Shown in pieces: positions 1 to 64,000 of a DNA stretch of 64,000 nucleotides. The notes under the pieces were generated by a model. The model was not told the DNA's origin. It saw only the letters and a program-made list of their open reading frames with translations, and searched no databases. Position numbers and translations under genes: made by a program. Source of the stretch: Rhizobium subbaraonis (lineage in GTDB: Bacteria; Pseudomonadota; Alphaproteobacteria; Rhizobiales; Rhizobiaceae); the NCBI RefSeq assembly GCF_900220975.1, contig NZ_OBQD01000002.1, positions 1 to 64,000 of the forward strand, read 5' to 3'. How positions within the stretch are numbered: the stretch's first letter is position 1; each line of letters starts with the position of its first letter.

Positions 1-833
1 CAAAGCCTAGGTTCCCCCAGAGCCTTGAGCTCGACAAATTGATTGGCTCTCCATCCGCGGACTTCATCAGGGCCAGTGGCTACAATGCCACGATAAAAGG
101 CCGGACACATGACTGAACCTGACCGATCCCATCGATACAGAGTCTTGCATTCCACGGGCCGTCCACACATAACGGGAACCGACCATTGGTCGCCCTCCCA
201 GTCATAGGTCGACTCGGTGTTCAGAGTGAAGGTCCAGGCATCTGGGGTGGTGTAGGAGAGAAACGGCTGAAGGAAGGTCGAATTGACGTCGACCCGATCG
301 TCCTCGCCGGCGAACGACCAGATGTGGTTTGCAAGCATCCCGTAGGACCATGGCCCTTGCTGCTTCAGCGCCACTCCCGTCGGGCCGGCACCCCATTTGC
401 CGCTGCCGGTCAGCTCGTCGGTCGCGGTGGGGATGAGGAATACCGGCCCGAGGCCCCATATCAGACCGCCTGGCCCAGGTTGCTTGGGGGAAAAGAAAAG
501 GCTCTGGGTGATATCGCCAAGGCCGAACTGATGACCGGACGGACCAGCGATGTCGTCCTGCCAGATCACCGGCATGATCGTGCGCGAAATGACATTCCAG
601 TCCTCGTTGATAGAGATCGGCACGACGGGCTGGATGTTAAGCGTTTCGCGGTGGCCGTCCTCTGGGCCGAAACCGCGATCGTAATTGAACTGGAACGGCA
701 CGCTGATCATCGATGCGATGGGATTGGCGAGCTTTTTTGCCAGATCCGCGCTGCTTTCCTGCGCCACCGCCGTGCCACAGGCTATCGCCCATGCAAACAA
801 CGCCGCGCCCGCCACATCTGTTCTCACTACCAT
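1..833 (-). CDS. Outer-membrane beta-barrel (neuromedin-U/transporter-like) protein, C-terminus replaced, runs off left edge
   Basis: An open frame starts at an ATG (complement of 831-833) and stays open to base 1, 277 codons. A short hydrophobic leader ending in an ALA-type site (VAQE) is followed by segments typical of the proteobacterial family annotated as neuromedin U or transporter: LNIQPVVPISINEDWN, IMPVIWQDD, FGLGDI, SLFFSPK, GPVFLIPTATDELTG, KWGAGPT, HIWSFAGEDDR and a final WSVPV. The family normally continues with about 60 residues of barrel ending in an aromatic residue. Here the sequence after WSVPV (near base 170) no longer resembles it (CGRPVECKTLYRWDRSG and onward). This is probably a gene cut by a rearrangement or insertion whose other end lies outside the window. 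The family's function is not well defined. Confidence 0.6.
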   Translation of the reverse strand, partial: MVVRTDVAGAALFAWAIACGTAVAQESSADLAKKLANPIASMISVPFQFNYDRGFGPEDGHRETLNIQPVVPISINEDWNVISRTIMPVIWQDDIAGPSGHQFGLGDITQSLFFSPKQPGPGGLIWGLGPVFLIPTATDELTGSGKWGAGPTGVALKQQGPWSYGMLANHIWSFAGEDDRVDVNSTFLQPFLSYTTPDAWTFTLNTESTYDWEGDQWSVPVMCGRPVECKTLYRWDRSGSVMCPAFYRGIVATGPDEVRGWRANQFVELKALGEPRL

Positions 834-943
834 GCCGGTCTCCCCCGAAGCACACGTGCGAATCAGCCGAGGTAGAGCGTGCCTTCAACTGTGCAGACTG
901 GCAAGGGCATCGTGAGAGCGGAGGTGATGGACGCCGGCGTGGT

Positions 944-1954
944 TCAGTGACCGCCGAAGAGGCCGACCATCCAGTAGGTGAGGGCGGATACGACGGCTGC
1001 AGCCGGCAGGGTGACGAACCAGGCGACGACGATGTTTCCGGCAAGGCCCCAGCGCACGGCGGAGACCCGGCGTGCAGCACCGACGCCGATGATCGCGCCG
1101 GTGATCGTGTGCGTCGTCGAAACGGGAATACCGAGCCAGGTGGCGGCGAAGAGAGTGATGGCGCCGCCGGTCTCGGCGCAGAAGCCCTGCATCGGGTTGA
1201 GCTTGGTGATCTTCGACCCCATGGTGTGGACGATGCGCCAGCCCCCGAACAGCGTGCCGAGCGCAATCGCGGCCTGGCAGGTAATCACGACCCAGAAGGG
1301 GACATAGAATTCCGATCCCAGATGGCCTTGCGAATATAGCAGGACCGCAATGATCCCCATCGTCTTCTGCGCGTCGTTGCCGCCGTGCCCGAGCGAATAG
1401 AGCGAGGCGGAAATGAACTGCAGCCCACGGAAGCTATTGTCGACCGCAAACGGCGTCTGGCGCACACAGACCCAGGAGACGAGCAGCACAAGCATCAGCG
1501 CCAGGAGGAAACCGATGGCAGGCGACATGAAGATCGCGCCGACCGTCTTCAGCACACCGGACAGGACGATGGCGTCGAAGCCGCTTCTGGCAAGTCCCGC
1601 GCCGACGAGCCCGCCGATCAGCGCATGCGAGGAACTGGACGGAATCCCGAACAGCCAGGTGACGACGTTCCAGATGATCGCGCCGATCAGGGCCGAGAAG
1701 ATAACGGCAGGGGAGACGATCGCGGGATCGATGATCCCCCGGCCGATCGTCTCTGCGACATGCAGGCCGAAGAACAGAAAGGCGATGAAATTGAAGAATG
1801 CGGCCCACATCACCGCATATTGCGGCCGCAGTACCCGGGTGGAGACGATCGTGGCGATCGAGTTCGCCGCGTCATGCAACCCGTTCAGGAAGTCAAACAG
1901 CAGGGCGATGCCGATGAGCGCCACCAGCAGAGGCAGGGCGAGGGTGGCGTCCAT
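944..1954 (-). CDS. pit: PiT-family inorganic phosphate transporter
   Basis: 336 residues, almost entirely membrane segments. It carries the duplicated PiT signatures: GLHDAANSIAT near residue 26, GIPSSSSHALIGG near 105 and GIPVSTTHTITGAIIG near 275. PiT proteins are low-affinity, proton- or cation-coupled symporters of phosphate, often as neutral metal-phosphate complexes, in the inner membrane. The start ATG overlaps the stop of the upstream DUF47 gene by one base, so the two are translationally coupled. This is the orfA-pit arrangement known from Sinorhizobium meliloti, where the low-affinity system is switched off under phosphate starvation. Confidence 0.95.
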   Translation of the reverse strand: MDATLALPLLVALIGIALLFDFLNGLHDAANSIATIVSTRVLRPQYAVMWAAFFNFIAFLFFGLHVAETIGRGIIDPAIVSPAVIFSALIGAIIWNVVTWLFGIPSSSSHALIGGLVGAGLARSGFDAIVLSGVLKTVGAIFMSPAIGFLLALMLVLLVSWVCVRQTPFAVDNSFRGLQFISASLYSLGHGGNDAQKTMGIIAVLLYSQGHLGSEFYVPFWVVITCQAAIALGTLFGGWRIVHTMGSKITKLNPMQGFCAETGGAITLFAATWLGIPVSTTHTITGAIIGVGAARRVSAVRWGLAGNIVVAWFVTLPAAAVVSALTYWMVGLFGGH

Positions 1955-2598
1955 CAGACGTTCTCGATCACTATGCCGCTGATTTCATTGGCCACGTCTT
2001 CGAAACGGTCCACGACTTTTTCCAGCTCGCCGTAGAGCTCGCTGCCGATCATGTAGGCCATCGGGCTGGACGCGCCATGGCGCTGGAACAGGCCCTTCAG
2101 ACCTTTTTCGTGCAGTTCGTCGGCCCGTCCCTCAATACGCATCACCTCTTCGGCAATCGCATTGAGGCGCGGCGCATTCGTGCCTATCTTGTTGAGCTGA
2201 GGTATCGCTTCGCTGACCAGGTGGGCTGCCTTGACGATGATCGCGCCCATCTCCTGCATGCCGGGATCGAAGCTCTTCTGCTCGAACAGCCGGATGGTCT
2301 TGACGGTCTTGTGCATCATGTCGATGGCATCGTCGAGCGACTGGATGAGGTCCTTGATGTCGCCGCGGTCAAAGGGCGTGATGAAGCTCTTGCGAACGGC
2401 CAGCAGCACTTCGGCGGTGATGTGGTCGGCCTTGTCCTCAAGTTCGACGATGCGGTCGCAGTGCTTCTCTAAGTCAGGACCTCCGGCGAGAACCTTCTCC
2501 AGCGCCTCCGCCGCGCCGACCACCGTTTTCGCATGCGCGTCGAACATATCGAAGAACCGGTCTTCCCGGGGCATCAAGGCGCGAAACCAACTCAGCAC
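1954..2598 (-). CDS. DUF47/PhoU-like phosphate transport accessory protein
   Basis: About 214 residues, starting at a GTG read as MLSWFRALMPRED, the usual start of this family. An in-frame ATG 15 bases upstream at 2613 is possible but lies only three bases from the PHO box. The protein is all-helical and PhoU-like, with acidic and His-rich heptads that could bind metal. It is the partner normally encoded directly before PiT genes and is thought to modulate the transporter. It is cotranscribed with pit, which it overlaps by one base. Confidence 0.92.
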   Translation of the reverse strand: MLSWFRALMPREDRFFDMFDAHAKTVVGAAEALEKVLAGGPDLEKHCDRIVELEDKADHITAEVLLAVRKSFITPFDRGDIKDLIQSLDDAIDMMHKTVKTIRLFEQKSFDPGMQEMGAIIVKAAHLVSEAIPQLNKIGTNAPRLNAIAEEVMRIEGRADELHEKGLKGLFQRHGASSPMAYMIGSELYGELEKVVDRFEDVANEISGIVIENV

Positions 2599-2615
2599 GT
2601 GGCATTTTCCCATCT

Positions 2616-2633
2616 ATGACAGTTTTGTGACAG
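2616..2633 (-). promoter_or_regulatory. PHO box (PhoB-binding site) just upstream of DUF47-pit
   Basis: Read on the minus strand this is CTGTCACAAAACTGTCAT, two CTGTCA half-sites in direct repeat 11 bases apart, very close to the PHO consensus. It ends 18 bases before the GTG start, so it overlaps the leader or ribosome-binding region rather than the -35 position. That placement suits repression by phosphorylated PhoB, as reported for orfA-pit in S. meliloti. Confidence 0.8.
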
Positions 2634-2713
2634 CGCCTTAACGGAATGCGGTCGCCATGAAAAGACGCGAAATGCCGGAAATCGGCTTCCTCCGCGGCAT
2701 CCACCGTCTCAAT

Positions 2714-2920
2714 TCACCGCCATTTTGCGTTTCGGGTCATTGCCTGCGGTCTTGGGCGTGCGCTGTTCGAGACCATTCTCATGCATGATCGCACTGGCTG
2801 CATCGTCGAGCGATCCCGCTGCAGAGCGCGCGCGATCTCGGCCTGGCTGAACTTCTTCTCATGCATGCGCGCAACGATGCGGCGTTCGTTAAAACTCAAC
2901 TGCGCAAAGGAGCGGGCCAT
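2714..2920 (-). pseudogene. IS30-family transposase N-terminal remnant
   Basis: The first 40 codons read LSFNERRIVARMHEKKFSQ then AEIARALQRDRSTM, the IS30-type helix-turn-helix that normally continues with ISREL. After STM the frame is lost and the 68-codon frame ends. No catalytic DDE region follows and I see no terminal repeats. It is a decayed IS fragment, not a functional gene. Confidence 0.6.
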
Positions 2921-3216
2921 TCCATCCTCCTGAAACCATGGCCATTATTGTCCTCGTTGCATTTGAAAATGGAACCTGCCCTGGCTACATGTAAACTTGC
3001 ATAAGGTAAATTATGGAACCCGCAGGTCACTCGGCGCGTGCTGCTGCAAAAAAGAGCATCGCCTCGGCGAGCCAGCGCGACAGCACGTGGAGGCAGCCGT
3101 TGATGCCATTGACATTTGTAGGTGGCGAGTTTCACCGGCCGGCAGCGCTTGCGTCAGTCGCAAGCGTAGCGCCGGTCGTTTCACCTTTTTCATTGTCCCC
3201 AAAACTCTTACGCTGC
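2921..3216. other. Gene-free stretch with two palindromes
   Basis: No credible gene. It holds an AT-rich palindrome at 3000-3015 (CATAA, six bases, TTATG), set in a sequence that partly resembles a Xer/dif-type recombination core. It also holds a perfect 8-bp inverted repeat (CGCTTGCG, five-base loop, CGCAAGCG) at 3146-3166. The second lies just beyond the end of the LysR gene and may act as its transcript end, though no T-run follows. Confidence 0.4.
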
Positions 3217-4122
3217 TCATTTGTCGATATCGCGCATCAAACCAACGAGCCAGTTCACGAACACACGCACCTTGTTGCTGAGATGCCGGGTTTGGGGATA
3301 GACCACGTACAGCGGTAACGGTTCGTGCTGCCACATGGGAAGAACGCGGATCAGGCGTCCGTCGGCAAGGGCTTCACGGGCCATGAATAACGGCAACTGC
3401 GCAACGCCGAGCCCTGTCAGAGCGGCTGTGAGATAAGAGCGGGCATCGTTGGCGGAAATCACATAGTTGGGAACGATATCCCGGGTCTCGCCGTCTCGCG
3501 AAAACTCCATGGGCAGGATGCGGCCCGCCTGCGCCTGCAGGTAGCCGACGGCAAAGTGGTGCCCTTCGGCCATCTCCTCCGGCATGGTCGGCATGCCCAT
3601 TTTCTCGAGGTAGACGGGGGAGGCACAGGTGACCATGGCGATTTCAGAAATCTTGCGCGCGATCAACGATTGGTCGGTCGGCGTGCCTGCGCGCAGCGCG
3701 CAATCGACGTTCTCCGCCATGTAGTCCACGAGACGGTCACCGACGCCGAGATCGATCTGGATCTGCGGGTGCCGCGAATGGAAGTCGCAGAGGGAGGGGA
3801 TGACGACAAGGTCGGCGAAGGCGCCAGCCATTTCGACCCGCAGCCGCCCGGAGGGCTGAGCCTGAGAATTCGAGAGGCTACCATCGAGTTCGTCAATTTC
3901 GGAGATGATCTGGCTGGCACGTTCATAGTAGAGTGCCCCATCGGTCGTCACCATCACACGGCGGGTCGTCCGGTTGAGGAGTGTCGTGCGCAGGTGCGCC
4001 TCCAATCCCTGGATAAGATTGGTAACGGTAGTCTTGGGCATATTCAGGGCGATCGCCGCACGGGAAAAATTGCCGGTTTCCACCACGCGTACGAAAACCC
4101 GCATCGCTGAAAGCTGGTCCAT
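3217..4122 (-). CDS. LysR-family transcriptional regulator
   Basis: 302 residues from ATG 4122 (MDQLSAMRVFVRVVETGNFS), preceded by AAAGGGG seven bases upstream. A longer frame to 4191 has no ribosome-binding site. Residues 1-60 form the LysR winged helix (FSRAAIALNMPKTTVTNLI, then LRTTLLNRTTR) and the rest is the periplasmic-binding-like effector domain. It diverges from the hydrolase-like gene and RND efflux genes. A LysR regulator beside MexEF-like genes recalls MexT and MexEF-OprN, so control of the adjacent pump is the simplest reading. The inducer cannot be read from the sequence. Confidence 0.9.
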   Translation of the reverse strand: MDQLSAMRVFVRVVETGNFSRAAIALNMPKTTVTNLIQGLEAHLRTTLLNRTTRRVMVTTDGALYYERASQIISEIDELDGSLSNSQAQPSGRLRVEMAGAFADLVVIPSLCDFHSRHPQIQIDLGVGDRLVDYMAENVDCALRAGTPTDQSLIARKISEIAMVTCASPVYLEKMGMPTMPEEMAEGHHFAVGYLQAQAGRILPMEFSRDGETRDIVPNYVISANDARSYLTAALTGLGVAQLPLFMAREALADGRLIRVLPMWQHEPLPLYVVYPQTRHLSNKVRVFVNWLVGLMRDIDK

Positions 4123-4162
4123 AAGCACCCCTTTTGTGTTGCGACGCAGTATTATTCGGAAT

Positions 4163-4218
4163 TTGGAATAGTGATACCCAATTTCCAGCACTTATCCAAT
4201 TGGCTTGGAATAATGATA
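4163..4218 (+). promoter_or_regulatory. Divergent promoter with a 14-bp direct repeat, candidate LysR operator
   Basis: TTGGAATAGTGATA at 4163-4176 recurs as TTGGAATAATGATA at 4205-4218, 13 of 14 bases identical and exactly 42 bases apart, about four helical turns. Both lie in the 162-base region between the LysR start (4122) and the preferred hydrolase start (4285). A face-aligned repeat here suits tetrameric LysR binding. The second copy overlaps an alternative ATG at 4213. Confidence 0.45.
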
Positions 4219-4284
4219 TCTAAAACAAGTGAAAGCGTGCACCCATCCATTTCGGACAGTGTGTTGCATGCGAAAGGCCAGGCA

Positions 4285-5103
4285 ATGGGCAGCGAATGGA
4301 AAGAGACGGAAGTGGATGGCGCCAACAGGCGCACCATGCCCTTCCGGATCTATGATGGCTCGAACGAGAGCAAGAAAGCGCCGGTCGTTCTTTATTTTGG
4401 CGGCGGCGCCTTTCTCGACAAGGGCCGGGACGAAGAAAGCCCGATCGCAAGGGCTTTTGCGAACTCCGGTGCTGTCGTCATCGAGGCGGACTATGCCGGG
4501 CCTTCGGAAAATGTCTTTCCGAAGGCTCTTGAATTCGCCTTTGCCGCACTGCGTTGCCTGAGCGCAAAACGCAAGGTCTATGGCGGCCGCCGGTCGCTGC
4601 TGCTTGTTGCCGGCGAAGAGGCCGGCGGCAATGTGGCGGCGGGCGTGGCCCTCAAGGCACGCGATCAGATGCCGAACGAGATCGACGGGCAGATCCTGCT
4701 CTCGCCGCTCATCGACCCGCTGATGGCGACGGTTTCCTTCCGCGAAGCGCAGGAGACCGGCATGCGTGACCGCTGGACGGAAGGCTGGAGCCATTATCTC
4801 GGCTCCGGCGGGGGATATTGCCATCCCTATGCCGCGCCCAGCCATTGTTCGCGACTGTCAGGTGTGGCTCCCGCACTGATCCTGACATCGCAGGACGACC
4901 CGCTGCGCGACGAGGCTGCCGACTATGCGGCGCGTCTGACAGCGGCGGGGGTGAAGGTTCGAAAACGCGTGCTTCCGGCCTGTCAGGGCTGGACGCAGAT
5001 ATACGATGCGGAGGCGACGGCGGGCTGCGTTCCACCGGCCGAACTGCGCACCGAATTTGAGAATTTTGTAGAGGGACTGGAAAACAGGACTTTCTGTTTT
5101 TGA
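4285..5103 (+). CDS. Alpha/beta-hydrolase fold protein with a degenerate catalytic site
   Basis: Start ATG 4285 is chosen because AAAGG lies just upstream; in-frame starts at 4213 (ATG) and 4171 (GTG) would lengthen it to 296 or 310 residues. The fold resembles the hormone-sensitive-lipase/acetyl-hydrolase group, but the landmarks are changed. HGGG is YFGGGAF, the nucleophile motif GDSAGG is GEEAGG (residues 110-115), and the late GxxHGF histidine region is CQGWTQIY. Only the DPLRDE acid segment is intact, so ordinary esterase activity is unlikely. It precedes the RND adaptor by 34 bases and is probably cotranscribed. It may be a ligand-binding or regulatory pseudoenzyme. Confidence 0.75.
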   Translation: MGSEWKETEVDGANRRTMPFRIYDGSNESKKAPVVLYFGGGAFLDKGRDEESPIARAFANSGAVVIEADYAGPSENVFPKALEFAFAALRCLSAKRKVYGGRRSLLLVAGEEAGGNVAAGVALKARDQMPNEIDGQILLSPLIDPLMATVSFREAQETGMRDRWTEGWSHYLGSGGGYCHPYAAPSHCSRLSGVAPALILTSQDDPLRDEAADYAARLTAAGVKVRKRVLPACQGWTQIYDAEATAGCVPPAELRTEFENFVEGLENRTFCF

Positions 5104-5137
5104 GAAAGGGTCCGGCTTAGGACCGAAGGAGATACCG

Positions 5138-6331
5138 ATGTCGTCGAGCAAGAGACGCTGGGCCCTGTGGGGCGCCGGCCTGGGCGTTGCTGCGTCCATT
5201 TCAGCCGTAGCATTCCATTTCGATTATATCTCGGGGGTCAATGTGACGCCCGCTTCCGCCGCAACGCCGGCTGCAGAGGTTCCCGCCGTGCCGGTCACGG
5301 TGGCGGCTGTCGAGCCGCGCGATGTTTCCACCTGGCAGGATTTTTCCGGCCGGCTCGAAGCCATCGACCGCGTTGAAATCCGTTCGCGCGTCGCCGGTGA
5401 AATCCAGTCGGTTCACTTCCGCGAAGGCGCACTGGTCAAGGCCAACGACCTTCTGGTGAAGATCGATCCAGCGCCATATGAAGCCGCCGTCGCGCAGGCC
5501 GAGGGCCTGCTTGCGTCGGCCCGCTCGCGGCTGGAACTCGCCGATACCGAGCTTGCCCGCGGGGAAAAGCTGATCGCCAAGAACATCATCTCCGACAGCG
5601 ATTTCAGCCAGCGCCAGAGCACCCGCAACGAGGCCGTCGCCAATGTGAGGGCCGCCGAAGCGGCGCTGACCACGGCGAAGCTCAATCTCGGTTATACCGA
5701 AATCCGCGCGCCGATCGATGGCCGCGTCGGCAGGCTGGAGATCACCGAGGGCAATCTCGTCGCTGCCGGCTCCGGGACGACCCCGCTGACCACGCTGGTT
5801 TCCTCCGGTGAAATCTATGCGAGCTTCAACGCCAACGAGGAACTGATCGCCCGCACGCTGGCGCAGCTTCCCCAGGTCTCCGGCGCGCTGCCGGCTATCG
5901 AGCAGGTGCCGGTGCAGATCGGGACGCTGAGCGATGAGGGGACGCCGCTGAAGGGCAAGCTGCAGCTGATCGACAACGAGGTCGATACCGCAAGCGGCAC
6001 CATTCGCGTGCGCGCCGTCTTCGATAATCCAGGTAACCGCCTCATCCCCGGCCAGTTCGTGCGTATCCGCATGGGTGAGCCGAAGGCGGAAAAGCGCCTG
6101 ATGATCAGCGAACGCGCCCTCGGTACGGACCAGGACAAGAAGTTCGTCTTTGTCGTCGATGACAAGAACACGGTGAATTATCGCCAGGTTGAGCTCGGGG
6201 CCTCGGTCGACGGTCAGCGTATCGTCGAAAAAGGCCTGACGGCCGGCGACCGCATCGTCGTCAACGGCCTGCAGCGCGTTCGCCCCGGTGTCGTGGTCGA
6301 TCCGCAGACGGAAGTCGCTGCCGCCCAGTAA
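5138..6331 (+). CDS. RND efflux periplasmic adaptor (MexE-like)
   Basis: 397 residues with an N-terminal membrane anchor (about residues 9-30), a lipoyl half-motif (VEIRSRVAGEIQSVHFREGA), an alpha-hairpin rich in Ala and Glu (about 115-185), the second lipoyl half (IRAPIDGRVGR) and a beta-barrel plus membrane-proximal domain. This is the membrane-fusion subunit linking an inner-membrane RND pump to an outer-membrane channel. The domain order and the WQDFSGRLEAIDRVEIRSR region resemble the MexE/OqxA/BepF group. No TolC/OprM gene lies nearby, so the outer channel must be encoded elsewhere. Confidence 0.93.
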   Translation: MSSSKRRWALWGAGLGVAASISAVAFHFDYISGVNVTPASAATPAAEVPAVPVTVAAVEPRDVSTWQDFSGRLEAIDRVEIRSRVAGEIQSVHFREGALVKANDLLVKIDPAPYEAAVAQAEGLLASARSRLELADTELARGEKLIAKNIISDSDFSQRQSTRNEAVANVRAAEAALTTAKLNLGYTEIRAPIDGRVGRLEITEGNLVAAGSGTTPLTTLVSSGEIYASFNANEELIARTLAQLPQVSGALPAIEQVPVQIGTLSDEGTPLKGKLQLIDNEVDTASGTIRVRAVFDNPGNRLIPGQFVRIRMGEPKAEKRLMISERALGTDQDKKFVFVVDDKNTVNYRQVELGASVDGQRIVEKGLTAGDRIVVNGLQRVRPGVVVDPQTEVAAAQ

Positions 6332-6339
6332 TCGATATC

Positions 6340-6370
6340 GCCGGCGGGCTTTTCCGCCGGCCTCTTTTTC
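6340..6370 (+). terminator. Intrinsic terminator-like hairpin between adaptor and pump genes
   Basis: GCCGGCGG (6340-6347), a six-base loop, CCGCCGGC (6354-6361), then CTCTTTTT. The 8-bp GC stem and T-run form a canonical Rho-independent structure, inside the 124-base gap between adaptor and pump. It may attenuate pump expression relative to the adaptor. Confidence 0.7.
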
Positions 6371-6455
6371 CTGTCCATGAACCCGCGCTTTCGGCCTTAG
6401 GCCGCAGGCCAGGGACAGTTCGTCCCCACGTCAGCCCTTTGGAGAGGGTGCCGCC

Positions 6456-9400
6456 ATGAATATTTCACGATTCTTTGTCGACCGGCCGGTCTTTGCCGGT
6501 GTCCTGTCGCTGCTGATCGTCATCGCCGGCCTGATCGGCATGCGGTCGCTTCCGATTTCGGAATATCCCGAAGTCGTTCCGCCCTCCGTCGTGGTGCGGG
6601 CCCAGTATCCGGGCGCAAACCCGAAGGTCATCGCCGAGACGGTGGCAACGCCGCTCGAAGAGTCGATCAACGGCGTCGAGGACATGCTCTATATGTCCAG
6701 CCAGGCGACGGCGGACGGCGTGATGACGCTGACCGTCACCTTCGCTTTGGGCACTGACCCGGACAAGGCGCAGCAGCTGGTGCAGAACCGCGTCAGCCAG
6801 GCCGAGCCGCGCCTGCCGACGGAGGTGCGCACGCTGGGCGTGACCACCGTCAAGAGCTCTCCGGACCTGATGATGGTGATCCATCTGAGTTCGCCGGACG
6901 ACCGCTACGACATCACCTATCTGCGCAACTATGCCGTTCTCAACATCAAGGACCGGCTGGCGCGTATCGATGGTGTCGGCCAAGTACAGATCTTCGGCTC
7001 CGGCGATTATTCGATGCGCATCTGGATCGATCCGCAGAAGGCTGCCGAGCGGGGGCTTGCCGCCAGCGACGTCGTCGCCGCCATACGCCAGCAGAACGTT
7101 CAGGCCGCCGCCGGCGTGATCGGTGCTTCGCCGAGCGTCTCCGGCATCGACCTGCAGCTCTCCGTCAACGCGCAGGGCCGGCTTCAATCGCCGGAAGAGT
7201 TTGGCCGCATCATCGTGAAGAGCGGTGAGAACGGCGCGATCACCCGGCTGCACGACGTCGCCCGCATCGAGCTGGGCGCTGCCGATTACTCGCTGCGCTC
7301 GCTGCTCGACAACAAGGCGGCGGTCGCCATCCCGGTCTTCCAGGCGCCGGGCTCCAACGCCATCGAGATTTCCGATCAGGTGCAGGCGACCATGGATGAG
7401 CTGCAGCTCGCCATGCCGGAAGGCGTTCGCTACGACATCGTCTATGACACCACCCAGTTCGTGCGTGCCTCGATCGAAAAGGTCGTAGACACGCTGCTGG
7501 AAGCCGTTGCGCTCGTCGTTCTCGTCGTCATCCTGTTCCTGCAGACATGGCGCGCCTCGATCATTCCGCTGCTTGCCGTCCCGGTCTCGATCATCGGTAC
7601 CTTTGCGGTCATGTATGTGTTCGGCTTCTCGATCAACGCGCTCAGTCTCTTCGGACTGGTGCTAGCGATCGGTATCGTCGTCGACGACGCGATCGTCGTG
7701 GTGGAAAACGTCGAACGCAACATCGAAAACGGGCTGTCTCCGCGCGAGGCGACCTATCAGGCGATGCGGGAAGTGTCAGGCCCGATCATCGCGATCGCGC
7801 TGGTGCTGGTGGCGGTCTTCGTGCCGCTCGCCTTCATCAGCGGTCTTTCCGGCCAGTTCTACCGCCAGTTCGCACTCACCATCGCCATCTCGACGGTGAT
7901 CTCGGCGATCAACTCGCTCACCCTGTCTCCGGCTCTTTCGGCCCTTCTGCTGAAGGATCACAATGCGCCGAAGGACTGGCTGACGCGCTTCATGGATCGC
8001 GCCTTCGGCTGGTTCTTCCGCGGCTTCAACCGGTTCTTCGGTGCAAGTTCCAACGCCTACGGCCGCGGCGTCGGCAGGATCCTGTCGCGCAAGAGCCTTG
8101 TCATGCTGGTCTATCTGGTTCTGGCCGGCGGCACCTATCAGCTGTTCCAGGCGGTTCCCGGCGGCTTCGTGCCGGCGCAGGACAAGCAGTATCTGATCGG
8201 TTTCGCCCAGCTTCCGGATGCCGCAACCCTCGACCGCACCGAGGATGTCATCCAGCGCATGAGCGAGATCACGCTGGCGCAGCCCGGCGTCGAACACGCC
8301 ATCGCCTTCCCCGGCCTGTCGATCAACGGCTTCACCAACGGCTCGAACGCCGGCATCGTCTTCGTCGGTCTTGCGCCGTTCGAGGAGCGTACGACGCCGG
8401 AGCTTTCGGCAGGCGCCATCGCCATGCAGCTGAACCAGAAGTTCGGTGCCATCCAGGATGCCTTCATCGCCATGTTCCCGCCGCCGCCCGTCCAGGGCCT
8501 CGGCACGACCGGCGGGTTCAAGCTGCAGATCGAGGACAGGGCGGGTCTTGGCTATCAGGCGCTGGACGAAGCGACCAAGGGCTTCCTGGCGCAGGCGTAT
8601 CAGGCGCCGGAGCTGGCGGGCCTGTTCTCGAGCTTCCAGATCAACGTGCCCCAACTCTACGCCGACCTCGACCGCGAGAAGGCTGAACAGCTGGGTGTCT
8701 CGGTGACCGATGTCTTCGACACGCTGCAGATCTATCTGGGTTCGCTCTATGTCAACGACTTCAATGCCTTCGGTCGTACATACAGCGTGCGCGTCCAGGC
8801 GGATGCGAAGTTCCGGGCAAGGGCGGAGGATATCGGCACGTTGAAGGTTCGCTCGCAGACGGGCGAGATGATTCCTCTTTCGACGCTTCTGAAGGTCGAG
8901 GCAACGACGGGTCCGGAACGCACCACGCGCTACAACGGCTTCCTTGCCGCCGACATCAACGGCGGCCCGGCGCCGGGCTTCTCGTCGGGCCAGGCGCAGG
9001 CGGCGGTCGAGCGCATCGCGGCTGAAACCCTGCCCAAGGGCATCAGCTTCGAGTGGACGGACCTGACCTACCAGCAGATCCTTGCGGGTTCGTCCGGCTT
9101 CCTGGTCTTCCCGCTGGCGCTGCTCTTGGTCTATCTCGTGCTGGCTGCCCAGTATGAGAGCCTGACCCTGCCGCTTGCGATCATCATGATCGTGCCGATG
9201 GGTGTCTTTGCGGCGCTGACGGGCGTGTGGCTTACCGGGGGAGACAACAACATCTTCACCCAGATCGGCCTCATCGTCCTTGTGGGTCTTTCGGCGAAGA
9301 ACGCGATCCTGATCGTCGAATTCGCCCGCGAGCTGGAATTTGCCGGGCGCTCGCCGGTCCAGGCCGCGATCGAGGCAAGCCGCCTGCGCCTGCGCCCGAT

Positions 9401-9641
9401 CCTGATGACATCGGCCGCCTTCATCATGGGCGTCGTGCCGCTGGTCACCTCGACCGGCGCCGGTGCCGAGATGCGCGCTGCCATGGGTGTCGCGGTGTTC
9501 TCCGGCATGATCGGCGTCACCTTCTTCGGCATCTTCATGACGCCGGTGTTCTATGTGCTGGTGCGCAAGCTGACGGGCAATCGTCCGCTGATCCAGCATG
9601 GAGAGGCGACGGTCACGGCGCATCCTGCACCGGCGGAATAG
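6456..9641 (+). CDS. RND-family multidrug efflux pump (MexF/BepG-like, HAE1)
   Basis: 1061 residues, full HAE1 length. It opens with MNISRFFVDRPVFAGVLS, has large periplasmic loops between TM1-2 and TM7-8, and carries the TM4 proton-relay motif GIVVDDAIVVVENVERN. A second repeat begins near residue 540 and ends with VGLSAKNAILIVEFARE and the usual TM10-12 segment. GGAGAGGG precedes the ATG. It exports hydrophobic or amphiphilic compounds by proton antiport together with the adaptor. LysR control is inferred from position. Substrates cannot be deduced. Confidence 0.96.
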   Translation: MNISRFFVDRPVFAGVLSLLIVIAGLIGMRSLPISEYPEVVPPSVVVRAQYPGANPKVIAETVATPLEESINGVEDMLYMSSQATADGVMTLTVTFALGTDPDKAQQLVQNRVSQAEPRLPTEVRTLGVTTVKSSPDLMMVIHLSSPDDRYDITYLRNYAVLNIKDRLARIDGVGQVQIFGSGDYSMRIWIDPQKAAERGLAASDVVAAIRQQNVQAAAGVIGASPSVSGIDLQLSVNAQGRLQSPEEFGRIIVKSGENGAITRLHDVARIELGAADYSLRSLLDNKAAVAIPVFQAPGSNAIEISDQVQATMDELQLAMPEGVRYDIVYDTTQFVRASIEKVVDTLLEAVALVVLVVILFLQTWRASIIPLLAVPVSIIGTFAVMYVFGFSINALSLFGLVLAIGIVVDDAIVVVENVERNIENGLSPREATYQAMREVSGPIIAIALVLVAVFVPLAFISGLSGQFYRQFALTIAISTVISAINSLTLSPALSALLLKDHNAPKDWLTRFMDRAFGWFFRGFNRFFGASSNAYGRGVGRILSRKSLVMLVYLVLAGGTYQLFQAVPGGFVPAQDKQYLIGFAQLPDAATLDRTEDVIQRMSEITLAQPGVEHAIAFPGLSINGFTNGSNAGIVFVGLAPFEERTTPELSAGAIAMQLNQKFGAIQDAFIAMFPPPPVQGLGTTGGFKLQIEDRAGLGYQALDEATKGFLAQAYQAPELAGLFSSFQINVPQLYADLDREKAEQLGVSVTDVFDTLQIYLGSLYVNDFNAFGRTYSVRVQADAKFRARAEDIGTLKVRSQTGEMIPLSTLLKVEATTGPERTTRYNGFLAADINGGPAPGFSSGQAQAAVERIAAETLPKGISFEWTDLTYQQILAGSSGFLVFPLALLLVYLVLAAQYESLTLPLAIIMIVPMGVFAALTGVWLTGGDNNIFTQIGLIVLVGLSAKNAILIVEFARELEFAGRSPVQAAIEASRLRLRPILMTSAAFIMGVVPLVTSTGAGAEMRAAMGVAVFSGMIGVTFFGIFMTPVFYVLVRKLTGNRPLIQHGEATVTAHPAPAE

Positions 9642-9661
9642 GTCGTCCGCCCTATCGACAA

Positions 9662-9687
9662 ACAGCCCCGGCATGCGCCGGGGCTGT
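9662..9687 (+). terminator. Strong terminator hairpin after the RND pump gene
   Basis: A perfect 11-bp stem, ACAGCCCCGGC and GCCGGGGCTGT, closes a four-base ATGC loop 20 bases after the pump stop codon. No long T-run follows, but the stem is very stable and marks the end of the efflux operon. Confidence 0.65.
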
Positions 9688-9689
9688 CG

Positions 9690-10032
9690 GGACTCACTTC
9701 GCATACTCGCTCGCCTATTTGACCAACGCCGGATGGCGTGCCCATCGCCATCGACCGACACGAAAGCGGCGGAAACATCATAGAGGCCATCACGCTGCTC
9801 TCGCGCACCGCGATCATGACGCCTTGACCGTACTGGAGCCGCCCCACCATAGCGGCAGACGAGAAATTGTCCGCTCGATTTCCGGGCGGAGCCGGCGCAT
9901 CTGGCACTGGCCCAATGCCGTCGCGGATCAGCGATCCTCGCACGCGCCCTGAACGGCGTCTCGTCCCTCCCGACCAAAACTGCGGCGACAATGACGGATG
10001 GTCAACGACCGCCTTCCGATGTAGGTAGGCAG
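9690..10032. other. Decayed non-coding stretch between efflux and hydantoin operons
   Basis: No intact gene. Short pieces on the minus strand (VGRLQYGQGVMIAVR in one frame, then EQRDGLYDVSAAFVSVDGDG in another) look like the frameshifted N-terminus of an old enzyme gene, perhaps of the fumarylacetoacetate-hydrolase type, but the match is too short to name. With the amidase tail that follows it shows a deletion scar. Confidence 0.35.
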
Positions 10033-10140
10033 AACGGCCTTCCTGTCGGCATGCAGATCGTCGGTCCACGCGGGGCGGATACGGCCGTGCTGGCGGCGGC
10101 CCTGCGCGTCGAGAGAATTCTTTCAGAACCGGCAGCCTGA
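10033..10140 (+). pseudogene. C-terminal remnant of an amidase-signature enzyme
   Basis: 36 in-frame codons read NGLPVGMQIVGPRGADTAVL and end VERILSEPAA then stop. This is the standard C-terminal motif of GatA-type amidases. No start codon, Lys-Ser-Ser catalytic region or upstream frame remains. It sits 16 bases before the racemase operon, so the operon probably once began with an amidase or carbamoylase-like gene. Confidence 0.65.
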
Positions 10141-10156
10141 CCGGGAGGAGACGACC

Positions 10157-10948
10157 TTGAAGATATTGCTGATCAATCCGAACACCTCGGTGGAAATGAC
10201 CGAACGCATGGTTGCCACCGCCCAGTCGGTTTTGGCACCCGATACCGAGCTCGTCGCGTTCACCGCGACGCGCGGCTTTCCCTATATCGCCAGCCGGGCC
10301 GAAGCCATGATCGCCGGCGGCATTACGCTTGAGATGCTGGCCGAGCATCATCACGGCTGCGACGCGGCCGTTATTGCAGCATTCGGCGATCCGAGCCTGA
10401 TCGCAGCGCGCGAACTCTTCGAACTGCCGATCACTGCCATGGCAGAATCTGCCATGTTGACCTCCTGCATGCTGGGTGAGCGCTTCGCCATGCTCACCTT
10501 CTCCCGAACGCTTGTCGCCTGGTATGAGGACGCAGTCGCCGTGACCGGGCTGAACCATCGCTGCGCCGCCATTCGCGTGCCGGATGTCAGCTTCCAGTCC
10601 GTCTCTACAGTGCAGTACGAACTTGAGAACGAGATCGTCGCGCTTGCCGAAAATACGGTCAGGGAACACGGCGCAGACGTGCTGATCCTCGCGGGCGCGC
10701 CGCTGACCGGCCTCGCGCAGCGTATCGCGCACCGCGTCTCCGTGCCTCTCGTCGATCCGCTCGCCGCAGCCGTGAGCCAGGCCCAGACCCTCGCCCGGCT
10801 GAAACCCCGTGCCGCAAGTGCCGGACGTTTCGCCCGGCCAGGTCCAAAACCCGCCGAGGGGCTCTTTCCGCCGCTGGCCGCCTGGATCGAACACAGGCCG
10901 GCCATCGGCGGCAGCCTGACCGCGGTGCCTGCGGGACTGACTTCCTGA
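10157..10948 (+). CDS. Asp/Glu/hydantoin racemase family protein
   Basis: 263 residues from a TTG start with GGGAGGAG upstream. It opens MKILLINPNTSVEMT, the signature of hydantoin and allantoin racemases. It has the two-domain racemase layout with a Cys-containing segment near residue 112 (AMLTSCMLGERFAML) and a second candidate region at ADVLILAGAPL, where the family usually has a Cys (LGCAG) but this copy has Ala. It probably interconverts isomers of a 5-substituted hydantoin or related ureide for the hydantoinase downstream. The missing second Cys leaves its racemase activity uncertain. Confidence 0.85.
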   Translation: MKILLINPNTSVEMTERMVATAQSVLAPDTELVAFTATRGFPYIASRAEAMIAGGITLEMLAEHHHGCDAAVIAAFGDPSLIAARELFELPITAMAESAMLTSCMLGERFAMLTFSRTLVAWYEDAVAVTGLNHRCAAIRVPDVSFQSVSTVQYELENEIVALAENTVREHGADVLILAGAPLTGLAQRIAHRVSVPLVDPLAAAVSQAQTLARLKPRAASAGRFARPGPKPAEGLFPPLAAWIEHRPAIGGSLTAVPAGLTS

Positions 10949-10965
10949 ACCATGCGCCATACCCT

Positions 10966-11634
10966 ATGAAAAGCCTTGTTGTTCTGTTCAACCCGAATAC
11001 GAGTTCCGCCACGACTGCCGAAATGGTCGCCGTCGCGCACGAAACCGCCAGGAACTGGGCGGACGTCGAAGGCCGCACAGCCGACTTCGGCGCGCCGATC
11101 ATTGTCAATCCGCCGGACCTCGATAAGGCCAGCCTCGCTGTCAATGCCTTCGCTGACACGATGGCGGAGACGGGCTGGCCGGCCGACGCCATCGTGATTG
11201 GTGCTTTCGGGGATCCTGGTCTCGCCGCCCTCAGGCTGCGCGCTCCCGTCCCCGTGGTCGGAATCGGCGAATCCGCGATCGCAGAAGCCTCCGCCGGCGG
11301 TCGCCCCTTCTCTATCGTCACCACGACGCCGGAGCTTGAAACCTCGATCAGGCGGCAGGTCGAAGGGCTCGGTGTCCGCGGTCAGTTGCGGTCGATCCGA
11401 TTGACGCCCGGCGTGCCCGCCGAAGTCATGGCGGATGCCTGCAGGCTCGACCGGGAACTCGGCCGGCTGATCAGCCGGGTGATGGCCGAGGACGGCGCAA
11501 ACGCCGTTTTGGTTGCCGGCGGCCCGCTTTCGGCGGCCGCGCGCCGCCTCGACCATCGTTTCGCCCTGCCGATCATCGACCCGGTGACGACGGCGCTGAA
11601 GCGTCTAGGATTGTTGCTGCGTACTGCGCACTGA
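10966..11634 (+). CDS. Second Asp/Glu/hydantoin racemase family protein
   Basis: 222 residues starting MKSLVVLFNPNTSSATT, shorter than its neighbour but of the same family. The usual catalytic Cys positions read GIGESAIAEAS and AVLVAGGPLSA, so neither canonical Cys is visible. It may be a non-racemising ligand-binding paralogue or use different residues. It lies 17 bases after the first racemase and 13 before the hydantoinase, in one operon. The ribosome-binding site is weak. Confidence 0.8.
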   Translation: MKSLVVLFNPNTSSATTAEMVAVAHETARNWADVEGRTADFGAPIIVNPPDLDKASLAVNAFADTMAETGWPADAIVIGAFGDPGLAALRLRAPVPVVGIGESAIAEASAGGRPFSIVTTTPELETSIRRQVEGLGVRGQLRSIRLTPGVPAEVMADACRLDRELGRLISRVMAEDGANAVLVAGGPLSAAARRLDHRFALPIIDPVTTALKRLGLLLRTAH

Positions 11635-11647
11635 GAGGAGTTTCGCA

Positions 11648-13102
11648 ATGATGGCATTCGATACAATCGTCAAGGGCGGGATCATCGTGACCGCGGCGGA
11701 TCGGTACGCTGCCGATATCGGCATCAAGGACGGACGCATCACCGCGCTCGCCGCCGAGCTTTCCGGCGCCGGGGAACTGATAGATGCATCCGGACTGCTG
11801 GTCCTGCCAGGCGGCATCGACAGCCACGTGCATCTGTCGCAGCCGTCTTCCGACGCCTCGGTGATGGCGGACGATTTCGAGAGCGGCACGCGGTCGGCGG
11901 CGGCCGGCGGAACGACGACCGTGCTTGCCTTCGCGCTCCAGAAGAAGGGCCAGTCGCTGCGCGAGGCCGTCGCCGAATATCACGCGCAGGCCGACGGAAA
12001 GTGCCATGTCGACGTGAGTTTCCACCTGATCATCTCGGACCCGACACCGCAGGTTCTCGGGCAGGAACTGCCCGCGCTGATCGAGGCCGGATACAGTTCC
12101 TTCAAGGTGTTCATGACCTATGAGGACCTTGTGTTGAACGACCGGCAATTGCTCGAGGTCTTCGCGGTCGCCGGCACGCATGGCGCGACCGTCATGGTAC
12201 ACGCCGAAGGCTACGACGCCATCCGCTTCCTCTCCGAAAAGCTGGAACGCGAGGGCCATGTCGCGCCTTATTATCACGCGCTCTCGCGGCCTGAGATCGT
12301 GGAGCGGGAAGCCACGCATCGGGCGATCAGCCATGCCGAGATCACCGGCATCCCGATCGTTATCGTCCATGTTTCGGGCCGTGAAGCGCTGGAGCAGATC
12401 CGCTGGGCACGGGCGCGCGGCCTCAAGGTGACGGCAGAGACGTGCCCGCAATACATCACCCTGACGGCAGACGACCTGCGCGACCTCAACATGGACTTCG
12501 AAGGCGCCAAATATGTCTGCTCGCCACCGCCGAGGGACGCCGAAAGCCAGGCGGCCATCTGGCAGGGTCTCGTGGACGGCACGCTGGAACTCTTTTCCTC
12601 GGATCATTGCCCCTTCTTCTTCCAGGACGAAGACGGCCGTGGGAAGGATACGCCGAAGGCCAGAACGTCGTTCCGCTGGGTGCCCAACGGAATTCCGGGC
12701 GTCGAGACACGGCTTCCCATCCTGTTCTCCGAAGGAGTGAGCAAGGGCCGCATCTCTCCTGAGAAATTTGTGGCCCTGACGGCGACCAATCATGCGCGAA
12801 CCTACGGCCTCTATCCCCGCAAGGGCACGATCGCGGTAGGCAGCGACGCCGATCTCGTCCTGTGGGATCCACATCGAAAGGAAACCATCCGTCAGGAGAA
12901 CCTGCACCACGGCAGCGACTACACGCCCTGGGAAGGCTTCGAGGTCACCGGCTGGCCGATCGCCACCATGCTGCGGGGTTTGATGGTCATGGAAAATGGT
13001 CAAGTACTGAATCGCCCGGGTAGCGGACGCTACTTGATGAGGCCCCCCCTACGGCCCATTGCCCGGCAAGCAATTCAACAGTCGCGAAAGGACCCAAACT
13101 GA
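11648..13102 (+). CDS. Dihydropyrimidinase / D-hydantoinase family cyclic amidohydrolase
   Basis: 484 residues. Metal and catalytic landmarks are present in order: GGIDSHVHLSQP near 57-68, SFKVFMTYED with the Lys normally carbamylated near 155, MVHAEG near 186, VHVSG near 240 and SSDHCPF near 318. The enzyme opens hydantoin or dihydropyrimidine rings to N-carbamoyl amino acids in the cytoplasm. No N-carbamoylase gene is linked, although an amidase remnant lies upstream. The start ATG follows GAGAGGAG. The two racemases beside it suggest use of racemic hydantoins or related ureides. Confidence 0.92.
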   Translation: MMAFDTIVKGGIIVTAADRYAADIGIKDGRITALAAELSGAGELIDASGLLVLPGGIDSHVHLSQPSSDASVMADDFESGTRSAAAGGTTTVLAFALQKKGQSLREAVAEYHAQADGKCHVDVSFHLIISDPTPQVLGQELPALIEAGYSSFKVFMTYEDLVLNDRQLLEVFAVAGTHGATVMVHAEGYDAIRFLSEKLEREGHVAPYYHALSRPEIVEREATHRAISHAEITGIPIVIVHVSGREALEQIRWARARGLKVTAETCPQYITLTADDLRDLNMDFEGAKYVCSPPPRDAESQAAIWQGLVDGTLELFSSDHCPFFFQDEDGRGKDTPKARTSFRWVPNGIPGVETRLPILFSEGVSKGRISPEKFVALTATNHARTYGLYPRKGTIAVGSDADLVLWDPHRKETIRQENLHHGSDYTPWEGFEVTGWPIATMLRGLMVMENGQVLNRPGSGRYLMRPPLRPIARQAIQQSRKDPN

Positions 13103-13193
13103 CCTTGCCCCAAGTCTTAGCCAATTGCGAGTTCGCTCCAGCGGTTTTGTGAAGTGCCCCCGATGAAGTGCGCCACAAGCGTACCGCCAGATT

Positions 13194-13224
13194 GGTGCGG
13201 CGACAGGTTCTCCGCTGCCGCACC
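13194..13224. terminator. Candidate bidirectional terminator between convergent operons
   Basis: GGTGCGGC (13194-13201) and GCCGCACC (13217-13224) form a perfect 8-bp stem with a 15-base loop, in the gap between the convergent hydantoinase and proline-racemase genes. No clear T-run, so the assignment rests on position. Confidence 0.35.
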
Positions 13225-13233
13225 GTTTGGTGA

Positions 13234-14247
13234 TCAGAGAACGAGGAAGCCGGCATCCACCGGGTCGTCGCGATTGATCGTCCAGGCCGCGGTGCCGAGC
13301 ATGCCGGCGGTGCCCTTCACCGTCGGGCGCACGGCGCGGACCGAGCCGAGTTTCGTTTCGCCGATCAGGCAGCCTTCGAACACGCCCGAGCCTAGAAGAC
13401 CTTCGGATGTGATCGTCTGGTTCAGCTTGATCACGTCGCGCTTTTCGAAATAGGCCATCATCGCCGAGGTGCCCGTTCCACCCGGCGAACGGTCGAGCTG
13501 GCCGGCGGAGAACACGTGTACGTTCTTGTAGAGGCAGCCCTCGATCGTCGGCTCGTGCCAGAAGGTGATGAAGTTCAGGTTGTTGATGTGCGCTTCGGTC
13601 GGGTGCTGGACCTTTACCTTCGCGCGGATGGCCTCGCGGGCGATCAGGCCCATGCGCGACAGTTCCGAACCGTTCTCCGGTCCGATGCGCAGCTTGGTGC
13701 CGCGCAGGTCGATGATGCCGAAATAGTTGCCGCCCCAGACGAGGTCCGCCTTAAGCGGGCCGTAGCCTGGCAGCTCGAACTCGATGTTCTGCTCGGCTAC
13801 GTAGGCGGGGACGTTCTCGAAGCGGGTCCACAACACGCGGTCGCCCTCATGGGCGACTTCGGCGACAACAAGGCCGGCGGTCGTCTCGAAGCGGATTTTC
13901 GTCAACCCGCCCGGCGAGCGGCGCACCAGCCCGTTTGCCACCATCGCCATGGCAACGGCGATCGTGCCGTGGCCGCACATGTGCGAGTATTCCTTGCCGT
14001 CGATGTAGATGAGGCCGGCATCGTAGTCGGGCGAGGACGGCGGCGTCAGGAATACGCCGAACATATCGGCATGGCCGCGGGGCTCGCGCATCAGCGCCTT
14101 GCGCAGCCAGTCGTAGTTTTCTTCGAGAAAGGCGCGCTTGTCGAGGATACTCGAGTTCGCCGGATAGGGGATGCCGCTATAGATGATGCACAGCGGCTCA
14201 CCTTCGGTATGGGTATAGATTACGTTATACACGTCCTGAACGCGCAT
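13234..14247 (-). CDS. Proline racemase / hydroxyproline epimerase family protein with Cys-Gly active-site pair
   Basis: 337 residues of the PrdF/HypRE/LhpH superfamily. The first catalytic motif is intact (SHMCGHGTI, Cys91). The second, normally DRSPCGTGT in racemases and epimerases or with Thr in trans-3-hydroxyproline dehydratases, reads DRSPGGTGT with Gly256. A one-residue replacement of one of the two bases makes ordinary two-base racemisation doubtful and may mark a dehydratase or another proline-derivative lyase. It is the last gene of the ABC importer operon, 36 bases after the permease gene, so the importer probably carries its substrate, a proline or hydroxyproline derivative or betaine. 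Confidence 0.88.
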   Translation of the reverse strand: MRVQDVYNVIYTHTEGEPLCIIYSGIPYPANSSILDKRAFLEENYDWLRKALMREPRGHADMFGVFLTPPSSPDYDAGLIYIDGKEYSHMCGHGTIAVAMAMVANGLVRRSPGGLTKIRFETTAGLVVAEVAHEGDRVLWTRFENVPAYVAEQNIEFELPGYGPLKADLVWGGNYFGIIDLRGTKLRIGPENGSELSRMGLIAREAIRAKVKVQHPTEAHINNLNFITFWHEPTIEGCLYKNVHVFSAGQLDRSPGGTGTSAMMAYFEKRDVIKLNQTITSEGLLGSGVFEGCLIGETKLGSVRAVRPTVKGTAGMLGTAAWTINRDDPVDAGFLVL

Positions 14248-14283
14248 TGCATGCCTCCTGAGGATGGTATGGGATGTTGGGGT

Positions 14284-15057
14284 CTATCTTCCGGACAGGA
14301 AGTCCAGACCGATCAGCCAATCGATCAGTATGATCGCTATGGCCGCGGCCAAGATGGTGAGCGACGAGACCGCCGCAATCGATGGATCGACCGAATACTG
14401 CACATAGTTGAACAACTGCACCGGAATGGTGTTCAGCGTCGATGTGGTATTGAAGATCGACAGCTCGACATTGATGAACGAGGTGATGAAGGCGAAGATG
14501 GCGCCCGATACAAGCCCAGCCCGGATCTGCGGCAAGGTGACGAGAAAGAACGTCGCCCACGCGGAGGCGCCTAGATCGCGCGACGCCTCCTCCAGAGACA
14601 ACTGCTCCGGCGAGAATAGCGGCATGAGCGTTCGCAGCACGAAGGGCGTCACGATTACCAGGTGGCCCACCAGAAGCGCCGGGAAATTGCGCACCAGGCC
14701 GATCGATGCGCCGTACTGAAGCAGCGCTGCACCGATGACGATATGCGGCAGGACAAGTGGCGACAGCAGCAGGGCAGAAAGCGCAGCCTTTCCGCGAAAC
14801 GAATAGCGCGCCATCGCAATCGCGGCCGGCAGCGCGACGACGATCGCGGCGAGCGTCGCCAGGGCGGCAAGAACGGCGCTGACGAGGAACGAGCGCACAT
14901 AGGTCGGATCCTCGAGGATCACCCTGTACCAGGAAAGCGTCAGACCCTGTGGCGGAAAGACAAGAAACTTCGTCTCGGTCAGCGACACGCCGATCACCAC
15001 CACAAGCGGCAGTACGAGATAGGCCAGCGTCGTAAGCGCGATCATGCGGATGATCAT
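14284..15057 (-). CDS. ABC transporter permease, PotC type
   Basis: 257 residues with about six membrane helices and the cytoplasmic EAA loop EEASRDLGASAWATFFLVTLP near residue 150, which contacts the ATPase. It is the second permease of a spermidine/putrescine-type importer, one base after the PotB-like gene. Its operon contains a proline-racemase-family enzyme rather than polyamine genes, so the substrate is probably an amino-acid derivative. Confidence 0.92.
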   Translation of the reverse strand: MIIRMIALTTLAYLVLPLVVVIGVSLTETKFLVFPPQGLTLSWYRVILEDPTYVRSFLVSAVLAALATLAAIVVALPAAIAMARYSFRGKAALSALLLSPLVLPHIVIGAALLQYGASIGLVRNFPALLVGHLVIVTPFVLRTLMPLFSPEQLSLEEASRDLGASAWATFFLVTLPQIRAGLVSGAIFAFITSFINVELSIFNTTSTLNTIPVQLFNYVQYSVDPSIAAVSSLTILAAAIAIILIDWLIGLDFLSGR

Positions 15058-15058
15058 G

Positions 15059-15907
15059 TCAGTTTCCCTTCATGTCCTGGGCGCCGAGCCGCGCCAGCCA
15101 GGACGAGAAGCCGATGAGGGCCATGGTGAAGACCAGGAGCGTGATCGACAGCGCCCCGCCATAGTTGAAGTCGAAGACCGTCGAATATTGCTGGAACGCC
15201 AGCATCGCGAGGACCGTGACCTTGCCGCCAGACAAAAGCGCAGGCGTCACGTAGGCGCTGATCGCCATCGAGAAGACGATGATACCACCCGCCATCACAC
15301 CATGCATCGTCAGCGGGAACGTGACGCTGAAGAAGGTGCGGGCTGCCCCTGCGCCCAGATCGCGCGATGCCTCCTCCAGTGCGGGCTCGACCCTTGCGAG
15401 CGCATTGCCGATCGTCAGAACTGTGAACGGGAGCAGGATATAGACCAGGCCGATCAGGATACCGGTTTCCGTGCCCAGGAAGCGGACCGGGCGATCGATC
15501 AGTCCGGCCCCCAGAAGGGCGTCGTTGACAAGGCCGGTACGCCCCAGAAGAACCATCCAGCCGAAAGAGCGGACGATGTTGGATGTAAAGAGCGGCAGGA
15601 TCAGCAGGATGACGCAGGTCCGGCGCCAGTTGCGCCATTTGACGATGCGAACGAGATACCAGGCAAGCGGATAGCCGAGGACCACGCAGATCAACGTGGA
15701 CAGTATCGCCAGCCGGAAGGTGACGCCGATGACCTGCCAGTGATAGCCGTCCATCAGGATCCGGCCGTATTGGGCGAAGGTGAACTGGCCGTCCTGCGTG
15801 CTCAGCGACGAGATTAGCACTACGCCCAGGGGCATCAGGAAGAAGGCCGTGAACACGCAGACCGGCAGAGCCAGCAGCCAGAGGAGGGTCAGGCGAGACG
15901 TGAACAT
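15059..15907 (-). CDS. ABC transporter permease, PotB type
   Basis: 282 residues, six predicted membrane helices, first at about 10-32 (LTLLWLLALPVCVFTAFFLM). The EAA loop is EEASRDLGAGAARTFFSVTFP near residue 205. It pairs with the PotC-like permease downstream and the ATPase three bases upstream to form the membrane channel. Confidence 0.92.
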   Translation of the reverse strand: MFTSRLTLLWLLALPVCVFTAFFLMPLGVVLISSLSTQDGQFTFAQYGRILMDGYHWQVIGVTFRLAILSTLICVVLGYPLAWYLVRIVKWRNWRRTCVILLILPLFTSNIVRSFGWMVLLGRTGLVNDALLGAGLIDRPVRFLGTETGILIGLVYILLPFTVLTIGNALARVEPALEEASRDLGAGAARTFFSVTFPLTMHGVMAGGIIVFSMAISAYVTPALLSGGKVTVLAMLAFQQYSTVFDFNYGGALSITLLVFTMALIGFSSWLARLGAQDMKGN

Positions 15908-15910
15908 CGC

Positions 15911-16924
15911 CTATCCTTTCAGAACGTGCACATCGGCCGGATCGAAACCGGCGATGACGTCGAGACCCTCGCGCACCCCCTCCGGCAGGGCACTGTAGCG
16001 CCGCGCATGCAGCTCCCGCGCTCCGGAAGCCAGGTAGATGTTCGAAGTGCCGCCAACGTAGGTGATGGCAGTGACGCGGCCGGGCAGCGACAACCATCCG
16101 GCCGGCACATCGTCCGCACGGGTGAAGACACGCAGGTTCTCTGGACGTAAAACGCCCTCGGATGCACCTTCGGCGCCGAGCGCGCGACCATCGGCCTGCA
16201 TCGGCAGGATGTTAGCCTCTCCGATGAAATCGGCGACGAAGCGGGTCCGCGGGCGGCGGTAGATGTTCTCGGGTGCGTCGATCTGCTCGATATGGCCTGC
16301 CGACATGACCGCGATGCGATCGGACATGGCCATTGCCTCGTCCTGGTCGTGGGTGACGAAAATGAACGTGATGCCCAGTTGGACCTGCAATTGCTTCAGT
16401 TCGATCTGCATGCGCTTGCGCAATTGCAAATCGAGTGCTGACAACGGCTCATCCAGAAGCAGAAGCTTGGGCCGGTTGACGATAGCGCGGGCCAGCGCCA
16501 CGCGCTGTTGCTGCCCCCCCGACATTGCACGGGGGCTGCGAGGCGCCATTGCCGCAAGGCCCACCATTTCCAGCGCCTCATGAGCGCGGGTTTCGGACTC
16601 CTTTCGTGAAGCGCCGGCTCGCAGTGGCCCATAGGCGACGTTCTGCAACACGGTCATGTGCGGAAACAGCGCATAGTTCTGGAACACGGTGTTCAGCGGC
16701 CGCTTGTTGGGCGGCAGGGCCGAAACGTCCTCGCCCTCGATTGTGATGCGGCCGCTGTTGGCGGACATGAAGCCGCCGATGATGCGCAGAAGCGTGGTCT
16801 TGCCGCAGCCGGAGGGTCCGAGCAGCGAGATGAGTTCGCCCTGCCTGACATCCAATGACACACGATCGAGCGCGCGGTGGTTGGCGAAGGACTTGGTAAC
16901 GTCAGTGATGGCAAGCAGGGTCAT
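15911..16924 (-). CDS. ABC transporter ATP-binding protein, PotA type
   Basis: 337 residues. Walker A GPSGCGKTT near 37, signature MSGGQQQRVALARA near 138, Walker B LLLLDEPLSALD near 158 and the switch His in VTHDQDEAMAMSD. A C-terminal TOBE region follows (residues about 240-335, LRPENLRVF). It powers the adjacent two permeases and lies four bases after the binding-protein gene. Confidence 0.94.
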   Translation of the reverse strand: MTLLAITDVTKSFANHRALDRVSLDVRQGELISLLGPSGCGKTTLLRIIGGFMSANSGRITIEGEDVSALPPNKRPLNTVFQNYALFPHMTVLQNVAYGPLRAGASRKESETRAHEALEMVGLAAMAPRSPRAMSGGQQQRVALARAIVNRPKLLLLDEPLSALDLQLRKRMQIELKQLQVQLGITFIFVTHDQDEAMAMSDRIAVMSAGHIEQIDAPENIYRRPRTRFVADFIGEANILPMQADGRALGAEGASEGVLRPENLRVFTRADDVPAGWLSLPGRVTAITYVGGTSNIYLASGARELHARRYSALPEGVREGLDVIAGFDPADVHVLKG

Positions 16925-16928
16925 TGGC

Positions 16929-17969
16929 TCAGTTCGCGATTTCGCGGTTCCAGCGGTCGGTTATGGCCGGGCGCTTGGCGTTGACTTCGGACCAGTCAAA
17001 GAGACGCAGGTCCTCGATCGAACCGCCGCTGCCCCAAGGCAGCTTCCGCTCGATATCGGCAGAGAGCGCCACGCCGGTGATGGCCGGCCCGAGATAGAGC
17101 TTTTCAGCCAGACAGGTGGCCGCCTCAGGCGTCAACGCTGTGTCGATGAACTTGGCCGCAGCCTCGGCATTCTTGGTGCCCTTCACAATATGCATCCGCG
17201 CATCGGTTGCCCACACGCCTTCCTTGGGCACGGTAAAGCCGATCGGCAGACCGGCGTCGATCAGGTCCCAGGCGCCGACGTTGAAATGCGCGCCGATGAT
17301 GACTTCGTTGCTCTGGAACGCGTTCGAAGCGGCACCCGAGGTGTCATAGAGCAGCCCCGAATCCAGGGACTTCAGTTTGGCGAACGTCGCATCCATGCTT
17401 TCCGAGGCGTCGCCGAAGGCACCGGCGAGGAAGATCACGAAAGGCACGCCGGCGGAGTTGTTGGGCGACGGGACCGCCACGGCGCCGGCATAGGCGTCGT
17501 TCCACAACTCTTCCCAGCTGGACGGCGCCTCAGAGACTTCATTGGTGTTGTAGATGAGGCCGAGCGAATAATAGCCGGCGCTGACGGCGAAGACGTGGCC
17601 ACCGTTCTTGTAGGCCGCCTGCGGCTGAAGCGCAGTTGCATGGGGAAGCTGGGCAAGATCGATCGGTGCCAGCACGCCGGCGGCCTCGGCGATCTCGCTA
17701 ATGCCGCCATCCATGTAGGCGACGTCGATGACCGCATTTCCAGTCTGCTGCTGCAGCTTGGACAGGGTGGTGGTTGAATTGCCGATTTCGGCGACGACTT
17801 TGATTCCGGTGGCCTTCGAGAACGGCTGAGCGACACATGCGTCGAACGCCTCACCCCAGTTTCCACCGTAATAGGCAACGGTGATCGACTGCGAAGCGGA
17901 CTGGGCAAGCACTGCCTGCGGCATGCCGATAAGGCCGGCAACTGAGGCAAGCAATAAGCGTTTCATCAT
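16929..17969 (-). CDS. Extracellular solute-binding protein, PotD type
   Basis: 346 residues with a signal peptide (MMKRLLLASVAGLIGMPQA, cleavage after VLA) and a spermidine/putrescine-type binding fold (VAYYGGNWGEAFDACVAQPF, NTNEVSEAPSSWEELWND, ending RWNREIAN). First gene of the five-gene operon. The start could be either of the two leading Met codons. The pocket residues cannot be read well enough to name the ligand. The divergent regulator is of the type that often controls betaine and amino-acid-derivative genes. Confidence 0.92.
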   Translation of the reverse strand: MMKRLLLASVAGLIGMPQAVLAQSASQSITVAYYGGNWGEAFDACVAQPFSKATGIKVVAEIGNSTTTLSKLQQQTGNAVIDVAYMDGGISEIAEAAGVLAPIDLAQLPHATALQPQAAYKNGGHVFAVSAGYYSLGLIYNTNEVSEAPSSWEELWNDAYAGAVAVPSPNNSAGVPFVIFLAGAFGDASESMDATFAKLKSLDSGLLYDTSGAASNAFQSNEVIIGAHFNVGAWDLIDAGLPIGFTVPKEGVWATDARMHIVKGTKNAEAAAKFIDTALTPEAATCLAEKLYLGPAITGVALSADIERKLPWGSGGSIEDLRLFDWSEVNAKRPAITDRWNREIAN

Positions 17970-18052
17970 GTGATATCTCCGTCTCTGGGGTTCGCTTTGT
18001 GCGATTGGGAACTTTTTCCGGACACCACCATAGCAACAACCGCAACTTCCAT

Positions 18053-18081
18053 ATTGAACAATTCTGACACATGATTGAACA
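18053..18081 (+). promoter_or_regulatory. Direct repeat, candidate AraC-family operator
   Basis: ATTGAACA occurs at 18053-18060 and again at 18074-18081, a 21-base period (two helical turns), in the 142-base region between the divergent importer operon and the GlxA-type regulator. Direct half-sites two turns apart are typical of AraC-family binding. Confidence 0.5.
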
Positions 18082-18111
18082 TAGGCGACAAGTTAACACC
18101 TTAGGATCGCC

Positions 18112-19152
18112 ATGGGGACCGCGCCGGAAAGCAGCTTTGAGCTGCGTATCGCCTTCATATTGCAGAACAAGTTCACGTTGGCCGCGTTTTCGGGTTTCAT
18201 CGACGCACTCCGGCTTGCGGCCGACGATGCCGCAAAGAGCCGACAGATCCGCGTCGGCTGGGATGTCTATTCGCTCACCGGAGGGCAGGTGGCAGCCAGT
18301 TGCGGCGTCGCGGTCGCCACAATGCCGGGACTGCCCGATCCAAAGGGTTATGACTATGTCGCCATCTGTGGTGGCAACAGCTATGCCGACGACACGCCGG
18401 CTCCGGCTCTGATGCAACTGATCAAACTAGCGCATACGCAAGGGGTCGGGTTACTCGGCATCTGCACCGGCAGCTTCGCGCTGGCGCGGGCCGGGCTGGT
18501 GGACGAGCGGAGATACTGCATCCACTGGAACGTCATGGAGGCATTCAAGAGCCGGTTCCCACGTGCGCAGATTTCGCTGGACCGGATCTTCATCGACGAG
18601 GGCGATGTCATCACCTGCGCTGGATCGACAGCGGCGATCGATCTTGCCCTGTACATCATCGTGCGCCACTGCGGCTCCGAACGGGCAAGGCAGGTGATGC
18701 GACACATGATGATGACGTCGATGCGTCCTGCCAGCGTACCCCAAGCGCATTTTTTCCAATTGCCCCCCGACGGCACCGATACGCGCGTGCGCAAGGCACT
18801 GCATTTCATGGAGCAACAACTCGACCAGCCGCCCAATAACCTTGCTATAGCCCGCTATTGCTCCATTTCGCTCCGCCAATTGGAGCGGCTGTTCCGGGCC
18901 AACCTGAACCAGACACTTGGACAGGCCTTTCGCAGCATGCGGCTGAACTACGGGCGCTATCTGCTTTTAGGCGGGTCGCTCTCGGTGATGGAGATTGCTC
19001 ACATCACCGGTTTTGCCGATACAGCGCATTTCTCGCGGGAGTTTCGGAAGGCATTCGGAGAAACGCCAAGTGCCTTTCGCGCCCTCTCCCGTCGACCCAG
19101 CGCCGAGATCGGCAGTGAAGAGCGCGGCGCAGTCCGCGAGGCCGCCATATGA
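18112..19152 (+). CDS. GlxA-type transcriptional regulator (DJ-1/PfpI domain plus AraC HTH)
   Basis: 346 residues in two domains. Residues 10-190 form a class-I glutamine-amidotransferase/PfpI-like fold with the nucleophile-elbow segment GICTGSFALARAGL. Residues 220-325 carry two AraC helix-turn-helices (NLAIARYCSISLRQLERLF, and VMEIAHITGFADTAHFSRE followed by FGETPSAFR). This architecture includes ArgR, CdhR and GbdR of pseudomonads, which activate catabolism of arginine, carnitine and glycine betaine. Its divergent position suggests it activates the PotD-ABC-racemase operon in response to the imported compound. Confidence 0.92.
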   Translation: MGTAPESSFELRIAFILQNKFTLAAFSGFIDALRLAADDAAKSRQIRVGWDVYSLTGGQVAASCGVAVATMPGLPDPKGYDYVAICGGNSYADDTPAPALMQLIKLAHTQGVGLLGICTGSFALARAGLVDERRYCIHWNVMEAFKSRFPRAQISLDRIFIDEGDVITCAGSTAAIDLALYIIVRHCGSERARQVMRHMMMTSMRPASVPQAHFFQLPPDGTDTRVRKALHFMEQQLDQPPNNLAIARYCSISLRQLERLFRANLNQTLGQAFRSMRLNYGRYLLLGGSLSVMEIAHITGFADTAHFSREFRKAFGETPSAFRALSRRPSAEIGSEERGAVREAAI

Positions 19153-19777
19153 TCAACGCGACAGGCAGCCGAGGGCCGGCGCCCGACACTGCCGTCCCTC
19201 TCTCGGATCTCGGCGCAATTACGCTTTCGGACAAGACACACCCGATCAGCGCCATGGGTAGTGATGACGGACACAGCGCGCCGTTTGCAAACGTTGCCAG
19301 CCGATTGGAAAAAAGGATGCCGATAAATCCATGGTTACGCGGCACACGGTGATTTCAGAATTTCGCTGACCTCTTTGACCGCCGACGGGAGGGTGCGCAC
19401 CTTGCCCCCTTCGCCGGACAATCCTCCGCACCTGCTCCAACACCAAGTCTGTTGTCCATTTCAAGATCGTCTAAGGTGAAAAGAACCCGCGCTCGGCTTG
19501 CGGAGCACTAGCGCGCTTGACCTCGACAGCCACATCTCGCCAGCCTGCTCGAACACCCAGTCGATCTCTGCACCGTCGGCTCTGTAATAAAAGGAGCCAC
19601 ATCAGGCGAAGCCGCGCGCTATCACGACGATCAGTGCCCCCGGGGGCCAGCGCCGCACGCGCATCCCGGCGCAGTTTCCGCCGCAGCGCTCATCAAGATA
19701 ATCGCCAGTCTGCAACCCTGGTTGCCGGTGAGCGCGGAAGCTGACTAAAGCCCCCACACTCCGATGTCACAGGTGTT
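19153..19777. other. 625-base stretch without an intact gene
   Basis: Between the AraC-type regulator and the DhaKL gene, which converge, there is no intact coding sequence. The middle part is a decayed DUF4143-type ATPase tail (listed separately). The rest, 19600-19777, has broken frames on both strands and no clear hairpin. Confidence 0.5.
19335..19598 (-). pseudogene. Remnant of the C-terminus of an AAA-type ATPase with DUF4143
   Basis: On the minus strand three frames in succession read FYYRADGAEIDWVFEQAGE, then VAVEVKRASAPQAERGFF, then DDLEMDNRLGVGAGAE, with a last piece GKVRTLPSAVKEVSEILK before a stop. Together these match the nuclease-like C-terminal end of DUF4143 ATPases (FYR-DGAEIDxV, VEVK). 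At least two frameshifts separate the pieces, so it is dead. Confidence 0.55.
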
Positions 19778-21514
19778 TCAGGTTTCAAGCATCGCTGCGA
19801 GCATGAGCGCAGCGGACGCCGCGCCGGGGTCTATATGCCCGAGCGATCGCGCGCCCAGTTTCGCCGAACGGCCCCTGCGGCTCTCAATGGTGGCGGTCTC
19901 ATCCCTACCGGCGCGTGCAGCGTCCGTGGCCGCCTGCAAGACAGCGCATTCATCCGCACCGTTGCCAGCGGCAGTGACCGCAGCGTCCCCGGCCGGCACC
20001 CACGCGTCGAGCATGGTCTTGTCACCCGGCTTGGCACCGCCGCGCGACAGTATCCCGTCGCCCATACCCTTGACCCAGGCGGCCATGGCCGGGCCGTCGA
20101 GATTGAGCCGGTCGGAAACGGCCGCACCGGCGCTTTGAAACGCACTGGCGTAAAGCGGTCCCGACGATGCGCCGACCGCCGTCAGGAAGGCCTGGGCGAT
20201 CACGTCGCATGTCTCGGAGATCGTCGCATTCGCTTCCAGTTCGGAAAGAGCGGCGCTCACGGCCGTCCAGCCAATATCCATGGTGACGCCGTGGTCGCCG
20301 TCGCCGATGATCCCGTCAAGCTCGGAAAGCCAGTCGCGCTTCTCGCGGATGGTGGCCGCGACATTGGCCATCATCACGCGGAACCGCGCCGGCGTTATGC
20401 TTCCCGTCGTCCGCAAAAGCACAGCGTCGCGCTTGACGACGGGATTCTTGACCTGCACCTGACGCACACTGCGTTTTGCACTCGCCAGCGGGGCTGGCTC
20501 CATCGCGACCGTCAGCGCGGGCGTACGGCACGGATGATCGAGAAGGCGTGTCAGCGTATCGTCAAGCTTGAGGATCGTAACCGAAGCGCCCGCCATTTCC
20601 AGCGAGGTCGCGTATTCGCCGACCCAGCGGGCGTGGATGTGAATTCCCTTGTTCTGAAGAATATGGTGCACGCGGCGGAACAGCACGAACAGTTCGAGCT
20701 GCGTCGTTGCGCCAAGCCCGTTGACCAATACGGCGACACTGTCGCCGTTGTGAAGTTCCAGTTCCGCAAGGATCGGTTCCATCAGAATATCAACGACGGC
20801 ATCGGCGCTGGCAAGCGGCACGCGGCGCATACCCGGCTCGCCATGGATCCCCATGCCGATCTCCATATCCTCCGGCCCGATCTCAAAGTTCGGCGTGCCC
20901 GTCTGAGGCAATGAGCACGCTCCTAGAGCAACGCCCATGGAGCGGCACTTCTCATTGGCAAGTCGTGCCAGCGCTTCGACCTGCTCAAGCGGCTCGCCCA
21001 GGTCGGCAGCGGCCCCCGCGCATTTGAAGACGAAGAAATCGCCGGCGACACCGCGACGCTCTTCCCGCCGCGCGAAGGGCGCGGATGCAATGTCATCGGT
21101 TACGGCGACATGGCGAACCGGCGTTCCCTCGCCGGCCAGTTCCTCCGCCGCCATGGTGAAGTTCAGAACGTCGCCCGTGTAATTGCCGTAGAGGAATACG
21201 ACGCCAGCGCCGCCATCGGCCGCGCGTCCGGCATCGAGGATCTGCTGCGGCGAGGGAGAGGCAAAGACATTGCCGACGGCCGCCGCGTCGGCAAGGCCGC
21301 GGCCGACATAGCCCGCGAAAGCCGGCTCGTGGCCTGATCCGCCCCCGATGACGATGCCAACCTTGCCGTCGCGCGGTCCGTGCCGCGCCACCACGGCCCG
21401 ACCCGTCGGGCCCTCCACCGTCAGGAGATCCGGCCACGCGCCAACAAGCCCTTCGATGAATTCCGCGATGATATCGTCGGGTGCATTGATGAGCTTCTTG
21501 GTCTTTATCGTCAT
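19778..21514 (-). CDS. Dihydroxyacetone-kinase family protein, DhaK-DhaL fusion
   Basis: 578 residues, the length of ATP-dependent dihydroxyacetone kinases. The N-terminal DhaK part has GGGSGHEPAFAGYVG at 58-71 and the substrate-binding His in EIGMGIHGEPG (His224), which forms a hemiaminal with a keto group. The C-terminal DhaL part has the Mg-ATP motif IIGDGDHGVTMD. The family phosphorylates dihydroxyacetone and, in characterised cases, other small ketoses such as erythrulose. It is last of a five-gene operon with a split transketolase, SDR and TIM-barrel protein. I infer a C4-C5 ketose substrate rather than dihydroxyacetone alone. Confidence 0.93.
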   Translation of the reverse strand: MTIKTKKLINAPDDIIAEFIEGLVGAWPDLLTVEGPTGRAVVARHGPRDGKVGIVIGGGSGHEPAFAGYVGRGLADAAAVGNVFASPSPQQILDAGRAADGGAGVVFLYGNYTGDVLNFTMAAEELAGEGTPVRHVAVTDDIASAPFARREERRGVAGDFFVFKCAGAAADLGEPLEQVEALARLANEKCRSMGVALGACSLPQTGTPNFEIGPEDMEIGMGIHGEPGMRRVPLASADAVVDILMEPILAELELHNGDSVAVLVNGLGATTQLELFVLFRRVHHILQNKGIHIHARWVGEYATSLEMAGASVTILKLDDTLTRLLDHPCRTPALTVAMEPAPLASAKRSVRQVQVKNPVVKRDAVLLRTTGSITPARFRVMMANVAATIREKRDWLSELDGIIGDGDHGVTMDIGWTAVSAALSELEANATISETCDVIAQAFLTAVGASSGPLYASAFQSAGAAVSDRLNLDGPAMAAWVKGMGDGILSRGGAKPGDKTMLDAWVPAGDAAVTAAGNGADECAVLQAATDAARAGRDETATIESRRGRSAKLGARSLGHIDPGAASAALMLAAMLET

Positions 21515-21594
21515 GGCGTTCTCCTCCTGCCGGACGCACTTCGTCCCTGACGGCCATTTATGGCCGCCCCCTCAATTCTTGCCCGAAAGGGCCC

Positions 21595-22419
21595 TCAGGC
21601 CTGATGTTTGCCCGGCACCAACCGCTTGGCGGCGGCAACGGTGCGGCCAAGCCAGACATGTTCCAGTTGCCGCGTGGCTTCCATATCGTCGGACTGCGGC
21701 AACCAATGTTCGAGGATGACGCTCATGTCGTCAGGGCAATGGGCGAGCGTTCCGAGAATTTCCTCGATCTCGGCCCTCCCCTCCGACAAGGGCGTGCCGT
21801 GGATGCGGAAACCGACACCATAGGGATCCGGCGTGATTTCGTAGTCCTTGAGATGCAGGTTGATCGTGTAGGGTGCCAGCATCTTCACCGTGGTCATCGG
21901 CCACTCGCCGGCGCAGATGGAATTGGCAACGTCGAGGCAGACGCCGAGCGCGTCGTCGGCCACAGCATCGAGAAGCTCGACCATGCGGGGCGACGGATAG
22001 TTGAAGTGGTTTTCGATGGCGAAACGCAGGCCGGCGCGCTTGCCGTCCGGAAGAAGTTCTCGGATTTGCGCGGCCAGTTCCGGCACGGGGATCTGCGCAT
22101 CCTCCGCATCGAGCGCGACCCGCAGGATTTTCGAACCGATGCGCTCGCCGATGGGAATATAGCGCGCGAGTTCTTCCGCATCGAAGGACTGCGTGCCGAC
22201 CTCCAACGCCATGCCGTAACCGTCGGCGCGCGCCTTGAGGGCGAGGTGTTCTTCAGCGGTCAGCCGATCGAGCGGCAGGTTATCGGCATATTGCACAAGC
22301 GACAGGCCGTGCTGGTGGGCGATCTCCAGGACCTCCATCGCCGTCATCGGCTTTGCCGGCTGCAGATCCTTGATGCCGATCGACCAGCGGAAGGCGTAGC
22401 TTCCCAATCCCAGTTTCAT
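21595..22419 (-). CDS. TIM-barrel sugar isomerase/epimerase-family protein (Hyi/OiaC-like)
   Basis: 274 residues, xylose-isomerase-like (AP_endonuc_2) barrel. Likely metal ligands are Glu136 (FAIENH), Asp163 (CLDVANS), His189 (LHLKD) and Glu237 (VILEHW). A good Shine-Dalgarno (GGGGAGGA) precedes the ATG. Relatives include hydroxypyruvate isomerases, 3- and 4-epimerases of ketoses, and decarboxylases of branched 3-oxo sugar acids (OiaC). Placed between an SDR and a DHA-type kinase, it could make the keto sugar that is then phosphorylated. Whether it isomerises or decarboxylates cannot be decided from the sequence. Confidence 0.85.
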   Translation of the reverse strand: MKLGLGSYAFRWSIGIKDLQPAKPMTAMEVLEIAHQHGLSLVQYADNLPLDRLTAEEHLALKARADGYGMALEVGTQSFDAEELARYIPIGERIGSKILRVALDAEDAQIPVPELAAQIRELLPDGKRAGLRFAIENHFNYPSPRMVELLDAVADDALGVCLDVANSICAGEWPMTTVKMLAPYTINLHLKDYEITPDPYGVGFRIHGTPLSEGRAEIEEILGTLAHCPDDMSVILEHWLPQSDDMEATRQLEHVWLGRTVAAAKRLVPGKHQA

Positions 22420-22472
22420 GCATTCCTCCCCGGATGCGGGGCCGGCACATCAAAACGCACCGGCCGGCAAGA

Positions 22473-23231
22473 TCAGTGAATGAGCGAGCCGCCGTTCACA
22501 TCGACTTCAGAGCCCGTGACATAGGCCGAAAGATCCGAAGCGAGGAACAGCGCGCAGCCGGCGACGTCATCCGCTGTACCGGCGCGGCCCATCGGGATGC
22601 CGAGCTTGATCTCTTCCAGCTTTTCCGGCGTCAGCATGCCGCCGGTGATGTCGGTGGCGATGAAGCCGGGGCAGATCGCGTTGACGCGGACATTGTCGGG
22701 TGCCAGTTCACGCGCCATCGCCTTGGTGAGGCCCAGCACGCCGGCCTTGGCGGCGGAGTAGTGCGGGCCGCCGAAGATGCCGCCGCCGCGTTGGGCGGAG
22801 ACCGAGGAAAGGTTCACGATCTTGCCTTCCTTGCGCGAGCGCATGTGCGGAATGACCGCCTGGCTGCAATACAGCGTGCCGCGCAGGTTCACATCGAGCA
22901 CGGCATCGTAATTCTTCGGCGCGATTTCCATGATCTTTAGCGGCTGGGTGATGCCGGCATTGTTGACGAGGATATCGATCTGACCCCACTTGGCGGCCAG
23001 CGCGTCGAAAACCTTCTTTACGCCTTCGAGATCGGTGACGTCGCACGCCATGCCGATATGCTGCGGACCGAGATCGGCGGCAGCCTCCTTCGCGGCGCCC
23101 TCATCGAGGTCGAGGATCGCGACGGTCGCGCCGTGTTCGGCGAAAAGCTTTGCCGTCGCCTTGCCGAGACCGCGCTTGGATGCCGCGCCGGTGACGACGG
23201 CGAATTTGCCCTGAAGCAGAGCAGTAGCCAT
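22473..23231 (-). CDS. Short-chain dehydrogenase/reductase
   Basis: 252 residues, classical SDR. Cofactor motif TGAASKRGLG near 14-23, Asp in AILDLD favouring NAD(H), NNAG near 90, and the catalytic Ser-Tyr-Lys set (NLSSVS, then YSAAKAG). It ends with an FabG-like tail (YVTGSEVDVNGG). It probably oxidises or reduces a hydroxyl of the sugar handled by this operon. It lies between the transketolase subunits and the TIM-barrel gene. Confidence 0.9.
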   Translation of the reverse strand: MATALLQGKFAVVTGAASKRGLGKATAKLFAEHGATVAILDLDEGAAKEAAADLGPQHIGMACDVTDLEGVKKVFDALAAKWGQIDILVNNAGITQPLKIMEIAPKNYDAVLDVNLRGTLYCSQAVIPHMRSRKEGKIVNLSSVSAQRGGGIFGGPHYSAAKAGVLGLTKAMARELAPDNVRVNAICPGFIATDITGGMLTPEKLEEIKLGIPMGRAGTADDVAGCALFLASDLSAYVTGSEVDVNGGSLIH

Positions 23232-23294
23232 GAGGTTTCTCCCTTGATAGCCGCGCCCGGCCTTCTGCCGCGGCGCAAATTCGTTGAAAAATGG

Positions 23295-24341
23295 TCAGAG
23301 CCAGCCGCGGATCTGCGTGATCATTGCGGCAGTCGAGATGCCATAACGATCGTGCAGTGTCGGAAGTGCGCCCGCATCGAGGAACTGGTCCGGCAGACCG
23401 ATCATGCGGAAGGTGGGCGTTACGCCATTCGTCAGCAGCGTGGAGGCAACCGCCTCGCCGAGACCGCCCACCTTCGTATGGTTTTCCGCCGTGACGACGA
23501 GACGATTACCTTTGCCGGCTTCGGCAAGGATCGTTGCCGTATCGAGCGGCTTGATTGTCGGGCAATGCAGCACGGCGGCGGAAATGCCCTGCGCTTCCAG
23601 TTCGACGGCGGCATCAAGCGCCCGCATCGTCATGAAGCCAGAAGCAATCACGAGCACGTCCTTGCCGTCTCGCAGAAGCTTGGCCTTGCCGAGTTCGAAT
23701 TTGTAATCCGGGCAATGCTTGCGGATGACGGACGGCACCTTGCCGCGCGGCAGGCGCATATAGACCGGCCCTTCATGCGCCGTGATGGCGGGAACGGCTT
23801 CCATCACGTCGATGGCGTCGCACGGATCGACGATCGTCAGGTTGGGTAGGCCGCGGAAGATCGCGAGGTCCTCTGTCGCCTGGTGGCTTGGCCCGTAGCC
23901 GGTCGTCAGGCCCGGCAGGGCGCAGACGATCTTGACGGGCAGATATTCCTCCGCGATCGCCATGGCGATGAAATCATAGGCGCGTCGCGAGGCGAAGACG
24001 GCATAGGTGGTGGCGAAGGGAATGAAGCCCTCGCGCGCCATGCCGGCGGCGGCCGATATCATCACCTGCTCGGCCATGCCCATCTGGTAGAACCGTTCGG
24101 GAAAAGCCTGGGCAAAGATATGAAGGTCGGTGTATTTCGAAAGATCGGCGGTGAAGCCGACGACGCGGTCGTTCTTTTTCGCTTCCTCCACCAGCGCGTG
24201 GCCGAAGGGTGCTGAAACCGTATCATAGCCTTCGGCCGCCAATGAGGCGATCATCGCGGATGTGCGTCCGCCTTCGCCGGGCTTCGGCGGCATGCGGGCT
24301 TCCCATTTCCGGTGCGGGTCGTATTTGTGCGTGGCAGTCAT
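23295..24341 (-). CDS. Transketolase C-terminal subunit (split transketolase)
   Basis: 348 residues from ATG 24341, preceded by GGGAGGATC. A 45-residue N-terminal extension (HKYDPHRKWEARMPPKPGEG) leads into the pyrimidine-binding domain with the TPP-activating Glu91 in QMGMAEQ, the substrate loop TTGYGPSHQATEDLAIFRG, and the C-terminal transketolase domain. Together with the upstream gene it forms a two-subunit transketolase. Split enzymes of this kind act on unusual ketoses, for example apulose-4-phosphate (AptAB) and sulfo-sugars (SqwGH). A housekeeping transketolase would normally be one chain of about 660 residues. Confidence 0.9.
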   Translation of the reverse strand: MTATHKYDPHRKWEARMPPKPGEGGRTSAMIASLAAEGYDTVSAPFGHALVEEAKKNDRVVGFTADLSKYTDLHIFAQAFPERFYQMGMAEQVMISAAAGMAREGFIPFATTYAVFASRRAYDFIAMAIAEEYLPVKIVCALPGLTTGYGPSHQATEDLAIFRGLPNLTIVDPCDAIDVMEAVPAITAHEGPVYMRLPRGKVPSVIRKHCPDYKFELGKAKLLRDGKDVLVIASGFMTMRALDAAVELEAQGISAAVLHCPTIKPLDTATILAEAGKGNRLVVTAENHTKVGGLGEAVASTLLTNGVTPTFRMIGLPDQFLDAGALPTLHDRYGISTAAMITQIRGWL

Positions 24342-24355
24342 TGCGTGATCCTCCC

Positions 24356-25210
24356 TCATTCCGGCCGGTTCGCATCGAGAACGGCGAGCGCTTTCTGCCA
24401 CTCGTCCGCCTCGACCCGCACGAAATGCGTGATCTCGCGCTCTTCGAGAAAGGGTACGCCCTTGCACATGATCGTGTCGCAGATGATGACGCGGGGCTTG
24501 GCTCCCTTGAGGTTGCGGGCCACATCGAAGGCCGCGACGAGCGCGGCGATATCGTTGCCGTCCACGCGCTGGACATGCCAGCCGAAGGAGGCCCACTTAT
24601 CCGCGAGTGGCTCGGAGCACAGCATGTCCGTCGACTTGCCATCGGCCTGCTGATCGTTGAAATCGACGATGCAGACGAGATTGTCGAGCTTGTGATGGGC
24701 TGCCGACATCGCGGCTTCCCAGGTAGAGCCCTCACCGAGTTCGCCATCCGACATCAGATTGTAGACGAAGGCCGGGTTCTTCTTGGCCTTGAGGCCGAGC
24801 GCCATGCCGACGCCGATGCCCAGCCCCTGGCCAAGCGATCCGCCGGTAATTTCCATGCCGGGCGTGTAGGCTGCCATACCGGACATCGGCAGGCGGCTGT
24901 CATCGGTCCCGTAGGTTTCCAGCTCCTGCTCCGGCAGGATGCCGGCCTCTATCAACGCTGAATAAAGCGCGATGGCATAATGGCCGATGGAAAGCAGAAA
25001 GCGGTCGCGTCCTTCCCATTCCGGTTCATCCGGCCGATAGGCAAGCGCGTGGAAGTAGGAAACGGAGAGAACATCGGCAATACCGAGCGCCTGCCCGACA
25101 TAGCCCTGACCCTGCACCTCGCCCATGCGAACGGCCTTGCGGCGGATTTCCCAAGCGCGTCGCGCAAGGCTCATGTTCGACAGCGTCGCCGTCGTGGCCT
25201 GAGTGGTCAT
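24356..25210 (-). CDS. Transketolase N-terminal subunit (split transketolase)
   Basis: 284 residues from ATG 25210 (MTTQATTATLS); a longer frame to 25285 is unlikely. It contains the TPP pyrophosphate domain: GQGYVGQALGIADVLSVSYF, GHYAIALY, EITGGSLGQGLGIGVGMAL, and the Mg-TPP motif SDGELGEGSTWEA followed by IVDFNDQQ. The usual GDG is SDG. First gene of the minus-strand operon, 14 bases before the C-terminal subunit and divergent from a TRAP operon. Confidence 0.9.
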   Translation of the reverse strand: MTTQATTATLSNMSLARRAWEIRRKAVRMGEVQGQGYVGQALGIADVLSVSYFHALAYRPDEPEWEGRDRFLLSIGHYAIALYSALIEAGILPEQELETYGTDDSRLPMSGMAAYTPGMEITGGSLGQGLGIGVGMALGLKAKKNPAFVYNLMSDGELGEGSTWEAAMSAAHHKLDNLVCIVDFNDQQADGKSTDMLCSEPLADKWASFGWHVQRVDGNDIAALVAAFDVARNLKGAKPRVIICDTIMCKGVPFLEEREITHFVRVEADEWQKALAVLDANRPE

Positions 25211-25495
25211 GATTCCTCCCGTCTCGTCCGGCGCATCCCGGCGCCAACGGCCGACAGTACTGCCGCGGAAAAAAACAACCTTCAATTAAGTTATTCGAAC
25301 ATGTTGTTTAGAAAAACTTAGATGACGCACCCCTCAAGATAGGCGAGCTTCATGGAAGCGGGCGAGGAGGACGTTCCGCTGCATGATCTGCTCAGTCGCC
25401 GCCGCCACTCTTGCGGCATATCGACTGTCGCAGGATCACGCAGTGTCGGAGGCTTCCCTTTCGCGTATACAACCCACGCCTTAGGGAGGAGTGAC
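25211..25495. promoter_or_regulatory. Divergent promoter region, transketolase operon and first TRAP operon
   Basis: 285 bases with no gene. An AT-rich core at 25268-25320 contains the palindrome AACATGTT (25298-25305) flanked by AACAAC and GTTGTT, and outer arms TAAGTT and AACTTA. This probably holds both promoters and an operator. The candidate regulator is the LysR gene at 29262-30236 or the GntR gene at 33386-34045. Confidence 0.45.
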
Positions 25496-26470
25496 ATGAA
25501 ATTTCGCCATCTACTGACAGCCGTTGCCTTTGCGTTCTGCGCCAGCACGGCAAATGCCCAGACATTCCAGCTGTCTCACAATGCAGGCGCCGGCAATCCG
25601 AAGGATGTCGCCTCGCTGAAGTTCTCCGAGATCGTCAAAGAAAAGTCGGGCGGCCGCCTTCAGGTTGACGTCGGCGGTGCCGCGCAGTTCGGCGACGACG
25701 CCGAGACCATCACAAACATGCGCCTTGGCACGATTGCCTTTTCGGCAAACTCGCAGGGCACCACCTCTGCGGTCGTGCCTGAGATTGCACTTCTGGGCCT
25801 GCCCTTCCTGTTCCAGAACCTCGAGCAGGCCGAAGCCGTAATGGACGGCCCGGTCGGCGACAAGATTGCAGCCGCCGCCGAAGCGCAGGGGCTGGTCGTC
25901 CTTGGATGGTGGAACAACGGCATTCGTGAAGTGTCCAATTCCAAGAAGCCGATCGTGACGCCGGAAGACCTGAAGGGCATGAAAATCCGCACGCCGCCGG
26001 ATCCGATGACGATCGACATTTTCGAAGCGCTCGGCGCCTCGCCGACTCCCATGGCCTTCTCCGAGCTTTACATCGCGCTCCAGCAGGGCGTGGTCGATGG
26101 TCAGGAAAACCCGCTGATCAACATTTATTCGTCGAAGCTGCATGAAGTGCAGCCCTTCATCTCGATGAGCAACCACAAGTACGAGGCGACCCCCTTCCTG
26201 GCTTCGAAGATCGTCTTTGATGGCCTCTCCGCCGAAGACCAGGAAATCGTCCGCGCTGCCGCCAAGGAAGCCGGTGAGCTGAACCGAAAGATGGTACGCG
26301 ACCAGTCGAACGAACTGCGCGCCACGCTTGAGGCAGCCGGCATCAAGTTCAACGAGGTCGATCCCGCACCTTTCGTTGCGGCCACGCAGCCGGTCTACGA
26401 AAAGTGGCGTGCCCAGTATCCGGAACTCGTCGATGAACTCATCGCAGCGGCCAAGGAAGCCGCCCAGTGA
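25496..26470 (+). CDS. TRAP transporter solute-binding protein, DctP family (copy 1)
   Basis: 324 residues with a signal peptide (MKFRHLLTAVAFAFCASTANA) and GGGAGGAG before the ATG. The DctP landmarks are present: the Arg in MKIRTPPDPMT that normally binds a substrate carboxylate, ALGASPTPMAFSELYIALQQ, and VDGQENPLINIYSSKL. This favours an acidic or hydroxy-acid ligand, although the family is broader. It is paralogous to the protein at 32110-33087. It overlaps the DctQ gene by one base. Confidence 0.94.
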   Translation: MKFRHLLTAVAFAFCASTANAQTFQLSHNAGAGNPKDVASLKFSEIVKEKSGGRLQVDVGGAAQFGDDAETITNMRLGTIAFSANSQGTTSAVVPEIALLGLPFLFQNLEQAEAVMDGPVGDKIAAAAEAQGLVVLGWWNNGIREVSNSKKPIVTPEDLKGMKIRTPPDPMTIDIFEALGASPTPMAFSELYIALQQGVVDGQENPLINIYSSKLHEVQPFISMSNHKYEATPFLASKIVFDGLSAEDQEIVRAAAKEAGELNRKMVRDQSNELRATLEAAGIKFNEVDPAPFVAATQPVYEKWRAQYPELVDELIAAAKEAAQ

Positions 26471-27036
26471 TGACGGCGGCTCCTGTTCGGGCAACGGATG
26501 GCAAGGCGGGTTCTCCCGTCTTGCACATCGCCAATCTGGCCGGGCGCGCGCTCGATCAGATTGCAATCGTCATCGCCGTCTCCTCCGTCGTCGTCATCTT
26601 CCTGGCCCTGATGGCGGAAGTCGTCGTTCGCTATTTCACCTCTGCCGGACTAGGCTGGCCGAACGAAGTGCCCAACCTGCTCTTCCCGTGGTTGATCATG
26701 GGCGGCATCGTCGTCGGCGCCCAGCGCGGTGCCCACATCGCGGCCGAAGCGCTACGCTCCATGCTGGACGCGGCGAAGCTGCGCCTTCTGCTGATGGCCA
26801 TCAATCTGCTCGTAGCCATTTCGTTCGCCTACCTCGCCTGGCTTTCCCTGCAGGTAATCCAGATCACCAAGGTCCAGGTCTTTCCCATGACCGGTCTTGG
26901 CCAAGCCTGGGCGTACAGTTCTCTTCTCTTCGGCTTCGGCGGCATCGCGCTGGCGGCCGTCGTCAATCTCATTCGGGTGGCCTACGCAGCGGATCCGCGG
27001 CTTATCCACCAGACGGAAACGGAGCATATGACATGA
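26470..27036 (+). CDS. TRAP transporter small permease, DctQ family (copy 1)
   Basis: 188 residues, four membrane helices, with the motif VVRYFTSAGLGWPNEVPNLL followed by LIMGGIVVGAQRGAHIAAEA. The start is taken at ATG 26470, overlapping the binding-protein stop by one base; a GTG three bases earlier is possible. It pairs with the large permease, with which it overlaps by ATGA. Confidence 0.93.
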   Translation: MTAAPVRATDGKAGSPVLHIANLAGRALDQIAIVIAVSSVVVIFLALMAEVVVRYFTSAGLGWPNEVPNLLFPWLIMGGIVVGAQRGAHIAAEALRSMLDAAKLRLLLMAINLLVAISFAYLAWLSLQVIQITKVQVFPMTGLGQAWAYSSLLFGFGGIALAAVVNLIRVAYAADPRLIHQTETEHMT

Positions 27037-28292
27037 CAGCCGTCATGACCGGCATTTTCGCCGTCCTTCTGGCCCTGTCCGTCCCTGTCGGCTATGCGCT
27101 GATCATCGCCGCCGGCACGGCCATTCTATTCCATGGCGGAACGCCCACGGTGCTCGCCGTTGTCAAGCTGTTCCAGCCCACTCAGAGCTTCCCGCTGCTG
27201 GCCATTCCCTTCTTCATTTTGTCCGGCTCGCTGATGATGTCGGGCACGCTCGGCCAGAAGCTCGTGCAGTTCGCAGCCGCTCTCGTCGGCCGCTTCCATG
27301 GCGGTATGGGCCAGGTCACCGTCGTCGGCTCCACCATTTTCGGTGGCGTCTCCGGGTCCGCGGTGGCGGAAGCATCAGCGCTCGGTTCCATGCTGATCCC
27401 CTGGCAGAAGCGTGAGGGCTATCCGGCCGGTTTTGCCGCCGCCGTCACAGCCTCGTCCTCGACGATCGCGGGTCTCATTCCGCCGTCGATTCCGCTCATC
27501 CTCTATTCCACCGTCTCCAATGCCTCCATCGCAGCACTGTTCTCAGCCGCTGTTCTGCCCGGCCTGATGCTCGCCGCCGGCATGATGCTGGTCTGCTACC
27601 TGTCGGGTCGTATCCGCAATTTTCCGCGGCTCACCGACCAGACGCATCTGCGCTCCGTCGGCAAATCGATACTTTCCGCCCTACCCGCGCTGCTGATGCC
27701 GTTCTTCATCGTCGTGCTGCTGCGCGCCGGCATAGCAACGCCGACCGAGGTCAGCGTCATCGCAGTGTTCTATGCGCTTGTCGTCAGCCTCGTTGTCTAC
27801 CGCGACCTGACCTGGGCACGCCTCCATGAGGCCCTGGTGGGCACCGTGATTACCACCGGCATCGTCATGCTGGTCATTACCGCCTCCAGCCTGGTCGGCC
27901 ACGTCCTCATCACCGAGCGTGTTCCAACGATTGTGGCGCAGTGGGCGCAGGACACGCTGGTCAATGCCATTCTGATCATCCTCATGATGAACGTCATCAT
28001 GCTCGTGGTCGGCATGTTCCTCGACCTGCCGGCAGCGATCCTGTTGCTGGGGCCGACCTTCGTGGCTATCGGGCAGGCGATCGGCTTGGATCCAATCCAG
28101 CTTGGCATCATGATCTGCATCAATCTGTCGATCGGCCTCTTCACGCCGCCCATCGGCACCACGCTGTTCATCGGCGCGGCCATAGCGCGCGTGCCGATCG
28201 GCGCCGTCGTCAAGGAGCTCTGGCCCTTCTATCTCGTCGCCTTCATGGTGCTGATACTGATGTCATACGTTCCGGCACTCACAATCTATTGA
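27033..28292 (+). CDS. TRAP transporter large permease, DctM family (copy 1)
   Basis: 419 residues, about 12 membrane helices, GGVSGSAVAEASALGSMLIP in the first half and the re-entrant TPPIGTTLFIGAAIA near the end. It is the sodium-coupled channel of the TRAP system. The start ATG overlaps DctQ by four bases. Its C-terminal half is nearly identical to the copy at 30288-31547. Confidence 0.95.
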   Translation: MTAVMTGIFAVLLALSVPVGYALIIAAGTAILFHGGTPTVLAVVKLFQPTQSFPLLAIPFFILSGSLMMSGTLGQKLVQFAAALVGRFHGGMGQVTVVGSTIFGGVSGSAVAEASALGSMLIPWQKREGYPAGFAAAVTASSSTIAGLIPPSIPLILYSTVSNASIAALFSAAVLPGLMLAAGMMLVCYLSGRIRNFPRLTDQTHLRSVGKSILSALPALLMPFFIVVLLRAGIATPTEVSVIAVFYALVVSLVVYRDLTWARLHEALVGTVITTGIVMLVITASSLVGHVLITERVPTIVAQWAQDTLVNAILIILMMNVIMLVVGMFLDLPAAILLLGPTFVAIGQAIGLDPIQLGIMICINLSIGLFTPPIGTTLFIGAAIARVPIGAVVKELWPFYLVAFMVLILMSYVPALTIY

Positions 28293-28299
28293 GGACAGC

Positions 28300-29181
28300 A
28301 TGACCAAGACCATCGCCTTCGTCGGGCTGGGCTCCATGGGCCTGCCCATGGCCACCAACCTGGCCAAGACCGGATACGCCGTCCATGGCTTCGACACGCG
28401 GCCGCAAGCCATGGACGCGCTTGCCGCAGCTGGCGGGGTCCGCCCCGAAAGCGTCGCATCGGCCTGCCAGCATGCCGATGCTCTGATCCTCATGGTGGTC
28501 AACGCCGCCCAGGCGCGGACCGTGCTAATCGAGGCCGGAGCGCTCGCCGCGCTTCCCGCCGGCGCGCATGTCTGCCTCATGGCAACATGCCCGCCGGACG
28601 AGGTCACGGCGCTGGAAACCGAGGTCCGGGCAGCTGGCAAGCGCCTCGTCGACTGCCCCGTCTCCGGCGGAGTCGTCGGCGCGAAGGCCGCGACCCTGAC
28701 CATCATGGTCGGCGCGGCGAAGGAGGACTTCGACGCCGTCGCGCCGATCCTTCGCGCCATGGGCGACAAGCTCTACCATTGCGGCCAGAAGGTCGGACAG
28801 GGCGCGGTCGTCAAGGCGATCAACCAGCTTCTCTGCGGTGTTCACCTGGCCGCGGCGGGTGAAGCCATGGCGCTGGGCGAAAAGGCCGGCGTCGATGTTG
28901 CAACTCTTCTCGAGATCGTCTCCGGCTCGGCGGCCTCGAGCTGGATGCTGAAGGACCGGGGCCCGCGCATGCTGATGGAAACACCGCCGGTAACGAGCGC
29001 TGTCGACATCTTCGTCAAGGATCTCGGCATCGCACTTTCCGCCGGGCGTTCCGCGGGCATGGGACTGCCGCTGGCAGCCGCCGCGCATCAGATGTTCCTG
29101 GCAGAAAGCGGTAGCGGAAACGGTCTGGCCGACGACAGCCAGGTCGTCGCTGCCTACCGGCGCCTCAACGGCATCTCTTGA
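28300..29181 (+). CDS. NAD-binding beta-hydroxyacid dehydrogenase (LtnD-like)
   Basis: 293 residues of the 3-hydroxyisobutyrate dehydrogenase family. Cofactor motif FVGLGSMGLPMA at 8-18, substrate motif DCPVSGGVVGAKAATLTIM near 118-136, catalytic Lys172 and Asn175 in KAINQLLCGVHLAA. The CGVHLAAA segment and length resemble L-threonate dehydrogenase (LtnD), which oxidises four-carbon sugar acids. It follows the TRAP permease gene by seven bases, so the imported compound is probably a hydroxy- or sugar acid that it oxidises, feeding the divergent transketolase/kinase operon. Confidence 0.88.
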   Translation: MTKTIAFVGLGSMGLPMATNLAKTGYAVHGFDTRPQAMDALAAAGGVRPESVASACQHADALILMVVNAAQARTVLIEAGALAALPAGAHVCLMATCPPDEVTALETEVRAAGKRLVDCPVSGGVVGAKAATLTIMVGAAKEDFDAVAPILRAMGDKLYHCGQKVGQGAVVKAINQLLCGVHLAAAGEAMALGEKAGVDVATLLEIVSGSAASSWMLKDRGPRMLMETPPVTSAVDIFVKDLGIALSAGRSAGMGLPLAAAAHQMFLAESGSGNGLADDSQVVAAYRRLNGIS

Positions 29182-29261
29182 CATCGACGGCACGCCGCCG
29201 CCCATTGGCGAACGGCGTGCCGGATCTTCCCCGGCACGCCCCCTATCGTGCGGAGACCGGC

Positions 29262-30236
29262 GTGGCCATCAATCCCAATCTGAACTCGCTTGCCTATTTC
29301 GAGGCCGTGGCCCGCACCGGGCGCGTGTCGCTGGCCGCCGCAGAACTCGGCGTCTCCGCTGCCGCCGTCAGCCAGCAGCTCAAGCAGCTTGAGGAGCAAT
29401 GGGGTGTGCGCCTCTTTCGCCGCAAGGACCGACGTCTGACGCTCACGCTCGATGGCGAGATGCTCTTCCAGGCGACCACGAATGCCTTCCGCATGATCCG
29501 GGGCGCGCGCGCCGTTGTCCTGCGCCAGCGCAACAGCTGGCAACTGACCGTGCGCTCCAGCCCGAGTTTCGCCGTTCGATGGCTGACGCCCCGCCTGAAA
29601 CATTTTCTGGATGCCAATCCCGACTGGGGCGTGCGTGTCGATGCAACACCGGATTTCTCCGACTTCGAAACGGAGGCGATCGATCTCGACATGCGCTACG
29701 GCGCTGGCGCGTGGGAGGGCCTGCACACCGAATGCATCATCAACGACTTCTTCCTGCCGATGTGCAGCCCGGCCTATCGCGATGCGCTCGCCGCCCTCAA
29801 CAGCGATCCGGCCGGCCTGCTCGCCAATGCGCGGCTGATCCACTCGGTCAAAACGCTTTACCAATGGGATGCCTGGCTGCTGGTTCACGGAATTGATCCG
29901 CCACTGGAACAGGCACCGCTGCGGTTCGACCGATCCTCGATGGCGATCCAGCTGGCGCGCGACGGCGCCGGCGTCGTGCTCGATTCCGCAACGTTAGCCC
30001 AAGAGGACCTTGAGCGAGGAACGCTCGTGCCGCTGTCGACCACCTTCGAAGTCGTCGAATTTCCGGCCTACTGGATCGCCTGCCCGCCTCGCCACGTCAA
30101 CCGGCGCACCGTTCGGATCTTCTCCGACTGGATCCGCGAACAGGGCCGCAGTTTCGACCGGCAGGCCCGCTCCTTGCTGACAGAGCTAGGCTGCCGGATC
30201 CGGTTCGCCACCGACGACGAACCGGTCCTTCGATAA
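29262..30236 (+). CDS. LysR-family transcriptional regulator (GcvA-like)
   Basis: 324 residues from GTG 29262, with GGAGA eight bases upstream; the frame is open to a TTG at 29178. Helix-turn-helix GRVSLAAAELGVSAAAVSQQ near 22-41, followed by LKQLEEQWGVRLFRR. The effector domain resembles GcvA-type regulators (VRSSPSFAVRWLTPRL). It lies between the two inverted TRAP operons and reads with the first. It probably controls one or both. Confidence 0.9.
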   Translation: MAINPNLNSLAYFEAVARTGRVSLAAAELGVSAAAVSQQLKQLEEQWGVRLFRRKDRRLTLTLDGEMLFQATTNAFRMIRGARAVVLRQRNSWQLTVRSSPSFAVRWLTPRLKHFLDANPDWGVRVDATPDFSDFETEAIDLDMRYGAGAWEGLHTECIINDFFLPMCSPAYRDALAALNSDPAGLLANARLIHSVKTLYQWDAWLLVHGIDPPLEQAPLRFDRSSMAIQLARDGAGVVLDSATLAQEDLERGTLVPLSTTFEVVEFPAYWIACPPRHVNRRTVRIFSDWIREQGRSFDRQARSLLTELGCRIRFATDDEPVLR

Positions 30237-30287
30237 GAGGGCTGCTCTCTTTCCTACGCTCACAACGCGAAAAGCAATATTTGCACC

Positions 30288-31547
30288 TCAGTACATCGTG
30301 AAAGCCGGGACGTAGGATATCAAGCCGAGTACGGCCGCAGCGACAAGATAGAAGGGCCAGAGCTCTTTGGCCACCACGCCGATGGGCACGCGGGCGATGG
30401 CCGCACCGATGAACAGCGTGGTGCCGATGGGCGGCGTGAACAGTCCTATCGACAGATTGATACAGATCATGATGCCAAGCTGGATTGGATCCAGGCCGAT
30501 CGCCTGCCCGATGGCCACGAAGGTCGGTCCCAGCAAAAGGATCGCTGCCGGCAGATCGAGGAACATGCCGACAACCAGCATGATGACGTTCATCATGAGG
30601 ATGATCAGGATCATCGTGCCCAGCGTCTGTTGCGCCCATTGCGCCACCATGGTGGGGACCCGCTCGGTGATGAGCACATGGCCGACCAGGCTGGAGGCGG
30701 TGATGACAAGCATGACGATGCCCGTCGTGACGACCGTTCCGACCAGCGCGGCATAGATGCTCTTGAAGGTCAGATCACGGTAGACGACGGCGCTGACGAC
30801 AAGCGCATAGAACACCGCGATGACGCTGACCTCGGTCGGAGTGGCGATGCCGGCGCGAAGCAGAAGAACGATGAACAGCGGCATGGCGAGCGCTGGGAGA
30901 GCCGAAACGAGCAGCTTGCCGAAGGGCGGGAAATGCGAGCGATCGGTGAGCCGCGGGAAATTGCGGATACGACCCGACAGGTAGCAGGCCACCATCATGC
31001 CGGCGGCGAGCATCAGGCCGGGCAGGATGCCGGCCGTGAACAGCGCTGCGATGGAGACGTTGGCGACGGTTGAATAGAGAATGAGTGGGATCGATGGCGG
31101 GATAAGACCGGCGATCGTCGCCGAGGAGGCGGTGACGGCGGCGGCAAAACCGGCCGGATAGCCCTCGCGCTTCTGCCAGGGGATCAGCATGGAACCGAGC
31201 GCCGAGGCTTCCGCCACGGCCGAGCCGGAGACGCCGCCGAAGATGGTCGAGCCGACGACAGTCACCTGACCCATGCCGCCATGGAAGCGTCCGACGAGGG
31301 CAGCGGCGAGCTGGACAAGCCTCTTGCCGAGCGTGCCGGACATCATCAGCGAGCCGGCGAGGATGAAGAAGGGGATGGCAAGCAGAGGGAAGCTCTGGGT
31401 CGGCTGAAACAGCTTGACGACCGCAAGCACCGTCGGCGTTCCGCCATGCCACAGGATGGCACCGCCGGAGGCGATGATGAGGGCGTATCCGACCGGCATG
31501 GAGAGTGCCAGAAGGACCGCGAAGATGGCGAGCATGATCGCAGTCAT
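30288..31547 (-). CDS. TRAP transporter large permease, DctM family (copy 2)
   Basis: 419 residues, exactly the length of copy 1. It shares long identical runs, such as FLDLPAAILLLGPTFVAIGQ and the TPPIGTTLFIGAAIA re-entrant segment. It starts at ATG 31547 and overlaps the DctQ gene by four bases. It faces the LysR gene at its 3' end across 51 bases. Confidence 0.95.
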   Translation of the reverse strand: MTAIMLAIFAVLLALSMPVGYALIIASGGAILWHGGTPTVLAVVKLFQPTQSFPLLAIPFFILAGSLMMSGTLGKRLVQLAAALVGRFHGGMGQVTVVGSTIFGGVSGSAVAEASALGSMLIPWQKREGYPAGFAAAVTASSATIAGLIPPSIPLILYSTVANVSIAALFTAGILPGLMLAAGMMVACYLSGRIRNFPRLTDRSHFPPFGKLLVSALPALAMPLFIVLLLRAGIATPTEVSVIAVFYALVVSAVVYRDLTFKSIYAALVGTVVTTGIVMLVITASSLVGHVLITERVPTMVAQWAQQTLGTMILIILMMNVIMLVVGMFLDLPAAILLLGPTFVAIGQAIGLDPIQLGIMICINLSIGLFTPPIGTTLFIGAAIARVPIGVVAKELWPFYLVAAAVLGLISYVPAFTMY

Positions 31548-32110
31548 AATGCGTGCTCCGGATCGGATTGGTTCAAGAATTGCGGGTCCTGCGCGAAGGC
31601 GACCCGCACGGTGTTGACCAGCGAGGCGAGCGCGATGCCGCCGAAGCCGAAGAGCAGGGCGGAATAGGCCCAGGCCTGGCCCAGCCCCGTCATCGGGAAA
31701 ACCTGGGCCTTGGTGATGGCGATGACCTGGAGCGAGAGCCAAGCGAGGTAAGCGAAGGCGAAGGCGACGAGCACATGCAGCAGCACGAGAAGCTTGCGCA
31801 GTTGCTCGGTGCTTAGAAAGCTACGGATGGCCTCGGCGGCGATATGGGTTCCGCGCTGTGCACCGATGACGATGCCGCCCATGACGAGCCAAGGGAAGAG
31901 TAGGTTCGGCACCTCGTTGGGCCACCCAAGGCCGGCGGAGGTGAAATAGCGCACGACGACCTCGGCCATCAGCGCCATAAAGATGGCAACGATGGAGCCG
32001 ACGGAGATCACGATGGCGGCGTAGTCGATGAAGAGACCGGCCATGTTGGAGACGCGCAAGGCGGGCGGACCCGCCTTGACGTCATAGAGGGGGGAACTGG
32101 GCCGTCCCAT
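31544..32110 (-). CDS. TRAP transporter small permease, DctQ family (copy 2)
   Basis: 188 residues, the same length as copy 1, sharing VVRYFTSAGLGWPNEVPNLL and the segment around AQVFPMTGLGQAWAYS. Four membrane helices. The start ATG overlaps the stop of the binding-protein gene by one base, as in copy 1. Confidence 0.93.
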   Translation of the reverse strand: MGRPSSPLYDVKAGPPALRVSNMAGLFIDYAAIVISVGSIVAIFMALMAEVVVRYFTSAGLGWPNEVPNLLFPWLVMGGIVIGAQRGTHIAAEAIRSFLSTEQLRKLLVLLHVLVAFAFAYLAWLSLQVIAITKAQVFPMTGLGQAWAYSALLFGFGGIALASLVNTVRVAFAQDPQFLNQSDPEHAL

Positions 32111-33087
32111 TACTTCGCCGCTGCCTGCTTGGCAGCCGACACCAGCTCGTCGACGAGCTCCGGATACTGCGCCCGCCACTTCTCATACACGGGCTGCGTT
32201 GCCGCAACGAATGGTGCAGGATCGACGTCGTTGAAAGTCACGCCGGCTTCCTGCAGCTTTCCATAGAGTTCCTCGCTCTGCTGGCGAACCATCTGACGGT
32301 TCAGCTGACCCGCTTCGACAGCGGCTTTGCGAATGATGTCCTGATCCGCCGGCGAGAGCGAAGCGAAAACGATCTTCGAGGCCAGGAACGGCACGGATTC
32401 AAACTTGTGGTTGGTGCGGCTGATAAAGGGCTGAACCTCGTAGAGCTTCGAGGAATAGATGTTGATCAGCGGGTTCTCCTGACCGTCGACCACCTTCTGC
32501 TGGAGCGCGATATAAAGCTCGGAGAAGGCCATGGGGGTCGGCGATGCGCCGAGCGCCTCGAAGATGTCGATGGTTATCGGGTCCGGCGGCGTGCGGATCT
32601 TCATACCGGCTAGATCCCCCGGGGCGACGATAGGCTTGATGGAGTTCGACGTCTCGCGGATGCCATTGTTCCACCACGCGAGAATGTAGATGCCCTGCTT
32701 TTCGGCGGCTGCGGCGATCTTCTCGCCTACCGGGCCATCCATCACGGCCTCCGCCTGCTCGAGGCTTTGAAACAGAAACGGAAGGCCCAGAAGACCGATC
32801 TCCGGCACCGCTCCAGACGTTGCACCCTGCGCATTGGCCGAGAAGGCTATGGTGCCGAGGCGAATGTTCGTCACGCTTTCCGCATCGTCACCGAACTGCG
32901 AGCTGGTACCGACATCGACGGTGATGCGCCCGTCCGTGCGCTCCTTGACAAGTTCGGCGAATTTCAGGGACGCGGTGTCCTTGGGATTGCCGGTGGCCGC
33001 ACTGTGTGAAATCTGGAATTGCTGCGCGGCAGCGGAACTGGCGCACAACGAGACGACCAGAGCTGCGACGATATTGCGAACTTTCAT
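32110..33087 (-). CDS. TRAP transporter solute-binding protein, DctP family (copy 2)
   Basis: 325 residues with a signal peptide (MKVRNIVAALVVSLCASSAAA) and the same ligand landmarks as copy 1 (MKIRTPPDPITIDIFEALGA, VDGQENPLINIYSSKL). Both proteins end with the stretch APFVAATQPVYEKWRAQYPE. The N-terminal and central parts differ more than the permeases do, which suggests the two copies bind related but not identical ligands. Confidence 0.94.
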   Translation of the reverse strand: MKVRNIVAALVVSLCASSAAAQQFQISHSAATGNPKDTASLKFAELVKERTDGRITVDVGTSSQFGDDAESVTNIRLGTIAFSANAQGATSGAVPEIGLLGLPFLFQSLEQAEAVMDGPVGEKIAAAAEKQGIYILAWWNNGIRETSNSIKPIVAPGDLAGMKIRTPPDPITIDIFEALGASPTPMAFSELYIALQQKVVDGQENPLINIYSSKLYEVQPFISRTNHKFESVPFLASKIVFASLSPADQDIIRKAAVEAGQLNRQMVRQQSEELYGKLQEAGVTFNDVDPAPFVAATQPVYEKWRAQYPELVDELVSAAKQAAAK

Positions 33088-33385
33088 GACTATCCTCCAC
33101 TTGTTGTCACGAACGGTACAGCGTTTCGGGCTCCCCACCCGAACATTGGGCCAAGCAACGGCAACACAGACCCTCGCGCACCTGATCGACAGGTGTCGCT
33201 GGCGTGATACCAATCTGGCTTGGTTGAACAGACGCTCCTGTTTCAGGGAACGCCGATCAGATCGCTCTCCTCCTGGGAACGAACCGATCCTTGCTGCATT
33301 CAGATTGCAGTTTCCATCTGCGGCGCGGCCGCCTGTTTCCGTACCGGCCACTGAATATTGATCATGAACACCTCTCCTACCGTTT
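33088..33385 (-). promoter_or_regulatory. 298-base leader upstream of TRAP copy 2
   Basis: No gene. It contains the inverted repeat ACCAA, six bases, TTGGT at 33209-33224, a form compatible with a FadR/GntR-type operator, and a GGAGGATAG ribosome-binding site just before the binding-protein start. It separates the GntR gene from the transporter it probably controls, so the transporter likely has its own promoter. Confidence 0.4.
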
Positions 33386-34045
33386 CTACATCTGAAGCAG
33401 CAGCTTCTTCAGGATCTCTCGCACGAGATGGCGGTGATCCTGGCAAAGCTTGCGCGCCTTCTCACTGTCACCGGCGGCAATGGCAGCGATGATCAGCCGG
33501 TGCTCCCGGACGGAATTTGCCCGGTCGACATGAATCGGGCTGACGAATGAAAGCACCGATTTCATCTGGTCGCGAACCGAGTAATAACTGCTGGAGATCA
33601 GCCCATTCTCGGACATGTCGAAGATGATCTGGTGAAACTGCCCGTCCAGTTCCGCCCATATCCGCGCCTGGTCGCGGTCCAGGTTCTCCTCCATCCTGTC
33701 GACCAGCGGCGTCAGCAGCGCTTCCAGCTCCTGTCCGTCGACATCGCCGGCGGCAACACGTTCTGCCAGCAGATATCCCGCCATGCCGTCCAGCGCCTCG
33801 ACCAGTTCGTAACCCTTGATGAGGTCTTGCATCGTGAAATGGCGCACGAACGTCCCAGAGCGCGGAATGACCTCCACCAACCCGTCCGCCTCCAGCCGCT
33901 TGATGGCGTCGCGCACCGGCGTGATGCTCATCTCGAATTCACTGGCGATGCGGTGAATGTCGAGGGGAGCCGACGGACGCAGACCACCATTGATGATCCT
34001 GTCCCGCAGCGTTTCATACGCCTTGTCGGAATAGTTTCGCGTCAT
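33386..34045 (-). CDS. GntR-family regulator, FCD (FadR) subfamily
   Basis: 219 residues from ATG 34045, chosen because GGGAAGG lies just upstream; a GTG at 34063 adds six residues. N-terminal winged helix (YETLRDRIINGGLRP, MSITPVRDAIKRLEADGLVE) and the all-helical FCD domain with metal-type residues (ELDGQFHQIIFD, EHRLIIAAIAAGD). It is the third gene after the aldehyde and alcohol dehydrogenases. It probably represses the divergent 36.6-36.8 kb promoters and responds to a carboxylate metabolite. Confidence 0.92.
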   Translation of the reverse strand: MTRNYSDKAYETLRDRIINGGLRPSAPLDIHRIASEFEMSITPVRDAIKRLEADGLVEVIPRSGTFVRHFTMQDLIKGYELVEALDGMAGYLLAERVAAGDVDGQELEALLTPLVDRMEENLDRDQARIWAELDGQFHQIIFDMSENGLISSSYYSVRDQMKSVLSFVSPIHVDRANSVREHRLIIAAIAAGDSEKARKLCQDHRHLVREILKKLLLQM

Positions 34046-34075
34046 CGCCTTCCCTCTGGGCACCGCAGGGCCTCT

Positions 34076-35185
34076 TCACATCAGTTCGCTATATACCCTC
34101 GCTATATCCTGCGCCGACAGCGGAACATAGTTGTTCACCAGCAATCGCTGCTGCGTTTCGATCACCTTGTCGGCGTATCGGCCGGCATCGCCGGCAGTCA
34201 TGCCATATTCGCCAAGCCGCCTTGTCGGCACCACCGCGGCAAGAAGCGCATCAAGCGCATCAAACGGATTGCCACCATCGCTCACGCCCACGACATCCTC
34301 GATTAGGCGTGCGATGTCGGCGATCTTTCCATCCGGAGCCTTCTCGTAGTAGATTTTGAAGACCGGCGGCAGGAATAGGCGTGTCGCCTCGCCGTGCGGC
34401 ACGTGATGCGCGCTGCCGAAATGCATCGCGATGGCGTGAACGCCGCCGGCGAGCACGTTTGCCAGTGCGATGCCTGCCATGTTGCTGGCTGTCAGGTAGG
34501 CCTTGGCATCCTGCTGTATGACCGAGCGGCCATGTTGCACGATGCGCATGTAGCCCTGCAGGATGGCCCGGATGGCCGCCATGCAAAACATGTCCGTATA
34601 AGCGCTGGCCCGCGGCGCCAGGTAGATCTCCAGCGCATGCACGAGCGCATCGGCCGAAGACGTCGCGAAGACGTGATAAGGGATTTTCGACAGGAGTTCG
34701 TCGATCAGGACGGCATGGTCCGCAAAACCCGCATCGAAACCCTTGCCGATCTTGCTGCCGATGGACGGGAAGTCGAAGACCGAGACACAGGTGACTTCGC
34801 AGCCTGTACCGCATGTCGTCGGGATCAGCACGAGGCCGGCCTTGCGGCCCGGCTGTACGCCCGCCGCAAAAAGCCCTGCCACTGTCTCATCCGCATCCAA
34901 GGCCAGAACCTTCGCACAGTCCAGGATGGAGCCGCCGCCGATCGCGATGAGACGATCGAAACCGAGCTTGCGAACGACGCGTAGCATCTCGTCGACGGCG
35001 ACATCCGTCGGCTCGCCGCCGCAGAAGTCATCGTAAAACAGGGTCTGCGCCGGCGTATCCCGCATGAAGGCATCGTGCAGGACGCGTTGCGTGAAGATCA
35101 GGTCCCGTTCCGTGACGGCATGGGCTTCGGTGAAGGCGGCGAATGTGTCATAGCCATGAAGCTGTGGGCGAACAGCGAACTTCAT
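34076..35185 (-). CDS. Iron-containing alcohol dehydrogenase, 4-hydroxybutyrate dehydrogenase-like
   Basis: 369 residues, group III iron alcohol dehydrogenase. NAD motif AIGGGSILDCAKVLAL, VLIPTTCGTGCEVTCVSV, and metal ligands in SSADALVHALE and HAIAMHFGSAHHVPHG. The overall pattern, including YYEKAPDGKIADI, RRLGEYGM and TQQRLLVNNYVPLS near the end, is that of clostridial 4-hydroxybutyrate dehydrogenase (4HbD). It would interconvert an omega-hydroxy acid and its semialdehyde, though sulfoacetaldehyde/isethionate-type substrates are also known in the wider family. It lies six bases after the acylating aldehyde dehydrogenase gene. Confidence 0.88.
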   Translation of the reverse strand: MKFAVRPQLHGYDTFAAFTEAHAVTERDLIFTQRVLHDAFMRDTPAQTLFYDDFCGGEPTDVAVDEMLRVVRKLGFDRLIAIGGGSILDCAKVLALDADETVAGLFAAGVQPGRKAGLVLIPTTCGTGCEVTCVSVFDFPSIGSKIGKGFDAGFADHAVLIDELLSKIPYHVFATSSADALVHALEIYLAPRASAYTDMFCMAAIRAILQGYMRIVQHGRSVIQQDAKAYLTASNMAGIALANVLAGGVHAIAMHFGSAHHVPHGEATRLFLPPVFKIYYEKAPDGKIADIARLIEDVVGVSDGGNPFDALDALLAAVVPTRRLGEYGMTAGDAGRYADKVIETQQRLLVNNYVPLSAQDIARVYSELM

Positions 35186-35191
35186 CGTCGT

Positions 35192-36610
35192 TCAGGCTCC
35201 CGCAGCGATGCGCACGGCGGCGATCTTCCCCAACAGGGGACCATAGATGGCCTGATCATCCGGCGCTGACCGGTCAAGCGGCTCGGCGATGCGCGTTGTG
35301 TTGTAGTAGTGCTTCTGGGTGACGTTTTCGGACACTGAGTTGCCGCCCCAGCTGCCGCAGCCGAGCGAGAAGGTCTTGGCCAGCCCATTGGACCAGCTGC
35401 CCGAATTCGCGACACCATGCGGCTGGCGCACGATGACCCGCGACGTCTTCGTTTCGAGGCCGAGCCTCAGGATGCGCTCTGGATCGTTGGAATGGATGCC
35501 GCAGGAATGGCCCGAGCCGGAATAGCCGGTGATGGCATTGACCCGCGCGATGGCGTCGTCGAAGGCATCATACTTGTAGCAGGTCAGGACGAGGCTGAGC
35601 TTTTCGCCGGAGAACGGAAAGTCGGCACCGGCTCCCTGCTCTTCCACCACAATGAACTTGCGGTCCGCCGGCACGGCGATACCGGCAAGGGCTGCGATTT
35701 CGCCGACGGGGCGGGCCACCACCTTACGCGAGACATGACCGTTTTCCCAAAGCACGGCCTGAAACTTCGCCTTCTCTTCGGCCGTCGCGATATAGGCGCC
35801 TTCTTTTTCCAGCGCGCGGAGGAAGTCGTCATAGATGGATGCCTGGACGATGATGGCGTTTTCGGCCGAGCAGCCGGAGGCGTTGTCGCCGGTCTTGCCG
35901 ATCCTGATCTTGGATGCGGTTTCCGTGAGATCGACCGTCTCATCGATGATCACGGCGGCATTCCCGACGCCGACGCCGTAGGCCGGCTTACCTGAAGAAT
36001 AGGCCGCCGCCACCATATCGCCAGAGCCCGTCGCCATAGTGACGTCGCACTGAGCCATGAGTTCGGCGGCGAGCGCCTTGGACGGCGCAGCGATGCATTG
36101 AACCAGATCTTCCGGGGCATCGAGTGCGCGAAGCACCTGACGAATGACATCCACGACGAAGATGGTGGTCTTCTTGCTCGCCGGATGCGGCGCGCAGATC
36201 ACGGCGTTGCGGGCGCGAATGCCCAGAACGGATTTGAAGATCGGCGTCGCCTCGCAATTGGTGCTCGGCACGAGCGCCGCGATAACCCCATAGGGCTTGG
36301 CGATCGTGATGATCCCGTTTTCCTCGTCCCGGTCGATGACGCCGACGGTCTTTTCCGTGCGGATATCATGGAAGATCGCCGGCATCTTGTGGGTCAGCTT
36401 GGCGCGCTTGCTTTCGACAAGGCCCATCTTCGTCTCGTCATAAGCCATTTCGGCAATCGTCTCCGCCAACTGGGGGCGCGACAGATGGTAGACGATGGCA
36501 CCGGCGATCAGGTCGACCTGCTCCTGGCTGTATCCGTTCAGGATTGCCTGCGCCCTGCGCGCGCGGTCAACGAGTTCTGCGATGTGAAGATGATCTGCGG
36601 ACTGAGACAT
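35192..36610 (-). CDS. CoA-acylating aldehyde dehydrogenase (SucD/SauS-like)
   Basis: 472 residues. Catalytic Cys247 in DNASGCSAENAII, and the C-terminal LGCGSWGGNSVSENVTQKH typical of CoA-acylating enzymes (PduP, AdhE, SucD, SauS). The N-terminal half (AILNGYSQEQVD, YDETKMG, EKTVGVI) resembles succinate-semialdehyde dehydrogenase (CoA-acylating) of clostridia. With the next gene it could turn 4-hydroxybutyrate into succinyl-CoA. A sulfoacetaldehyde-to-sulfoacetyl-CoA role is the main alternative. First gene of the minus-strand operon. Confidence 0.87.
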   Translation of the reverse strand: MSQSADHLHIAELVDRARRAQAILNGYSQEQVDLIAGAIVYHLSRPQLAETIAEMAYDETKMGLVESKRAKLTHKMPAIFHDIRTEKTVGVIDRDEENGIITIAKPYGVIAALVPSTNCEATPIFKSVLGIRARNAVICAPHPASKKTTIFVVDVIRQVLRALDAPEDLVQCIAAPSKALAAELMAQCDVTMATGSGDMVAAAYSSGKPAYGVGVGNAAVIIDETVDLTETASKIRIGKTGDNASGCSAENAIIVQASIYDDFLRALEKEGAYIATAEEKAKFQAVLWENGHVSRKVVARPVGEIAALAGIAVPADRKFIVVEEQGAGADFPFSGEKLSLVLTCYKYDAFDDAIARVNAITGYSGSGHSCGIHSNDPERILRLGLETKTSRVIVRQPHGVANSGSWSNGLAKTFSLGCGSWGGNSVSENVTQKHYYNTTRIAEPLDRSAPDDQAIYGPLLGKIAAVRIAAGA

Positions 36611-36803
36611 TGTTCCTCCGGGCCGCGGCTACGGCCACTTGCTGCACGCCGTGATGCATCAGGTAAGGCATCACGAGTCCTATACGTTGATCAAGAGGCC
36701 AATTCAACCAAAATATTTTCTCTGATGCATCAGTTTGTATTTTTATTGATACATTCAATAGTCCATGCTAGGCGGCATCACGAGCGATAACGGAGGACTA
36801 ACG
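36611..36803. promoter_or_regulatory. Divergent promoter with two TGATGCATCA palindromes
   Basis: 193-base region between the acylating dehydrogenase (minus) and the HMG-CoA-lyase-like gene (plus). Perfect palindromes TGATGCATCA lie at 36652-36661 and 36723-36732. GGCATCACGAG is directly repeated at 36667-36677 and 36774-36784, and ATTGA/TCAAT arms occur at 36745-36759. An AT-rich core sits at 36700-36760. The paired palindromes are good candidates for operators of the nearby GntR-FCD regulator. Confidence 0.55.
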
Positions 36804-37718
36804 ATGATGCACCAGCAGGATCGGGTGGAGATCAATGAAGTGGTCCTGCGGGACGGCTTCCAGAACGAGCCGGATTTCGTTCCCACCGAAGACAAGATCC
36901 GCCTTGCGGATGGTCTATCCCGCACGGGTATCCGGCGTCTGGAGGTGTCGTCCTTCGTCTCGCCAAAAGCGATACCGAACCTGCGCGACGCGGCCGATGT
37001 TTTGCGGGGCATCGAGCGCGTACCGGGCGTGCGCTACACCGCACTCGTGCCGAATGTGCGCGGCGCCGAGCGGGCCCTGGAAGGCGTCGTGGACGAGGTG
37101 AACCTCGTCATGTCCATTGGAGAAAAACACAATCTTGCGAATATGCGCATGACCTGCGACCAGTCGCTGGCCCAGTTCCGGGAGATCATGACCGTGATTG
37201 CGGGTAGCGGCATCTTCGTGAACGGCACGATCGCCACGACGTTTGGCTGCCCCTTCGAGGGTCGCCAGCCGGTGGAACGGGTGCTGTGGGCCATCGATAG
37301 CTATCGCGAAATGGGCATCGAGGGAATCACCATCGCCGATACGATCGGCGTCGCCAATCCCCGTCAGGTCGACGAACTCACGACAACGATCTTCCGGCAT
37401 CACCCCGACCTGCCGTTGACGCTGCATCTGCACAACACGAGGGACCTGGGCCTCGCCAACGCACTTGCCGCCTATGATGCCGGCATCCGAAGCTTCGATT
37501 CCGCACTTGGCGGCATCGGCGGCTGCCCCTACGCACCCGGCGCGACGGGCAATGTCTGCACCGAGGATCTCGTGCACATGTTCCACAATTGCGGCATCGA
37601 CACCGGCGTCGATCTTTCAGCGCTGATCGGGCTTTCAGGCGAGCTTCCCGTCCTTCTGGGTCACGGGACGCCCGGCTATGTCGTGAAGGCCGGCACCAGC
37701 GATCGCGTTTACGCTTAG
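36804..37718 (+). CDS. HMG-CoA lyase family protein (DRE-TIM metallolyase)
   Basis: 304 residues from ATG 36804, after GGAGGAC. DRE-TIM signatures are VLRDGFQNEP (the Arg-Asp pair that binds metal and carbonyl), VEVSSFVSPKAIPNLRDA as EVSSFV, TFGCPFEG, ADTIGVANP and LHLHNTRDLGLANALAAYDAGI, then GCPYAPGATGN with the mobile-loop Cys. The family cleaves 3-hydroxy-3-methylglutaryl-CoA or related 3-hydroxyacyl-CoA to acetyl-CoA (or pyruvate) plus a keto acid. It diverges from the acylating aldehyde dehydrogenase, which hints that an acyl-CoA made there may be its substrate. Confidence 0.9.
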   Translation: MMHQQDRVEINEVVLRDGFQNEPDFVPTEDKIRLADGLSRTGIRRLEVSSFVSPKAIPNLRDAADVLRGIERVPGVRYTALVPNVRGAERALEGVVDEVNLVMSIGEKHNLANMRMTCDQSLAQFREIMTVIAGSGIFVNGTIATTFGCPFEGRQPVERVLWAIDSYREMGIEGITIADTIGVANPRQVDELTTTIFRHHPDLPLTLHLHNTRDLGLANALAAYDAGIRSFDSALGGIGGCPYAPGATGNVCTEDLVHMFHNCGIDTGVDLSALIGLSGELPVLLGHGTPGYVVKAGTSDRVYA

Positions 37719-37807
37719 ACGCTGGCGGTTTTCGCCGCGCCCGCCAGCCCGGAGCTCGCCAATTTCGTCTCTAACCTGTTCCGACATCGCAACGGGGCCA
37801 AGAAAAT

Positions 37808-39184
37808 ATGACCGACAAAACCACGCCGAAGATCCTGATCGTCGACCTGGTAGGCCTTGCCCCCGGACCGGACGGCCGCCCCGGCCATTCCGATGTCAAG
37901 GCGCATATCGAGGCCCGTGGTGGTGCCTTCCACGAAGGCTCCGCACGTGGCCGGCCTGCCCCGGAAGCCGGACGGCCACATTTCTATTACCTGCCCATGC
38001 TGTCGACCGAGGCAGAGCTTCTAGCCGAAGCCGGGGACGGACTCTACGACGCCGTGATCGCGGCAGCGACCTTCCTGCCGAAGGACACGCGCTTCGATCT
38101 CGGCGGAGTGCGGATCGGCTCCGGGACCGGCAATATGGGCTCCGCCAGTTGGGGCGGCGGCGACGGACGCGGCGGCATCGCCCCGCTGATGAACACGCCC
38201 GGTATCAACGCCCATGCCACTGCACAGATGGTCATGAAGGCGCTTCTGCGTGTTCGGCCCGACCTGCCGGTCGACGAGATGAACGCTCTTGTGGCGGCCG
38301 GCCGCATAGATACGGGCCGCGATCTTGTGCGTTTCCCGACGTGCAAGCTGGAGGGCCGGGTCTTTGCGGTCATTGGCTATGGCAATATCGGACGCGAAGT
38401 GGCGAAGCTTGCGCGCGCTTTCCGCATGACGGTGCGCATCCATGCCCGATCCCGACACCGTAAGTGGGTCGAGAGCGAAGGTTTCCACTATGCCGCGACG
38501 CCCCGTGACGCGGCAGATGGCGCCGACGTGCTTTCCGTGCATATCGGCCTCGGTCCGCTCGGTGCGAACGGCTACGCAAATGCCGGTCTCGTTGGCGAGG
38601 AGGTGCTGTCGGCGCTCGCTATGGGCGCTGTCGTGATTAACTATGATCGCGGCGAGCTGATTGATGTGCGGGCACTTTCTGCGGCGCTTTCGTCTGGCCG
38701 TGTCGCCCACGCCGCCATCGACGCGGACCTTTTCCAGGACCCTGCGCAGGGCACCCTGTCGGGTCCGATGGCCCCCTATTTGTCGCTCCTGCCGTCGCAC
38801 GCGGAAAAACTGTCGCTCCTGCCGCATGCCGCCGCCGACACCGATCATCCGACCCGCGTTTCCGGCGCCATCCAAGCCGTGGATCAGATCCTCGATGCCA
38901 TTCAGACGGGTGTCACGCGCAACCTGAAAGGCGACCTGCCGGCAGGATACAGCGATGGTGGTGCGACTTCGCCGACCGGCGCTGGTGAAGGCCGGCTGGA
39001 AGAGCTTCGTTCGGACGCCGCGCGGGTCGAAGCGCTAAGAACCGCCGGACGCGCCTTCTTGCTGGCGCTCAACAGCCTGGTGGAAGACGGCGCTGCGACG
39101 GCCGGCGAACAACTCCTGCTCGACAGCAACCTTCTTGCCACGCTGTTGCGCGCGGAGAGCTTGGAAGGCCCCTACAAGGGTTGA
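37808..39184 (+). CDS. Long D-isomer-specific 2-hydroxyacid dehydrogenase-like protein
   Basis: 458 residues. Residues about 195-330 are a clear NAD-binding core: VIGYGNIGREVAKLA, ADVLSVHIGLG, GAVVINYDRGELID and HAAIDADLFQ, with a candidate His in LLPHAAAD. The N-terminal third (YLPMLSTEAELLAE, GSGTGNMGSASWGGGDG) is a diverged substrate domain, and about 90 extra helical residues follow the core. Most family members have 310-340 residues, so this is an uncommon subfamily. It lies 89 bases after the lyase gene with a short hairpin between (37722-37747). Substrate unknown. Confidence 0.8.
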   Translation: MTDKTTPKILIVDLVGLAPGPDGRPGHSDVKAHIEARGGAFHEGSARGRPAPEAGRPHFYYLPMLSTEAELLAEAGDGLYDAVIAAATFLPKDTRFDLGGVRIGSGTGNMGSASWGGGDGRGGIAPLMNTPGINAHATAQMVMKALLRVRPDLPVDEMNALVAAGRIDTGRDLVRFPTCKLEGRVFAVIGYGNIGREVAKLARAFRMTVRIHARSRHRKWVESEGFHYAATPRDAADGADVLSVHIGLGPLGANGYANAGLVGEEVLSALAMGAVVINYDRGELIDVRALSAALSSGRVAHAAIDADLFQDPAQGTLSGPMAPYLSLLPSHAEKLSLLPHAAADTDHPTRVSGAIQAVDQILDAIQTGVTRNLKGDLPAGYSDGGATSPTGAGEGRLEELRSDAARVEALRTAGRAFLLALNSLVEDGAATAGEQLLLDSNLLATLLRAESLEGPYKG

Positions 39185-39239
39185 CGACAGGTCAGCTTGT
39201 ATGGGTTCAATCGGGCTTGCAGCGGAGTTGAAGCAGGTC

Positions 39240-40457
39240 TCACGGATCAAGAGCGCCCGTCCGAAGTCCCGCAGATCGTTGCGCTGTACCACCTCCTCCG
39301 GGAGCATCACCGCGGAACCGGCTGCGGCTAACATGCGTCAGCGCATGATCCTCCAAAATCCGCCCCGCGATAGAGCGACCTTTCGCGTCGAATAGGTGGA
39401 TGTCATTCGTCCGCGCAGTGAAGCGGATAGTGTCCATCCTTGCGTATGCTTCGTCGTCCGCTGTCTTGATCAGGTATTTTTGAGCAGAACCGACCATATC
39501 CACGTAAAGAATCTGGACTTCGCCAAGATGCTCGACGAAATCGACTGTGCCGGTGAGCACTGGACCGTGTTCCCCGGCTGGGATAATCTGCGTGTTTTCA
39601 GGGCGAATACCGATGCTGAGCCTTTCGCCCACTGGCAGTACCCCGCGATCGGCAGACACGTTCAGCTCAGCACCGCACTCAAGCATGAGATGTGTGACGC
39701 CCTGCGACTTCCCCACGACCGTGCCTTCGAGAATGTTCATCGCCGGCGAACCGATGAACTGGGCAACGAAAAGGTTGGCCGGCCGCTTGTAGAGTTCGAG
39801 GGGCGTTCCAACCTGCTCGATGTTCCCGTCCTTGAACACGACAATGCGATCGGCCAAAGTCATTGCCTCGACCTGATCGTGGGTCACATAGATCATGGTC
39901 ACATCCGGCATGCTTTGCTTCAATTTGGCGATCTCGATCCGTGTCGCCACACGCAGCGCCGCGTCGAGATTGGAAAGCGGTTCGTCGAAGAGGAAGACCC
40001 GCGGATTGCGCACGATGGCGCGGCCGATGGCGACGCGCTGCCGCTGTCCGCCGGACAGCGCTTTCGGCAACCTCTGCAGATACTTGCTAAGTTGCAGGAT
40101 TTCCCCCGCCTTTTGAACCCGCTCGTCGATCTCGGCCTTAGAGACGCCGGCAATACGCAATCCGAATGCCATATTTTCGTAGACCGTCATGTGCGGATAG
40201 AGCGCATAGGACTGGAACACCATGGAAATGCCGCGCTTGGAAGGCGCCACGGTGTTCATCCGCTCCCCGTCGATGACGAGGTCGCCAGACGTTATCGTCT
40301 CGAGACCCGCGATCGAACGCAGCAGCGTCGACTTTCCGCAGCCGGAGGGCCCGACGAAGACAATGAATTCCCCCGACTTTATGTCGAGGTCGATCCCATG
40401 CAGGACTTCAAAATCGGCATAAGACTTGCGTATATTTCTCAGCGTGAGATCAGCCAT
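39240..40457 (-). CDS. Carbohydrate ABC transporter ATPase, UgpC/MalK type
   Basis: 405 residues. Walker A GPSGCGKST near 36, signature LSGGQRQRVAIGRA near 135, Walker B VFLFDEPLSNLD, switch YVTHDQVEAMTLAD and a C-terminal TOBE/OB regulatory domain with GIRPENTQII. The normal end (NDIHLFDAKG) comes near residue 360 and about 45 extra Gly/Arg-rich residues follow, possibly read-through after loss of the original stop. It powers the sugar permeases at 42.9-44.8 kb although the oxidoreductase and kinase genes lie between. Confidence 0.93.
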   Translation of the reverse strand: MADLTLRNIRKSYADFEVLHGIDLDIKSGEFIVFVGPSGCGKSTLLRSIAGLETITSGDLVIDGERMNTVAPSKRGISMVFQSYALYPHMTVYENMAFGLRIAGVSKAEIDERVQKAGEILQLSKYLQRLPKALSGGQRQRVAIGRAIVRNPRVFLFDEPLSNLDAALRVATRIEIAKLKQSMPDVTMIYVTHDQVEAMTLADRIVVFKDGNIEQVGTPLELYKRPANLFVAQFIGSPAMNILEGTVVGKSQGVTHLMLECGAELNVSADRGVLPVGERLSIGIRPENTQIIPAGEHGPVLTGTVDFVEHLGEVQILYVDMVGSAQKYLIKTADDEAYARMDTIRFTARTNDIHLFDAKGRSIAGRILEDHALTHVSRSRFRGDAPGGGGTAQRSAGLRTGALDP

Positions 40458-40504
40458 CGTTCCCGCTCCATTTTCTTGATTTCACCCGCGAGCACACCGC
40501 GCCG

Positions 40505-41908
40505 TCAGGGCGCGAGCCCAGCCAGGAACCGCGTTATCCGATCCGGCTTCCTGTTTTGGATTTCGAGGTCATTCTTCCGGCGAATGGCCCGACGGACGAC
40601 CCTGGCGCCTGCGTAGCGCAGGGGCTCTGGCGGCAGCCGCGTCCGTCTGCCGATGCCGACCAGTCCGCAACGGCTCCACACATCGTCGCGGCCGAGAACA
40701 AGGCTTGCCATGATCTTCCCGGCGACAGGGGCTTGCGCGATGCCCGTGCCGTTGAAGCCCATGGCATAGAAGATGTTCGGGTGGTCCCTGAGACGATCAA
40801 AAACCGGCAGGTGCTGCGCCGTGCAGTCGATCGGTCCGGTCCAGTCGTAGAGAACCGGCACCCCCTTGAGTAGCGGATAGACCCGATGCATTTCCCGGAT
40901 ATTGTCCACCCCCGCATCCCCGCTGCGGTTGAATCGATGGTCGATGCGGTCCCCAAAGGCAATGCCGCCGGTGCCACGCCCGAAGATGACCTCTCCGCCT
41001 GGCGTTCGCTGATAATAGAGCACGTGATGCTGCGCATCGCAGATCGAGGCGCCATCGGTCCATCCGATTTCGTCGAGGATATCAGGTACAGGTGCGGTGG
41101 CGATGACCTGGCTGCTGACAACGTAGAGATAGGGGTGCAGTTCGGGAATGGCCGACAGCCAGGCGTTTGCGGCAAGGATCACCTTGCCGGCAGACAGGAC
41201 GCCCTTCGCCGTGCGTAATTGCGGCCTGTCGCCCGGCACGATTTCGAGAACCGGACTATGTTCGTGAATGATGACGCCCCTGGAAAGGGCGAGCCGGCGC
41301 AGGCCGAGGGCGAGCTTTGCGGGCTGGACGGTCCCTGCCCTCTCCTCGACGATGCCGACGTAGGAGGCGGCGGAGCCCGTGCGGAGCAGGATTTCTGCGC
41401 GTTGGAGCGGCCGGAAGCGCTCTTCTCCAATCGTACGGCACACGTTGCAAGCTTGCGCCCAGGCGCCTTCCTGCGCAGTCGAGCTTGCCGTCCATAGCCA
41501 GCCGTCGAGGCGCAGATCCATCTCGATGGTGCCTGCGGCCTGCAAGCTGCTCAGTTCCTCGATGGCATCGGTGGTCGCCCGGCACAGCATGAGCGCGTCA
41601 TCCTCACCCACGAGCGCGCGCAGCATGTCGATTTCCGCAAACCAGCTATGAACCTGGCCGCCATTGCGGCCCGAAGCACCTGACCCGCAGAAGTCCGCCT
41701 CGAGAACGGTCACGCGCGTCAGCGGGGCTTGCTCCTTTATGCGTAGAGCCGTCCAGAGACCGGCATATCCGCCGCCGACGATCGCCACGTCACAGTCCTC
41801 GCTGCCATGCAACGGAGCGGTAACGGCGTCCGCATCGATGCTCTGCAGCCAGAAGGAGCGGTCCGCCTTTGCTGCAGCAACAGGAGGCCTCATCTTGATG
41901 GAGTTCAT
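40505..41908 (-). CDS. FAD-dependent oxidoreductase, DAO family (PuuB/amadoriase-like)
   Basis: 467 residues from ATG 41908. FAD-binding VAIVGGGYAGLWTALRI near 40-56, SGASGRNGGQVHSWF near 77, and the C-terminal FAD contact AMGFNGTGIAQAPVAGKIMA. The family oxidises secondary amines (gamma-glutamylputrescine, N-methyl amino acids, fructosyl amines) to imines with release of peroxide. Within an operon holding FrlB- and FrlD-like genes, an oxidised N-substituted amine such as a fructosamine or the released amine is the likely target. Its start is directly after the kinase stop. Confidence 0.88.
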   Translation of the reverse strand: MNSIKMRPPVAAAKADRSFWLQSIDADAVTAPLHGSEDCDVAIVGGGYAGLWTALRIKEQAPLTRVTVLEADFCGSGASGRNGGQVHSWFAEIDMLRALVGEDDALMLCRATTDAIEELSSLQAAGTIEMDLRLDGWLWTASSTAQEGAWAQACNVCRTIGEERFRPLQRAEILLRTGSAASYVGIVEERAGTVQPAKLALGLRRLALSRGVIIHEHSPVLEIVPGDRPQLRTAKGVLSAGKVILAANAWLSAIPELHPYLYVVSSQVIATAPVPDILDEIGWTDGASICDAQHHVLYYQRTPGGEVIFGRGTGGIAFGDRIDHRFNRSGDAGVDNIREMHRVYPLLKGVPVLYDWTGPIDCTAQHLPVFDRLRDHPNIFYAMGFNGTGIAQAPVAGKIMASLVLGRDDVWSRCGLVGIGRRTRLPPEPLRYAGARVVRRAIRRKNDLEIQNRKPDRITRFLAGLAP

Positions 41909-41910
41909 GC

Positions 41911-42774
41911 TCAGGCCCTCTGTGTCGTGCGGATGACGCTGGCGTACTTGTCCAGCAACCATTGGGGAATCGCCCGGATCGGCTGGGGAAATCCACCGAG
42001 ATGCGTGCAGGTTTCCGCGGCATTGGCCGCGGAACGATCAAGGGCGGCCCGCTCCGAGCAGCCCTCGAAGAAGCGCGACAGGAGGAAGGTTGCGATGAAG
42101 CTGTCCCCCGCGCCGCAGGTATCTACCACGGTCACCGGGACGGAGCCTGCGGCAAACACCTTGTCGCCATTGTCGTAGAAGGAGCCGCGCTTGCCGCAGG
42201 TGACCACGACCTGACGCGCGCCCTCCGCCTTGAGCCGCGCGATCAGCGGCTCGACAGGCACGGCCGGATCGTCCGGGCCGGAGGCGAAGACCAGCGGAAC
42301 GCCGTCGAGCGAAAGCTCGAAGTGGCGTGTGGATACGTCGACGCTGAACGGCACGCCATCCGCAACCAGGCAACGGACCAAGGCTTCGCTGGAGTTCGTG
42401 CCGAGATGGACCCAATCGGCCTGCCGCAGCGCCTCGTAGCGCTCCGTGCTCGGGACATAGCCCTCCCCGACGCCGAGGGATTCGAGAAGAAAGCGCCGCT
42501 CGCCCGCATCGTCGGCAAGCAGAGTCACGGCAGAAGAGCCGGGGCGTATCTCCACATCGCCCCGATCGAGGCCAGCCTCCTCGATGGCGCCGAACATGAT
42601 TTCCGCTTCCTCGTCCGGTCCCAGTGCACCGAAGTAGCGGGTATTCAGGCCCAGCCGGCGCCATTGCACGGCGACATTGAGGGCATTCCCGCCCACGGTG
42701 ACAAACCCCTTGGTCAGGTAGGCGTCGAGGCAATTGTCGCCGACGGCAATCAGATTGGGATTGGCGTTCTTCAT
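41911..42774 (-). CDS. frlD: PfkB-family kinase, fructoselysine 6-kinase (FrlD)-like
   Basis: 287 residues from ATG 42774. FrlD-type hallmarks are IAVGDNCLDAYL at the start and VGGNALNVAVQWRRLG, with the PfkB catalytic motif DTCGAGDSFIATFL near 240-253. FrlD phosphorylates the 6-position of fructosyl-amines after import. The ATG overlaps the stop of a short upstream frame by four bases, so it is translationally coupled. The natural amine partner (lysine, glutamine or another) cannot be told. The symbol is by similarity and context. Confidence 0.82.
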   Translation of the reverse strand: MKNANPNLIAVGDNCLDAYLTKGFVTVGGNALNVAVQWRRLGLNTRYFGALGPDEEAEIMFGAIEEAGLDRGDVEIRPGSSAVTLLADDAGERRFLLESLGVGEGYVPSTERYEALRQADWVHLGTNSSEALVRCLVADGVPFSVDVSTRHFELSLDGVPLVFASGPDDPAVPVEPLIARLKAEGARQVVVTCGKRGSFYDNGDKVFAAGSVPVTVVDTCGAGDSFIATFLLSRFFEGCSERAALDRSAANAAETCTHLGGFPQPIRAIPQWLLDKYASVIRTTQRA

Positions 42775-42917
42775 AGTTCTTCCACTTGATCGAATGCTGG
42801 AGCGATGCCCCACGGTTCCGTCCGCCGGAGGACGATCTCGCCGAGATGTTCGGCAGCCCAGCGGAAGGCAAATTGCTGAAAGGAGAAACTCGCACCGATG
42901 AGTTTTTCGCGTTTCAA
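42771..42917 (-). pseudogene. 48-codon remnant of an FrlC-like TIM-barrel epimerase, coupled to the kinase
   Basis: From a TTG at 42917 (AGGAG 11 bases upstream) the frame reads KREKLIGASFSFQQFAFRW, then LGEIVLRRTEPWGIAPAFD, and ends VEEL at a TGA overlapping the kinase ATG. The IGxxxFxxQxxxF start and the ELWGIAPHFD-like strand are the N-terminus of sugar isomerase/epimerase barrels such as FrlC, which usually continue to about 275 residues. It seems to be a deletion relic kept for translational coupling. Confidence 0.5.
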
Positions 42918-42931
42918 GATGGATTCCGCTC

Positions 42932-43792
42932 CTATTTCCCGATGCCTTCCGCAAGCCCGCGGATGAAGAAGCGCTGGGCCGCGAAGAAGGTCATGACGAT
43001 GGGAAGTGCCGAGAGCGTCATGGCGGCGAAGACGACGGCATAGTTCGTGCCGTGCTTTGCCATGATGGACGTCAGGCCGACGGGCAGTGTCTGCAGGTCC
43101 GCGCCGCTGGTGAAGATCATCGCGAACAGATATTCGTTCCACGCGAAGAGCACGTGCAGGATTACGCACGACACCAGGATCGGTTTGCACAAGGGCAGCG
43201 TCACTTTCCAGAAGATCTGGCCTTCGCTGGCGCCGTCCATGATGGCGGCCTCATCCAGGTCGCGCGGCAGGCCGAGCATGTAGGCGCGGATGAGGAAGGT
43301 CGTGAAGGGAATGCGGAAAGCGGTGTAGAGGATGATCAGCGCCCAATAGGTGTTGTAGAGGCCGAGATCCTGCATCATGCGCACCAGTGGGATGACCGCG
43401 ACCGTCGGGCTGAGCATGAGGCCACCGAGGACGATGCCGACGAAGAACGGCTTTCCCGGCAGTTTCGAGCGGGTCAGGCCGTAGGCGGTCCACGCACTGA
43501 CCAGCACGGTGCAGACAGCCGATCCGAGCGTGACGATGACGCTCGTCGCGATATAGTTGCGGATGCCCTGGTTCCATGCCGCAATGTAGTTTGCGACGCT
43601 GAAGCCGCCCGGCAGGGCGAACGGGTTTCCGAAGATTTCGGCATTGGTCTTGAAGCCGTTCAGCGCCATCCAGAACAGCGGATAGAGGACGACCACGCCA
43701 AGGCTGATCAGAAAGGCCACGAGGCAGACCTTCGCCAGCACGGCGACGAAGTCGGTGCGCTCGGTTTCCCGCGATTGATGGGAGACGCTCAC
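42932..43792 (-). CDS. Carbohydrate ABC transporter permease, MalG type
   Basis: 286 residues, six membrane helices, with the EAA loop DLDEAAIMDGASEGQIFWKVTLP near residue 195 in pieces typical of CUT1 permeases (LDEAAIMDGA). It ends with QRFFIRGLAEGIGK. It overlaps the MalF-like gene by four bases. With that protein it forms the channel of the putative fructosamine importer. Confidence 0.94.
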   Translation of the reverse strand: MSVSHQSRETERTDFVAVLAKVCLVAFLISLGVVVLYPLFWMALNGFKTNAEIFGNPFALPGGFSVANYIAAWNQGIRNYIATSVIVTLGSAVCTVLVSAWTAYGLTRSKLPGKPFFVGIVLGGLMLSPTVAVIPLVRMMQDLGLYNTYWALIILYTAFRIPFTTFLIRAYMLGLPRDLDEAAIMDGASEGQIFWKVTLPLCKPILVSCVILHVLFAWNEYLFAMIFTSGADLQTLPVGLTSIMAKHGTNYAVVFAAMTLSALPIVMTFFAAQRFFIRGLAEGIGK

Positions 43793-44757
43793 AGGTCGAC
43801 CCTCCGTCTCTTCGTGTACCAGAGCTGCGCAAAGCCGGTTAATAGCGTGATGACGAAAATGACCGATGCGATGGCCGCGCCATAGCCGAAGTCATTTTCG
43901 ATGAACCCCTGCTGGTAGAGCCATGTCCCGAGCACCTGGCTGCTGTTGTTGGGCCCGCCACCGGTCATGACCATGACCTCGTTGAAGACCTGGAATGCTC
44001 CAGTGATCGTGACGATCACCATCAGGCCGGTCATCTCGCGGGTCAGCGGAAAGGTGATGTTCCAAAGACGCCGCCAGGTCCCTGCCCCGTCCATGATCGC
44101 CGCTTCGTAGAGTTCGCGTGGGATCTTCTGGATCGCGATGGCAAACAGCAGCGTCGAATAGCCGAAACCTTGCCATTGGCTCATGGCGATGATGGCATAT
44201 ATCGCGGTCTGTTCCTCGCCGAGCCAGGCGCGCGACCAGTCCGCCAGGCCGATCTGCGTCAGCGCCGAATCCAGAAGGCCGATGTCGGGTTGATAGATGA
44301 AATAGAAGAGAAGGCCGGTGACAGTGATGGAAATGGCCGAAGGCACGAAGTAAACGGCGCGCCAGAAACGGCGCCACCTCTCCTCGCTCAGCCCCTCAAT
44401 GAGGGCAGCCAGAACGAACGCGCCGAAAACCTGGAAAACGACGGAAATAACGGCATAGAGCGTGTTGTTGAGGATTGCCGTCCCAACCACGGGATCGCTT
44501 TGCAGGCGCCGGTAGTTATCCAGTCCGACGTAGGCCGTTTCGCCCGTGAAGATGTCCTGGTTCTTCGTGCTGACGACGAAGTTGTCGATGATCGGATAGT
44601 AGACGAACCAGAGGATCAGCACGAATGCGATCACGATCCAGCGGAACGAAAGGATACCGGTTATCGGGCCGAGCCTGGCCCTTTCAGGCCGGCGCGACCC
44701 GGTGAAGCCGATTTTGACGGCTTCACCCTTGTAGTCATGCTTCACCGCAGTAATCAC
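43789..44757 (-). CDS. Carbohydrate ABC transporter permease, MalF type
   Basis: 322 residues. First helix at about 35-55 (WIVIAFVLILWFVYYPIID), EAA loop ELYEAAIMDGAGTWRRLWNI near 225, and a C-terminal segment ending LWYTKRRRVDL. CUT1 family. It lies ten bases after the binding-protein gene. Confidence 0.94.
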   Translation of the reverse strand: MITAVKHDYKGEAVKIGFTGSRRPERARLGPITGILSFRWIVIAFVLILWFVYYPIIDNFVVSTKNQDIFTGETAYVGLDNYRRLQSDPVVGTAILNNTLYAVISVVFQVFGAFVLAALIEGLSEERWRRFWRAVYFVPSAISITVTGLLFYFIYQPDIGLLDSALTQIGLADWSRAWLGEEQTAIYAIIAMSQWQGFGYSTLLFAIAIQKIPRELYEAAIMDGAGTWRRLWNITFPLTREMTGLMVIVTITGAFQVFNEVMVMTGGGPNNSSQVLGTWLYQQGFIENDFGYGAAIASVIFVITLLTGFAQLWYTKRRRVDL

Positions 44758-44767
44758 TGGCCGATCC

Positions 44768-46093
44768 TTATTTGGACGAAGCCGCCGCTTCCTTTACGCG
44801 CTCCACCACCTCTTCGGGCGTCATCGAGCCGCCGATCAGGGCCTGCAGCCCCGAAAGCCAGGCAGCCGCCACGCGCGGCGGGTTGGCCGTGTCGAGCCAG
44901 GGCATGAGATAGGAGGAGTCCGCGATCACCTTCAGACCATCGACGACGGCCGGGTTCATGGTTTCGGCCGAATAGCCGCCGACCGTCGCGCTCGGTTGGC
45001 CGTAAGGCGGCGCCGACAGGATCTTGCCGTTTTCAGCTGAGGTGACGAACCGCATGAAATCGATCGCGAGCGGAATGTTCTTCGAGGCTGCGTTGATCAT
45101 GTAGCCTTCCGGCGCGCCCTCGATGGCCTTGACGTCGCCCTTGGCATCCTTCGGAGCCGGCAGCTTGAAGAAGCCGAAATCCTCGCGCTTCAGAGCGCCC
45201 TCGGCCGTCGCCTGATCGAATTCTATGATCTCCTGATAGTACATCGCTGACTTGCCGTTGCTGAACTGTTGCAAGGCCGATGCGTAGGAGGAGCCATTGG
45301 TGCCGGCTCCATCAGAGCATTCGTCGATCAACTGCTTGAACTGCGTCAGGCTGACGACGTAGCCCGGATCGCTATATTCGGCCGTGGCCGGGACGAAGTC
45401 CTTTTCAAGCGTCGCCTGCGGCACGTTGTAGGCAAGCAACTGCCCCGCATAGTGAACGCCCGGCCAGCCTTCCTTGTTGCCGAACGAAATCGGCGTGACG
45501 CCGGATTTGCGGAGCGTCGCGCAAGCGCTCAAGAACTCCTCGAAGCTCGCCGGTTCGGAAACGCCCGCCTTTTCGAAAAGACCCTTGTTATAGCCCATGA
45601 ACTTGGCGTCGAGATAAAGCGGAATACCAAAGAGCTTGCCATTGTACTGGAAGGCGGAAACGGCGGCGTGTGCGAGTTCCTTGCCCCATTCGGTCTCCGG
45701 GCCGATGACGGGGGTGAGGTCGACGGCGCGATTGCCGCGCACGAAGTTCTCGCCCCAGCTGCCTGTCCATGTGAAGTAGATGTCGGGCAGCGAGTTGGAT
45801 GCAACCAGGGCTTTCGTCTTGCCCTTCACGCTGTCGTCGCTCTCCTGGATCAGCTCGACCTTCACGTCGGGGTGCAGTTTCTCGTATGCCTTTGCCGCAT
45901 CGACAAAGAAGGGGGAGAGTTGCTGCAGGCCGAATTTCGTCAGAACGCTGATCGTGCCGGAGTGTTCGACTGCAGCGCTGGGATCGGCGACGACCGGCTC
46001 CGCCGCAGCCGCGCCGCTGGCGCCGCCAATGACGAACGCGGCTGCAACGAGCGATCCGAGGCTCGTCGTGCTCAAAAACGTGTTGGCTTTCAT
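44768..46093 (-). CDS. Carbohydrate ABC transporter solute-binding protein, CUT1 type
   Basis: 441 residues from ATG 46093 with a signal peptide ending GGASGAAAA. MalE-like fold with VLTKFGLQQLSPFFVDAAKAY near the start, PDIYFTWTGSWGENFVRG and the C-terminal hinge APPYGQPSAT. It is expected to bind a sugar or glycosyl-amine in the periplasm. Second gene of the operon after the FrlB-like deglycase, 88 bases away. Confidence 0.93.
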   Translation of the reverse strand: MKANTFLSTTSLGSLVAAAFVIGGASGAAAAEPVVADPSAAVEHSGTISVLTKFGLQQLSPFFVDAAKAYEKLHPDVKVELIQESDDSVKGKTKALVASNSLPDIYFTWTGSWGENFVRGNRAVDLTPVIGPETEWGKELAHAAVSAFQYNGKLFGIPLYLDAKFMGYNKGLFEKAGVSEPASFEEFLSACATLRKSGVTPISFGNKEGWPGVHYAGQLLAYNVPQATLEKDFVPATAEYSDPGYVVSLTQFKQLIDECSDGAGTNGSSYASALQQFSNGKSAMYYQEIIEFDQATAEGALKREDFGFFKLPAPKDAKGDVKAIEGAPEGYMINAASKNIPLAIDFMRFVTSAENGKILSAPPYGQPSATVGGYSAETMNPAVVDGLKVIADSSYLMPWLDTANPPRVAAAWLSGLQALIGGSMTPEEVVERVKEAAASSK

Positions 46094-46181
46094 TTCGCAG
46101 TTCCTCTCTGTTGTCGTTCGCTTCTCAGGGCATGCCAAGGTCCGTAACCCTGTCCGGCGTCACCGACGGACAGGGAAACGC

Positions 46182-47195
46182 TCAGTATTCGACGCGCTTG
46201 TAGTAGCGGCGCGTGGTCAGTGGGTGATCGCGCAGCACTTCCAGATGCGCGCTCAGGCGCTCCAGCATGGTTGCCAGGATGACAGGCGAAATGAGACCGC
46301 GCGTCTCGGTGGACAGGCCCGGAAGGCTGGCCGCAGCCGCATCGAGGATGCGCACCTTGTCGGTGTAGCGCTTGGCGAAGTTCTCCACCCGGTCAGTCAG
46401 CGGCCGGCAGGCGTCCTCGCCCTTGAAGATGAAGAGGCTGACGCCCGGCTCCACCAGTTCGAGCGTGCCGTGGAAGAAGTCGGATGCATGCACCGGACGG
46501 GTGCGGATCCACTGCATCTCCTCGAGGATGCACATGCCGTAGTAGTGAGCTTCCGGCCAGACCGATCCCGCACCGGTGAAGATGTGATAAGTCTCGTCCT
46601 TGATGTCCTTGGCGAGTGCGGCAGCCTCGGTCTCGTAGCTTTCCTTCACCGAGACCAGCAGTTCTGGCAGCAGCTTCAGTTCGGCCACGGTTGCGTCGAA
46701 GTCGGCATATTCGCCGCGCTCTGCGAGCAGCGCGAGGACGATGATCAAGCTCTGCAGGTAAAACGATTCCGAGGAGGTATCGTCCTCGGCGAAGTTGGTG
46801 AAGTTGTAGTCGGCGTCGCGACCGAGCGGGGTGTCCTTGTGCCCGGTCAAAGACAGCGTCTTCACGCCGCGTTCCTTGAGGAAGGACAGAAGCTGGACGC
46901 TTTCCTTGGTCGTGCCCGACAGCGAGGGCAGGATGACCAGCGCCTTCTCGTTCAGACCGGCCGGCGGCTCCAGAACGACCTGCGCGGAATAGGCCGCGGA
47001 AACCGGGAAAAGCGTCGAGTTCCGAGCAAGTTCGATGGCCGGCTGGGTGAGAAACTGCACACCGCCGGTCCCAATGAAGAAAATGCGTTCCAGACCGTCA
47101 TTGAGCAGTTCACGCATCAGGTGACGCACGTCCTGAGCGATTGCAACTGCGCCGCTTTGGATCTTTACAAAGCGATCTCTATCGAAGTTGAGCAT
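46182..47195 (-). CDS. frlB: SIS-domain fructosamine deglycase, FrlB-like
   Basis: 337 residues from ATG 47195. Two SIS domains: IFFIGTGGVQFLTQPAIELA and ILPSLSGTTKESVQLL in the first, VHASDFFHGTLELVEPGVSLFIF in the second. The tail DHPLTTRRYYKRVEY matches the Tyr-Tyr-Val-Glu-Tyr end of E. coli FrlB. FrlB converts fructosyl-amine 6-phosphate to glucose 6-phosphate and the free amine. First structural gene of the operon, with a long palindromic operator upstream. Symbol assigned by similarity and by the FrlD-like kinase nearby. Confidence 0.83.
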   Translation of the reverse strand: MLNFDRDRFVKIQSGAVAIAQDVRHLMRELLNDGLERIFFIGTGGVQFLTQPAIELARNSTLFPVSAAYSAQVVLEPPAGLNEKALVILPSLSGTTKESVQLLSFLKERGVKTLSLTGHKDTPLGRDADYNFTNFAEDDTSSESFYLQSLIIVLALLAERGEYADFDATVAELKLLPELLVSVKESYETEAAALAKDIKDETYHIFTGAGSVWPEAHYYGMCILEEMQWIRTRPVHASDFFHGTLELVEPGVSLFIFKGEDACRPLTDRVENFAKRYTDKVRILDAAAASLPGLSTETRGLISPVILATMLERLSAHLEVLRDHPLTTRRYYKRVEY

Positions 47196-47271
47196 TAGAA
47201 CCTTCCCGTTTTGCGCGTCGCCAGATCGCTGTCGTAGCGAGACCGCGTCTTGCGCAAATGATCTTTGAGAC

Positions 47272-47293
47272 TGTGTGAGATCGATCTCACACA
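47272..47293 (-). promoter_or_regulatory. 22-bp perfect palindrome, LacI-type operator
   Basis: The core TGTGAGATCGATCTCACA is extended by TG and CA to a perfect 22-base palindrome, 77 bases upstream of the frlB-like start and between it and the LacI gene. It has the central CG and full dyad of LacI-family operators. The half-sites are eight bases apart, so it is not a canonical CRP site, which has six. Confidence 0.7.
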
Positions 47294-47364
47294 TATTTAG
47301 CGCACAAGAATTTTGCGGTGGCAAGTGGGCAGTCCAAAAATTTTCCGATGGGGGTGCTAGCTGT

Positions 47365-48387
47365 TCAGGCGTCTCTTCGGCGGCTGACGGAACCACGAAC
47401 TATCATCTTGGTTTCAAAGCGTAATTTCTGCGGTTTACCGCATTTTCCGGAGAGCCGATCGAACAGCAACCGAGCTGCCGCGCGACCGATTTCAGCCACT
47501 GGCTGAGAGACGACCGTGATCTGCGGATCGGTAAATGTCGCCAGATTGAAGTCGTCGAAACCGATCAGTGAGACGTCATGGGGAATCGAAATGCCCATGG
47601 AACGGAAAGCCAAAAGCGCGCCCTGCGTCATCAAGCTGTCGACCGTGAAAAGCGCGGTCGGTGGGCTCTTCTGGCTGAAGAGGCGTATGGTCGCGTCGAC
47701 GGCATGCTCAACCGTTGATTGTGAAACGGAAACCATCCGATCGTCCGGCGCAATACCGCCTGCGGCAAGGGCGGCCCGGTAGCCGCTCATGCGCTCACGC
47801 GAGGTGAAGATGCGCATGTCGTCCTGCAACAGTCCGATTCGGCGATGGCCCATCCCGATCAGGTACTCGACGGCCTTGCGCGCGCCCCCCTCGTTGTCCA
47901 CGACGACGCTGTCGCAATCGATGCCCTCCGCTACGCGGTCGATCAGCACCAGCGGTACGTTTTCTGCGATCAGACCCTTGAGATGGGCGTTGTTGTCGGC
48001 CGACGTCGGCGCCACGATGAAGCCGCGGATACTGAGCGACTGGAGGCTCGCCAGCAGAGAGATTTCCTGTCCAAGTTCCTCTTCGCTGCTGCCGATGACC
48101 AGATTGTGTCCGCACTCGCGGGCGAGAACCTCGATGTCGTGCGCGATGCGCGCGAAGAACGGGTTCTGTATATCGCCAAGGATGCAGCCGACGATCGGCA
48201 ACTGCCCGCTACGCAACGCCTGCGCCAGCCGGTTGCCGCGATAGCCGAGCTTTTCCGCAGCGGCCTGAACCTTCTGGGCGGTTTCGTTGCCAACATAGCC
48301 ATAACTGTTAAGGGCGCGGGCAGCCGTTGCCCGCGACACATTCGCCAGCGCCGCCACATCCTTCAAAGTCGCCGGTTTCCGAACCAT
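47365..48387 (-). CDS. LacI-family transcriptional regulator
   Basis: 340 residues from ATG 48387 (AAGGGTG upstream); an ATG at 48402 is possible. Helix-turn-helix TLKDVAALANVSRATAARAL then NSYGYVGNETAQKV and a periplasmic-binding-like sensor (GFIVAPTSADNN, SLIGFDDFNLATFTDP). It lies just upstream of, and in the same direction as, the frl-like operon and probably represses it through the palindrome at 47272-47293. Confidence 0.93.
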   Translation of the reverse strand: MVRKPATLKDVAALANVSRATAARALNSYGYVGNETAQKVQAAAEKLGYRGNRLAQALRSGQLPIVGCILGDIQNPFFARIAHDIEVLARECGHNLVIGSSEEELGQEISLLASLQSLSIRGFIVAPTSADNNAHLKGLIAENVPLVLIDRVAEGIDCDSVVVDNEGGARKAVEYLIGMGHRRIGLLQDDMRIFTSRERMSGYRAALAAGGIAPDDRMVSVSQSTVEHAVDATIRLFSQKSPPTALFTVDSLMTQGALLAFRSMGISIPHDVSLIGFDDFNLATFTDPQITVVSQPVAEIGRAAARLLFDRLSGKCGKPQKLRFETKMIVRGSVSRRRDA

Positions 48388-48527
48388 TTCACCCTTCGCC
48401 ATCGCACAAGCAGGATCCAAGACGATCCTCCTTGTAGCGTCGGGTCGACGGTTCGCATAGGCATGCCACCGCGGAAAGCGGCATGGTGTCTGCAACCGCC
48501 GATCCTGCCCCTGTACGGGCGGAACGT

Positions 48528-48743
48528 TGAGAGCATCGGATGTTCCGCTCCGGTCGCAATCTCGAAACCCGATACCTCGCCAAGGATGAGACCGAGCGTC
48601 GCTCCGCTGTGGCTGAAGACGACATAGGCGCCGGGAACGGCCTTGCGGGCACCGACCACCGGCTCGCCATCGCCCGGGATGGGTTTGCCGCTGGTGAAAT
48701 TGCATCGATCGACAAGATCAATTCGATCATCGAAACCTAGCCC
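48528..48743 (-). pseudogene. C-terminal fragment of a DAO-type FAD oxidoreductase
   Basis: In one minus frame the sequence reads FTSGKPIPGDGEPVVGARK, then VPGAYVVFSHSGATLGLIL, then GEHPMLSTFRPYR (with A for G at the first position). These are the last 70 or so residues of glycine/D-amino-acid oxidase-type proteins. The frame upstream is not similar to anything and no FAD-binding N-terminus exists. It is not the C-terminus of the intact gene at 40.5 kb, which ends differently. Confidence 0.6.
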
Positions 48744-48746
48744 AAG

Positions 48747-49043
48747 GGTATTGCCGGCTTCGAGCGCTATACACGGTTTCTCGATACCCAGCCCGACATC
48801 AAAGATCACGAGGGTGCACGGGACGCCGGGCGGCTGCACGGCGATATCGCCTATCGAGCCGTCTGCTTCGGCTACCGGCCCGACAGGCCGATCCTTGAGG
48901 GTCTGGAATTGACGATCAGGGCAGGAGAAACGATCGCCCTCGTCGCCCCCCCGGGTGCAGGCAGGACGACAATCTGCTCGTTGCTGCCGCGCCTCTACGA
49001 GACCATGTCCGGTACGATCACCGTCGATGGCATCGATCCATGA
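48747..49043 (+). pseudogene. Internal fragment of an ABC exporter (permease/ATPase fusion)
   Basis: Ninety-eight codons read YTRFLDTQPDIKDHEGARDAG, then GDIAYRAVCFGYRPDRPILE, LTIRAGETIALVAPPGAGRTT and LYETMSGTITVDGIDP before a stop. This is the linker and start of the ATPase domain of an MsbA-type exporter. The Walker A motif is degenerate (APPGAGRTT for GPSGAGKTT) and the rest is absent. It abuts the oxidoreductase fragment back to back. Confidence 0.6.
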
Positions 49044-49200
49044 TCGCGCAGCCGTCGCGATAGGTGCCGAAGGCTTCGACCTCCGGTTCTTGGCGTAAAG
49101 CACAATTATGGAACTATGTTACTTGTGCAACTTCGCGCTTGGCTTGGCAGCACACAATAGATCAGGTGTCCCCTCGTGTTAAATGCGCACTACCCAGACT

Positions 49201-50127
49201 TTAACCGACCACGAGGATGCTCGGATCCGGAAATAGGTCCGGCCACATGGCGGCGAACATTTCTTCGCCTACACCCGGCGCTGTAGCATAATTTGAATAA
49301 GGTTTCCGCAAGAGCTGCAGGTGCAGGTGTGGAATCCACCAGCCGTTCTCCTCGAAATCCCCAACGGTGGCAAAGGCCGTAGCGGCGGCGATCCGGTCGC
49401 CGATCTTCCAGCCTCGGGCCGATCGGTGGGTCAGATGCCCCCAAAGCGACCAAAAGTGCTTTCCCGGCTGCCATTCGTGTTCAAGCACGAGCACGCCACC
49501 GTAGTCGAGGCTGTCGTTCATGATCATGGTCTGCACGACCGTTCCGGCCAGCGGCAGAGAAAGAACCGTTCCGGCCGGTACGAACACGTCGAGCCCCAGA
49601 TGAAGATTTCGGCGCGCATTTCGATCGAAGGCGGAGATGTAATTGTCGGTGCTGTAGATCGTGCGCTTTTCCAGCCAGGGGCCGATTGCGACCTCATGGC
49701 CGCTTGCCTGCATCAGCGCATCGTAAAGGGATTGTGCCGTCTCGCGGTCTTGTGCGGCCAAGGCATTGGCCAACCCCGAGCCGGCACTACCCAGATCGAG
49801 AACGGTCAGCCGCGACTGTTCAAGAGCCGGCGAAAGTAGATCGCTCCAGCTGCCGGCATTGGCGTCAAGCCATGCTCGAAAATCCGCCGCATCCGGCACG
49901 ATCTCGAGCCCAGCGCCAAGACGCAATGCGGCTTCCGCCACGACGGGATCCATCGCATCCAGCCGGGCAGCCACGGCCGGGTCTTTGTTGCACGCCTTCA
50001 CCCATGCGAAATAACTGCCGCCATTTGCGCCGGCAAAAGTCGCCAGATGCTGGCCAAGGCGATTGAAATCGTAAACGGGCTGCGCAAGCAGATCGGCAGT
50101 ATCAGCGTGTTGGTTCATGGCGTTCAC
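49201..50127 (-). CDS. M23-type metallopeptidase-domain protein without a signal peptide
   Basis: 308 residues. The C-terminal half has M23 zinc ligands: His176-x3-Asp180 in HLGLD and His267-x-His269 in PHLHL, with a third His in LWGHL (231). The N-terminal 140 residues are helical and unlike known peptidoglycan hydrolases. No export signal is present. In rhizobia such a domain is fused to class-III aminotransferases and kinases rather than cell-wall enzymes, so a metabolic role is more likely. Last gene of the operon, overlapping the PaiB-like gene by four bases. Confidence 0.75.
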   Translation of the reverse strand: MNAMNQHADTADLLAQPVYDFNRLGQHLATFAGANGGSYFAWVKACNKDPAVAARLDAMDPVVAEAALRLGAGLEIVPDAADFRAWLDANAGSWSDLLSPALEQSRLTVLDLGSAGSGLANALAAQDRETAQSLYDALMQASGHEVAIGPWLEKRTIYSTDNYISAFDRNARRNLHLGLDVFVPAGTVLSLPLAGTVVQTMIMNDSLDYGGVLVLEHEWQPGKHFWSLWGHLTHRSARGWKIGDRIAAATAFATVGDFEENGWWIPHLHLQLLRKPYSNYATAPGVGEEMFAAMWPDLFPDPSILVVG

Positions 50128-50744
50128 TCTTCGGGACGGTATTGTGCCATGCGTTGGGCCAATTCCGCTTTCCCCTCCCCGCGCAGCTTCTCCTCAGCCG
50201 CCAGCATGTCGCGCCGACGTTCATCCTGCCCGAGCTTGAAACGGCTCTCGACCTTTTCGATCGGCAATTCGTAGCCCAGTATGTTCGGCAGGCGTCGTTC
50301 AAGCCCTTCCGGTCCGAGTTCGCCCATCTCCCAGGCCTTTTCCCGATCTTTCTCCATATGGGTCACCAGGTCACTGAGATGCTTGGCCGTCGCCGCGGCC
50401 GAGATCACCTCGGGCCTGCCATGAAAATGAACGACAATGAAATTCCAGGTGGGAGCGCTGTCGCGCATCGGTGCGGCGGGATACCATGAAGAGGAAATGT
50501 AGCTGCCCGTATCCATCAGCACGGCGACGGAGGGCATGCCGCGTCGGATCAGCGCGGCGTGATCATTGCCGACAGCGACATGGGATATGAGGCGATTGCG
50601 CTTCCTGTCGGCCATGAAGATCGGGTGGGAAATCGCCACGCCCTGCTGATGCGGCGTGATTAGGGTTCCCATCACCACCCGGCCTACGACATCGAAGATT
50701 TCGTCGTCAGCATGGGGCGCGAAATAGGGTTTTGTATAAAGCAT
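50124..50744 (-). CDS. FMN-binding PaiB-type protein
   Basis: 206 residues from ATG 50744 (MLYTKPYFAPHADDEIFDVV). The PaiB fold is seen as a split-barrel with ISHPIFMADRKRN, GNDHAALI, SSSWYPAAP and WNFIVVHFHG, and a helical C-terminus (RRLPNILGYELPIEKVE). PaiB proteins are annotated as FMN-binding negative regulators, but many act as flavin or heme-linked enzymes. Within a catabolic operon a flavin reductase or detoxifying role is as likely as regulation. Confidence 0.85.
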   Translation of the reverse strand: MLYTKPYFAPHADDEIFDVVGRVVMGTLITPHQQGVAISHPIFMADRKRNRLISHVAVGNDHAALIRRGMPSVAVLMDTGSYISSSWYPAAPMRDSAPTWNFIVVHFHGRPEVISAAATAKHLSDLVTHMEKDREKAWEMGELGPEGLERRLPNILGYELPIEKVESRFKLGQDERRRDMLAAEEKLRGEGKAELAQRMAQYRPEE

Positions 50745-50755
50745 GCGGAAAAGCC

Positions 50756-52192
50756 TCAAGCGTGAATGGCCGGCCGGCGCACCGACCAGGGATAATGGCG
50801 TTCGAGATGGCCAGCGAGCGTCAAGAGCCTTGCTTCCTCACCGTAGGGAGCCAGGAACTGGATACCGATGGGGAGTCCGCCTGCACTCATCTCCAGCGGC
50901 ACGCTCATGGCGGGAATACCCGCAGCATTGGCGGGATGCGTGAAGACACTCGCTGACAGGAACAGATCGGTAAAGCGACGCCAATCGGTGCTGCGTACGT
51001 TAAACGTGTCGAGCGGCTGCGGCAGGCAGGGCATCACCGGCGACATGATCAGATCGACCTCGGCGAAACTCCGCGCAAAACAGCGCGCTGTCGCATTAAC
51101 CCGATTGCGTGCGCGAATAACCTCCGATGCCGAAAGACTGCGACCGTATTCGGCAAGGGCGACATTCACCGGCTCGAAATGCCGGTCATCCGCAGGGTAA
51201 CCTGTATCCTGCGCAATGTCTTCGACCTCGATTGCGGTATAGGTGGCGATCAGCTTTCGCAACGCCTCGGCCAACGCCTCGCCGTCATGGGACAACGAGA
51301 TCGGGACGACGTGATTGCCCAGCGCTTCAACCTTCGCCACCGCCCGTTCCAGGGCCGCCCCCACTTCGAGATCGACCGACATGCCCAGGGCGGTCTCGCT
51401 GACAAGACCGATGCGAAGCGGCGCCTGCCCGCGTTCGATTGCGGAGAGAAAGGGCCCCTCAGGCGTGGGAGCGACATAAAGCGGCCCAGGTTCCGGCCCG
51501 GATGTCAGGTCGAGCATCAGCGCGGAATCGCGCACGCTGCGCGTCAGCACATGATGGCAGACCAGGCCGCCCCAGTTTTCCGACGAAATCGGGCCGCAAG
51601 GTGTACGGCCACGCGAAGGCTTAAGACCGAAAAGGCCGGTATTGGACGCAGGGATGCGGATGGAGCCAGCACCGTCATTGCCATAGGCCAGCGGCACCAT
51701 ACCCGAAGCCACGGCCGCCGCCGAACCGCCCGAAGAGCCGCCGACGCTCGCCTCGACATTCCACGGATTGAGTGTCGGACCATGCAGCGTGGGTTCTGTC
51801 GCAATGTTGCAGGACATCTCCGGCATATTGGTCTTGCCGACAACCACCAGACCAGCCGCTCGGTAGCGGCTGACGATGGCATGATCCGCCTTCGACACGT
51901 TGCCGACGGCCGCCCGGCAGCCATAGGACATTTCCACTCCGGCATAGGACGGGCAGTCGTCCTTCAGGAGCATTGGAACACCCCGAAGCGGGGCCTCCGC
52001 CGGAAGCGACGCAAGCTGTGCCTGCGCCGCTTCCCGCATTTCGAGGATAACGGCATTTAACGCTGGATTGACCCGGCGAATGGCAGCGAACGCCTCATCG
52101 ACAGCCTCGTTTGGCGTGAGGACACCGGCGGCAACGGCCTCGGCCACGCCAACGGCATCGGCAGTGACATAATCGAAATCCCGTATTGTCAT
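50756..52192 (-). CDS. Amidase-signature family amidase
   Basis: 478 residues. The Ser-cisSer-Lys triad is visible: Lys77 in MLLKDD, GGSSGGSAAA with the cis-Ser at 154, and the nucleophile Ser177 in NDGAGSIRIPA. The C-terminus has GIPAMSVPLEMSAGGLPIGIQFLAP. It hydrolyses a carboxamide in the cytoplasm. Lies between the binding-protein gene and the PaiB-like gene. Confidence 0.93.
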   Translation of the reverse strand: MTIRDFDYVTADAVGVAEAVAAGVLTPNEAVDEAFAAIRRVNPALNAVILEMREAAQAQLASLPAEAPLRGVPMLLKDDCPSYAGVEMSYGCRAAVGNVSKADHAIVSRYRAAGLVVVGKTNMPEMSCNIATEPTLHGPTLNPWNVEASVGGSSGGSAAAVASGMVPLAYGNDGAGSIRIPASNTGLFGLKPSRGRTPCGPISSENWGGLVCHHVLTRSVRDSALMLDLTSGPEPGPLYVAPTPEGPFLSAIERGQAPLRIGLVSETALGMSVDLEVGAALERAVAKVEALGNHVVPISLSHDGEALAEALRKLIATYTAIEVEDIAQDTGYPADDRHFEPVNVALAEYGRSLSASEVIRARNRVNATARCFARSFAEVDLIMSPVMPCLPQPLDTFNVRSTDWRRFTDLFLSASVFTHPANAAGIPAMSVPLEMSAGGLPIGIQFLAPYGEEARLLTLAGHLERHYPWSVRRPAIHA

Positions 52193-52210
52193 TGCGTCTT
52201 CGCCTCTTCG

Positions 52211-53770
52211 TCAGTTCGCGGTTTTGGAAACGCCCCAGAACCGGTGTGTGCCGCCCTGCCAACCGAGATAGCCTTCCACCGCAGGCGCAAGCGCGGTGAC
52301 GCTGGGGATATTGTAGAGGCCGAGGATCGGCACCTGCTTGCCCATCTCGGCATTCAACTCGGAGAACACTGCCTTGCGGTCGGCAGGCTCGCTCAGGGCT
52401 TCAACCTTCTCCAGGAGCGCTGCGGCCGTCTTTTCGTCCCACATACGTGTCGGTTCGGCCTTCTTGTCGCCGATCAACGACTGGAAGCTCAACAGCGGAT
52501 CGAGACGGGCGGAATAGGCGAAGATTGCCAGCTCATATTTGCCGGATCGATACTGGTCGAGTTGGGTCGCCCAATCCCTGACATCCAGACGCGAATTGAT
52601 GCCCGCGCTGAGCAGCATCGCCTGAACGATGGTCGCCACCTGCACGCGGTTCTGCCTGTTTGCAACGAGGATGCTGATCGCCTCACCCTTATATCCGGCC
52701 TCGGCCGCCAGCTTGCGCGCCGCCTGGGGATCATAGGCCGGCCATGCGGCTGCGGCGTTGTCGTAGTAATAGGTCCCCTCGGAAAGCACAGAGGGGTTTG
52801 GCTTGTAGAGCCCGTTGCCCAGCGCTTCGGAGAGCTGCTTCAGGTCGATCGCGTGGGCTATCGCCTGGCGCATGCGCGGGTCGGAAAGGGCCGGAGCTTC
52901 GGTCTGCAGTTGCAGCGTCATCCAGGCCGGCGTCGGCTGGATGTTAACCGTGATCTTGTTGGCCTTCAGGCTATCGAACAAGGTTGGTTCGACCTCATCG
53001 ATCACATCGATTTCCCCGGCCTGCAGCCCATTGGAGCGGGTGCTCGCGTCCGGCACCGTCATGAAACGGATATTCTCGATGGATGCGGTCTTATTTCCCG
53101 CTAGACCATCTCTATTGCCGGGAAGCGCCGCGTAGCCAGCATAGCGGACGAGATCTAGATAGCGACCGGGCTGCATTGAACCGAAGGCATAAGGGCCTGT
53201 GCCGACGGGTTTAATGAAGGCGCCCTGCGCATCGACCGAGGATTTGCCGATGATCCAGGGCGTGCATTGTATCGTCGCAAGCGTCGTCGGGAAATTCGGT
53301 GCGGAGGCGTCGAAGGTGAAGCGAACCGTAGCCGCATCGACGGCCTCGATCTTCGTCAGCTTCGGACCGATCTGACCGTTGTAACGGCCCACGCATTGGA
53401 AGGCTGTGGCCGGATCGAGATAGCGCTGGAAATTCCAGACCACATCGTCGGCGGTCAGCGGCTTGCCGTCGTGGAAGGCGACACCGCTCCGCAGATGGAA
53501 ATCATAGACGGTACTGTCGTCATTCACGGTCCACCTTTCGGCAAGCATCGGCTTGACCGAAAGATCGTCGCCAAAAGCAACGAGACCTTCCACGACATGG
53601 GAAAGCACGACGTCGGAATTGGCATCGCGGTTGATTCCGGGGTTGAGGCTGGCGACGTCCGCATGCACGGCCACCCGCAGGGTGTCGGCATCGGCCGCCA
53701 GAGCCGGCGCAGCGATCACCGACAGCCCCGCGAGCGCCGAGGCCAGTGAGTATCGCAAATTCAGTCCCAT
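52211..53770 (-). CDS. Peptide-type ABC solute-binding protein, family 5 (DppA-like)
   Basis: 519 residues with a signal peptide (MGLNLRYSLASALAGLSVIA, ends APALA). Family 5 signatures: VEGLVAFGDDLSVKPMLAE, GVAFHDGKPLTADDVVWNFQ, and the C-terminal QVPILGLYNIPSVTAL. It binds small peptides or peptide-like compounds and delivers them to the DppBC-type permeases of the same operon, although its gene lies after the ATPase and hydrolase genes. Confidence 0.93.
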   Translation of the reverse strand: MGLNLRYSLASALAGLSVIAAPALAADADTLRVAVHADVASLNPGINRDANSDVVLSHVVEGLVAFGDDLSVKPMLAERWTVNDDSTVYDFHLRSGVAFHDGKPLTADDVVWNFQRYLDPATAFQCVGRYNGQIGPKLTKIEAVDAATVRFTFDASAPNFPTTLATIQCTPWIIGKSSVDAQGAFIKPVGTGPYAFGSMQPGRYLDLVRYAGYAALPGNRDGLAGNKTASIENIRFMTVPDASTRSNGLQAGEIDVIDEVEPTLFDSLKANKITVNIQPTPAWMTLQLQTEAPALSDPRMRQAIAHAIDLKQLSEALGNGLYKPNPSVLSEGTYYYDNAAAAWPAYDPQAARKLAAEAGYKGEAISILVANRQNRVQVATIVQAMLLSAGINSRLDVRDWATQLDQYRSGKYELAIFAYSARLDPLLSFQSLIGDKKAEPTRMWDEKTAAALLEKVEALSEPADRKAVFSELNAEMGKQVPILGLYNIPSVTALAPAVEGYLGWQGGTHRFWGVSKTAN

Positions 53771-53800
53771 GTCGTTGTTCCCGTTTTCTGGAGGTGAAAC

Positions 53801-54658
53801 TTATTGTTGTTGCTTGAGGATGGTGCTGAAGAAGTCTTCGGCCGGATCGGCCATGTCGAAGGGCGAATGCGCCACGCCCGGCACGACATCGCGGCGTACG
53901 CGAATGCCAGCAGTTTCGAAGGATTGCGCCAGCGCCTCGATGCGGTCGAGGCGGTTGGCGCCCTGCAGATCGGCCCCGTCCATCCAGAGCTTGCTGTGAC
54001 GCGGAATCGTGATTTCCCAGGTCTGGGTATCCTCGCTGCCGACCAGGGTTTGCACCGCAACGTTCCGCATAGCCTCGATGTCGATCTTCCGATCGAACCG
54101 ATGCTGGATGTCGCGCACGCCGACCCACCAGTCGTAGTCAGCGTTGAGAAGCGTCACGACGCCGGGCGCGCCAATGGAGACGGCTCGCAGTCGCAGTGGA
54201 TGCAGCATATAGAAACGCTGGCAGAACTGGCCGCCGCCCGAATAGCCGTACATGAGGAAACGGCGATCGCGCAAACGGTACTTGGCCGCCACCTCGTCGA
54301 CCATCGAGAGCAAGATAAGATCGTAGCGGATGCCGTGGAATTCGATGCGCTTATAGTTGGACAGTTCGCCCGGCTCGATGATGCCGACGGGGAATAGCGG
54401 CGCCAGCACGATGCAGTCGTTCTTCTCGGAAAAGCCGGCGAAACGATCGCGGTACCAGGTAGCGGTGCGTCCCGTACCGTGGACGATGACCGCAAGGTCG
54501 TAGCGCTTTTCGGCGGTTTCGCTGTAGTCCTGCGGCACATAGAGGCAGTAGCTGAAGCGCTGGTCCATCTGGCTGGCGAAGAACGGCGTCGCACCGAAAT
54601 CGTAAAAGCTCAGCTTTATCCCGTGCCCCTGCCGCTGCCTTTCTTGTGTGTCGGCCAT
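53801..54658 (-). CDS. Alpha/beta-hydrolase, PHB-depolymerase/feruloyl-esterase-like fold
   Basis: 285 residues from ATG 54658. VIVHGTGRTATWYRDRFAGF is the oxyanion segment, MYGYSGGGQFCQRFYMLHP holds the nucleophile Ser in GYSGG, and VPGVAHSPFD supplies the His; DTQTWEI contains a candidate Asp. It is expected to cleave an ester, or possibly an amide, of the imported compound. No signal peptide, so cytoplasmic. Fits between the ATPase and binding-protein genes. Confidence 0.85.
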   Translation of the reverse strand: MADTQERQRQGHGIKLSFYDFGATPFFASQMDQRFSYCLYVPQDYSETAEKRYDLAVIVHGTGRTATWYRDRFAGFSEKNDCIVLAPLFPVGIIEPGELSNYKRIEFHGIRYDLILLSMVDEVAAKYRLRDRRFLMYGYSGGGQFCQRFYMLHPLRLRAVSIGAPGVVTLLNADYDWWVGVRDIQHRFDRKIDIEAMRNVAVQTLVGSEDTQTWEITIPRHSKLWMDGADLQGANRLDRIEALAQSFETAGIRVRRDVVPGVAHSPFDMADPAEDFFSTILKQQQ

Positions 54659-54672
54659 CTCGTCTCTCCCTC

Positions 54673-56334
54673 TCAACTCTGCAATACAGCGGCGGTTTCA
54701 GGCGCATGCCGCCATTTCAGCCTGAGGCCACCGGTTTCGGTCGGTTCGAGCATCGGGATCGCGCTGAGAAGTTTCAGCGTGTAAGGATGCTGCGGCGTGT
54801 CGAGAATTGCGTCGCGCGTTCCCTGCTCAACGATCATCCCGTCCTGCATTACGACTACGCGGTCGGCAATTTGCTCCACCACGGCGAAATCGTGAGTAAT
54901 GAACAGGCAGGCAAAGCCGTATTTTCGTTGTAGGTCCGCTAGCAGGGAAAGCACTTGCGCCCGAACGGTAACATCGAGTGCCGAGACAGCTTCATCGGCG
55001 ATCACAAAGGAAGGCCGCCGGACGAGCGCCCGGGCAATCGCCACACGCTGCCGTTGGCCGCCGGACAACTGATGAGGATAACGCTCCACGAGCTTCGGAT
55101 CGAGCGAGACATCCAGCAGCGCTTCGGTGACAAGGCGAGCGTGATCCGACTTCGGGATTTGCGGCAGTATGCGCAGGCTCTCGGCGATTAGGGCACCCAC
55201 CTTCATCCGCGGATCGAGCGACGAGAACGGATCCTGAAAGACCATATGGCATTGTTTGCGATAGCGCGCCCGCGCCTCGCCCTTCGGATCCGAGAGGTCA
55301 AGGCCGCAGAACCGGATCGTACCGGCCTGGTAATCCGTCAGGCCGGCAATCGCCCGCGCAAGCGTCGTTTTGCCGGAGCCGGAACCGCCGACCACAGCGA
55401 CTACTTCGCCGGGGCGGATATCCATGCTGACATTGCGCACCGCATTTTTGACAGTGTCGCGGCTGAACAGCCCGCCGCGCCGGACGAAGGACACGCCGAG
55501 TTTCTCGACAGATATCAGCGGATCGTCGCCAATCTCGGGTCTTGATGGTGCACGCGCAGGCAAGGAGGATAACAACTTGCGGGTATAGTCGTGCTTCGGC
55601 GCGGAGAGCACAACCTCCTTGTCGCCGGCTTCTACGATATCGCCATGCTGCATCACAACGATGCGGTCGGCATAGCGGGCCACCATCGACAGATCGTGGC
55701 TGATGAGCATGACCGCCGTCCTGTACTCCCGGGTGAGTTCGGCGAGCATATCCATGATGTCGCGCTGGACGACGGCATCGAGTGCCGTCGTCGGCTCGTC
55801 GGCGATCAACAGTGCCGGGCGCAGCAGCATCGCGCTGGCAATCATGATACGCTGCCGCATGCCGCCGGAGAATTCGTGGGGAAAGGCCTTCAGCATCCGT
55901 GCACCATCGCCGATGCCGACGCGTTCCAGCATGGCAAGAATGCGCCGGCGCCGTTCGGCGGCATCGATACCCCCATGCAGCGCCAGCCCTTCCTCCATCT
56001 GCCGGCCGACGGACATCGACGGATTGAGCGAGGTCATTGGCTCCTGAAAGATCATCGACACGCCGGGACCACGGATCGCGCGCATTTCTTCCGCGTTCAT
56101 GTCCCGAAAGGCGCGGCCGCGAAAGCGGATATCGCCATCGATCAAGCGAACCGGCTGCGGCGAGAGGCCGATCACGGCACGACCGAGCATGGTTTTTCCC
56201 GACCCGGACTCGCCGACGATGCCGACCACTTCCCCGGGTGCAACATGAAGGCTGGCATTGCGTACGATCGTCACGTGGAGCGCCGGAACGCCAAGCGTTA
56301 CATTCGCGATTTCGAGAAGCGGAGCCTTCGTCAT
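54673..56334 (-). CDS. Dipeptide-type ABC transporter ATPase, fused DppD-DppF
   Basis: 553 residues with two nucleotide-binding domains. First: GESGSGKTMLGRAVIGLSPQ, SGGMRQRIMIASA, LLIADEPTTALD. Second: GGSGSGKTTLARAIAG, SGGQRQRVAIARA, FVIADEAVSALD. The second Walker B has DEAVSALD. It powers the adjacent DppBC-type permeases, as in GsiA. It overlaps the permease gene by four bases. Confidence 0.95.
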   Translation of the reverse strand: MTKAPLLEIANVTLGVPALHVTIVRNASLHVAPGEVVGIVGESGSGKTMLGRAVIGLSPQPVRLIDGDIRFRGRAFRDMNAEEMRAIRGPGVSMIFQEPMTSLNPSMSVGRQMEEGLALHGGIDAAERRRRILAMLERVGIGDGARMLKAFPHEFSGGMRQRIMIASAMLLRPALLIADEPTTALDAVVQRDIMDMLAELTREYRTAVMLISHDLSMVARYADRIVVMQHGDIVEAGDKEVVLSAPKHDYTRKLLSSLPARAPSRPEIGDDPLISVEKLGVSFVRRGGLFSRDTVKNAVRNVSMDIRPGEVVAVVGGSGSGKTTLARAIAGLTDYQAGTIRFCGLDLSDPKGEARARYRKQCHMVFQDPFSSLDPRMKVGALIAESLRILPQIPKSDHARLVTEALLDVSLDPKLVERYPHQLSGGQRQRVAIARALVRRPSFVIADEAVSALDVTVRAQVLSLLADLQRKYGFACLFITHDFAVVEQIADRVVVMQDGMIVEQGTRDAILDTPQHPYTLKLLSAIPMLEPTETGGLRLKWRHAPETAAVLQS

Positions 56335-57149
56335 GCGCGTTTCCTCATGCGGGGGTCGAGCAAGTCGCGCAGGGCATCGCCCAGGAGATTGATGCCCAAC
56401 AGGGAGAGGGAAATGGATAGGCCCGGAAACACGACAAGCCAGACGGCCTGATCGAGGAAGCCACGGCTGCTAGCCAGCATATTGCCCCAGGTCGGCGCCG
56501 GCGGGGCGACGCCGAGCCCCAGGAAGCTGAGCGAACTTTCCGCCAGAATGCTCCAGCCACAGATCGACGTGGCAAGAACGGTCAGCGGGGCTACGCAGTT
56601 CGGCAGGATGTGCCGCCACATGGTAAAGAGGCTGGCATTGCCCATGACCGCCGAAGCTTCCACGAATTCTCGTGTCCTGAGACCAAGCACCGTGCCGCGG
56701 ACCACCCGCACGACCGACGACATGTAGATGAGGCCGAGAGAGAGGATGATGCCGTACTCCGTCGCGCCAATCACGGCAAGCAGGCCGAGCGCGAACAGCA
56801 GCCCGGGAAAGGCGAGCAGCACGTCGTTGACAGCCATGATCACGCGATCGACCCAGCCGCGCAAGAAGCCGCTGGTCACACCGAAAACCGTGCCGCTGAC
56901 GACGGCAAAAATCACGGTCAGCGCACTGATCTTGACACTGGTCGCAGCCCCCTGCATCAGACGGCTCAGCTGGTCGCGGCCAAACTCGTCCGTACCCAAC
57001 CAATGCGCGGCGCCGGGCGCAGCAAGCCGCGCGGCAAAATTCATCGCCAGCGGATCGTGCGGCGTCCAGACCATGCCGATCAGGGCCACGACCAGCAACA
57101 CGCCGACCAGCAATCCGCCAATGTAGAGATTGATCCCGGACTTGTTCAT
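56331..57149 (-). CDS. ABC transporter permease, DppC type
   Basis: 272 residues, N-terminal helix at about 10-27 and the family segment HWLGTDEFGRDQLSRLMQGA, with the EAA region FVEASAVMGNASLFTMWRHILP and a C-terminal NLLGDALRDLLDPRMRK. Overlaps DppB by four bases. Confidence 0.94.
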   Translation of the reverse strand: MNKSGINLYIGGLLVGVLLVVALIGMVWTPHDPLAMNFAARLAAPGAAHWLGTDEFGRDQLSRLMQGAATSVKISALTVIFAVVSGTVFGVTSGFLRGWVDRVIMAVNDVLLAFPGLLFALGLLAVIGATEYGIILSLGLIYMSSVVRVVRGTVLGLRTREFVEASAVMGNASLFTMWRHILPNCVAPLTVLATSICGWSILAESSLSFLGLGVAPPAPTWGNMLASSRGFLDQAVWLVVFPGLSISLSLLGINLLGDALRDLLDPRMRKRA

Positions 57150-58090
57150 CGCGCGGCAATCCTAGGGTCGAAGAAGGGATAAAGGAGATCCACCATCAGA
57201 TTGACCAGGATGTAGATGGCAGCGATGAACAGTAGGCAGCCTTGGATGACCGGGTAATCCCGGGCGAAGATGGCATCGACCAGAAGCCGGCCCAGCCCGG
57301 GGATTGTGAAGACCGTTTCGATAACGGCGACGCCGGCGAGAAGATTGCCGAGGATCAGCCCAAGCAGCGTCCATGTCGGTCCGAATGCATTGCGGAATGC
57401 GTGCTTCCACATCACCACGTGTTCCGGCAGCCCCTTGGCGCGAGCATGGGTGATGTAGTCGAGGCTCAGCACCTCGAGGGTCGAAGCTCGCGCCATGCGC
57501 AGGATCACCCCGAGTTCGTGCAGAAACAGCGTCAGCACCGGCAGGACCAGATAAACGAAGGCCCTCTTGGGATCCTCGGAAAAATCCGCGTAGCCGACGA
57601 TCGGCACCCAGCGCAGATGCAGCCCGAACAGCAGCAGCAGCAGCATGCCCATCCAGAATGTCGGGATGGACAGAAGCAGCGTTGCACAGCTGACAAGTGT
57701 TACGTCGCGCAGGCCATTCTGCTTCCAGGCCGCGAACATGCCGAGCGGCACGGCGACCAACGTCCCCAGCACGATGGCCGGCACCACGATCCGCAGGCTG
57801 ACGAGAAAGCGGTCGATGATCGAAGGCAGAACCTCATGGCCCGTCGCAATCGATCTGCCGAGATCCCCCTGAAACAACAGCGAGACCCATATAGCAAACT
57901 GTTCGGGAATGCTCCTGTCGAGCCCGAACCGTTCTCTTAGGGCCGCCAACCCCTGCGCATCCGAAGCATCGCCCAACATCAGCGCTGCAGGATCGCCAGG
58001 AATGAGACGGATCAGAACAAAAACCGTGATCGCGACCAGCACGAGCGTCGGTATTGCCATTGTGAGGCGGCCGAGCACGAAGCGAAACAT
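57146..58090 (-). CDS. ABC transporter permease, DppB type
   Basis: 314 residues from ATG 58090 (MFRFVLGRLTMAIPTLVLVA). DppB-type ERFGLDRSIPEQFAIW, IPTFWMGMLLLLLFGLHL and the C-terminal VFTIPGLGRLLVDAIFARDY then FFDPRI. It forms the inner-membrane channel with DppC. Confidence 0.94.
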   Translation of the reverse strand: MFRFVLGRLTMAIPTLVLVAITVFVLIRLIPGDPAALMLGDASDAQGLAALRERFGLDRSIPEQFAIWVSLLFQGDLGRSIATGHEVLPSIIDRFLVSLRIVVPAIVLGTLVAVPLGMFAAWKQNGLRDVTLVSCATLLLSIPTFWMGMLLLLLFGLHLRWVPIVGYADFSEDPKRAFVYLVLPVLTLFLHELGVILRMARASTLEVLSLDYITHARAKGLPEHVVMWKHAFRNAFGPTWTLLGLILGNLLAGVAVIETVFTIPGLGRLLVDAIFARDYPVIQGCLLFIAAIYILVNLMVDLLYPFFDPRIAAR

Positions 58091-58092
58091 TG

Positions 58093-59262
58093 CTAGTCTC
58101 CGATCTGCCGAGATGGCTCCCGCAGGGCCGCATCCTGCGGCAGCGGTCGCCAATCATCCAGGGCATAGGAACGGAACGTCCGGTTGAGCGCAGGCAGCGG
58201 AGCAATCTCCATAAAGCCCTTGGCCGCATCAATGACGATCATTGCCACCGTTGTCGAAATGCTGTTGGTCTCGCTCTCGCGGGGCGGACGGCAGACGGAA
58301 TAGGGCATAAGAAAATCGTCGAACAGCGCGGCCTTCAGGTCCTCGCGTCCCAGCTTCTCGCCGCGTTGCTGAAGAATACGGCGCACGCGCCAATCGCGGT
58401 AATAGCTCTCTGGAACATAGGGTATGCCGGTATCGCGCAGTTTCGACAACGCGACCGGGCTCACCCAGTGGTTTGCGTGCACCAGCAGCCCGTTTTCCGG
58501 ATAGAGCGGGAAGGCTTCGTCCGGAGCGCATTCCAGGTCGATGCCGAATCCGGCGGCCGATGCGACCATGATGTTGTTCGAACAGGATTTTGGCGTGGTC
58601 GCCACTGCCTTGATCGCCATGGCGAAATGGCTGCCTTCCAGCACCTTCCGACGGATCGCGCCGAGCGGCACGCCCTGTTGGATGAAATCACGCTCGCATT
58701 CCAGGTAGTTGGCGGTGATCGAGGTACCGACGGCATTGAAGCCGCTGCGTGCCAGACCGCCCGCCTCGACGAAGGTGACAAAATCGGGACCGTCATCGCC
58801 ACGACGGACACGCAGGACCACACCCGTTTCGGCACACTCGGCCCGCCAGTCCCAGTTCTGCGCATGCAGCAGCGTTCCGGTCTCGCTGCGCTCCGGCATG
58901 ACGAGCGCGCAGGTGCAGCCGTCATCCGGATCATCCTCCTCGGCCGCACCGAGTTCTGCCCGCGCGACCGCGACGATCTCCGTACGCGCATTAATCATCA
59001 CGATGTCTTCGAACGAAACGCCGGAGCCTTCGGCAATGCCATGCATCTCGTCGACATAGGCGGCGTCGAACTCGCCGATCCGGTCAGCATAGGAACGGAT
59101 AAGAGCTACCCTGCGGTCTTCCGGATAACCCAGCTTTTCTAGGGCGCCACCATAGAGGCGCGCGCTGAGCGCGATTCGATCCGAGAGAAGCGTGCCGTAT
59201 TGCCGTCCACGCTCGTGGGGAGCGCCTGTCAGAGTCACGAGCGGAAAAGGTTGGGTCTGCAT
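58093..59262 (-). CDS. C45-family autoproteolytic acyltransferase/hydrolase (penicillin acyltransferase-like)
   Basis: 389 residues from ATG 59262. The start (LTGAPHERGRQYGTLLSDRI) is the C45 entrance motif. The autoprocessing Gly115-Cys116 site in DDGCTC corresponds to Gly102-Cys103 of isopenicillin-N acyltransferase, followed by LLHAQNWDW. Cys116 would become the N-terminal nucleophile. Such enzymes transfer or hydrolyse acyl groups on amides. No signal peptide. First gene of a nine-gene operon with a peptide-type importer and other hydrolases, so it probably acts on the imported N-acyl compound. Confidence 0.9.
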   Translation of the reverse strand: MQTQPFPLVTLTGAPHERGRQYGTLLSDRIALSARLYGGALEKLGYPEDRRVALIRSYADRIGEFDAAYVDEMHGIAEGSGVSFEDIVMINARTEIVAVARAELGAAEEDDPDDGCTCALVMPERSETGTLLHAQNWDWRAECAETGVVLRVRRGDDGPDFVTFVEAGGLARSGFNAVGTSITANYLECERDFIQQGVPLGAIRRKVLEGSHFAMAIKAVATTPKSCSNNIMVASAAGFGIDLECAPDEAFPLYPENGLLVHANHWVSPVALSKLRDTGIPYVPESYYRDWRVRRILQQRGEKLGREDLKAALFDDFLMPYSVCRPPRESETNSISTTVAMIVIDAAKGFMEIAPLPALNRTFRSYALDDWRPLPQDAALREPSRQIGD

Positions 59263-59440
59263 GTCGGCTCCGTTTGAACTTTTTTGGTTCTGTATATGCA
59301 TAAAAAACCAATGTCCATTACTTTGTCCGCTGTTTTAGGTTTTTGAGCAAATGATGATCGATTGCGTAGCAGCTACGATTTGCCTATATTCGTGCGTGAC
59401 AGGACGATGCGCCGGACAACGGCGCTGATGGAGGCGCCCC

Positions 59441-60349
59441 TTGGCGGAAACCGCAACACTCGAACAGACATCAGGGCTCAGCAATCTCCAGGCCGAGGTG
59501 GCCAGGAAGGTCTTAGGCCTGATCAACCAGGGCCGATGGGCGGTGAAGGAGCGCATCTCAGAGACGGCGCTTGCGCGCGAACTCGGCGTATCACGCACAC
59601 CGGTACGGCAGGCGCTGCAGATTTTCCTCGCCGAAGGGCTGATCGAACATTCTCCGACGCGCGGCTTCCAGCTGGCGCGCGATCCGGGCGACATGCCGAT
59701 GGCAGACGTGATAGGCGAATCCGAAACCGATACGCTCTATAACCGGTTCATGGAGGCCCGCGCCTCCGGCAAAATCGGCGAGGAAGTCTCCGAGACGGAA
59801 CTGCTGGAGCAGTTTTCAACGACCCGCGGCGCGGTACGGCGCACGTTAATGCGGATGGCCAAGGAGGGTCTCGTTAATCGCCGGGCCGGACATGGCTGGC
59901 AGTTCGCCGAGTGTTTGGTCAGCAAGGAAGCGGTCGACGAAAGTTACGAGTTCCGCCTGATCATCGAATGCAACGCCCTGCTCGTGCCACGCTACACACC
60001 AAAAAAAGATCAACTGCATGCGCTAATTCGTGAACAGGAAGCGATGCTGACGCGACCCATCCAGGAAATCAGCCGTATCGAATGGTTCTCGATCAACGCC
60101 AAGTTCCATGAAACGATCGTTGCCTGGGCCAACAACCGCTTTCTGACCGAGAGCCTGGAACGCCAGAACAGTCTGCGGCGCATGACCGAACTCAGCGACT
60201 TCTCCCACCTCAGTGAACCAAGGCTTCGCGAATCCGCGCGCGAACATCTGATGATCCTACGCGCTATCGAAGCCAAGGATTACACCTTTGCTTCCGCACT
60301 CGTTCGCAGGCATTTGACCGGTGCCGGTGCGACCTCCTTCGATAGCTGA
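59441..60349 (+). CDS. GntR-family regulator with two winged-helix domains and an FCD domain
   Basis: 302 residues from a TTG start preceded by GGAGG. An N-terminal GntR winged helix (EVARKVLGLINQGRWAVKE, ELGVSRTPVRQALQIFLAEG) is followed by a second winged-helix-like segment at about 95-150 (TRGAVRRTLMRMAKEGLVNR) and then an FCD effector domain (FRLIIECNALLVPR, INAKFHETIVAWA). Most FCD regulators have only one HTH. It diverges from the C45-Dpp operon and most likely represses it. An inverted repeat TTGGTT/AACCAA around TATGCATA (59284-59312) is a possible operator. Confidence 0.88.
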   Translation: MAETATLEQTSGLSNLQAEVARKVLGLINQGRWAVKERISETALARELGVSRTPVRQALQIFLAEGLIEHSPTRGFQLARDPGDMPMADVIGESETDTLYNRFMEARASGKIGEEVSETELLEQFSTTRGAVRRTLMRMAKEGLVNRRAGHGWQFAECLVSKEAVDESYEFRLIIECNALLVPRYTPKKDQLHALIREQEAMLTRPIQEISRIEWFSINAKFHETIVAWANNRFLTESLERQNSLRRMTELSDFSHLSEPRLRESAREHLMILRAIEAKDYTFASALVRRHLTGAGATSFDS

Positions 60350-60657
60350 AGGTGTAGATGTCCGATTTCGTTTCATCTCAGTCTACTCAGCAGTCAGAAC
60401 CGGATCCGCGCGTAGCAGTGGAAAGCCCGTGGCCGGCGCAAAAGTCTGCGCCACGGACAAAAGCCTTGTCGGGCATTAAGCGAACAACGTGACATCGCCT
60501 ACCTGCGACGCAACGCCGCGCCCCGCGAGAACCGCAGTCGAGCACCCACACAGAACGCATCGACGTTTCCAGTCTGCCTTTGCGAGTGTCGCGGTGGACC
60601 GCGGCGCAGTTCGATCGCCAAAGCGAACCATCGCACCTCCCACGTCAGTAGATAGCG
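60350..60657. other. Gene-free stretch with one hairpin
   Basis: About 300 bases between the GntR gene and the convergent coxG gene. A 7-bp stem (CCGTGGC at 60427-60433, GCCACGG at 60450-60456) may be a terminator of the GntR transcript, though no T-run follows. No gene or recognisable fragment otherwise. Confidence 0.35.
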
Positions 60658-61113
60658 TCAGGAAAACTCCCGGCCCGCCGAGACCTGCGCAGAAAAATTC
60701 TCGAAGAACTGGGCTGCAAGTTTCTGCGCCGTGCTGGCGATGAGCCGGCCTCCGAGCATGGCGAGTTTGCCGCCGACATCGGCCTTCGCCGCATAGCGCA
60801 AGATTGTGGCGTTGCCGTCCTCGCGCAATTCGACATCAGCTCCGCCCTTGGCGAAACCTGCAACGCCGCCACTCCCCTCCCCGGTCAGTGAAAACCGGTC
60901 CGGCGCGCCGGCAGTATCCAGCGTCACCTTGCCGCCGAAAGTCGCCTTGACCGGGCCGACCTTCAGCGCAACCTTGGCTTCGAGTTCGGTGTCAGAGACC
61001 TTGTTGAGCTCCTGGCAGCCGGGTATTGCGGCTTTCAGCACCTCGGGGTCGTTGAGTGCCGCATAGACTTCGTGCTTGGGCGCCTCTATGCGGATTTCGT
61101 CATGCAGTTCCAT
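60658..61113 (-). CDS. coxG: CoxG-type carbon-monoxide-dehydrogenase accessory protein (SRPBCC)
   Basis: 151 residues. The CoxG/SRPBCC pattern is DEIRIEAPKHEVYAALNDPE, LKAAIPGCQEL, AKVALKVGPVKATFGGKV and AQKLAAQFFENF. CoxG helps attach or mature the molybdenum hydroxylase, probably at the membrane. Last of the four accessory genes visible here. Confidence 0.93.
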   Translation of the reverse strand: MELHDEIRIEAPKHEVYAALNDPEVLKAAIPGCQELNKVSDTELEAKVALKVGPVKATFGGKVTLDTAGAPDRFSLTGEGSGGVAGFAKGGADVELREDGNATILRYAAKADVGGKLAMLGGRLIASTAQKLAAQFFENFSAQVSAGREFS

Positions 61114-61125
61114 TGGTCTCCACCC

Positions 61126-62190
61126 TCACATGCAACAAAAACGACGCTGCAGCAGCAGGCCGAGGTAGAAGGCCTCGTCCTGCCCGTTCTCAGCATCCGG
61201 CATTTCGCTCGGTTTCTTCCTCGCGCCAAGCAGCCTCTCGCCAACAAAGGCCAGTGCCCGGCGCAATGTGCCGGGCCCTCCCGCGCCGGCGGACGAAACC
61301 GGCACCGCGACATCACCGGCTTCGGCTGGTGCGTTGTGGGCGACGGTCCCCCTAGCCTCCGTCCCTGCCCGCAGGATCCCTCGGTGGTGGCGGCGCCGGA
61401 CCTCCACCAGCTCGGCGACGATCGAGAGCGCAATCTCCTCGGGCGTCACCGCGCCGATGTCGAGCCCAGCGGGCGCCTTCACCCGATCGAGGTCTTCCGT
61501 ACGTACGCCGCTCGACCGAAGCTTCTGCTTCAGCGACGCTGCCTTTGCGCGGCTGCCGACGAAGGCGATGTGGGCGGCGGGAGAGCCGAGTGCGGCGCGC
61601 AGCGCCGCCTCGTCGCCCCGCCCCTGCGTCGCCACCACCAGGTAACGCTCGCCCGGCGCGTCCGCCGGCAGGAGATAGCCCTCGATCCGGTCGTCGACCT
61701 CGGGGAAGGCTTGCTGGTCGGAGGCAGGCGCACAGGCGACCGTGTGAAAGCCGAACCGCCGCGCGAGATCGGCCAGAGCCACGCCCACCGGGCTCGCCCC
61801 CAGCACGTAGAGATGCGGAACCGGCAGCACCGGTTCGACGAAGACGTCCATACTCCCCTTTGACGGGCACATGTTGCGGGCGAAGCGGACGCCGTCGCGC
61901 ATCTCTCCCGGAGAAACGCCGAGTTCGGCGAGCAGATCCTCCGGCTGCACGGAGACGAGCCGCGGCTCGCCGTCGGCGATCGCCTCCCGCGCTGCCCGCA
62001 GCACCGCGCCGCGGGCGCAGCCGCCACCGATCCAGCCCTCCGCAATCGTGCCGTCCTCAAGGATCACGGCCTTGGCGCCGGCCTTCGCCGCAGTAGCCGC
62101 AACGGTGCGCACCACGGTCGCCATGACATACGGCGTGCCGGCACGCTTCAGGCCTTCCGCGATCTGGTCGATGTTCGGTTTCCTCATCAT
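61126..62190 (-). CDS. coxF: XdhC/CoxF-family molybdopterin-insertion protein
   Basis: 354 residues; the second Met (62187) may be the start. XdhC_CoxI part: YVMATVVRTVAATAAKAGAKA, AEGWIGGGCARGAV near 50-64, and a Rossmann part LYVLGASPVGVALADLARRFGF near 155-180. The family binds and protects the molybdenum cofactor during insertion into CO-dehydrogenase-type enzymes. Lies between coxE and coxG. Confidence 0.9.
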   Translation of the reverse strand: MMRKPNIDQIAEGLKRAGTPYVMATVVRTVAATAAKAGAKAVILEDGTIAEGWIGGGCARGAVLRAAREAIADGEPRLVSVQPEDLLAELGVSPGEMRDGVRFARNMCPSKGSMDVFVEPVLPVPHLYVLGASPVGVALADLARRFGFHTVACAPASDQQAFPEVDDRIEGYLLPADAPGERYLVVATQGRGDEAALRAALGSPAAHIAFVGSRAKAASLKQKLRSSGVRTEDLDRVKAPAGLDIGAVTPEEIALSIVAELVEVRRRHHRGILRAGTEARGTVAHNAPAEAGDVAVPVSSAGAGGPGTLRRALAFVGERLLGARKKPSEMPDAENGQDEAFYLGLLLQRRFCCM

Positions 62191-62205
62191 GCGAGCCTCC
62201 TCCGC

Positions 62206-63384
62206 TCACATCCCTTGAAGATGCGGTCTAAGTGCTGCGAGCGAATCCAACGTATTGGCCGCCGCAAAGAGATCGAGATGCGGCAGCGCCGCGGCCATGC
62301 CGCGCGCCACTGGCTCGTAGCCGTTCCAGCCCTTCAACGGGTTCAGCCAGACGATCTTGCAGCCCCGCCGTTTCAGCCGCGCGAGCTCGCCGCCGATCAG
62401 TTCGGGGGGATCGGTATCGTAGCCGTCGGACAGGATCACCACCACGGTCCTGCCGGTCACCATGCCGCGTGCATACTGGTCGTTGAACGCCTTGAGATTG
62501 GCGCCGATCCTCGTGCCGCCGCCGAAACCGTTCGCCATCAGCGACAGGCGCTCGACGGCCCGAAGCGTATCGTTGTCACGCAGCGCATCGGAGATCCGCA
62601 CGAGCCGTGTGTGCAGCAGGAAGGCATCGGTGCGGCTGTCGGCGCTGACGAGGCCCTGCAGGAAGGCGAGAAAGACGCGCGCATAGACCGTCATGGAGCC
62701 GGAGACGTCACAGATGGCGACAATATTGACCGGCCGATCCGGACGGCGCCGGCGCAGCAGTTCCACCGGATCGCCGCCATGGGCGACAGAGCGCCGGGCG
62801 ATCCGGCGCAGATCGAGCAGGGCGCCGCGGCGAGCGGCCCTGCGGCGCCGAGACCGGCGGTCCCGCAGCGAACGCGCAATCTGTCGGGCGACCGCTTCCG
62901 CCTCCGCCAGTTCCTCCGGCGTGGTGAGACCGCGCAGATCGGCGCGGCGAACGGCCTCGATGCGCGAGGCGAGCAACCGTCCGCTGCCCCCCTCGCTTTC
63001 GCCCTCGCTGTCATTGTCCGGCATGTCCGGAATACCGCCACCGGTGCGGCCCTGCATCATTTCGCGGATTTTGGAGGTCGCGCGGGGCGGGCGGCGTTCG
63101 CCATCATGCCTGTGCACCGCCCTCTCGCGCCGTCGGCCATGATTGAGCCAATAGCCATCGAAGAGATCATCGAAGGCGCGGAAGCCTTCAGACCCATGGG
63201 CGCAGACCGACTTCAGCGCCAGCCTGACCTCGTTGCGATCCGTCGCATCGATGGCGCCGAGCGCGGCAAGCGCGGTCTCGTTCTCCGGCATGCCGGCATC
63301 GAGCCCGTTCAGCCGCAGATGCGCCATGAAGCCGGCCATGCGCTCCGACATGGTCTGACGATCCGGAAAGCGGGTCGTGCGCAT
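62206..63384 (-). CDS. coxE: CoxE-type von Willebrand factor A domain protein
   Basis: 392 residues from ATG 63384. The VWA domain has the MIDAS motif ICDVSGSMTVYARVFLAFLQ near residue 220 and a late ILSDGYDTDPPELI. An Arg-rich linker (about 145-205) is predicted to be disordered. CoxE works with the AAA-type CoxD to mature the [CuSMoO2] or related molybdenum centre. The start overlaps the coxD stop by one base. Confidence 0.93.
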   Translation of the reverse strand: MRTTRFPDRQTMSERMAGFMAHLRLNGLDAGMPENETALAALGAIDATDRNEVRLALKSVCAHGSEGFRAFDDLFDGYWLNHGRRRERAVHRHDGERRPPRATSKIREMMQGRTGGGIPDMPDNDSEGESEGGSGRLLASRIEAVRRADLRGLTTPEELAEAEAVARQIARSLRDRRSRRRRAARRGALLDLRRIARRSVAHGGDPVELLRRRRPDRPVNIVAICDVSGSMTVYARVFLAFLQGLVSADSRTDAFLLHTRLVRISDALRDNDTLRAVERLSLMANGFGGGTRIGANLKAFNDQYARGMVTGRTVVVILSDGYDTDPPELIGGELARLKRRGCKIVWLNPLKGWNGYEPVARGMAAALPHLDLFAAANTLDSLAALRPHLQGM

Positions 63385-64000
63385 CAGGCAGCCTTTCCGA
63401 CCAGACGCTGCTGCACCTCGATCGGTACGGCGGCGCGGTCCGCCTGGGTCTTCAGCAGGCAGACCAGCGTTGCCTGCAGCTCGACGGGATCGTCCGTAAG
63501 ATCGTTGATGCCGAGGCCGGCGATTGCCGCCGCCCAATCCAGCATTTCCGCCACGCCCGGCTTCTTCTCGAGGTCCTCCTTGCGCAACGCCTGGACGACG
63601 CCGACGATCTGCTCGCAGAGCCGCGCCTCGATCCCCGGCTGGCGGGCGGCGAGGATCGAAAGTTCCGTCGCGCGGTCGGGATAGTCGACATAGGAATAGA
63701 GGCAGCGGCGACGGAGCGCGTCGGAGAGGTCCCGCGTGCCGTTCGACGTCAGGATCACGTGTGGCCTGGTCCTTGCCGTGATCGTGCCGAGTTCGGGGAT
63801 CGTCACCTGGAAATCCGACAGGAGCTCCAGCAGATAGGCCTCGAACTCTTCGTCCGCGCGGTCCACCTCGTCGAGCAGAAGCACAGGCGCCTTGTCCTGC
63901 AGGATCGCTTCGAGCAGCGGCCGGGCGAGCAGGTATTTCTCGGAGAAAATCCGGTCTTCGATGTCCTCGCCGGGCGCGCCGCTCGCGGTCGCCGCCCGGA
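63384..64000 (-). CDS. coxD: CoxD-type MoxR AAA+ ATPase, runs off right edge
   Basis: Only the C-terminal 204 residues are in the window. Walker B APVLLLDEVDRADEEFEAYL, sensor-1 HVILTSNGTRDLSDALRRRC with the arginine-finger segment, and a C-terminal lid (MLDWAAAIAGLGIND). CoxD couples ATP hydrolysis to assembly of the molybdenum hydroxylase. The N-terminus with Walker A and the coxMSL-type subunits should lie just to the right. Confidence 0.9.
   Translation of the reverse strand, partial: RAATASGAPGEDIEDRIFSEKYLLARPLLEAILQDKAPVLLLDEVDRADEEFEAYLLELLSDFQVTIPELGTITARTRPHVILTSNGTRDLSDALRRRCLYSYVDYPDRATELSILAARQPGIEARLCEQIVGVVQALRKEDLEKKPGVAEMLDWAAAIAGLGINDLTDDPVELQATLVCLLKTQADRAAVPIEVQQRLVGKAA

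Follow-up and report, generated by a model that had tools for sequence, protein, structure and literature searches.

A candidate sugar-acid utilisation locus with a dedicated split transketolase in Rhizobium subbaraonis

The window, a 64,000-nucleotide stretch of Rhizobium subbaraonis DNA, carries two divergent, conserved operons (19778-25210 on the minus strand and 25496-30236 on the plus strand) that may well, at about even confidence, serve the uptake and breakdown of a hydroxylated, sugar-acid-type carboxylic acid; they encode a TRAP importer, dehydrogenases, a split transketolase and a second arm made of a TIM barrel and a dihydroxyacetone-type kinase. A preliminary description had likewise seen a sugar-acid locus here that has its own split transketolase, and in this it is supported; the genes named there are all present, intact and within their assigned families (ORF list; Pfam matches above curated cut-offs), and their linkage is conserved in relatives. 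The gene combination had been put forward as unlike any known, and in searches of open-licence papers the whole set could not be matched to a described pathway. The locus is made up as follows:

19778..21514, minus strand: DhaKL, single-chain dihydroxyacetone-type kinase (P0001; Dak1 404 bits, Dak2 148 bits; model PRK14479 631 bits against a cut-off of 492)
21595..22419, minus strand: xylose-isomerase-like TIM barrel of isomerase/epimerase fold (P0002; AP_endonuc_2)
22473..23231, minus strand: SDR dehydrogenase (P0003; adh_short_C2 245 bits)
23295..24341, minus strand: transketolase C-half, pyrimidine-binding and C-terminal domains (P0004; Transket_pyr 119.5 bits, Transketolase_C 95.7 bits; start placed by its GGAGG-ATG ribosome-binding site)
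24356..25210, minus strand: transketolase N-half, ThDP-binding, Tyr37/Ser110 subfamily (P0005; Transketolase_N 148 bits)
25211..25495, no strand: intergenic region between the divergent starts, probably regulatory for both operons; a sigma-70-type scan found no site here
25496..26470, plus strand: DctP, TRAP solute-binding protein (DctP 294 bits)
26467..27036, plus strand: DctQ, TRAP small permease (DctQ 77 bits)
27033..28292, plus strand: DctM, TRAP large permease (DctM 437 bits)
28300..29181, plus strand: LtnD-like beta-hydroxyacid dehydrogenase (P0008; NAD_binding_2 and NAD_binding_11)
29178..30236, plus strand: LysR regulator (HTH_1, LysR_substrate; the true start may be further downstream)

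The LysR gene lies beyond the interval covered by the preliminary description.

The Transketolase_N, Transket_pyr and Transketolase_C domains are spread over two chains (Pfam), which places the pair in the split-type transketolase superfamily. For both halves the best-matching solved structure is the split-gene transketolase of Carboxydothermus (6yak/6yaj; PMC7661550, excerpt), by analogy with which an alpha2beta2 architecture would be expected. The canonical active-site histidine pair is, however, missing: P0005 has Tyr37 and Ser110 where E. coli TktA has His26 and His100, whereas the Carboxydothermus enzyme, in the same excerpt, has His at position 100. The Tyr/Ser pair is found in 83 of 83 distinct clade members, which form one tree branch (support 100/93), while among 17 more distant transketolases 16 have His wherever these positions are readable and one has Tyr/Asn.

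Position 100 also bears on a reading in which the dehydrogenase would make a 2-oxo acid of the hydroxypyruvate type and the transketolase would decarboxylate it in the manner of DXP synthase acting on pyruvate, the acyl unit then going to an aldehyde. According to the excerpt of PMC7661550, His100 is the donor-site residue in which DXP synthase departs from transketolase, and pyruvate use goes up when it is mutated; 2-oxo acids are the products of LtnD-type enzymes (PMC12540250, excerpt), and among solved single-chain proteins P0004 scores higher with DXP synthases (152 bits) than with human transketolase (125 bits). Yet DXP synthase has Phe and not Ser at this position, P0004 is closest to a split transketolase among solved structures (235 bits), its best NCBIfam model is a transketolase (239 bits versus 194 for dxs), and the barrel and DhaKL are left unexplained, so that we consider this reading quite unlikely.

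The D-apiose transketolase pathway reportedly goes back to an original paper by Carter et al. in 2018. In E. coli SE15 this AptAB/AplK/ApsI pathway (PMC13001218, excerpt) likewise places a transketolase split over two genes in a small catabolic cluster of its own, and to that extent a suggested likeness to AptAB holds. Close kinship does not: the two halves are only 37% and 31% identical to AptA and AptB, fall on a separate tree branch and are not orthologous to them, AptAB is of the His/His type, and the SE15 cluster has an FGGY kinase and a ribose-type ABC importer where the window has DhaKL and TRAP. As stated earlier from the sequence, FGGY genes are missing; a Dak1/Dak2 kinase is the only kinase among the genes of 18112-30236 (Pfam). 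On these identities and the lack of an FGGY kinase, the AptAB apulose-4-phosphate pathway was rejected as an assignment. The TktA residues R358, S385, H461 and D469 are absent from the split transketolase, so that a sugar-phosphate acceptor is no more than tentative; AptB, however, from a cluster found in bacteria that grow on apiose (PMC13001218, excerpt), lacks them as well.

Conserved linkage and order in relatives argue that the grouping is not due to chance. In one genome of the same genus all ten genes are 95-99% identical and in unchanged order, and across the 41 barrel loci, the window's among them, that have full flanks (20 kb or more) we found the transketolase N-half in 32, the C-half in 32, SDR in 33, DhaKL in 26, DctP in 28, the LtnD-like enzyme in 21 and a LysR regulator of at least 33% identity in 35. 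A complementary view comes from 37 hand-picked transketolase loci, a set that contains neither the genome of the window itself nor G323 nor the almost identical plasmid matches H1-H4, H6 and H7. The split transketolase is accompanied by an SDR of at least 55% identity in 34 of them and by an LtnD-like dehydrogenase instead in two, neither being recognised in one (L153), so that a dehydrogenase stands beside the Tyr/Ser enzyme in 36 of 37. LysR (at least 29%) is present in 32, and TRAP DctP (at least 40%) in 15 or a Pantoea-type MFS transporter (at least 55%) in six, together 21; against this, 16 loci have neither transporter type at the thresholds used. The SDR is thus the core partner of the split transketolase, and the smallest cassette is dehydrogenase plus split transketolase, usually joined by LysR and often by TRAP or MFS. 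Neighbourhood analysis, which had been proposed as a check, bore out a conserved pairing with the SDR, but around a core smaller than the full gene set, which most transketolase loci do not have.

Both dehydrogenases carry residues that we take to be their signature motifs, Ser and Tyr-x3-Lys in the SDR and Lys/Asn in the beta-hydroxyacid dehydrogenase. They belong to two unrelated families (Pfam) that fill the same slot beside the transketolase, which favours oxidation before transketolase cleavage. All substrates and reactions, and the order of the steps, are inferred. The TRAP system would import the hydroxylated carboxylic acid; the SDR would convert one of its hydroxyls into a ketone to yield an alpha-ketol acid, and the LtnD-like enzyme may carry out a like oxidation for another isomer or carbon. 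The two-subunit Tyr/Ser transketolase would cleave the alpha-ketol and transfer its ketol unit; the simplest acceptor would be one of the sugar phosphates of the pentose phosphate pathway, and the leftover aldehyde would enter central metabolism. In the second arm, the barrel may isomerise or decarboxylate a short keto compound, which DhaKL would phosphorylate to triose (or tetrulose) phosphate, dihydroxyacetone being its simplest substrate. An Arg, Arg, Asn site is described as carboxylate-binding in DctP proteins (PMC11668362, excerpt); by alignment the window DctP keeps all three, a carboxylate-binding Arg having been anticipated earlier. The transporters look to be of the acid type.

The LtnD-OtnI-OtnK-OtnC tetronate pathway (PMC12540250 and PMC10580937, excerpts) has in common with the locus an LtnD-like dehydrogenase, a PF01261 barrel and hydroxy-acid import, but the interval lacks both OtnK and OtnC and has transketolase and DhaKL instead. 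The best NCBIfam model of P0008 is L-threonate dehydrogenase, at 283.2 bits and under the cut-off of 350; with P0002 not an OtnI, membership in the OtnI/K/C pathway was rejected. A tetronate could still be the substrate if the SDR made 3-oxotetronate (HOCH2-CO-CHOH-COO-) from D-erythronate or threonate, the transketolase split it into glyoxylate and a C2 unit, and its easy decarboxylation gave dihydroxyacetone for DhaKL; in a variant, the LtnD-like enzyme and the barrel, standing in for OtnI, would reach 3-oxotetronate by way of 2-oxotetronate. Such a scheme accounts for all genes at once and agrees with the best model of P0008, with group B barrel relatives that lie near OtnK and OtnC in four of 25 loci (three Devosia, one Rhizobiales), and with the close solved DctP proteins 4p9k and 4pdh, for which we take erythronate to be a ligand. 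We nevertheless hold it unlikely. The OtnI model is not matched by P0002, loci L102 and L158 pair an LtnD-like enzyme with the transketolase and have no barrel recognised nearby, and the earlier remark that OtnK is missing holds for the interval but not for the genome, which has on another contig an OtnK over its cut-off and an adjoining OtnC-like gene, weakening tetronates as the substrate.

For P0008 there is also a match to tartronate semialdehyde reductase at 208 bits, short of the cut-off of 341, which is in line with a pentonate as substrate: the SDR would oxidise its C4, the transketolase would free tartronate semialdehyde for reduction to glycerate by the HIBADH-type enzyme, and the barrel would act as a hydroxypyruvate-isomerase-like enzyme feeding hydroxypyruvate back to the transketolase. 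A fuconolactonase-like amidohydrolase and sugar ABC genes occur in seven of the 37 transketolase loci, as for aldonolactones, but DhaKL is left without a role and P0002 matches no hydroxypyruvate isomerase model, making this very unlikely.

The barrel itself matches no NCBIfam model at E 0.001, the OtnI model NF043033 included. Its predicted fold resembles many isomerases and epimerases about equally and is shared with the D-tagatose/D-psicose 3-epimerase and Art22 isomerase families, whose listed structures are 11-19% identical to it; residues E136, D163, H189 and E237, presumably a metal site, are invariant in 41 sequences. The label 'OiaC-like' could not be borne out, although the lack of an OiaC entry among its NCBIfam and fold matches proves nothing. 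DhaKL carries the motifs GIHGEPG in DhaK, which we assume to be the covalent-His motif, and DGDHG in DhaL, whose role we likewise presume; its Dak1 and Dak2 domains place it among the DAK-type kinases.

Wherever a full-flank barrel locus has both, DhaKL adjoins the barrel and shares its strand (26 of 26). Transketolase and DhaKL occur together in 22 of the 41; within about 10 kb, ten have transketolase without DhaKL, four DhaKL without transketolase and five neither, so that the two arms are separable. In 35 of the 37 transketolase loci both a P0002-type barrel and a DAK are absent within about 8-10 kb, and the transketolase seems not to need their products; it can function without barrel and DhaKL, which form an add-on module, and the initially proposed order from acid through dehydrogenase, barrel and DHA-type kinase to transketolase is not supported. 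The arms could even be two independent modules, LysR, TRAP, SDR and transketolase for one acid and barrel and DhaKL for another compound. While 36 of the 37 hand-picked loci lack a P0002-type barrel, and barrel and DhaKL occur with no transketolase within about 10 kb in L042, L045, L049 and L068, the joint presence in 22 of 41 loci extends over several families, and genome G736 repeats the gene set non-orthologously, with another barrel family and a distant DAK (39%) beside the same transketolase-SDR-TRAP set; independence is distinctly improbable. Close to its DAK, G736 also has a transaldolase gene, as one would predict for C2 units feeding the pentose phosphate pathway.

An exact role for DhaKL follows if a branched, apulose-like ketose were made and the transketolase acted on it in free form, releasing dihydroxyacetone, with DhaKL replacing the FGGY kinase of the AptAB route. 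In another lineage, L192 brings together DhaK, DhaL, triose phosphate isomerase, split transketolase, isomerase, mutarotase and TctABC transporter genes, among which no FGGY kinase was recognised, and group B barrel relatives lie, often together with a mutarotase, beside a xylose-isomerase-like gene about 30% identical to one next to aptA/aptB/FGGY. The acid-type transporters, the difference from AptAB, the His/His type of the L192 transketolase and the absence of such a c8-type gene from the window cluster make this highly improbable. The c8 gene, typical of group B, is borne by four of 56 group A loci, which we count against our preferred explanation.

A broader reading is tentative and held at less than even confidence: a widespread, partly mobile module of dehydrogenase and Tyr/Ser split transketolase would degrade sugar acids through direct cleavage of keto acids by a ThDP enzyme, and in Rhizobiaceae and Rhodobacteraceae a barrel isomerase/decarboxylase and a DHA kinase would have been added to it. 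Direct keto-acid cleavage by a ThDP enzyme was found described for no sugar-acid pathway in open-licence papers. If it occurs, sugar acids of plant origin would have a new way into the pentose phosphate pathway in Rhizobium, Agrobacterium, Bradyrhizobium, Paracoccus, Pantoea and others, and the transketolase pair would be a new ThDP biocatalyst. Among the annotated records listed, genes of this clade are mostly named just 'transketolase', a plain name that hides a separate clade with an altered active site.

The interval 19778-29181 holds nine genes, all intact by ORF calls and family matches, in two divergent operons; a LysR gene, additional to these nine, closes the plus-strand operon. In transcription order for the minus strand and gene order for the plus strand, they are:

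24356-25210, minus: transketolase N-half
23295-24341, minus: transketolase C-half
22473-23231, minus: SDR
21595-22419, minus: xylose-isomerase-like TIM barrel
19778-21514, minus: DhaKL, a DHA-type kinase (DAK)
25496-30236, plus: DctP, DctQ and DctM (TRAP), LtnD-like dehydrogenase, LysR

The transketolase halves lie 14 nt apart, and the spacings then run 63 nt (C-half to SDR), 53 nt (SDR to barrel) and 80 nt (barrel to DhaKL). The host genome (6.58 Mb, 85 contigs) encodes Dak1 domains at eight places, an expanded set of DHA-type kinases. On one side, a DJ-1/AraC regulator (18112-19152) adjoins an ABC system (13234-17969) that appears polyamine-type by eye; ORF calls and family searches revealed no tie between the genes of 13234-19152 and the transketolase island. 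On the other, 30288-36610 is probably a separate module adjoining the island, where a second TRAP system is accompanied by a GntR regulator and two dehydrogenases, one an iron-type alcohol dehydrogenase, the other an aldehyde dehydrogenase nearest to the acylating sulfoacetaldehyde dehydrogenase SauS (504 bits, below the cut-off of 600); in a same-genus genome, the DctP of this second TRAP is 75% identical to the first DctP of the window.

Reading reactions from gene content, we give about even chances to an outline in which an acid would be taken in by the TRAP transporter and oxidised by the SDR or the LtnD-like enzyme, the transketolase would split a ketol and hand on the ketol unit, and, in a second arm, a short ketone would be converted to triose phosphate through the barrel and DhaKL. 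The view of the preliminary description that this combination fits no known route is supported: in the open-licence literature we found no description of the gene set as a whole, and AptAB, the split transketolase of D-apiose catabolism, differs in sequence, active-site residues and kinase. Dedicated catabolic transketolases are a known type, and there is a real chance that the version found here carries out a new reaction.

Relatives of the N-half (E up to 1e-40) occur in 202 of 72,556 plasmid records, while in a phylum-wide sample of 398 genomes 22 carry one at at least 67% identity and two at 55%, all other matches being at or below 43%. We compared 40 loci, 17 from plasmid records chosen by hand from the 202 and 23 from genome stretches, and based cassette counts on the 37 whose N-half is at least 60% identical. 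An SDR (at least 55%) is present in 34 of these, an LtnD-like enzyme occupies its slot in two (L102 and L158), and no dehydrogenase was recognised in the remaining one (L153). A DctP (at least 40%) is found in 15, a Pantoea-type MFS carrier, nearest to the D-galactonate transporter group but below the cut-off (347 of 395 bits), in six, and a fuconolactonase-like amidohydrolase in seven. A barrel of the window type and a DAK each occur in one locus, and 35 have neither. As a dehydrogenase is present in 36 of 37 loci, and barrel and DAK are absent from 35, the functional unit looks like dehydrogenase plus transketolase; the order proposed earlier, with the kinase acting ahead of the transketolase, is not required. 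A minimal cassette of transketolase, SDR, TRAP and LysR on a Sulfitobacter plasmid typed as mobilisable (pTHAF37_f, 18140-38961; L106) seems mobile, since it adjoins Tni-type transposition and mobilisation genes.

Aligned with E. coli TktA, the window transketolase has Tyr at His26, which we take to act at the active site, and Ser at His100. Tyr/His/Ser/His at four positions is found in all 83 N-halves with at least 50% identity among 100 distinct sequences; of the other 17, 13 have His at all four, three have His wherever readable, and one (L144) has Tyr and Asn. The clade was delimited by identity, residues playing no part, and in a maximum-likelihood tree a single branch (support 100/93) sets its 84 rows (83 of them distinct) apart from all others, with L144 as their sister. 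R358, S385, H461 and D469 of TktA are lost, and R520 retained, in all 14 cassette members compared. According to PMC7661550, the transketolase donor is bound by H66, H100, G114 and H473, DXP synthase has Phe at the H100 position, mutation of H100 increases pyruvate use, and mutations of R358, S385, D469 and R520 alter aldehyde use. From sequence, we infer that the donor of window-type transketolases has changed, and perhaps the acceptor too.

The best evidence that barrel, DAK and transketolase share one pathway comes from another genome (G736), in which the transketolase (70%) and SDR (58%) lie beside a TRAP, a transaldolase, a barrel from a different PF01261 family (36% identical to that of Sphaerotilus, L115) and a DAK that is only 39% identical; barrel and DAK would thus belong with the transketolase, as both returned separately beside it. 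Scanning 84,980 species genomes with a pattern built on an alignment of six barrels yielded 102 confirmed loci, and we retained the 80 best; Rhizobium rhizolycopersici and Shinella provide the closest named loci among these. Together with the window, they divide into group A (barrel at least 60% identical, 56 of 81) and group B (more distant, 25 of 81). Of the group A loci, 41 are 20 kb or longer; among them, where genes scored absent could sit more than 10 kb away, we counted the N-half in 32, C-half in 32, SDR in 33, DhaKL in 26, DctP in 28, LtnD-like enzyme in 21 and LysR in 35. SDR accompanies all 32 N-halves, and barrel and DhaKL are adjacent on the same strand in all 26 loci with both; 22 loci have transketolase and DhaKL, ten transketolase without DhaKL, four the reverse and five neither.

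No group B locus (0 of 25) carries a transketolase of the window clade; 23 carry a xylose-isomerase-like gene (c8) and 12 a mutarotase. The groups have no sharp boundary, because one group B locus (L079) has SDR, DhaKL and LtnD-like enzyme in group A fashion and c8 also turns up in group A, in four of its 56 loci (L060, L070, L071, L073). The c8 gene, whose best match is 3ktc, shows about 30% identity to a gene that two genomes of the same phylum carry next to aptA, aptB and an FGGY kinase and that we take to encode the D-apiose isomerase. OtnK and OtnC occur in four group B loci (L094-L097); these and L018, from Devosia and another member of the Rhizobiales, combine them with a barrel relative and a xylose-isomerase-like gene. 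A family scan of L018 alone added a mutarotase, a Gfo/Idh dehydrogenase, an SMP-30 protein and an isopropylmalate-dehydrogenase-like enzyme, besides a gene that is glycosidase-like by eye and has no Pfam match.

The shared SDR/LtnD-like slot, the acid-type carriers and the lactonase-like genes all speak for a sugar acid, or the corresponding lactone, as substrate. Near solved relatives of DctP include 4p9k and 4pdh, with pantoate and erythronate as presumed ligands of one or the other. DctP retains the Arg, Arg and Asn described as carboxylate-binding in PMC11668362, which also gives 2-keto-3-deoxygluconate (7bbr) and glucuronate (4x8r) as ligands of near relatives. Tetronates are the best chemical fit among candidate acids, but the genome already has, at C63:33174-34400 (L194, 9136-11051), an OtnK (542 bits, cut-off 350) adjoining an OtnC-like gene (45%), so that the usual tetronate route seems, judging by these matches, to be present elsewhere; any single substrate is unlikely at best. 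In another genome, a cluster in which no FGGY kinase was recognised (L192; G859 C21:36000-55900) is a candidate for a further DAK-transketolase route: it groups DhaK, DhaL, triose phosphate isomerase and a His/His-type split transketolase with a xylose-isomerase-like enzyme, a mutarotase, a TctABC transporter, a 2-hydroxyacid dehydrogenase and a glycerate kinase.
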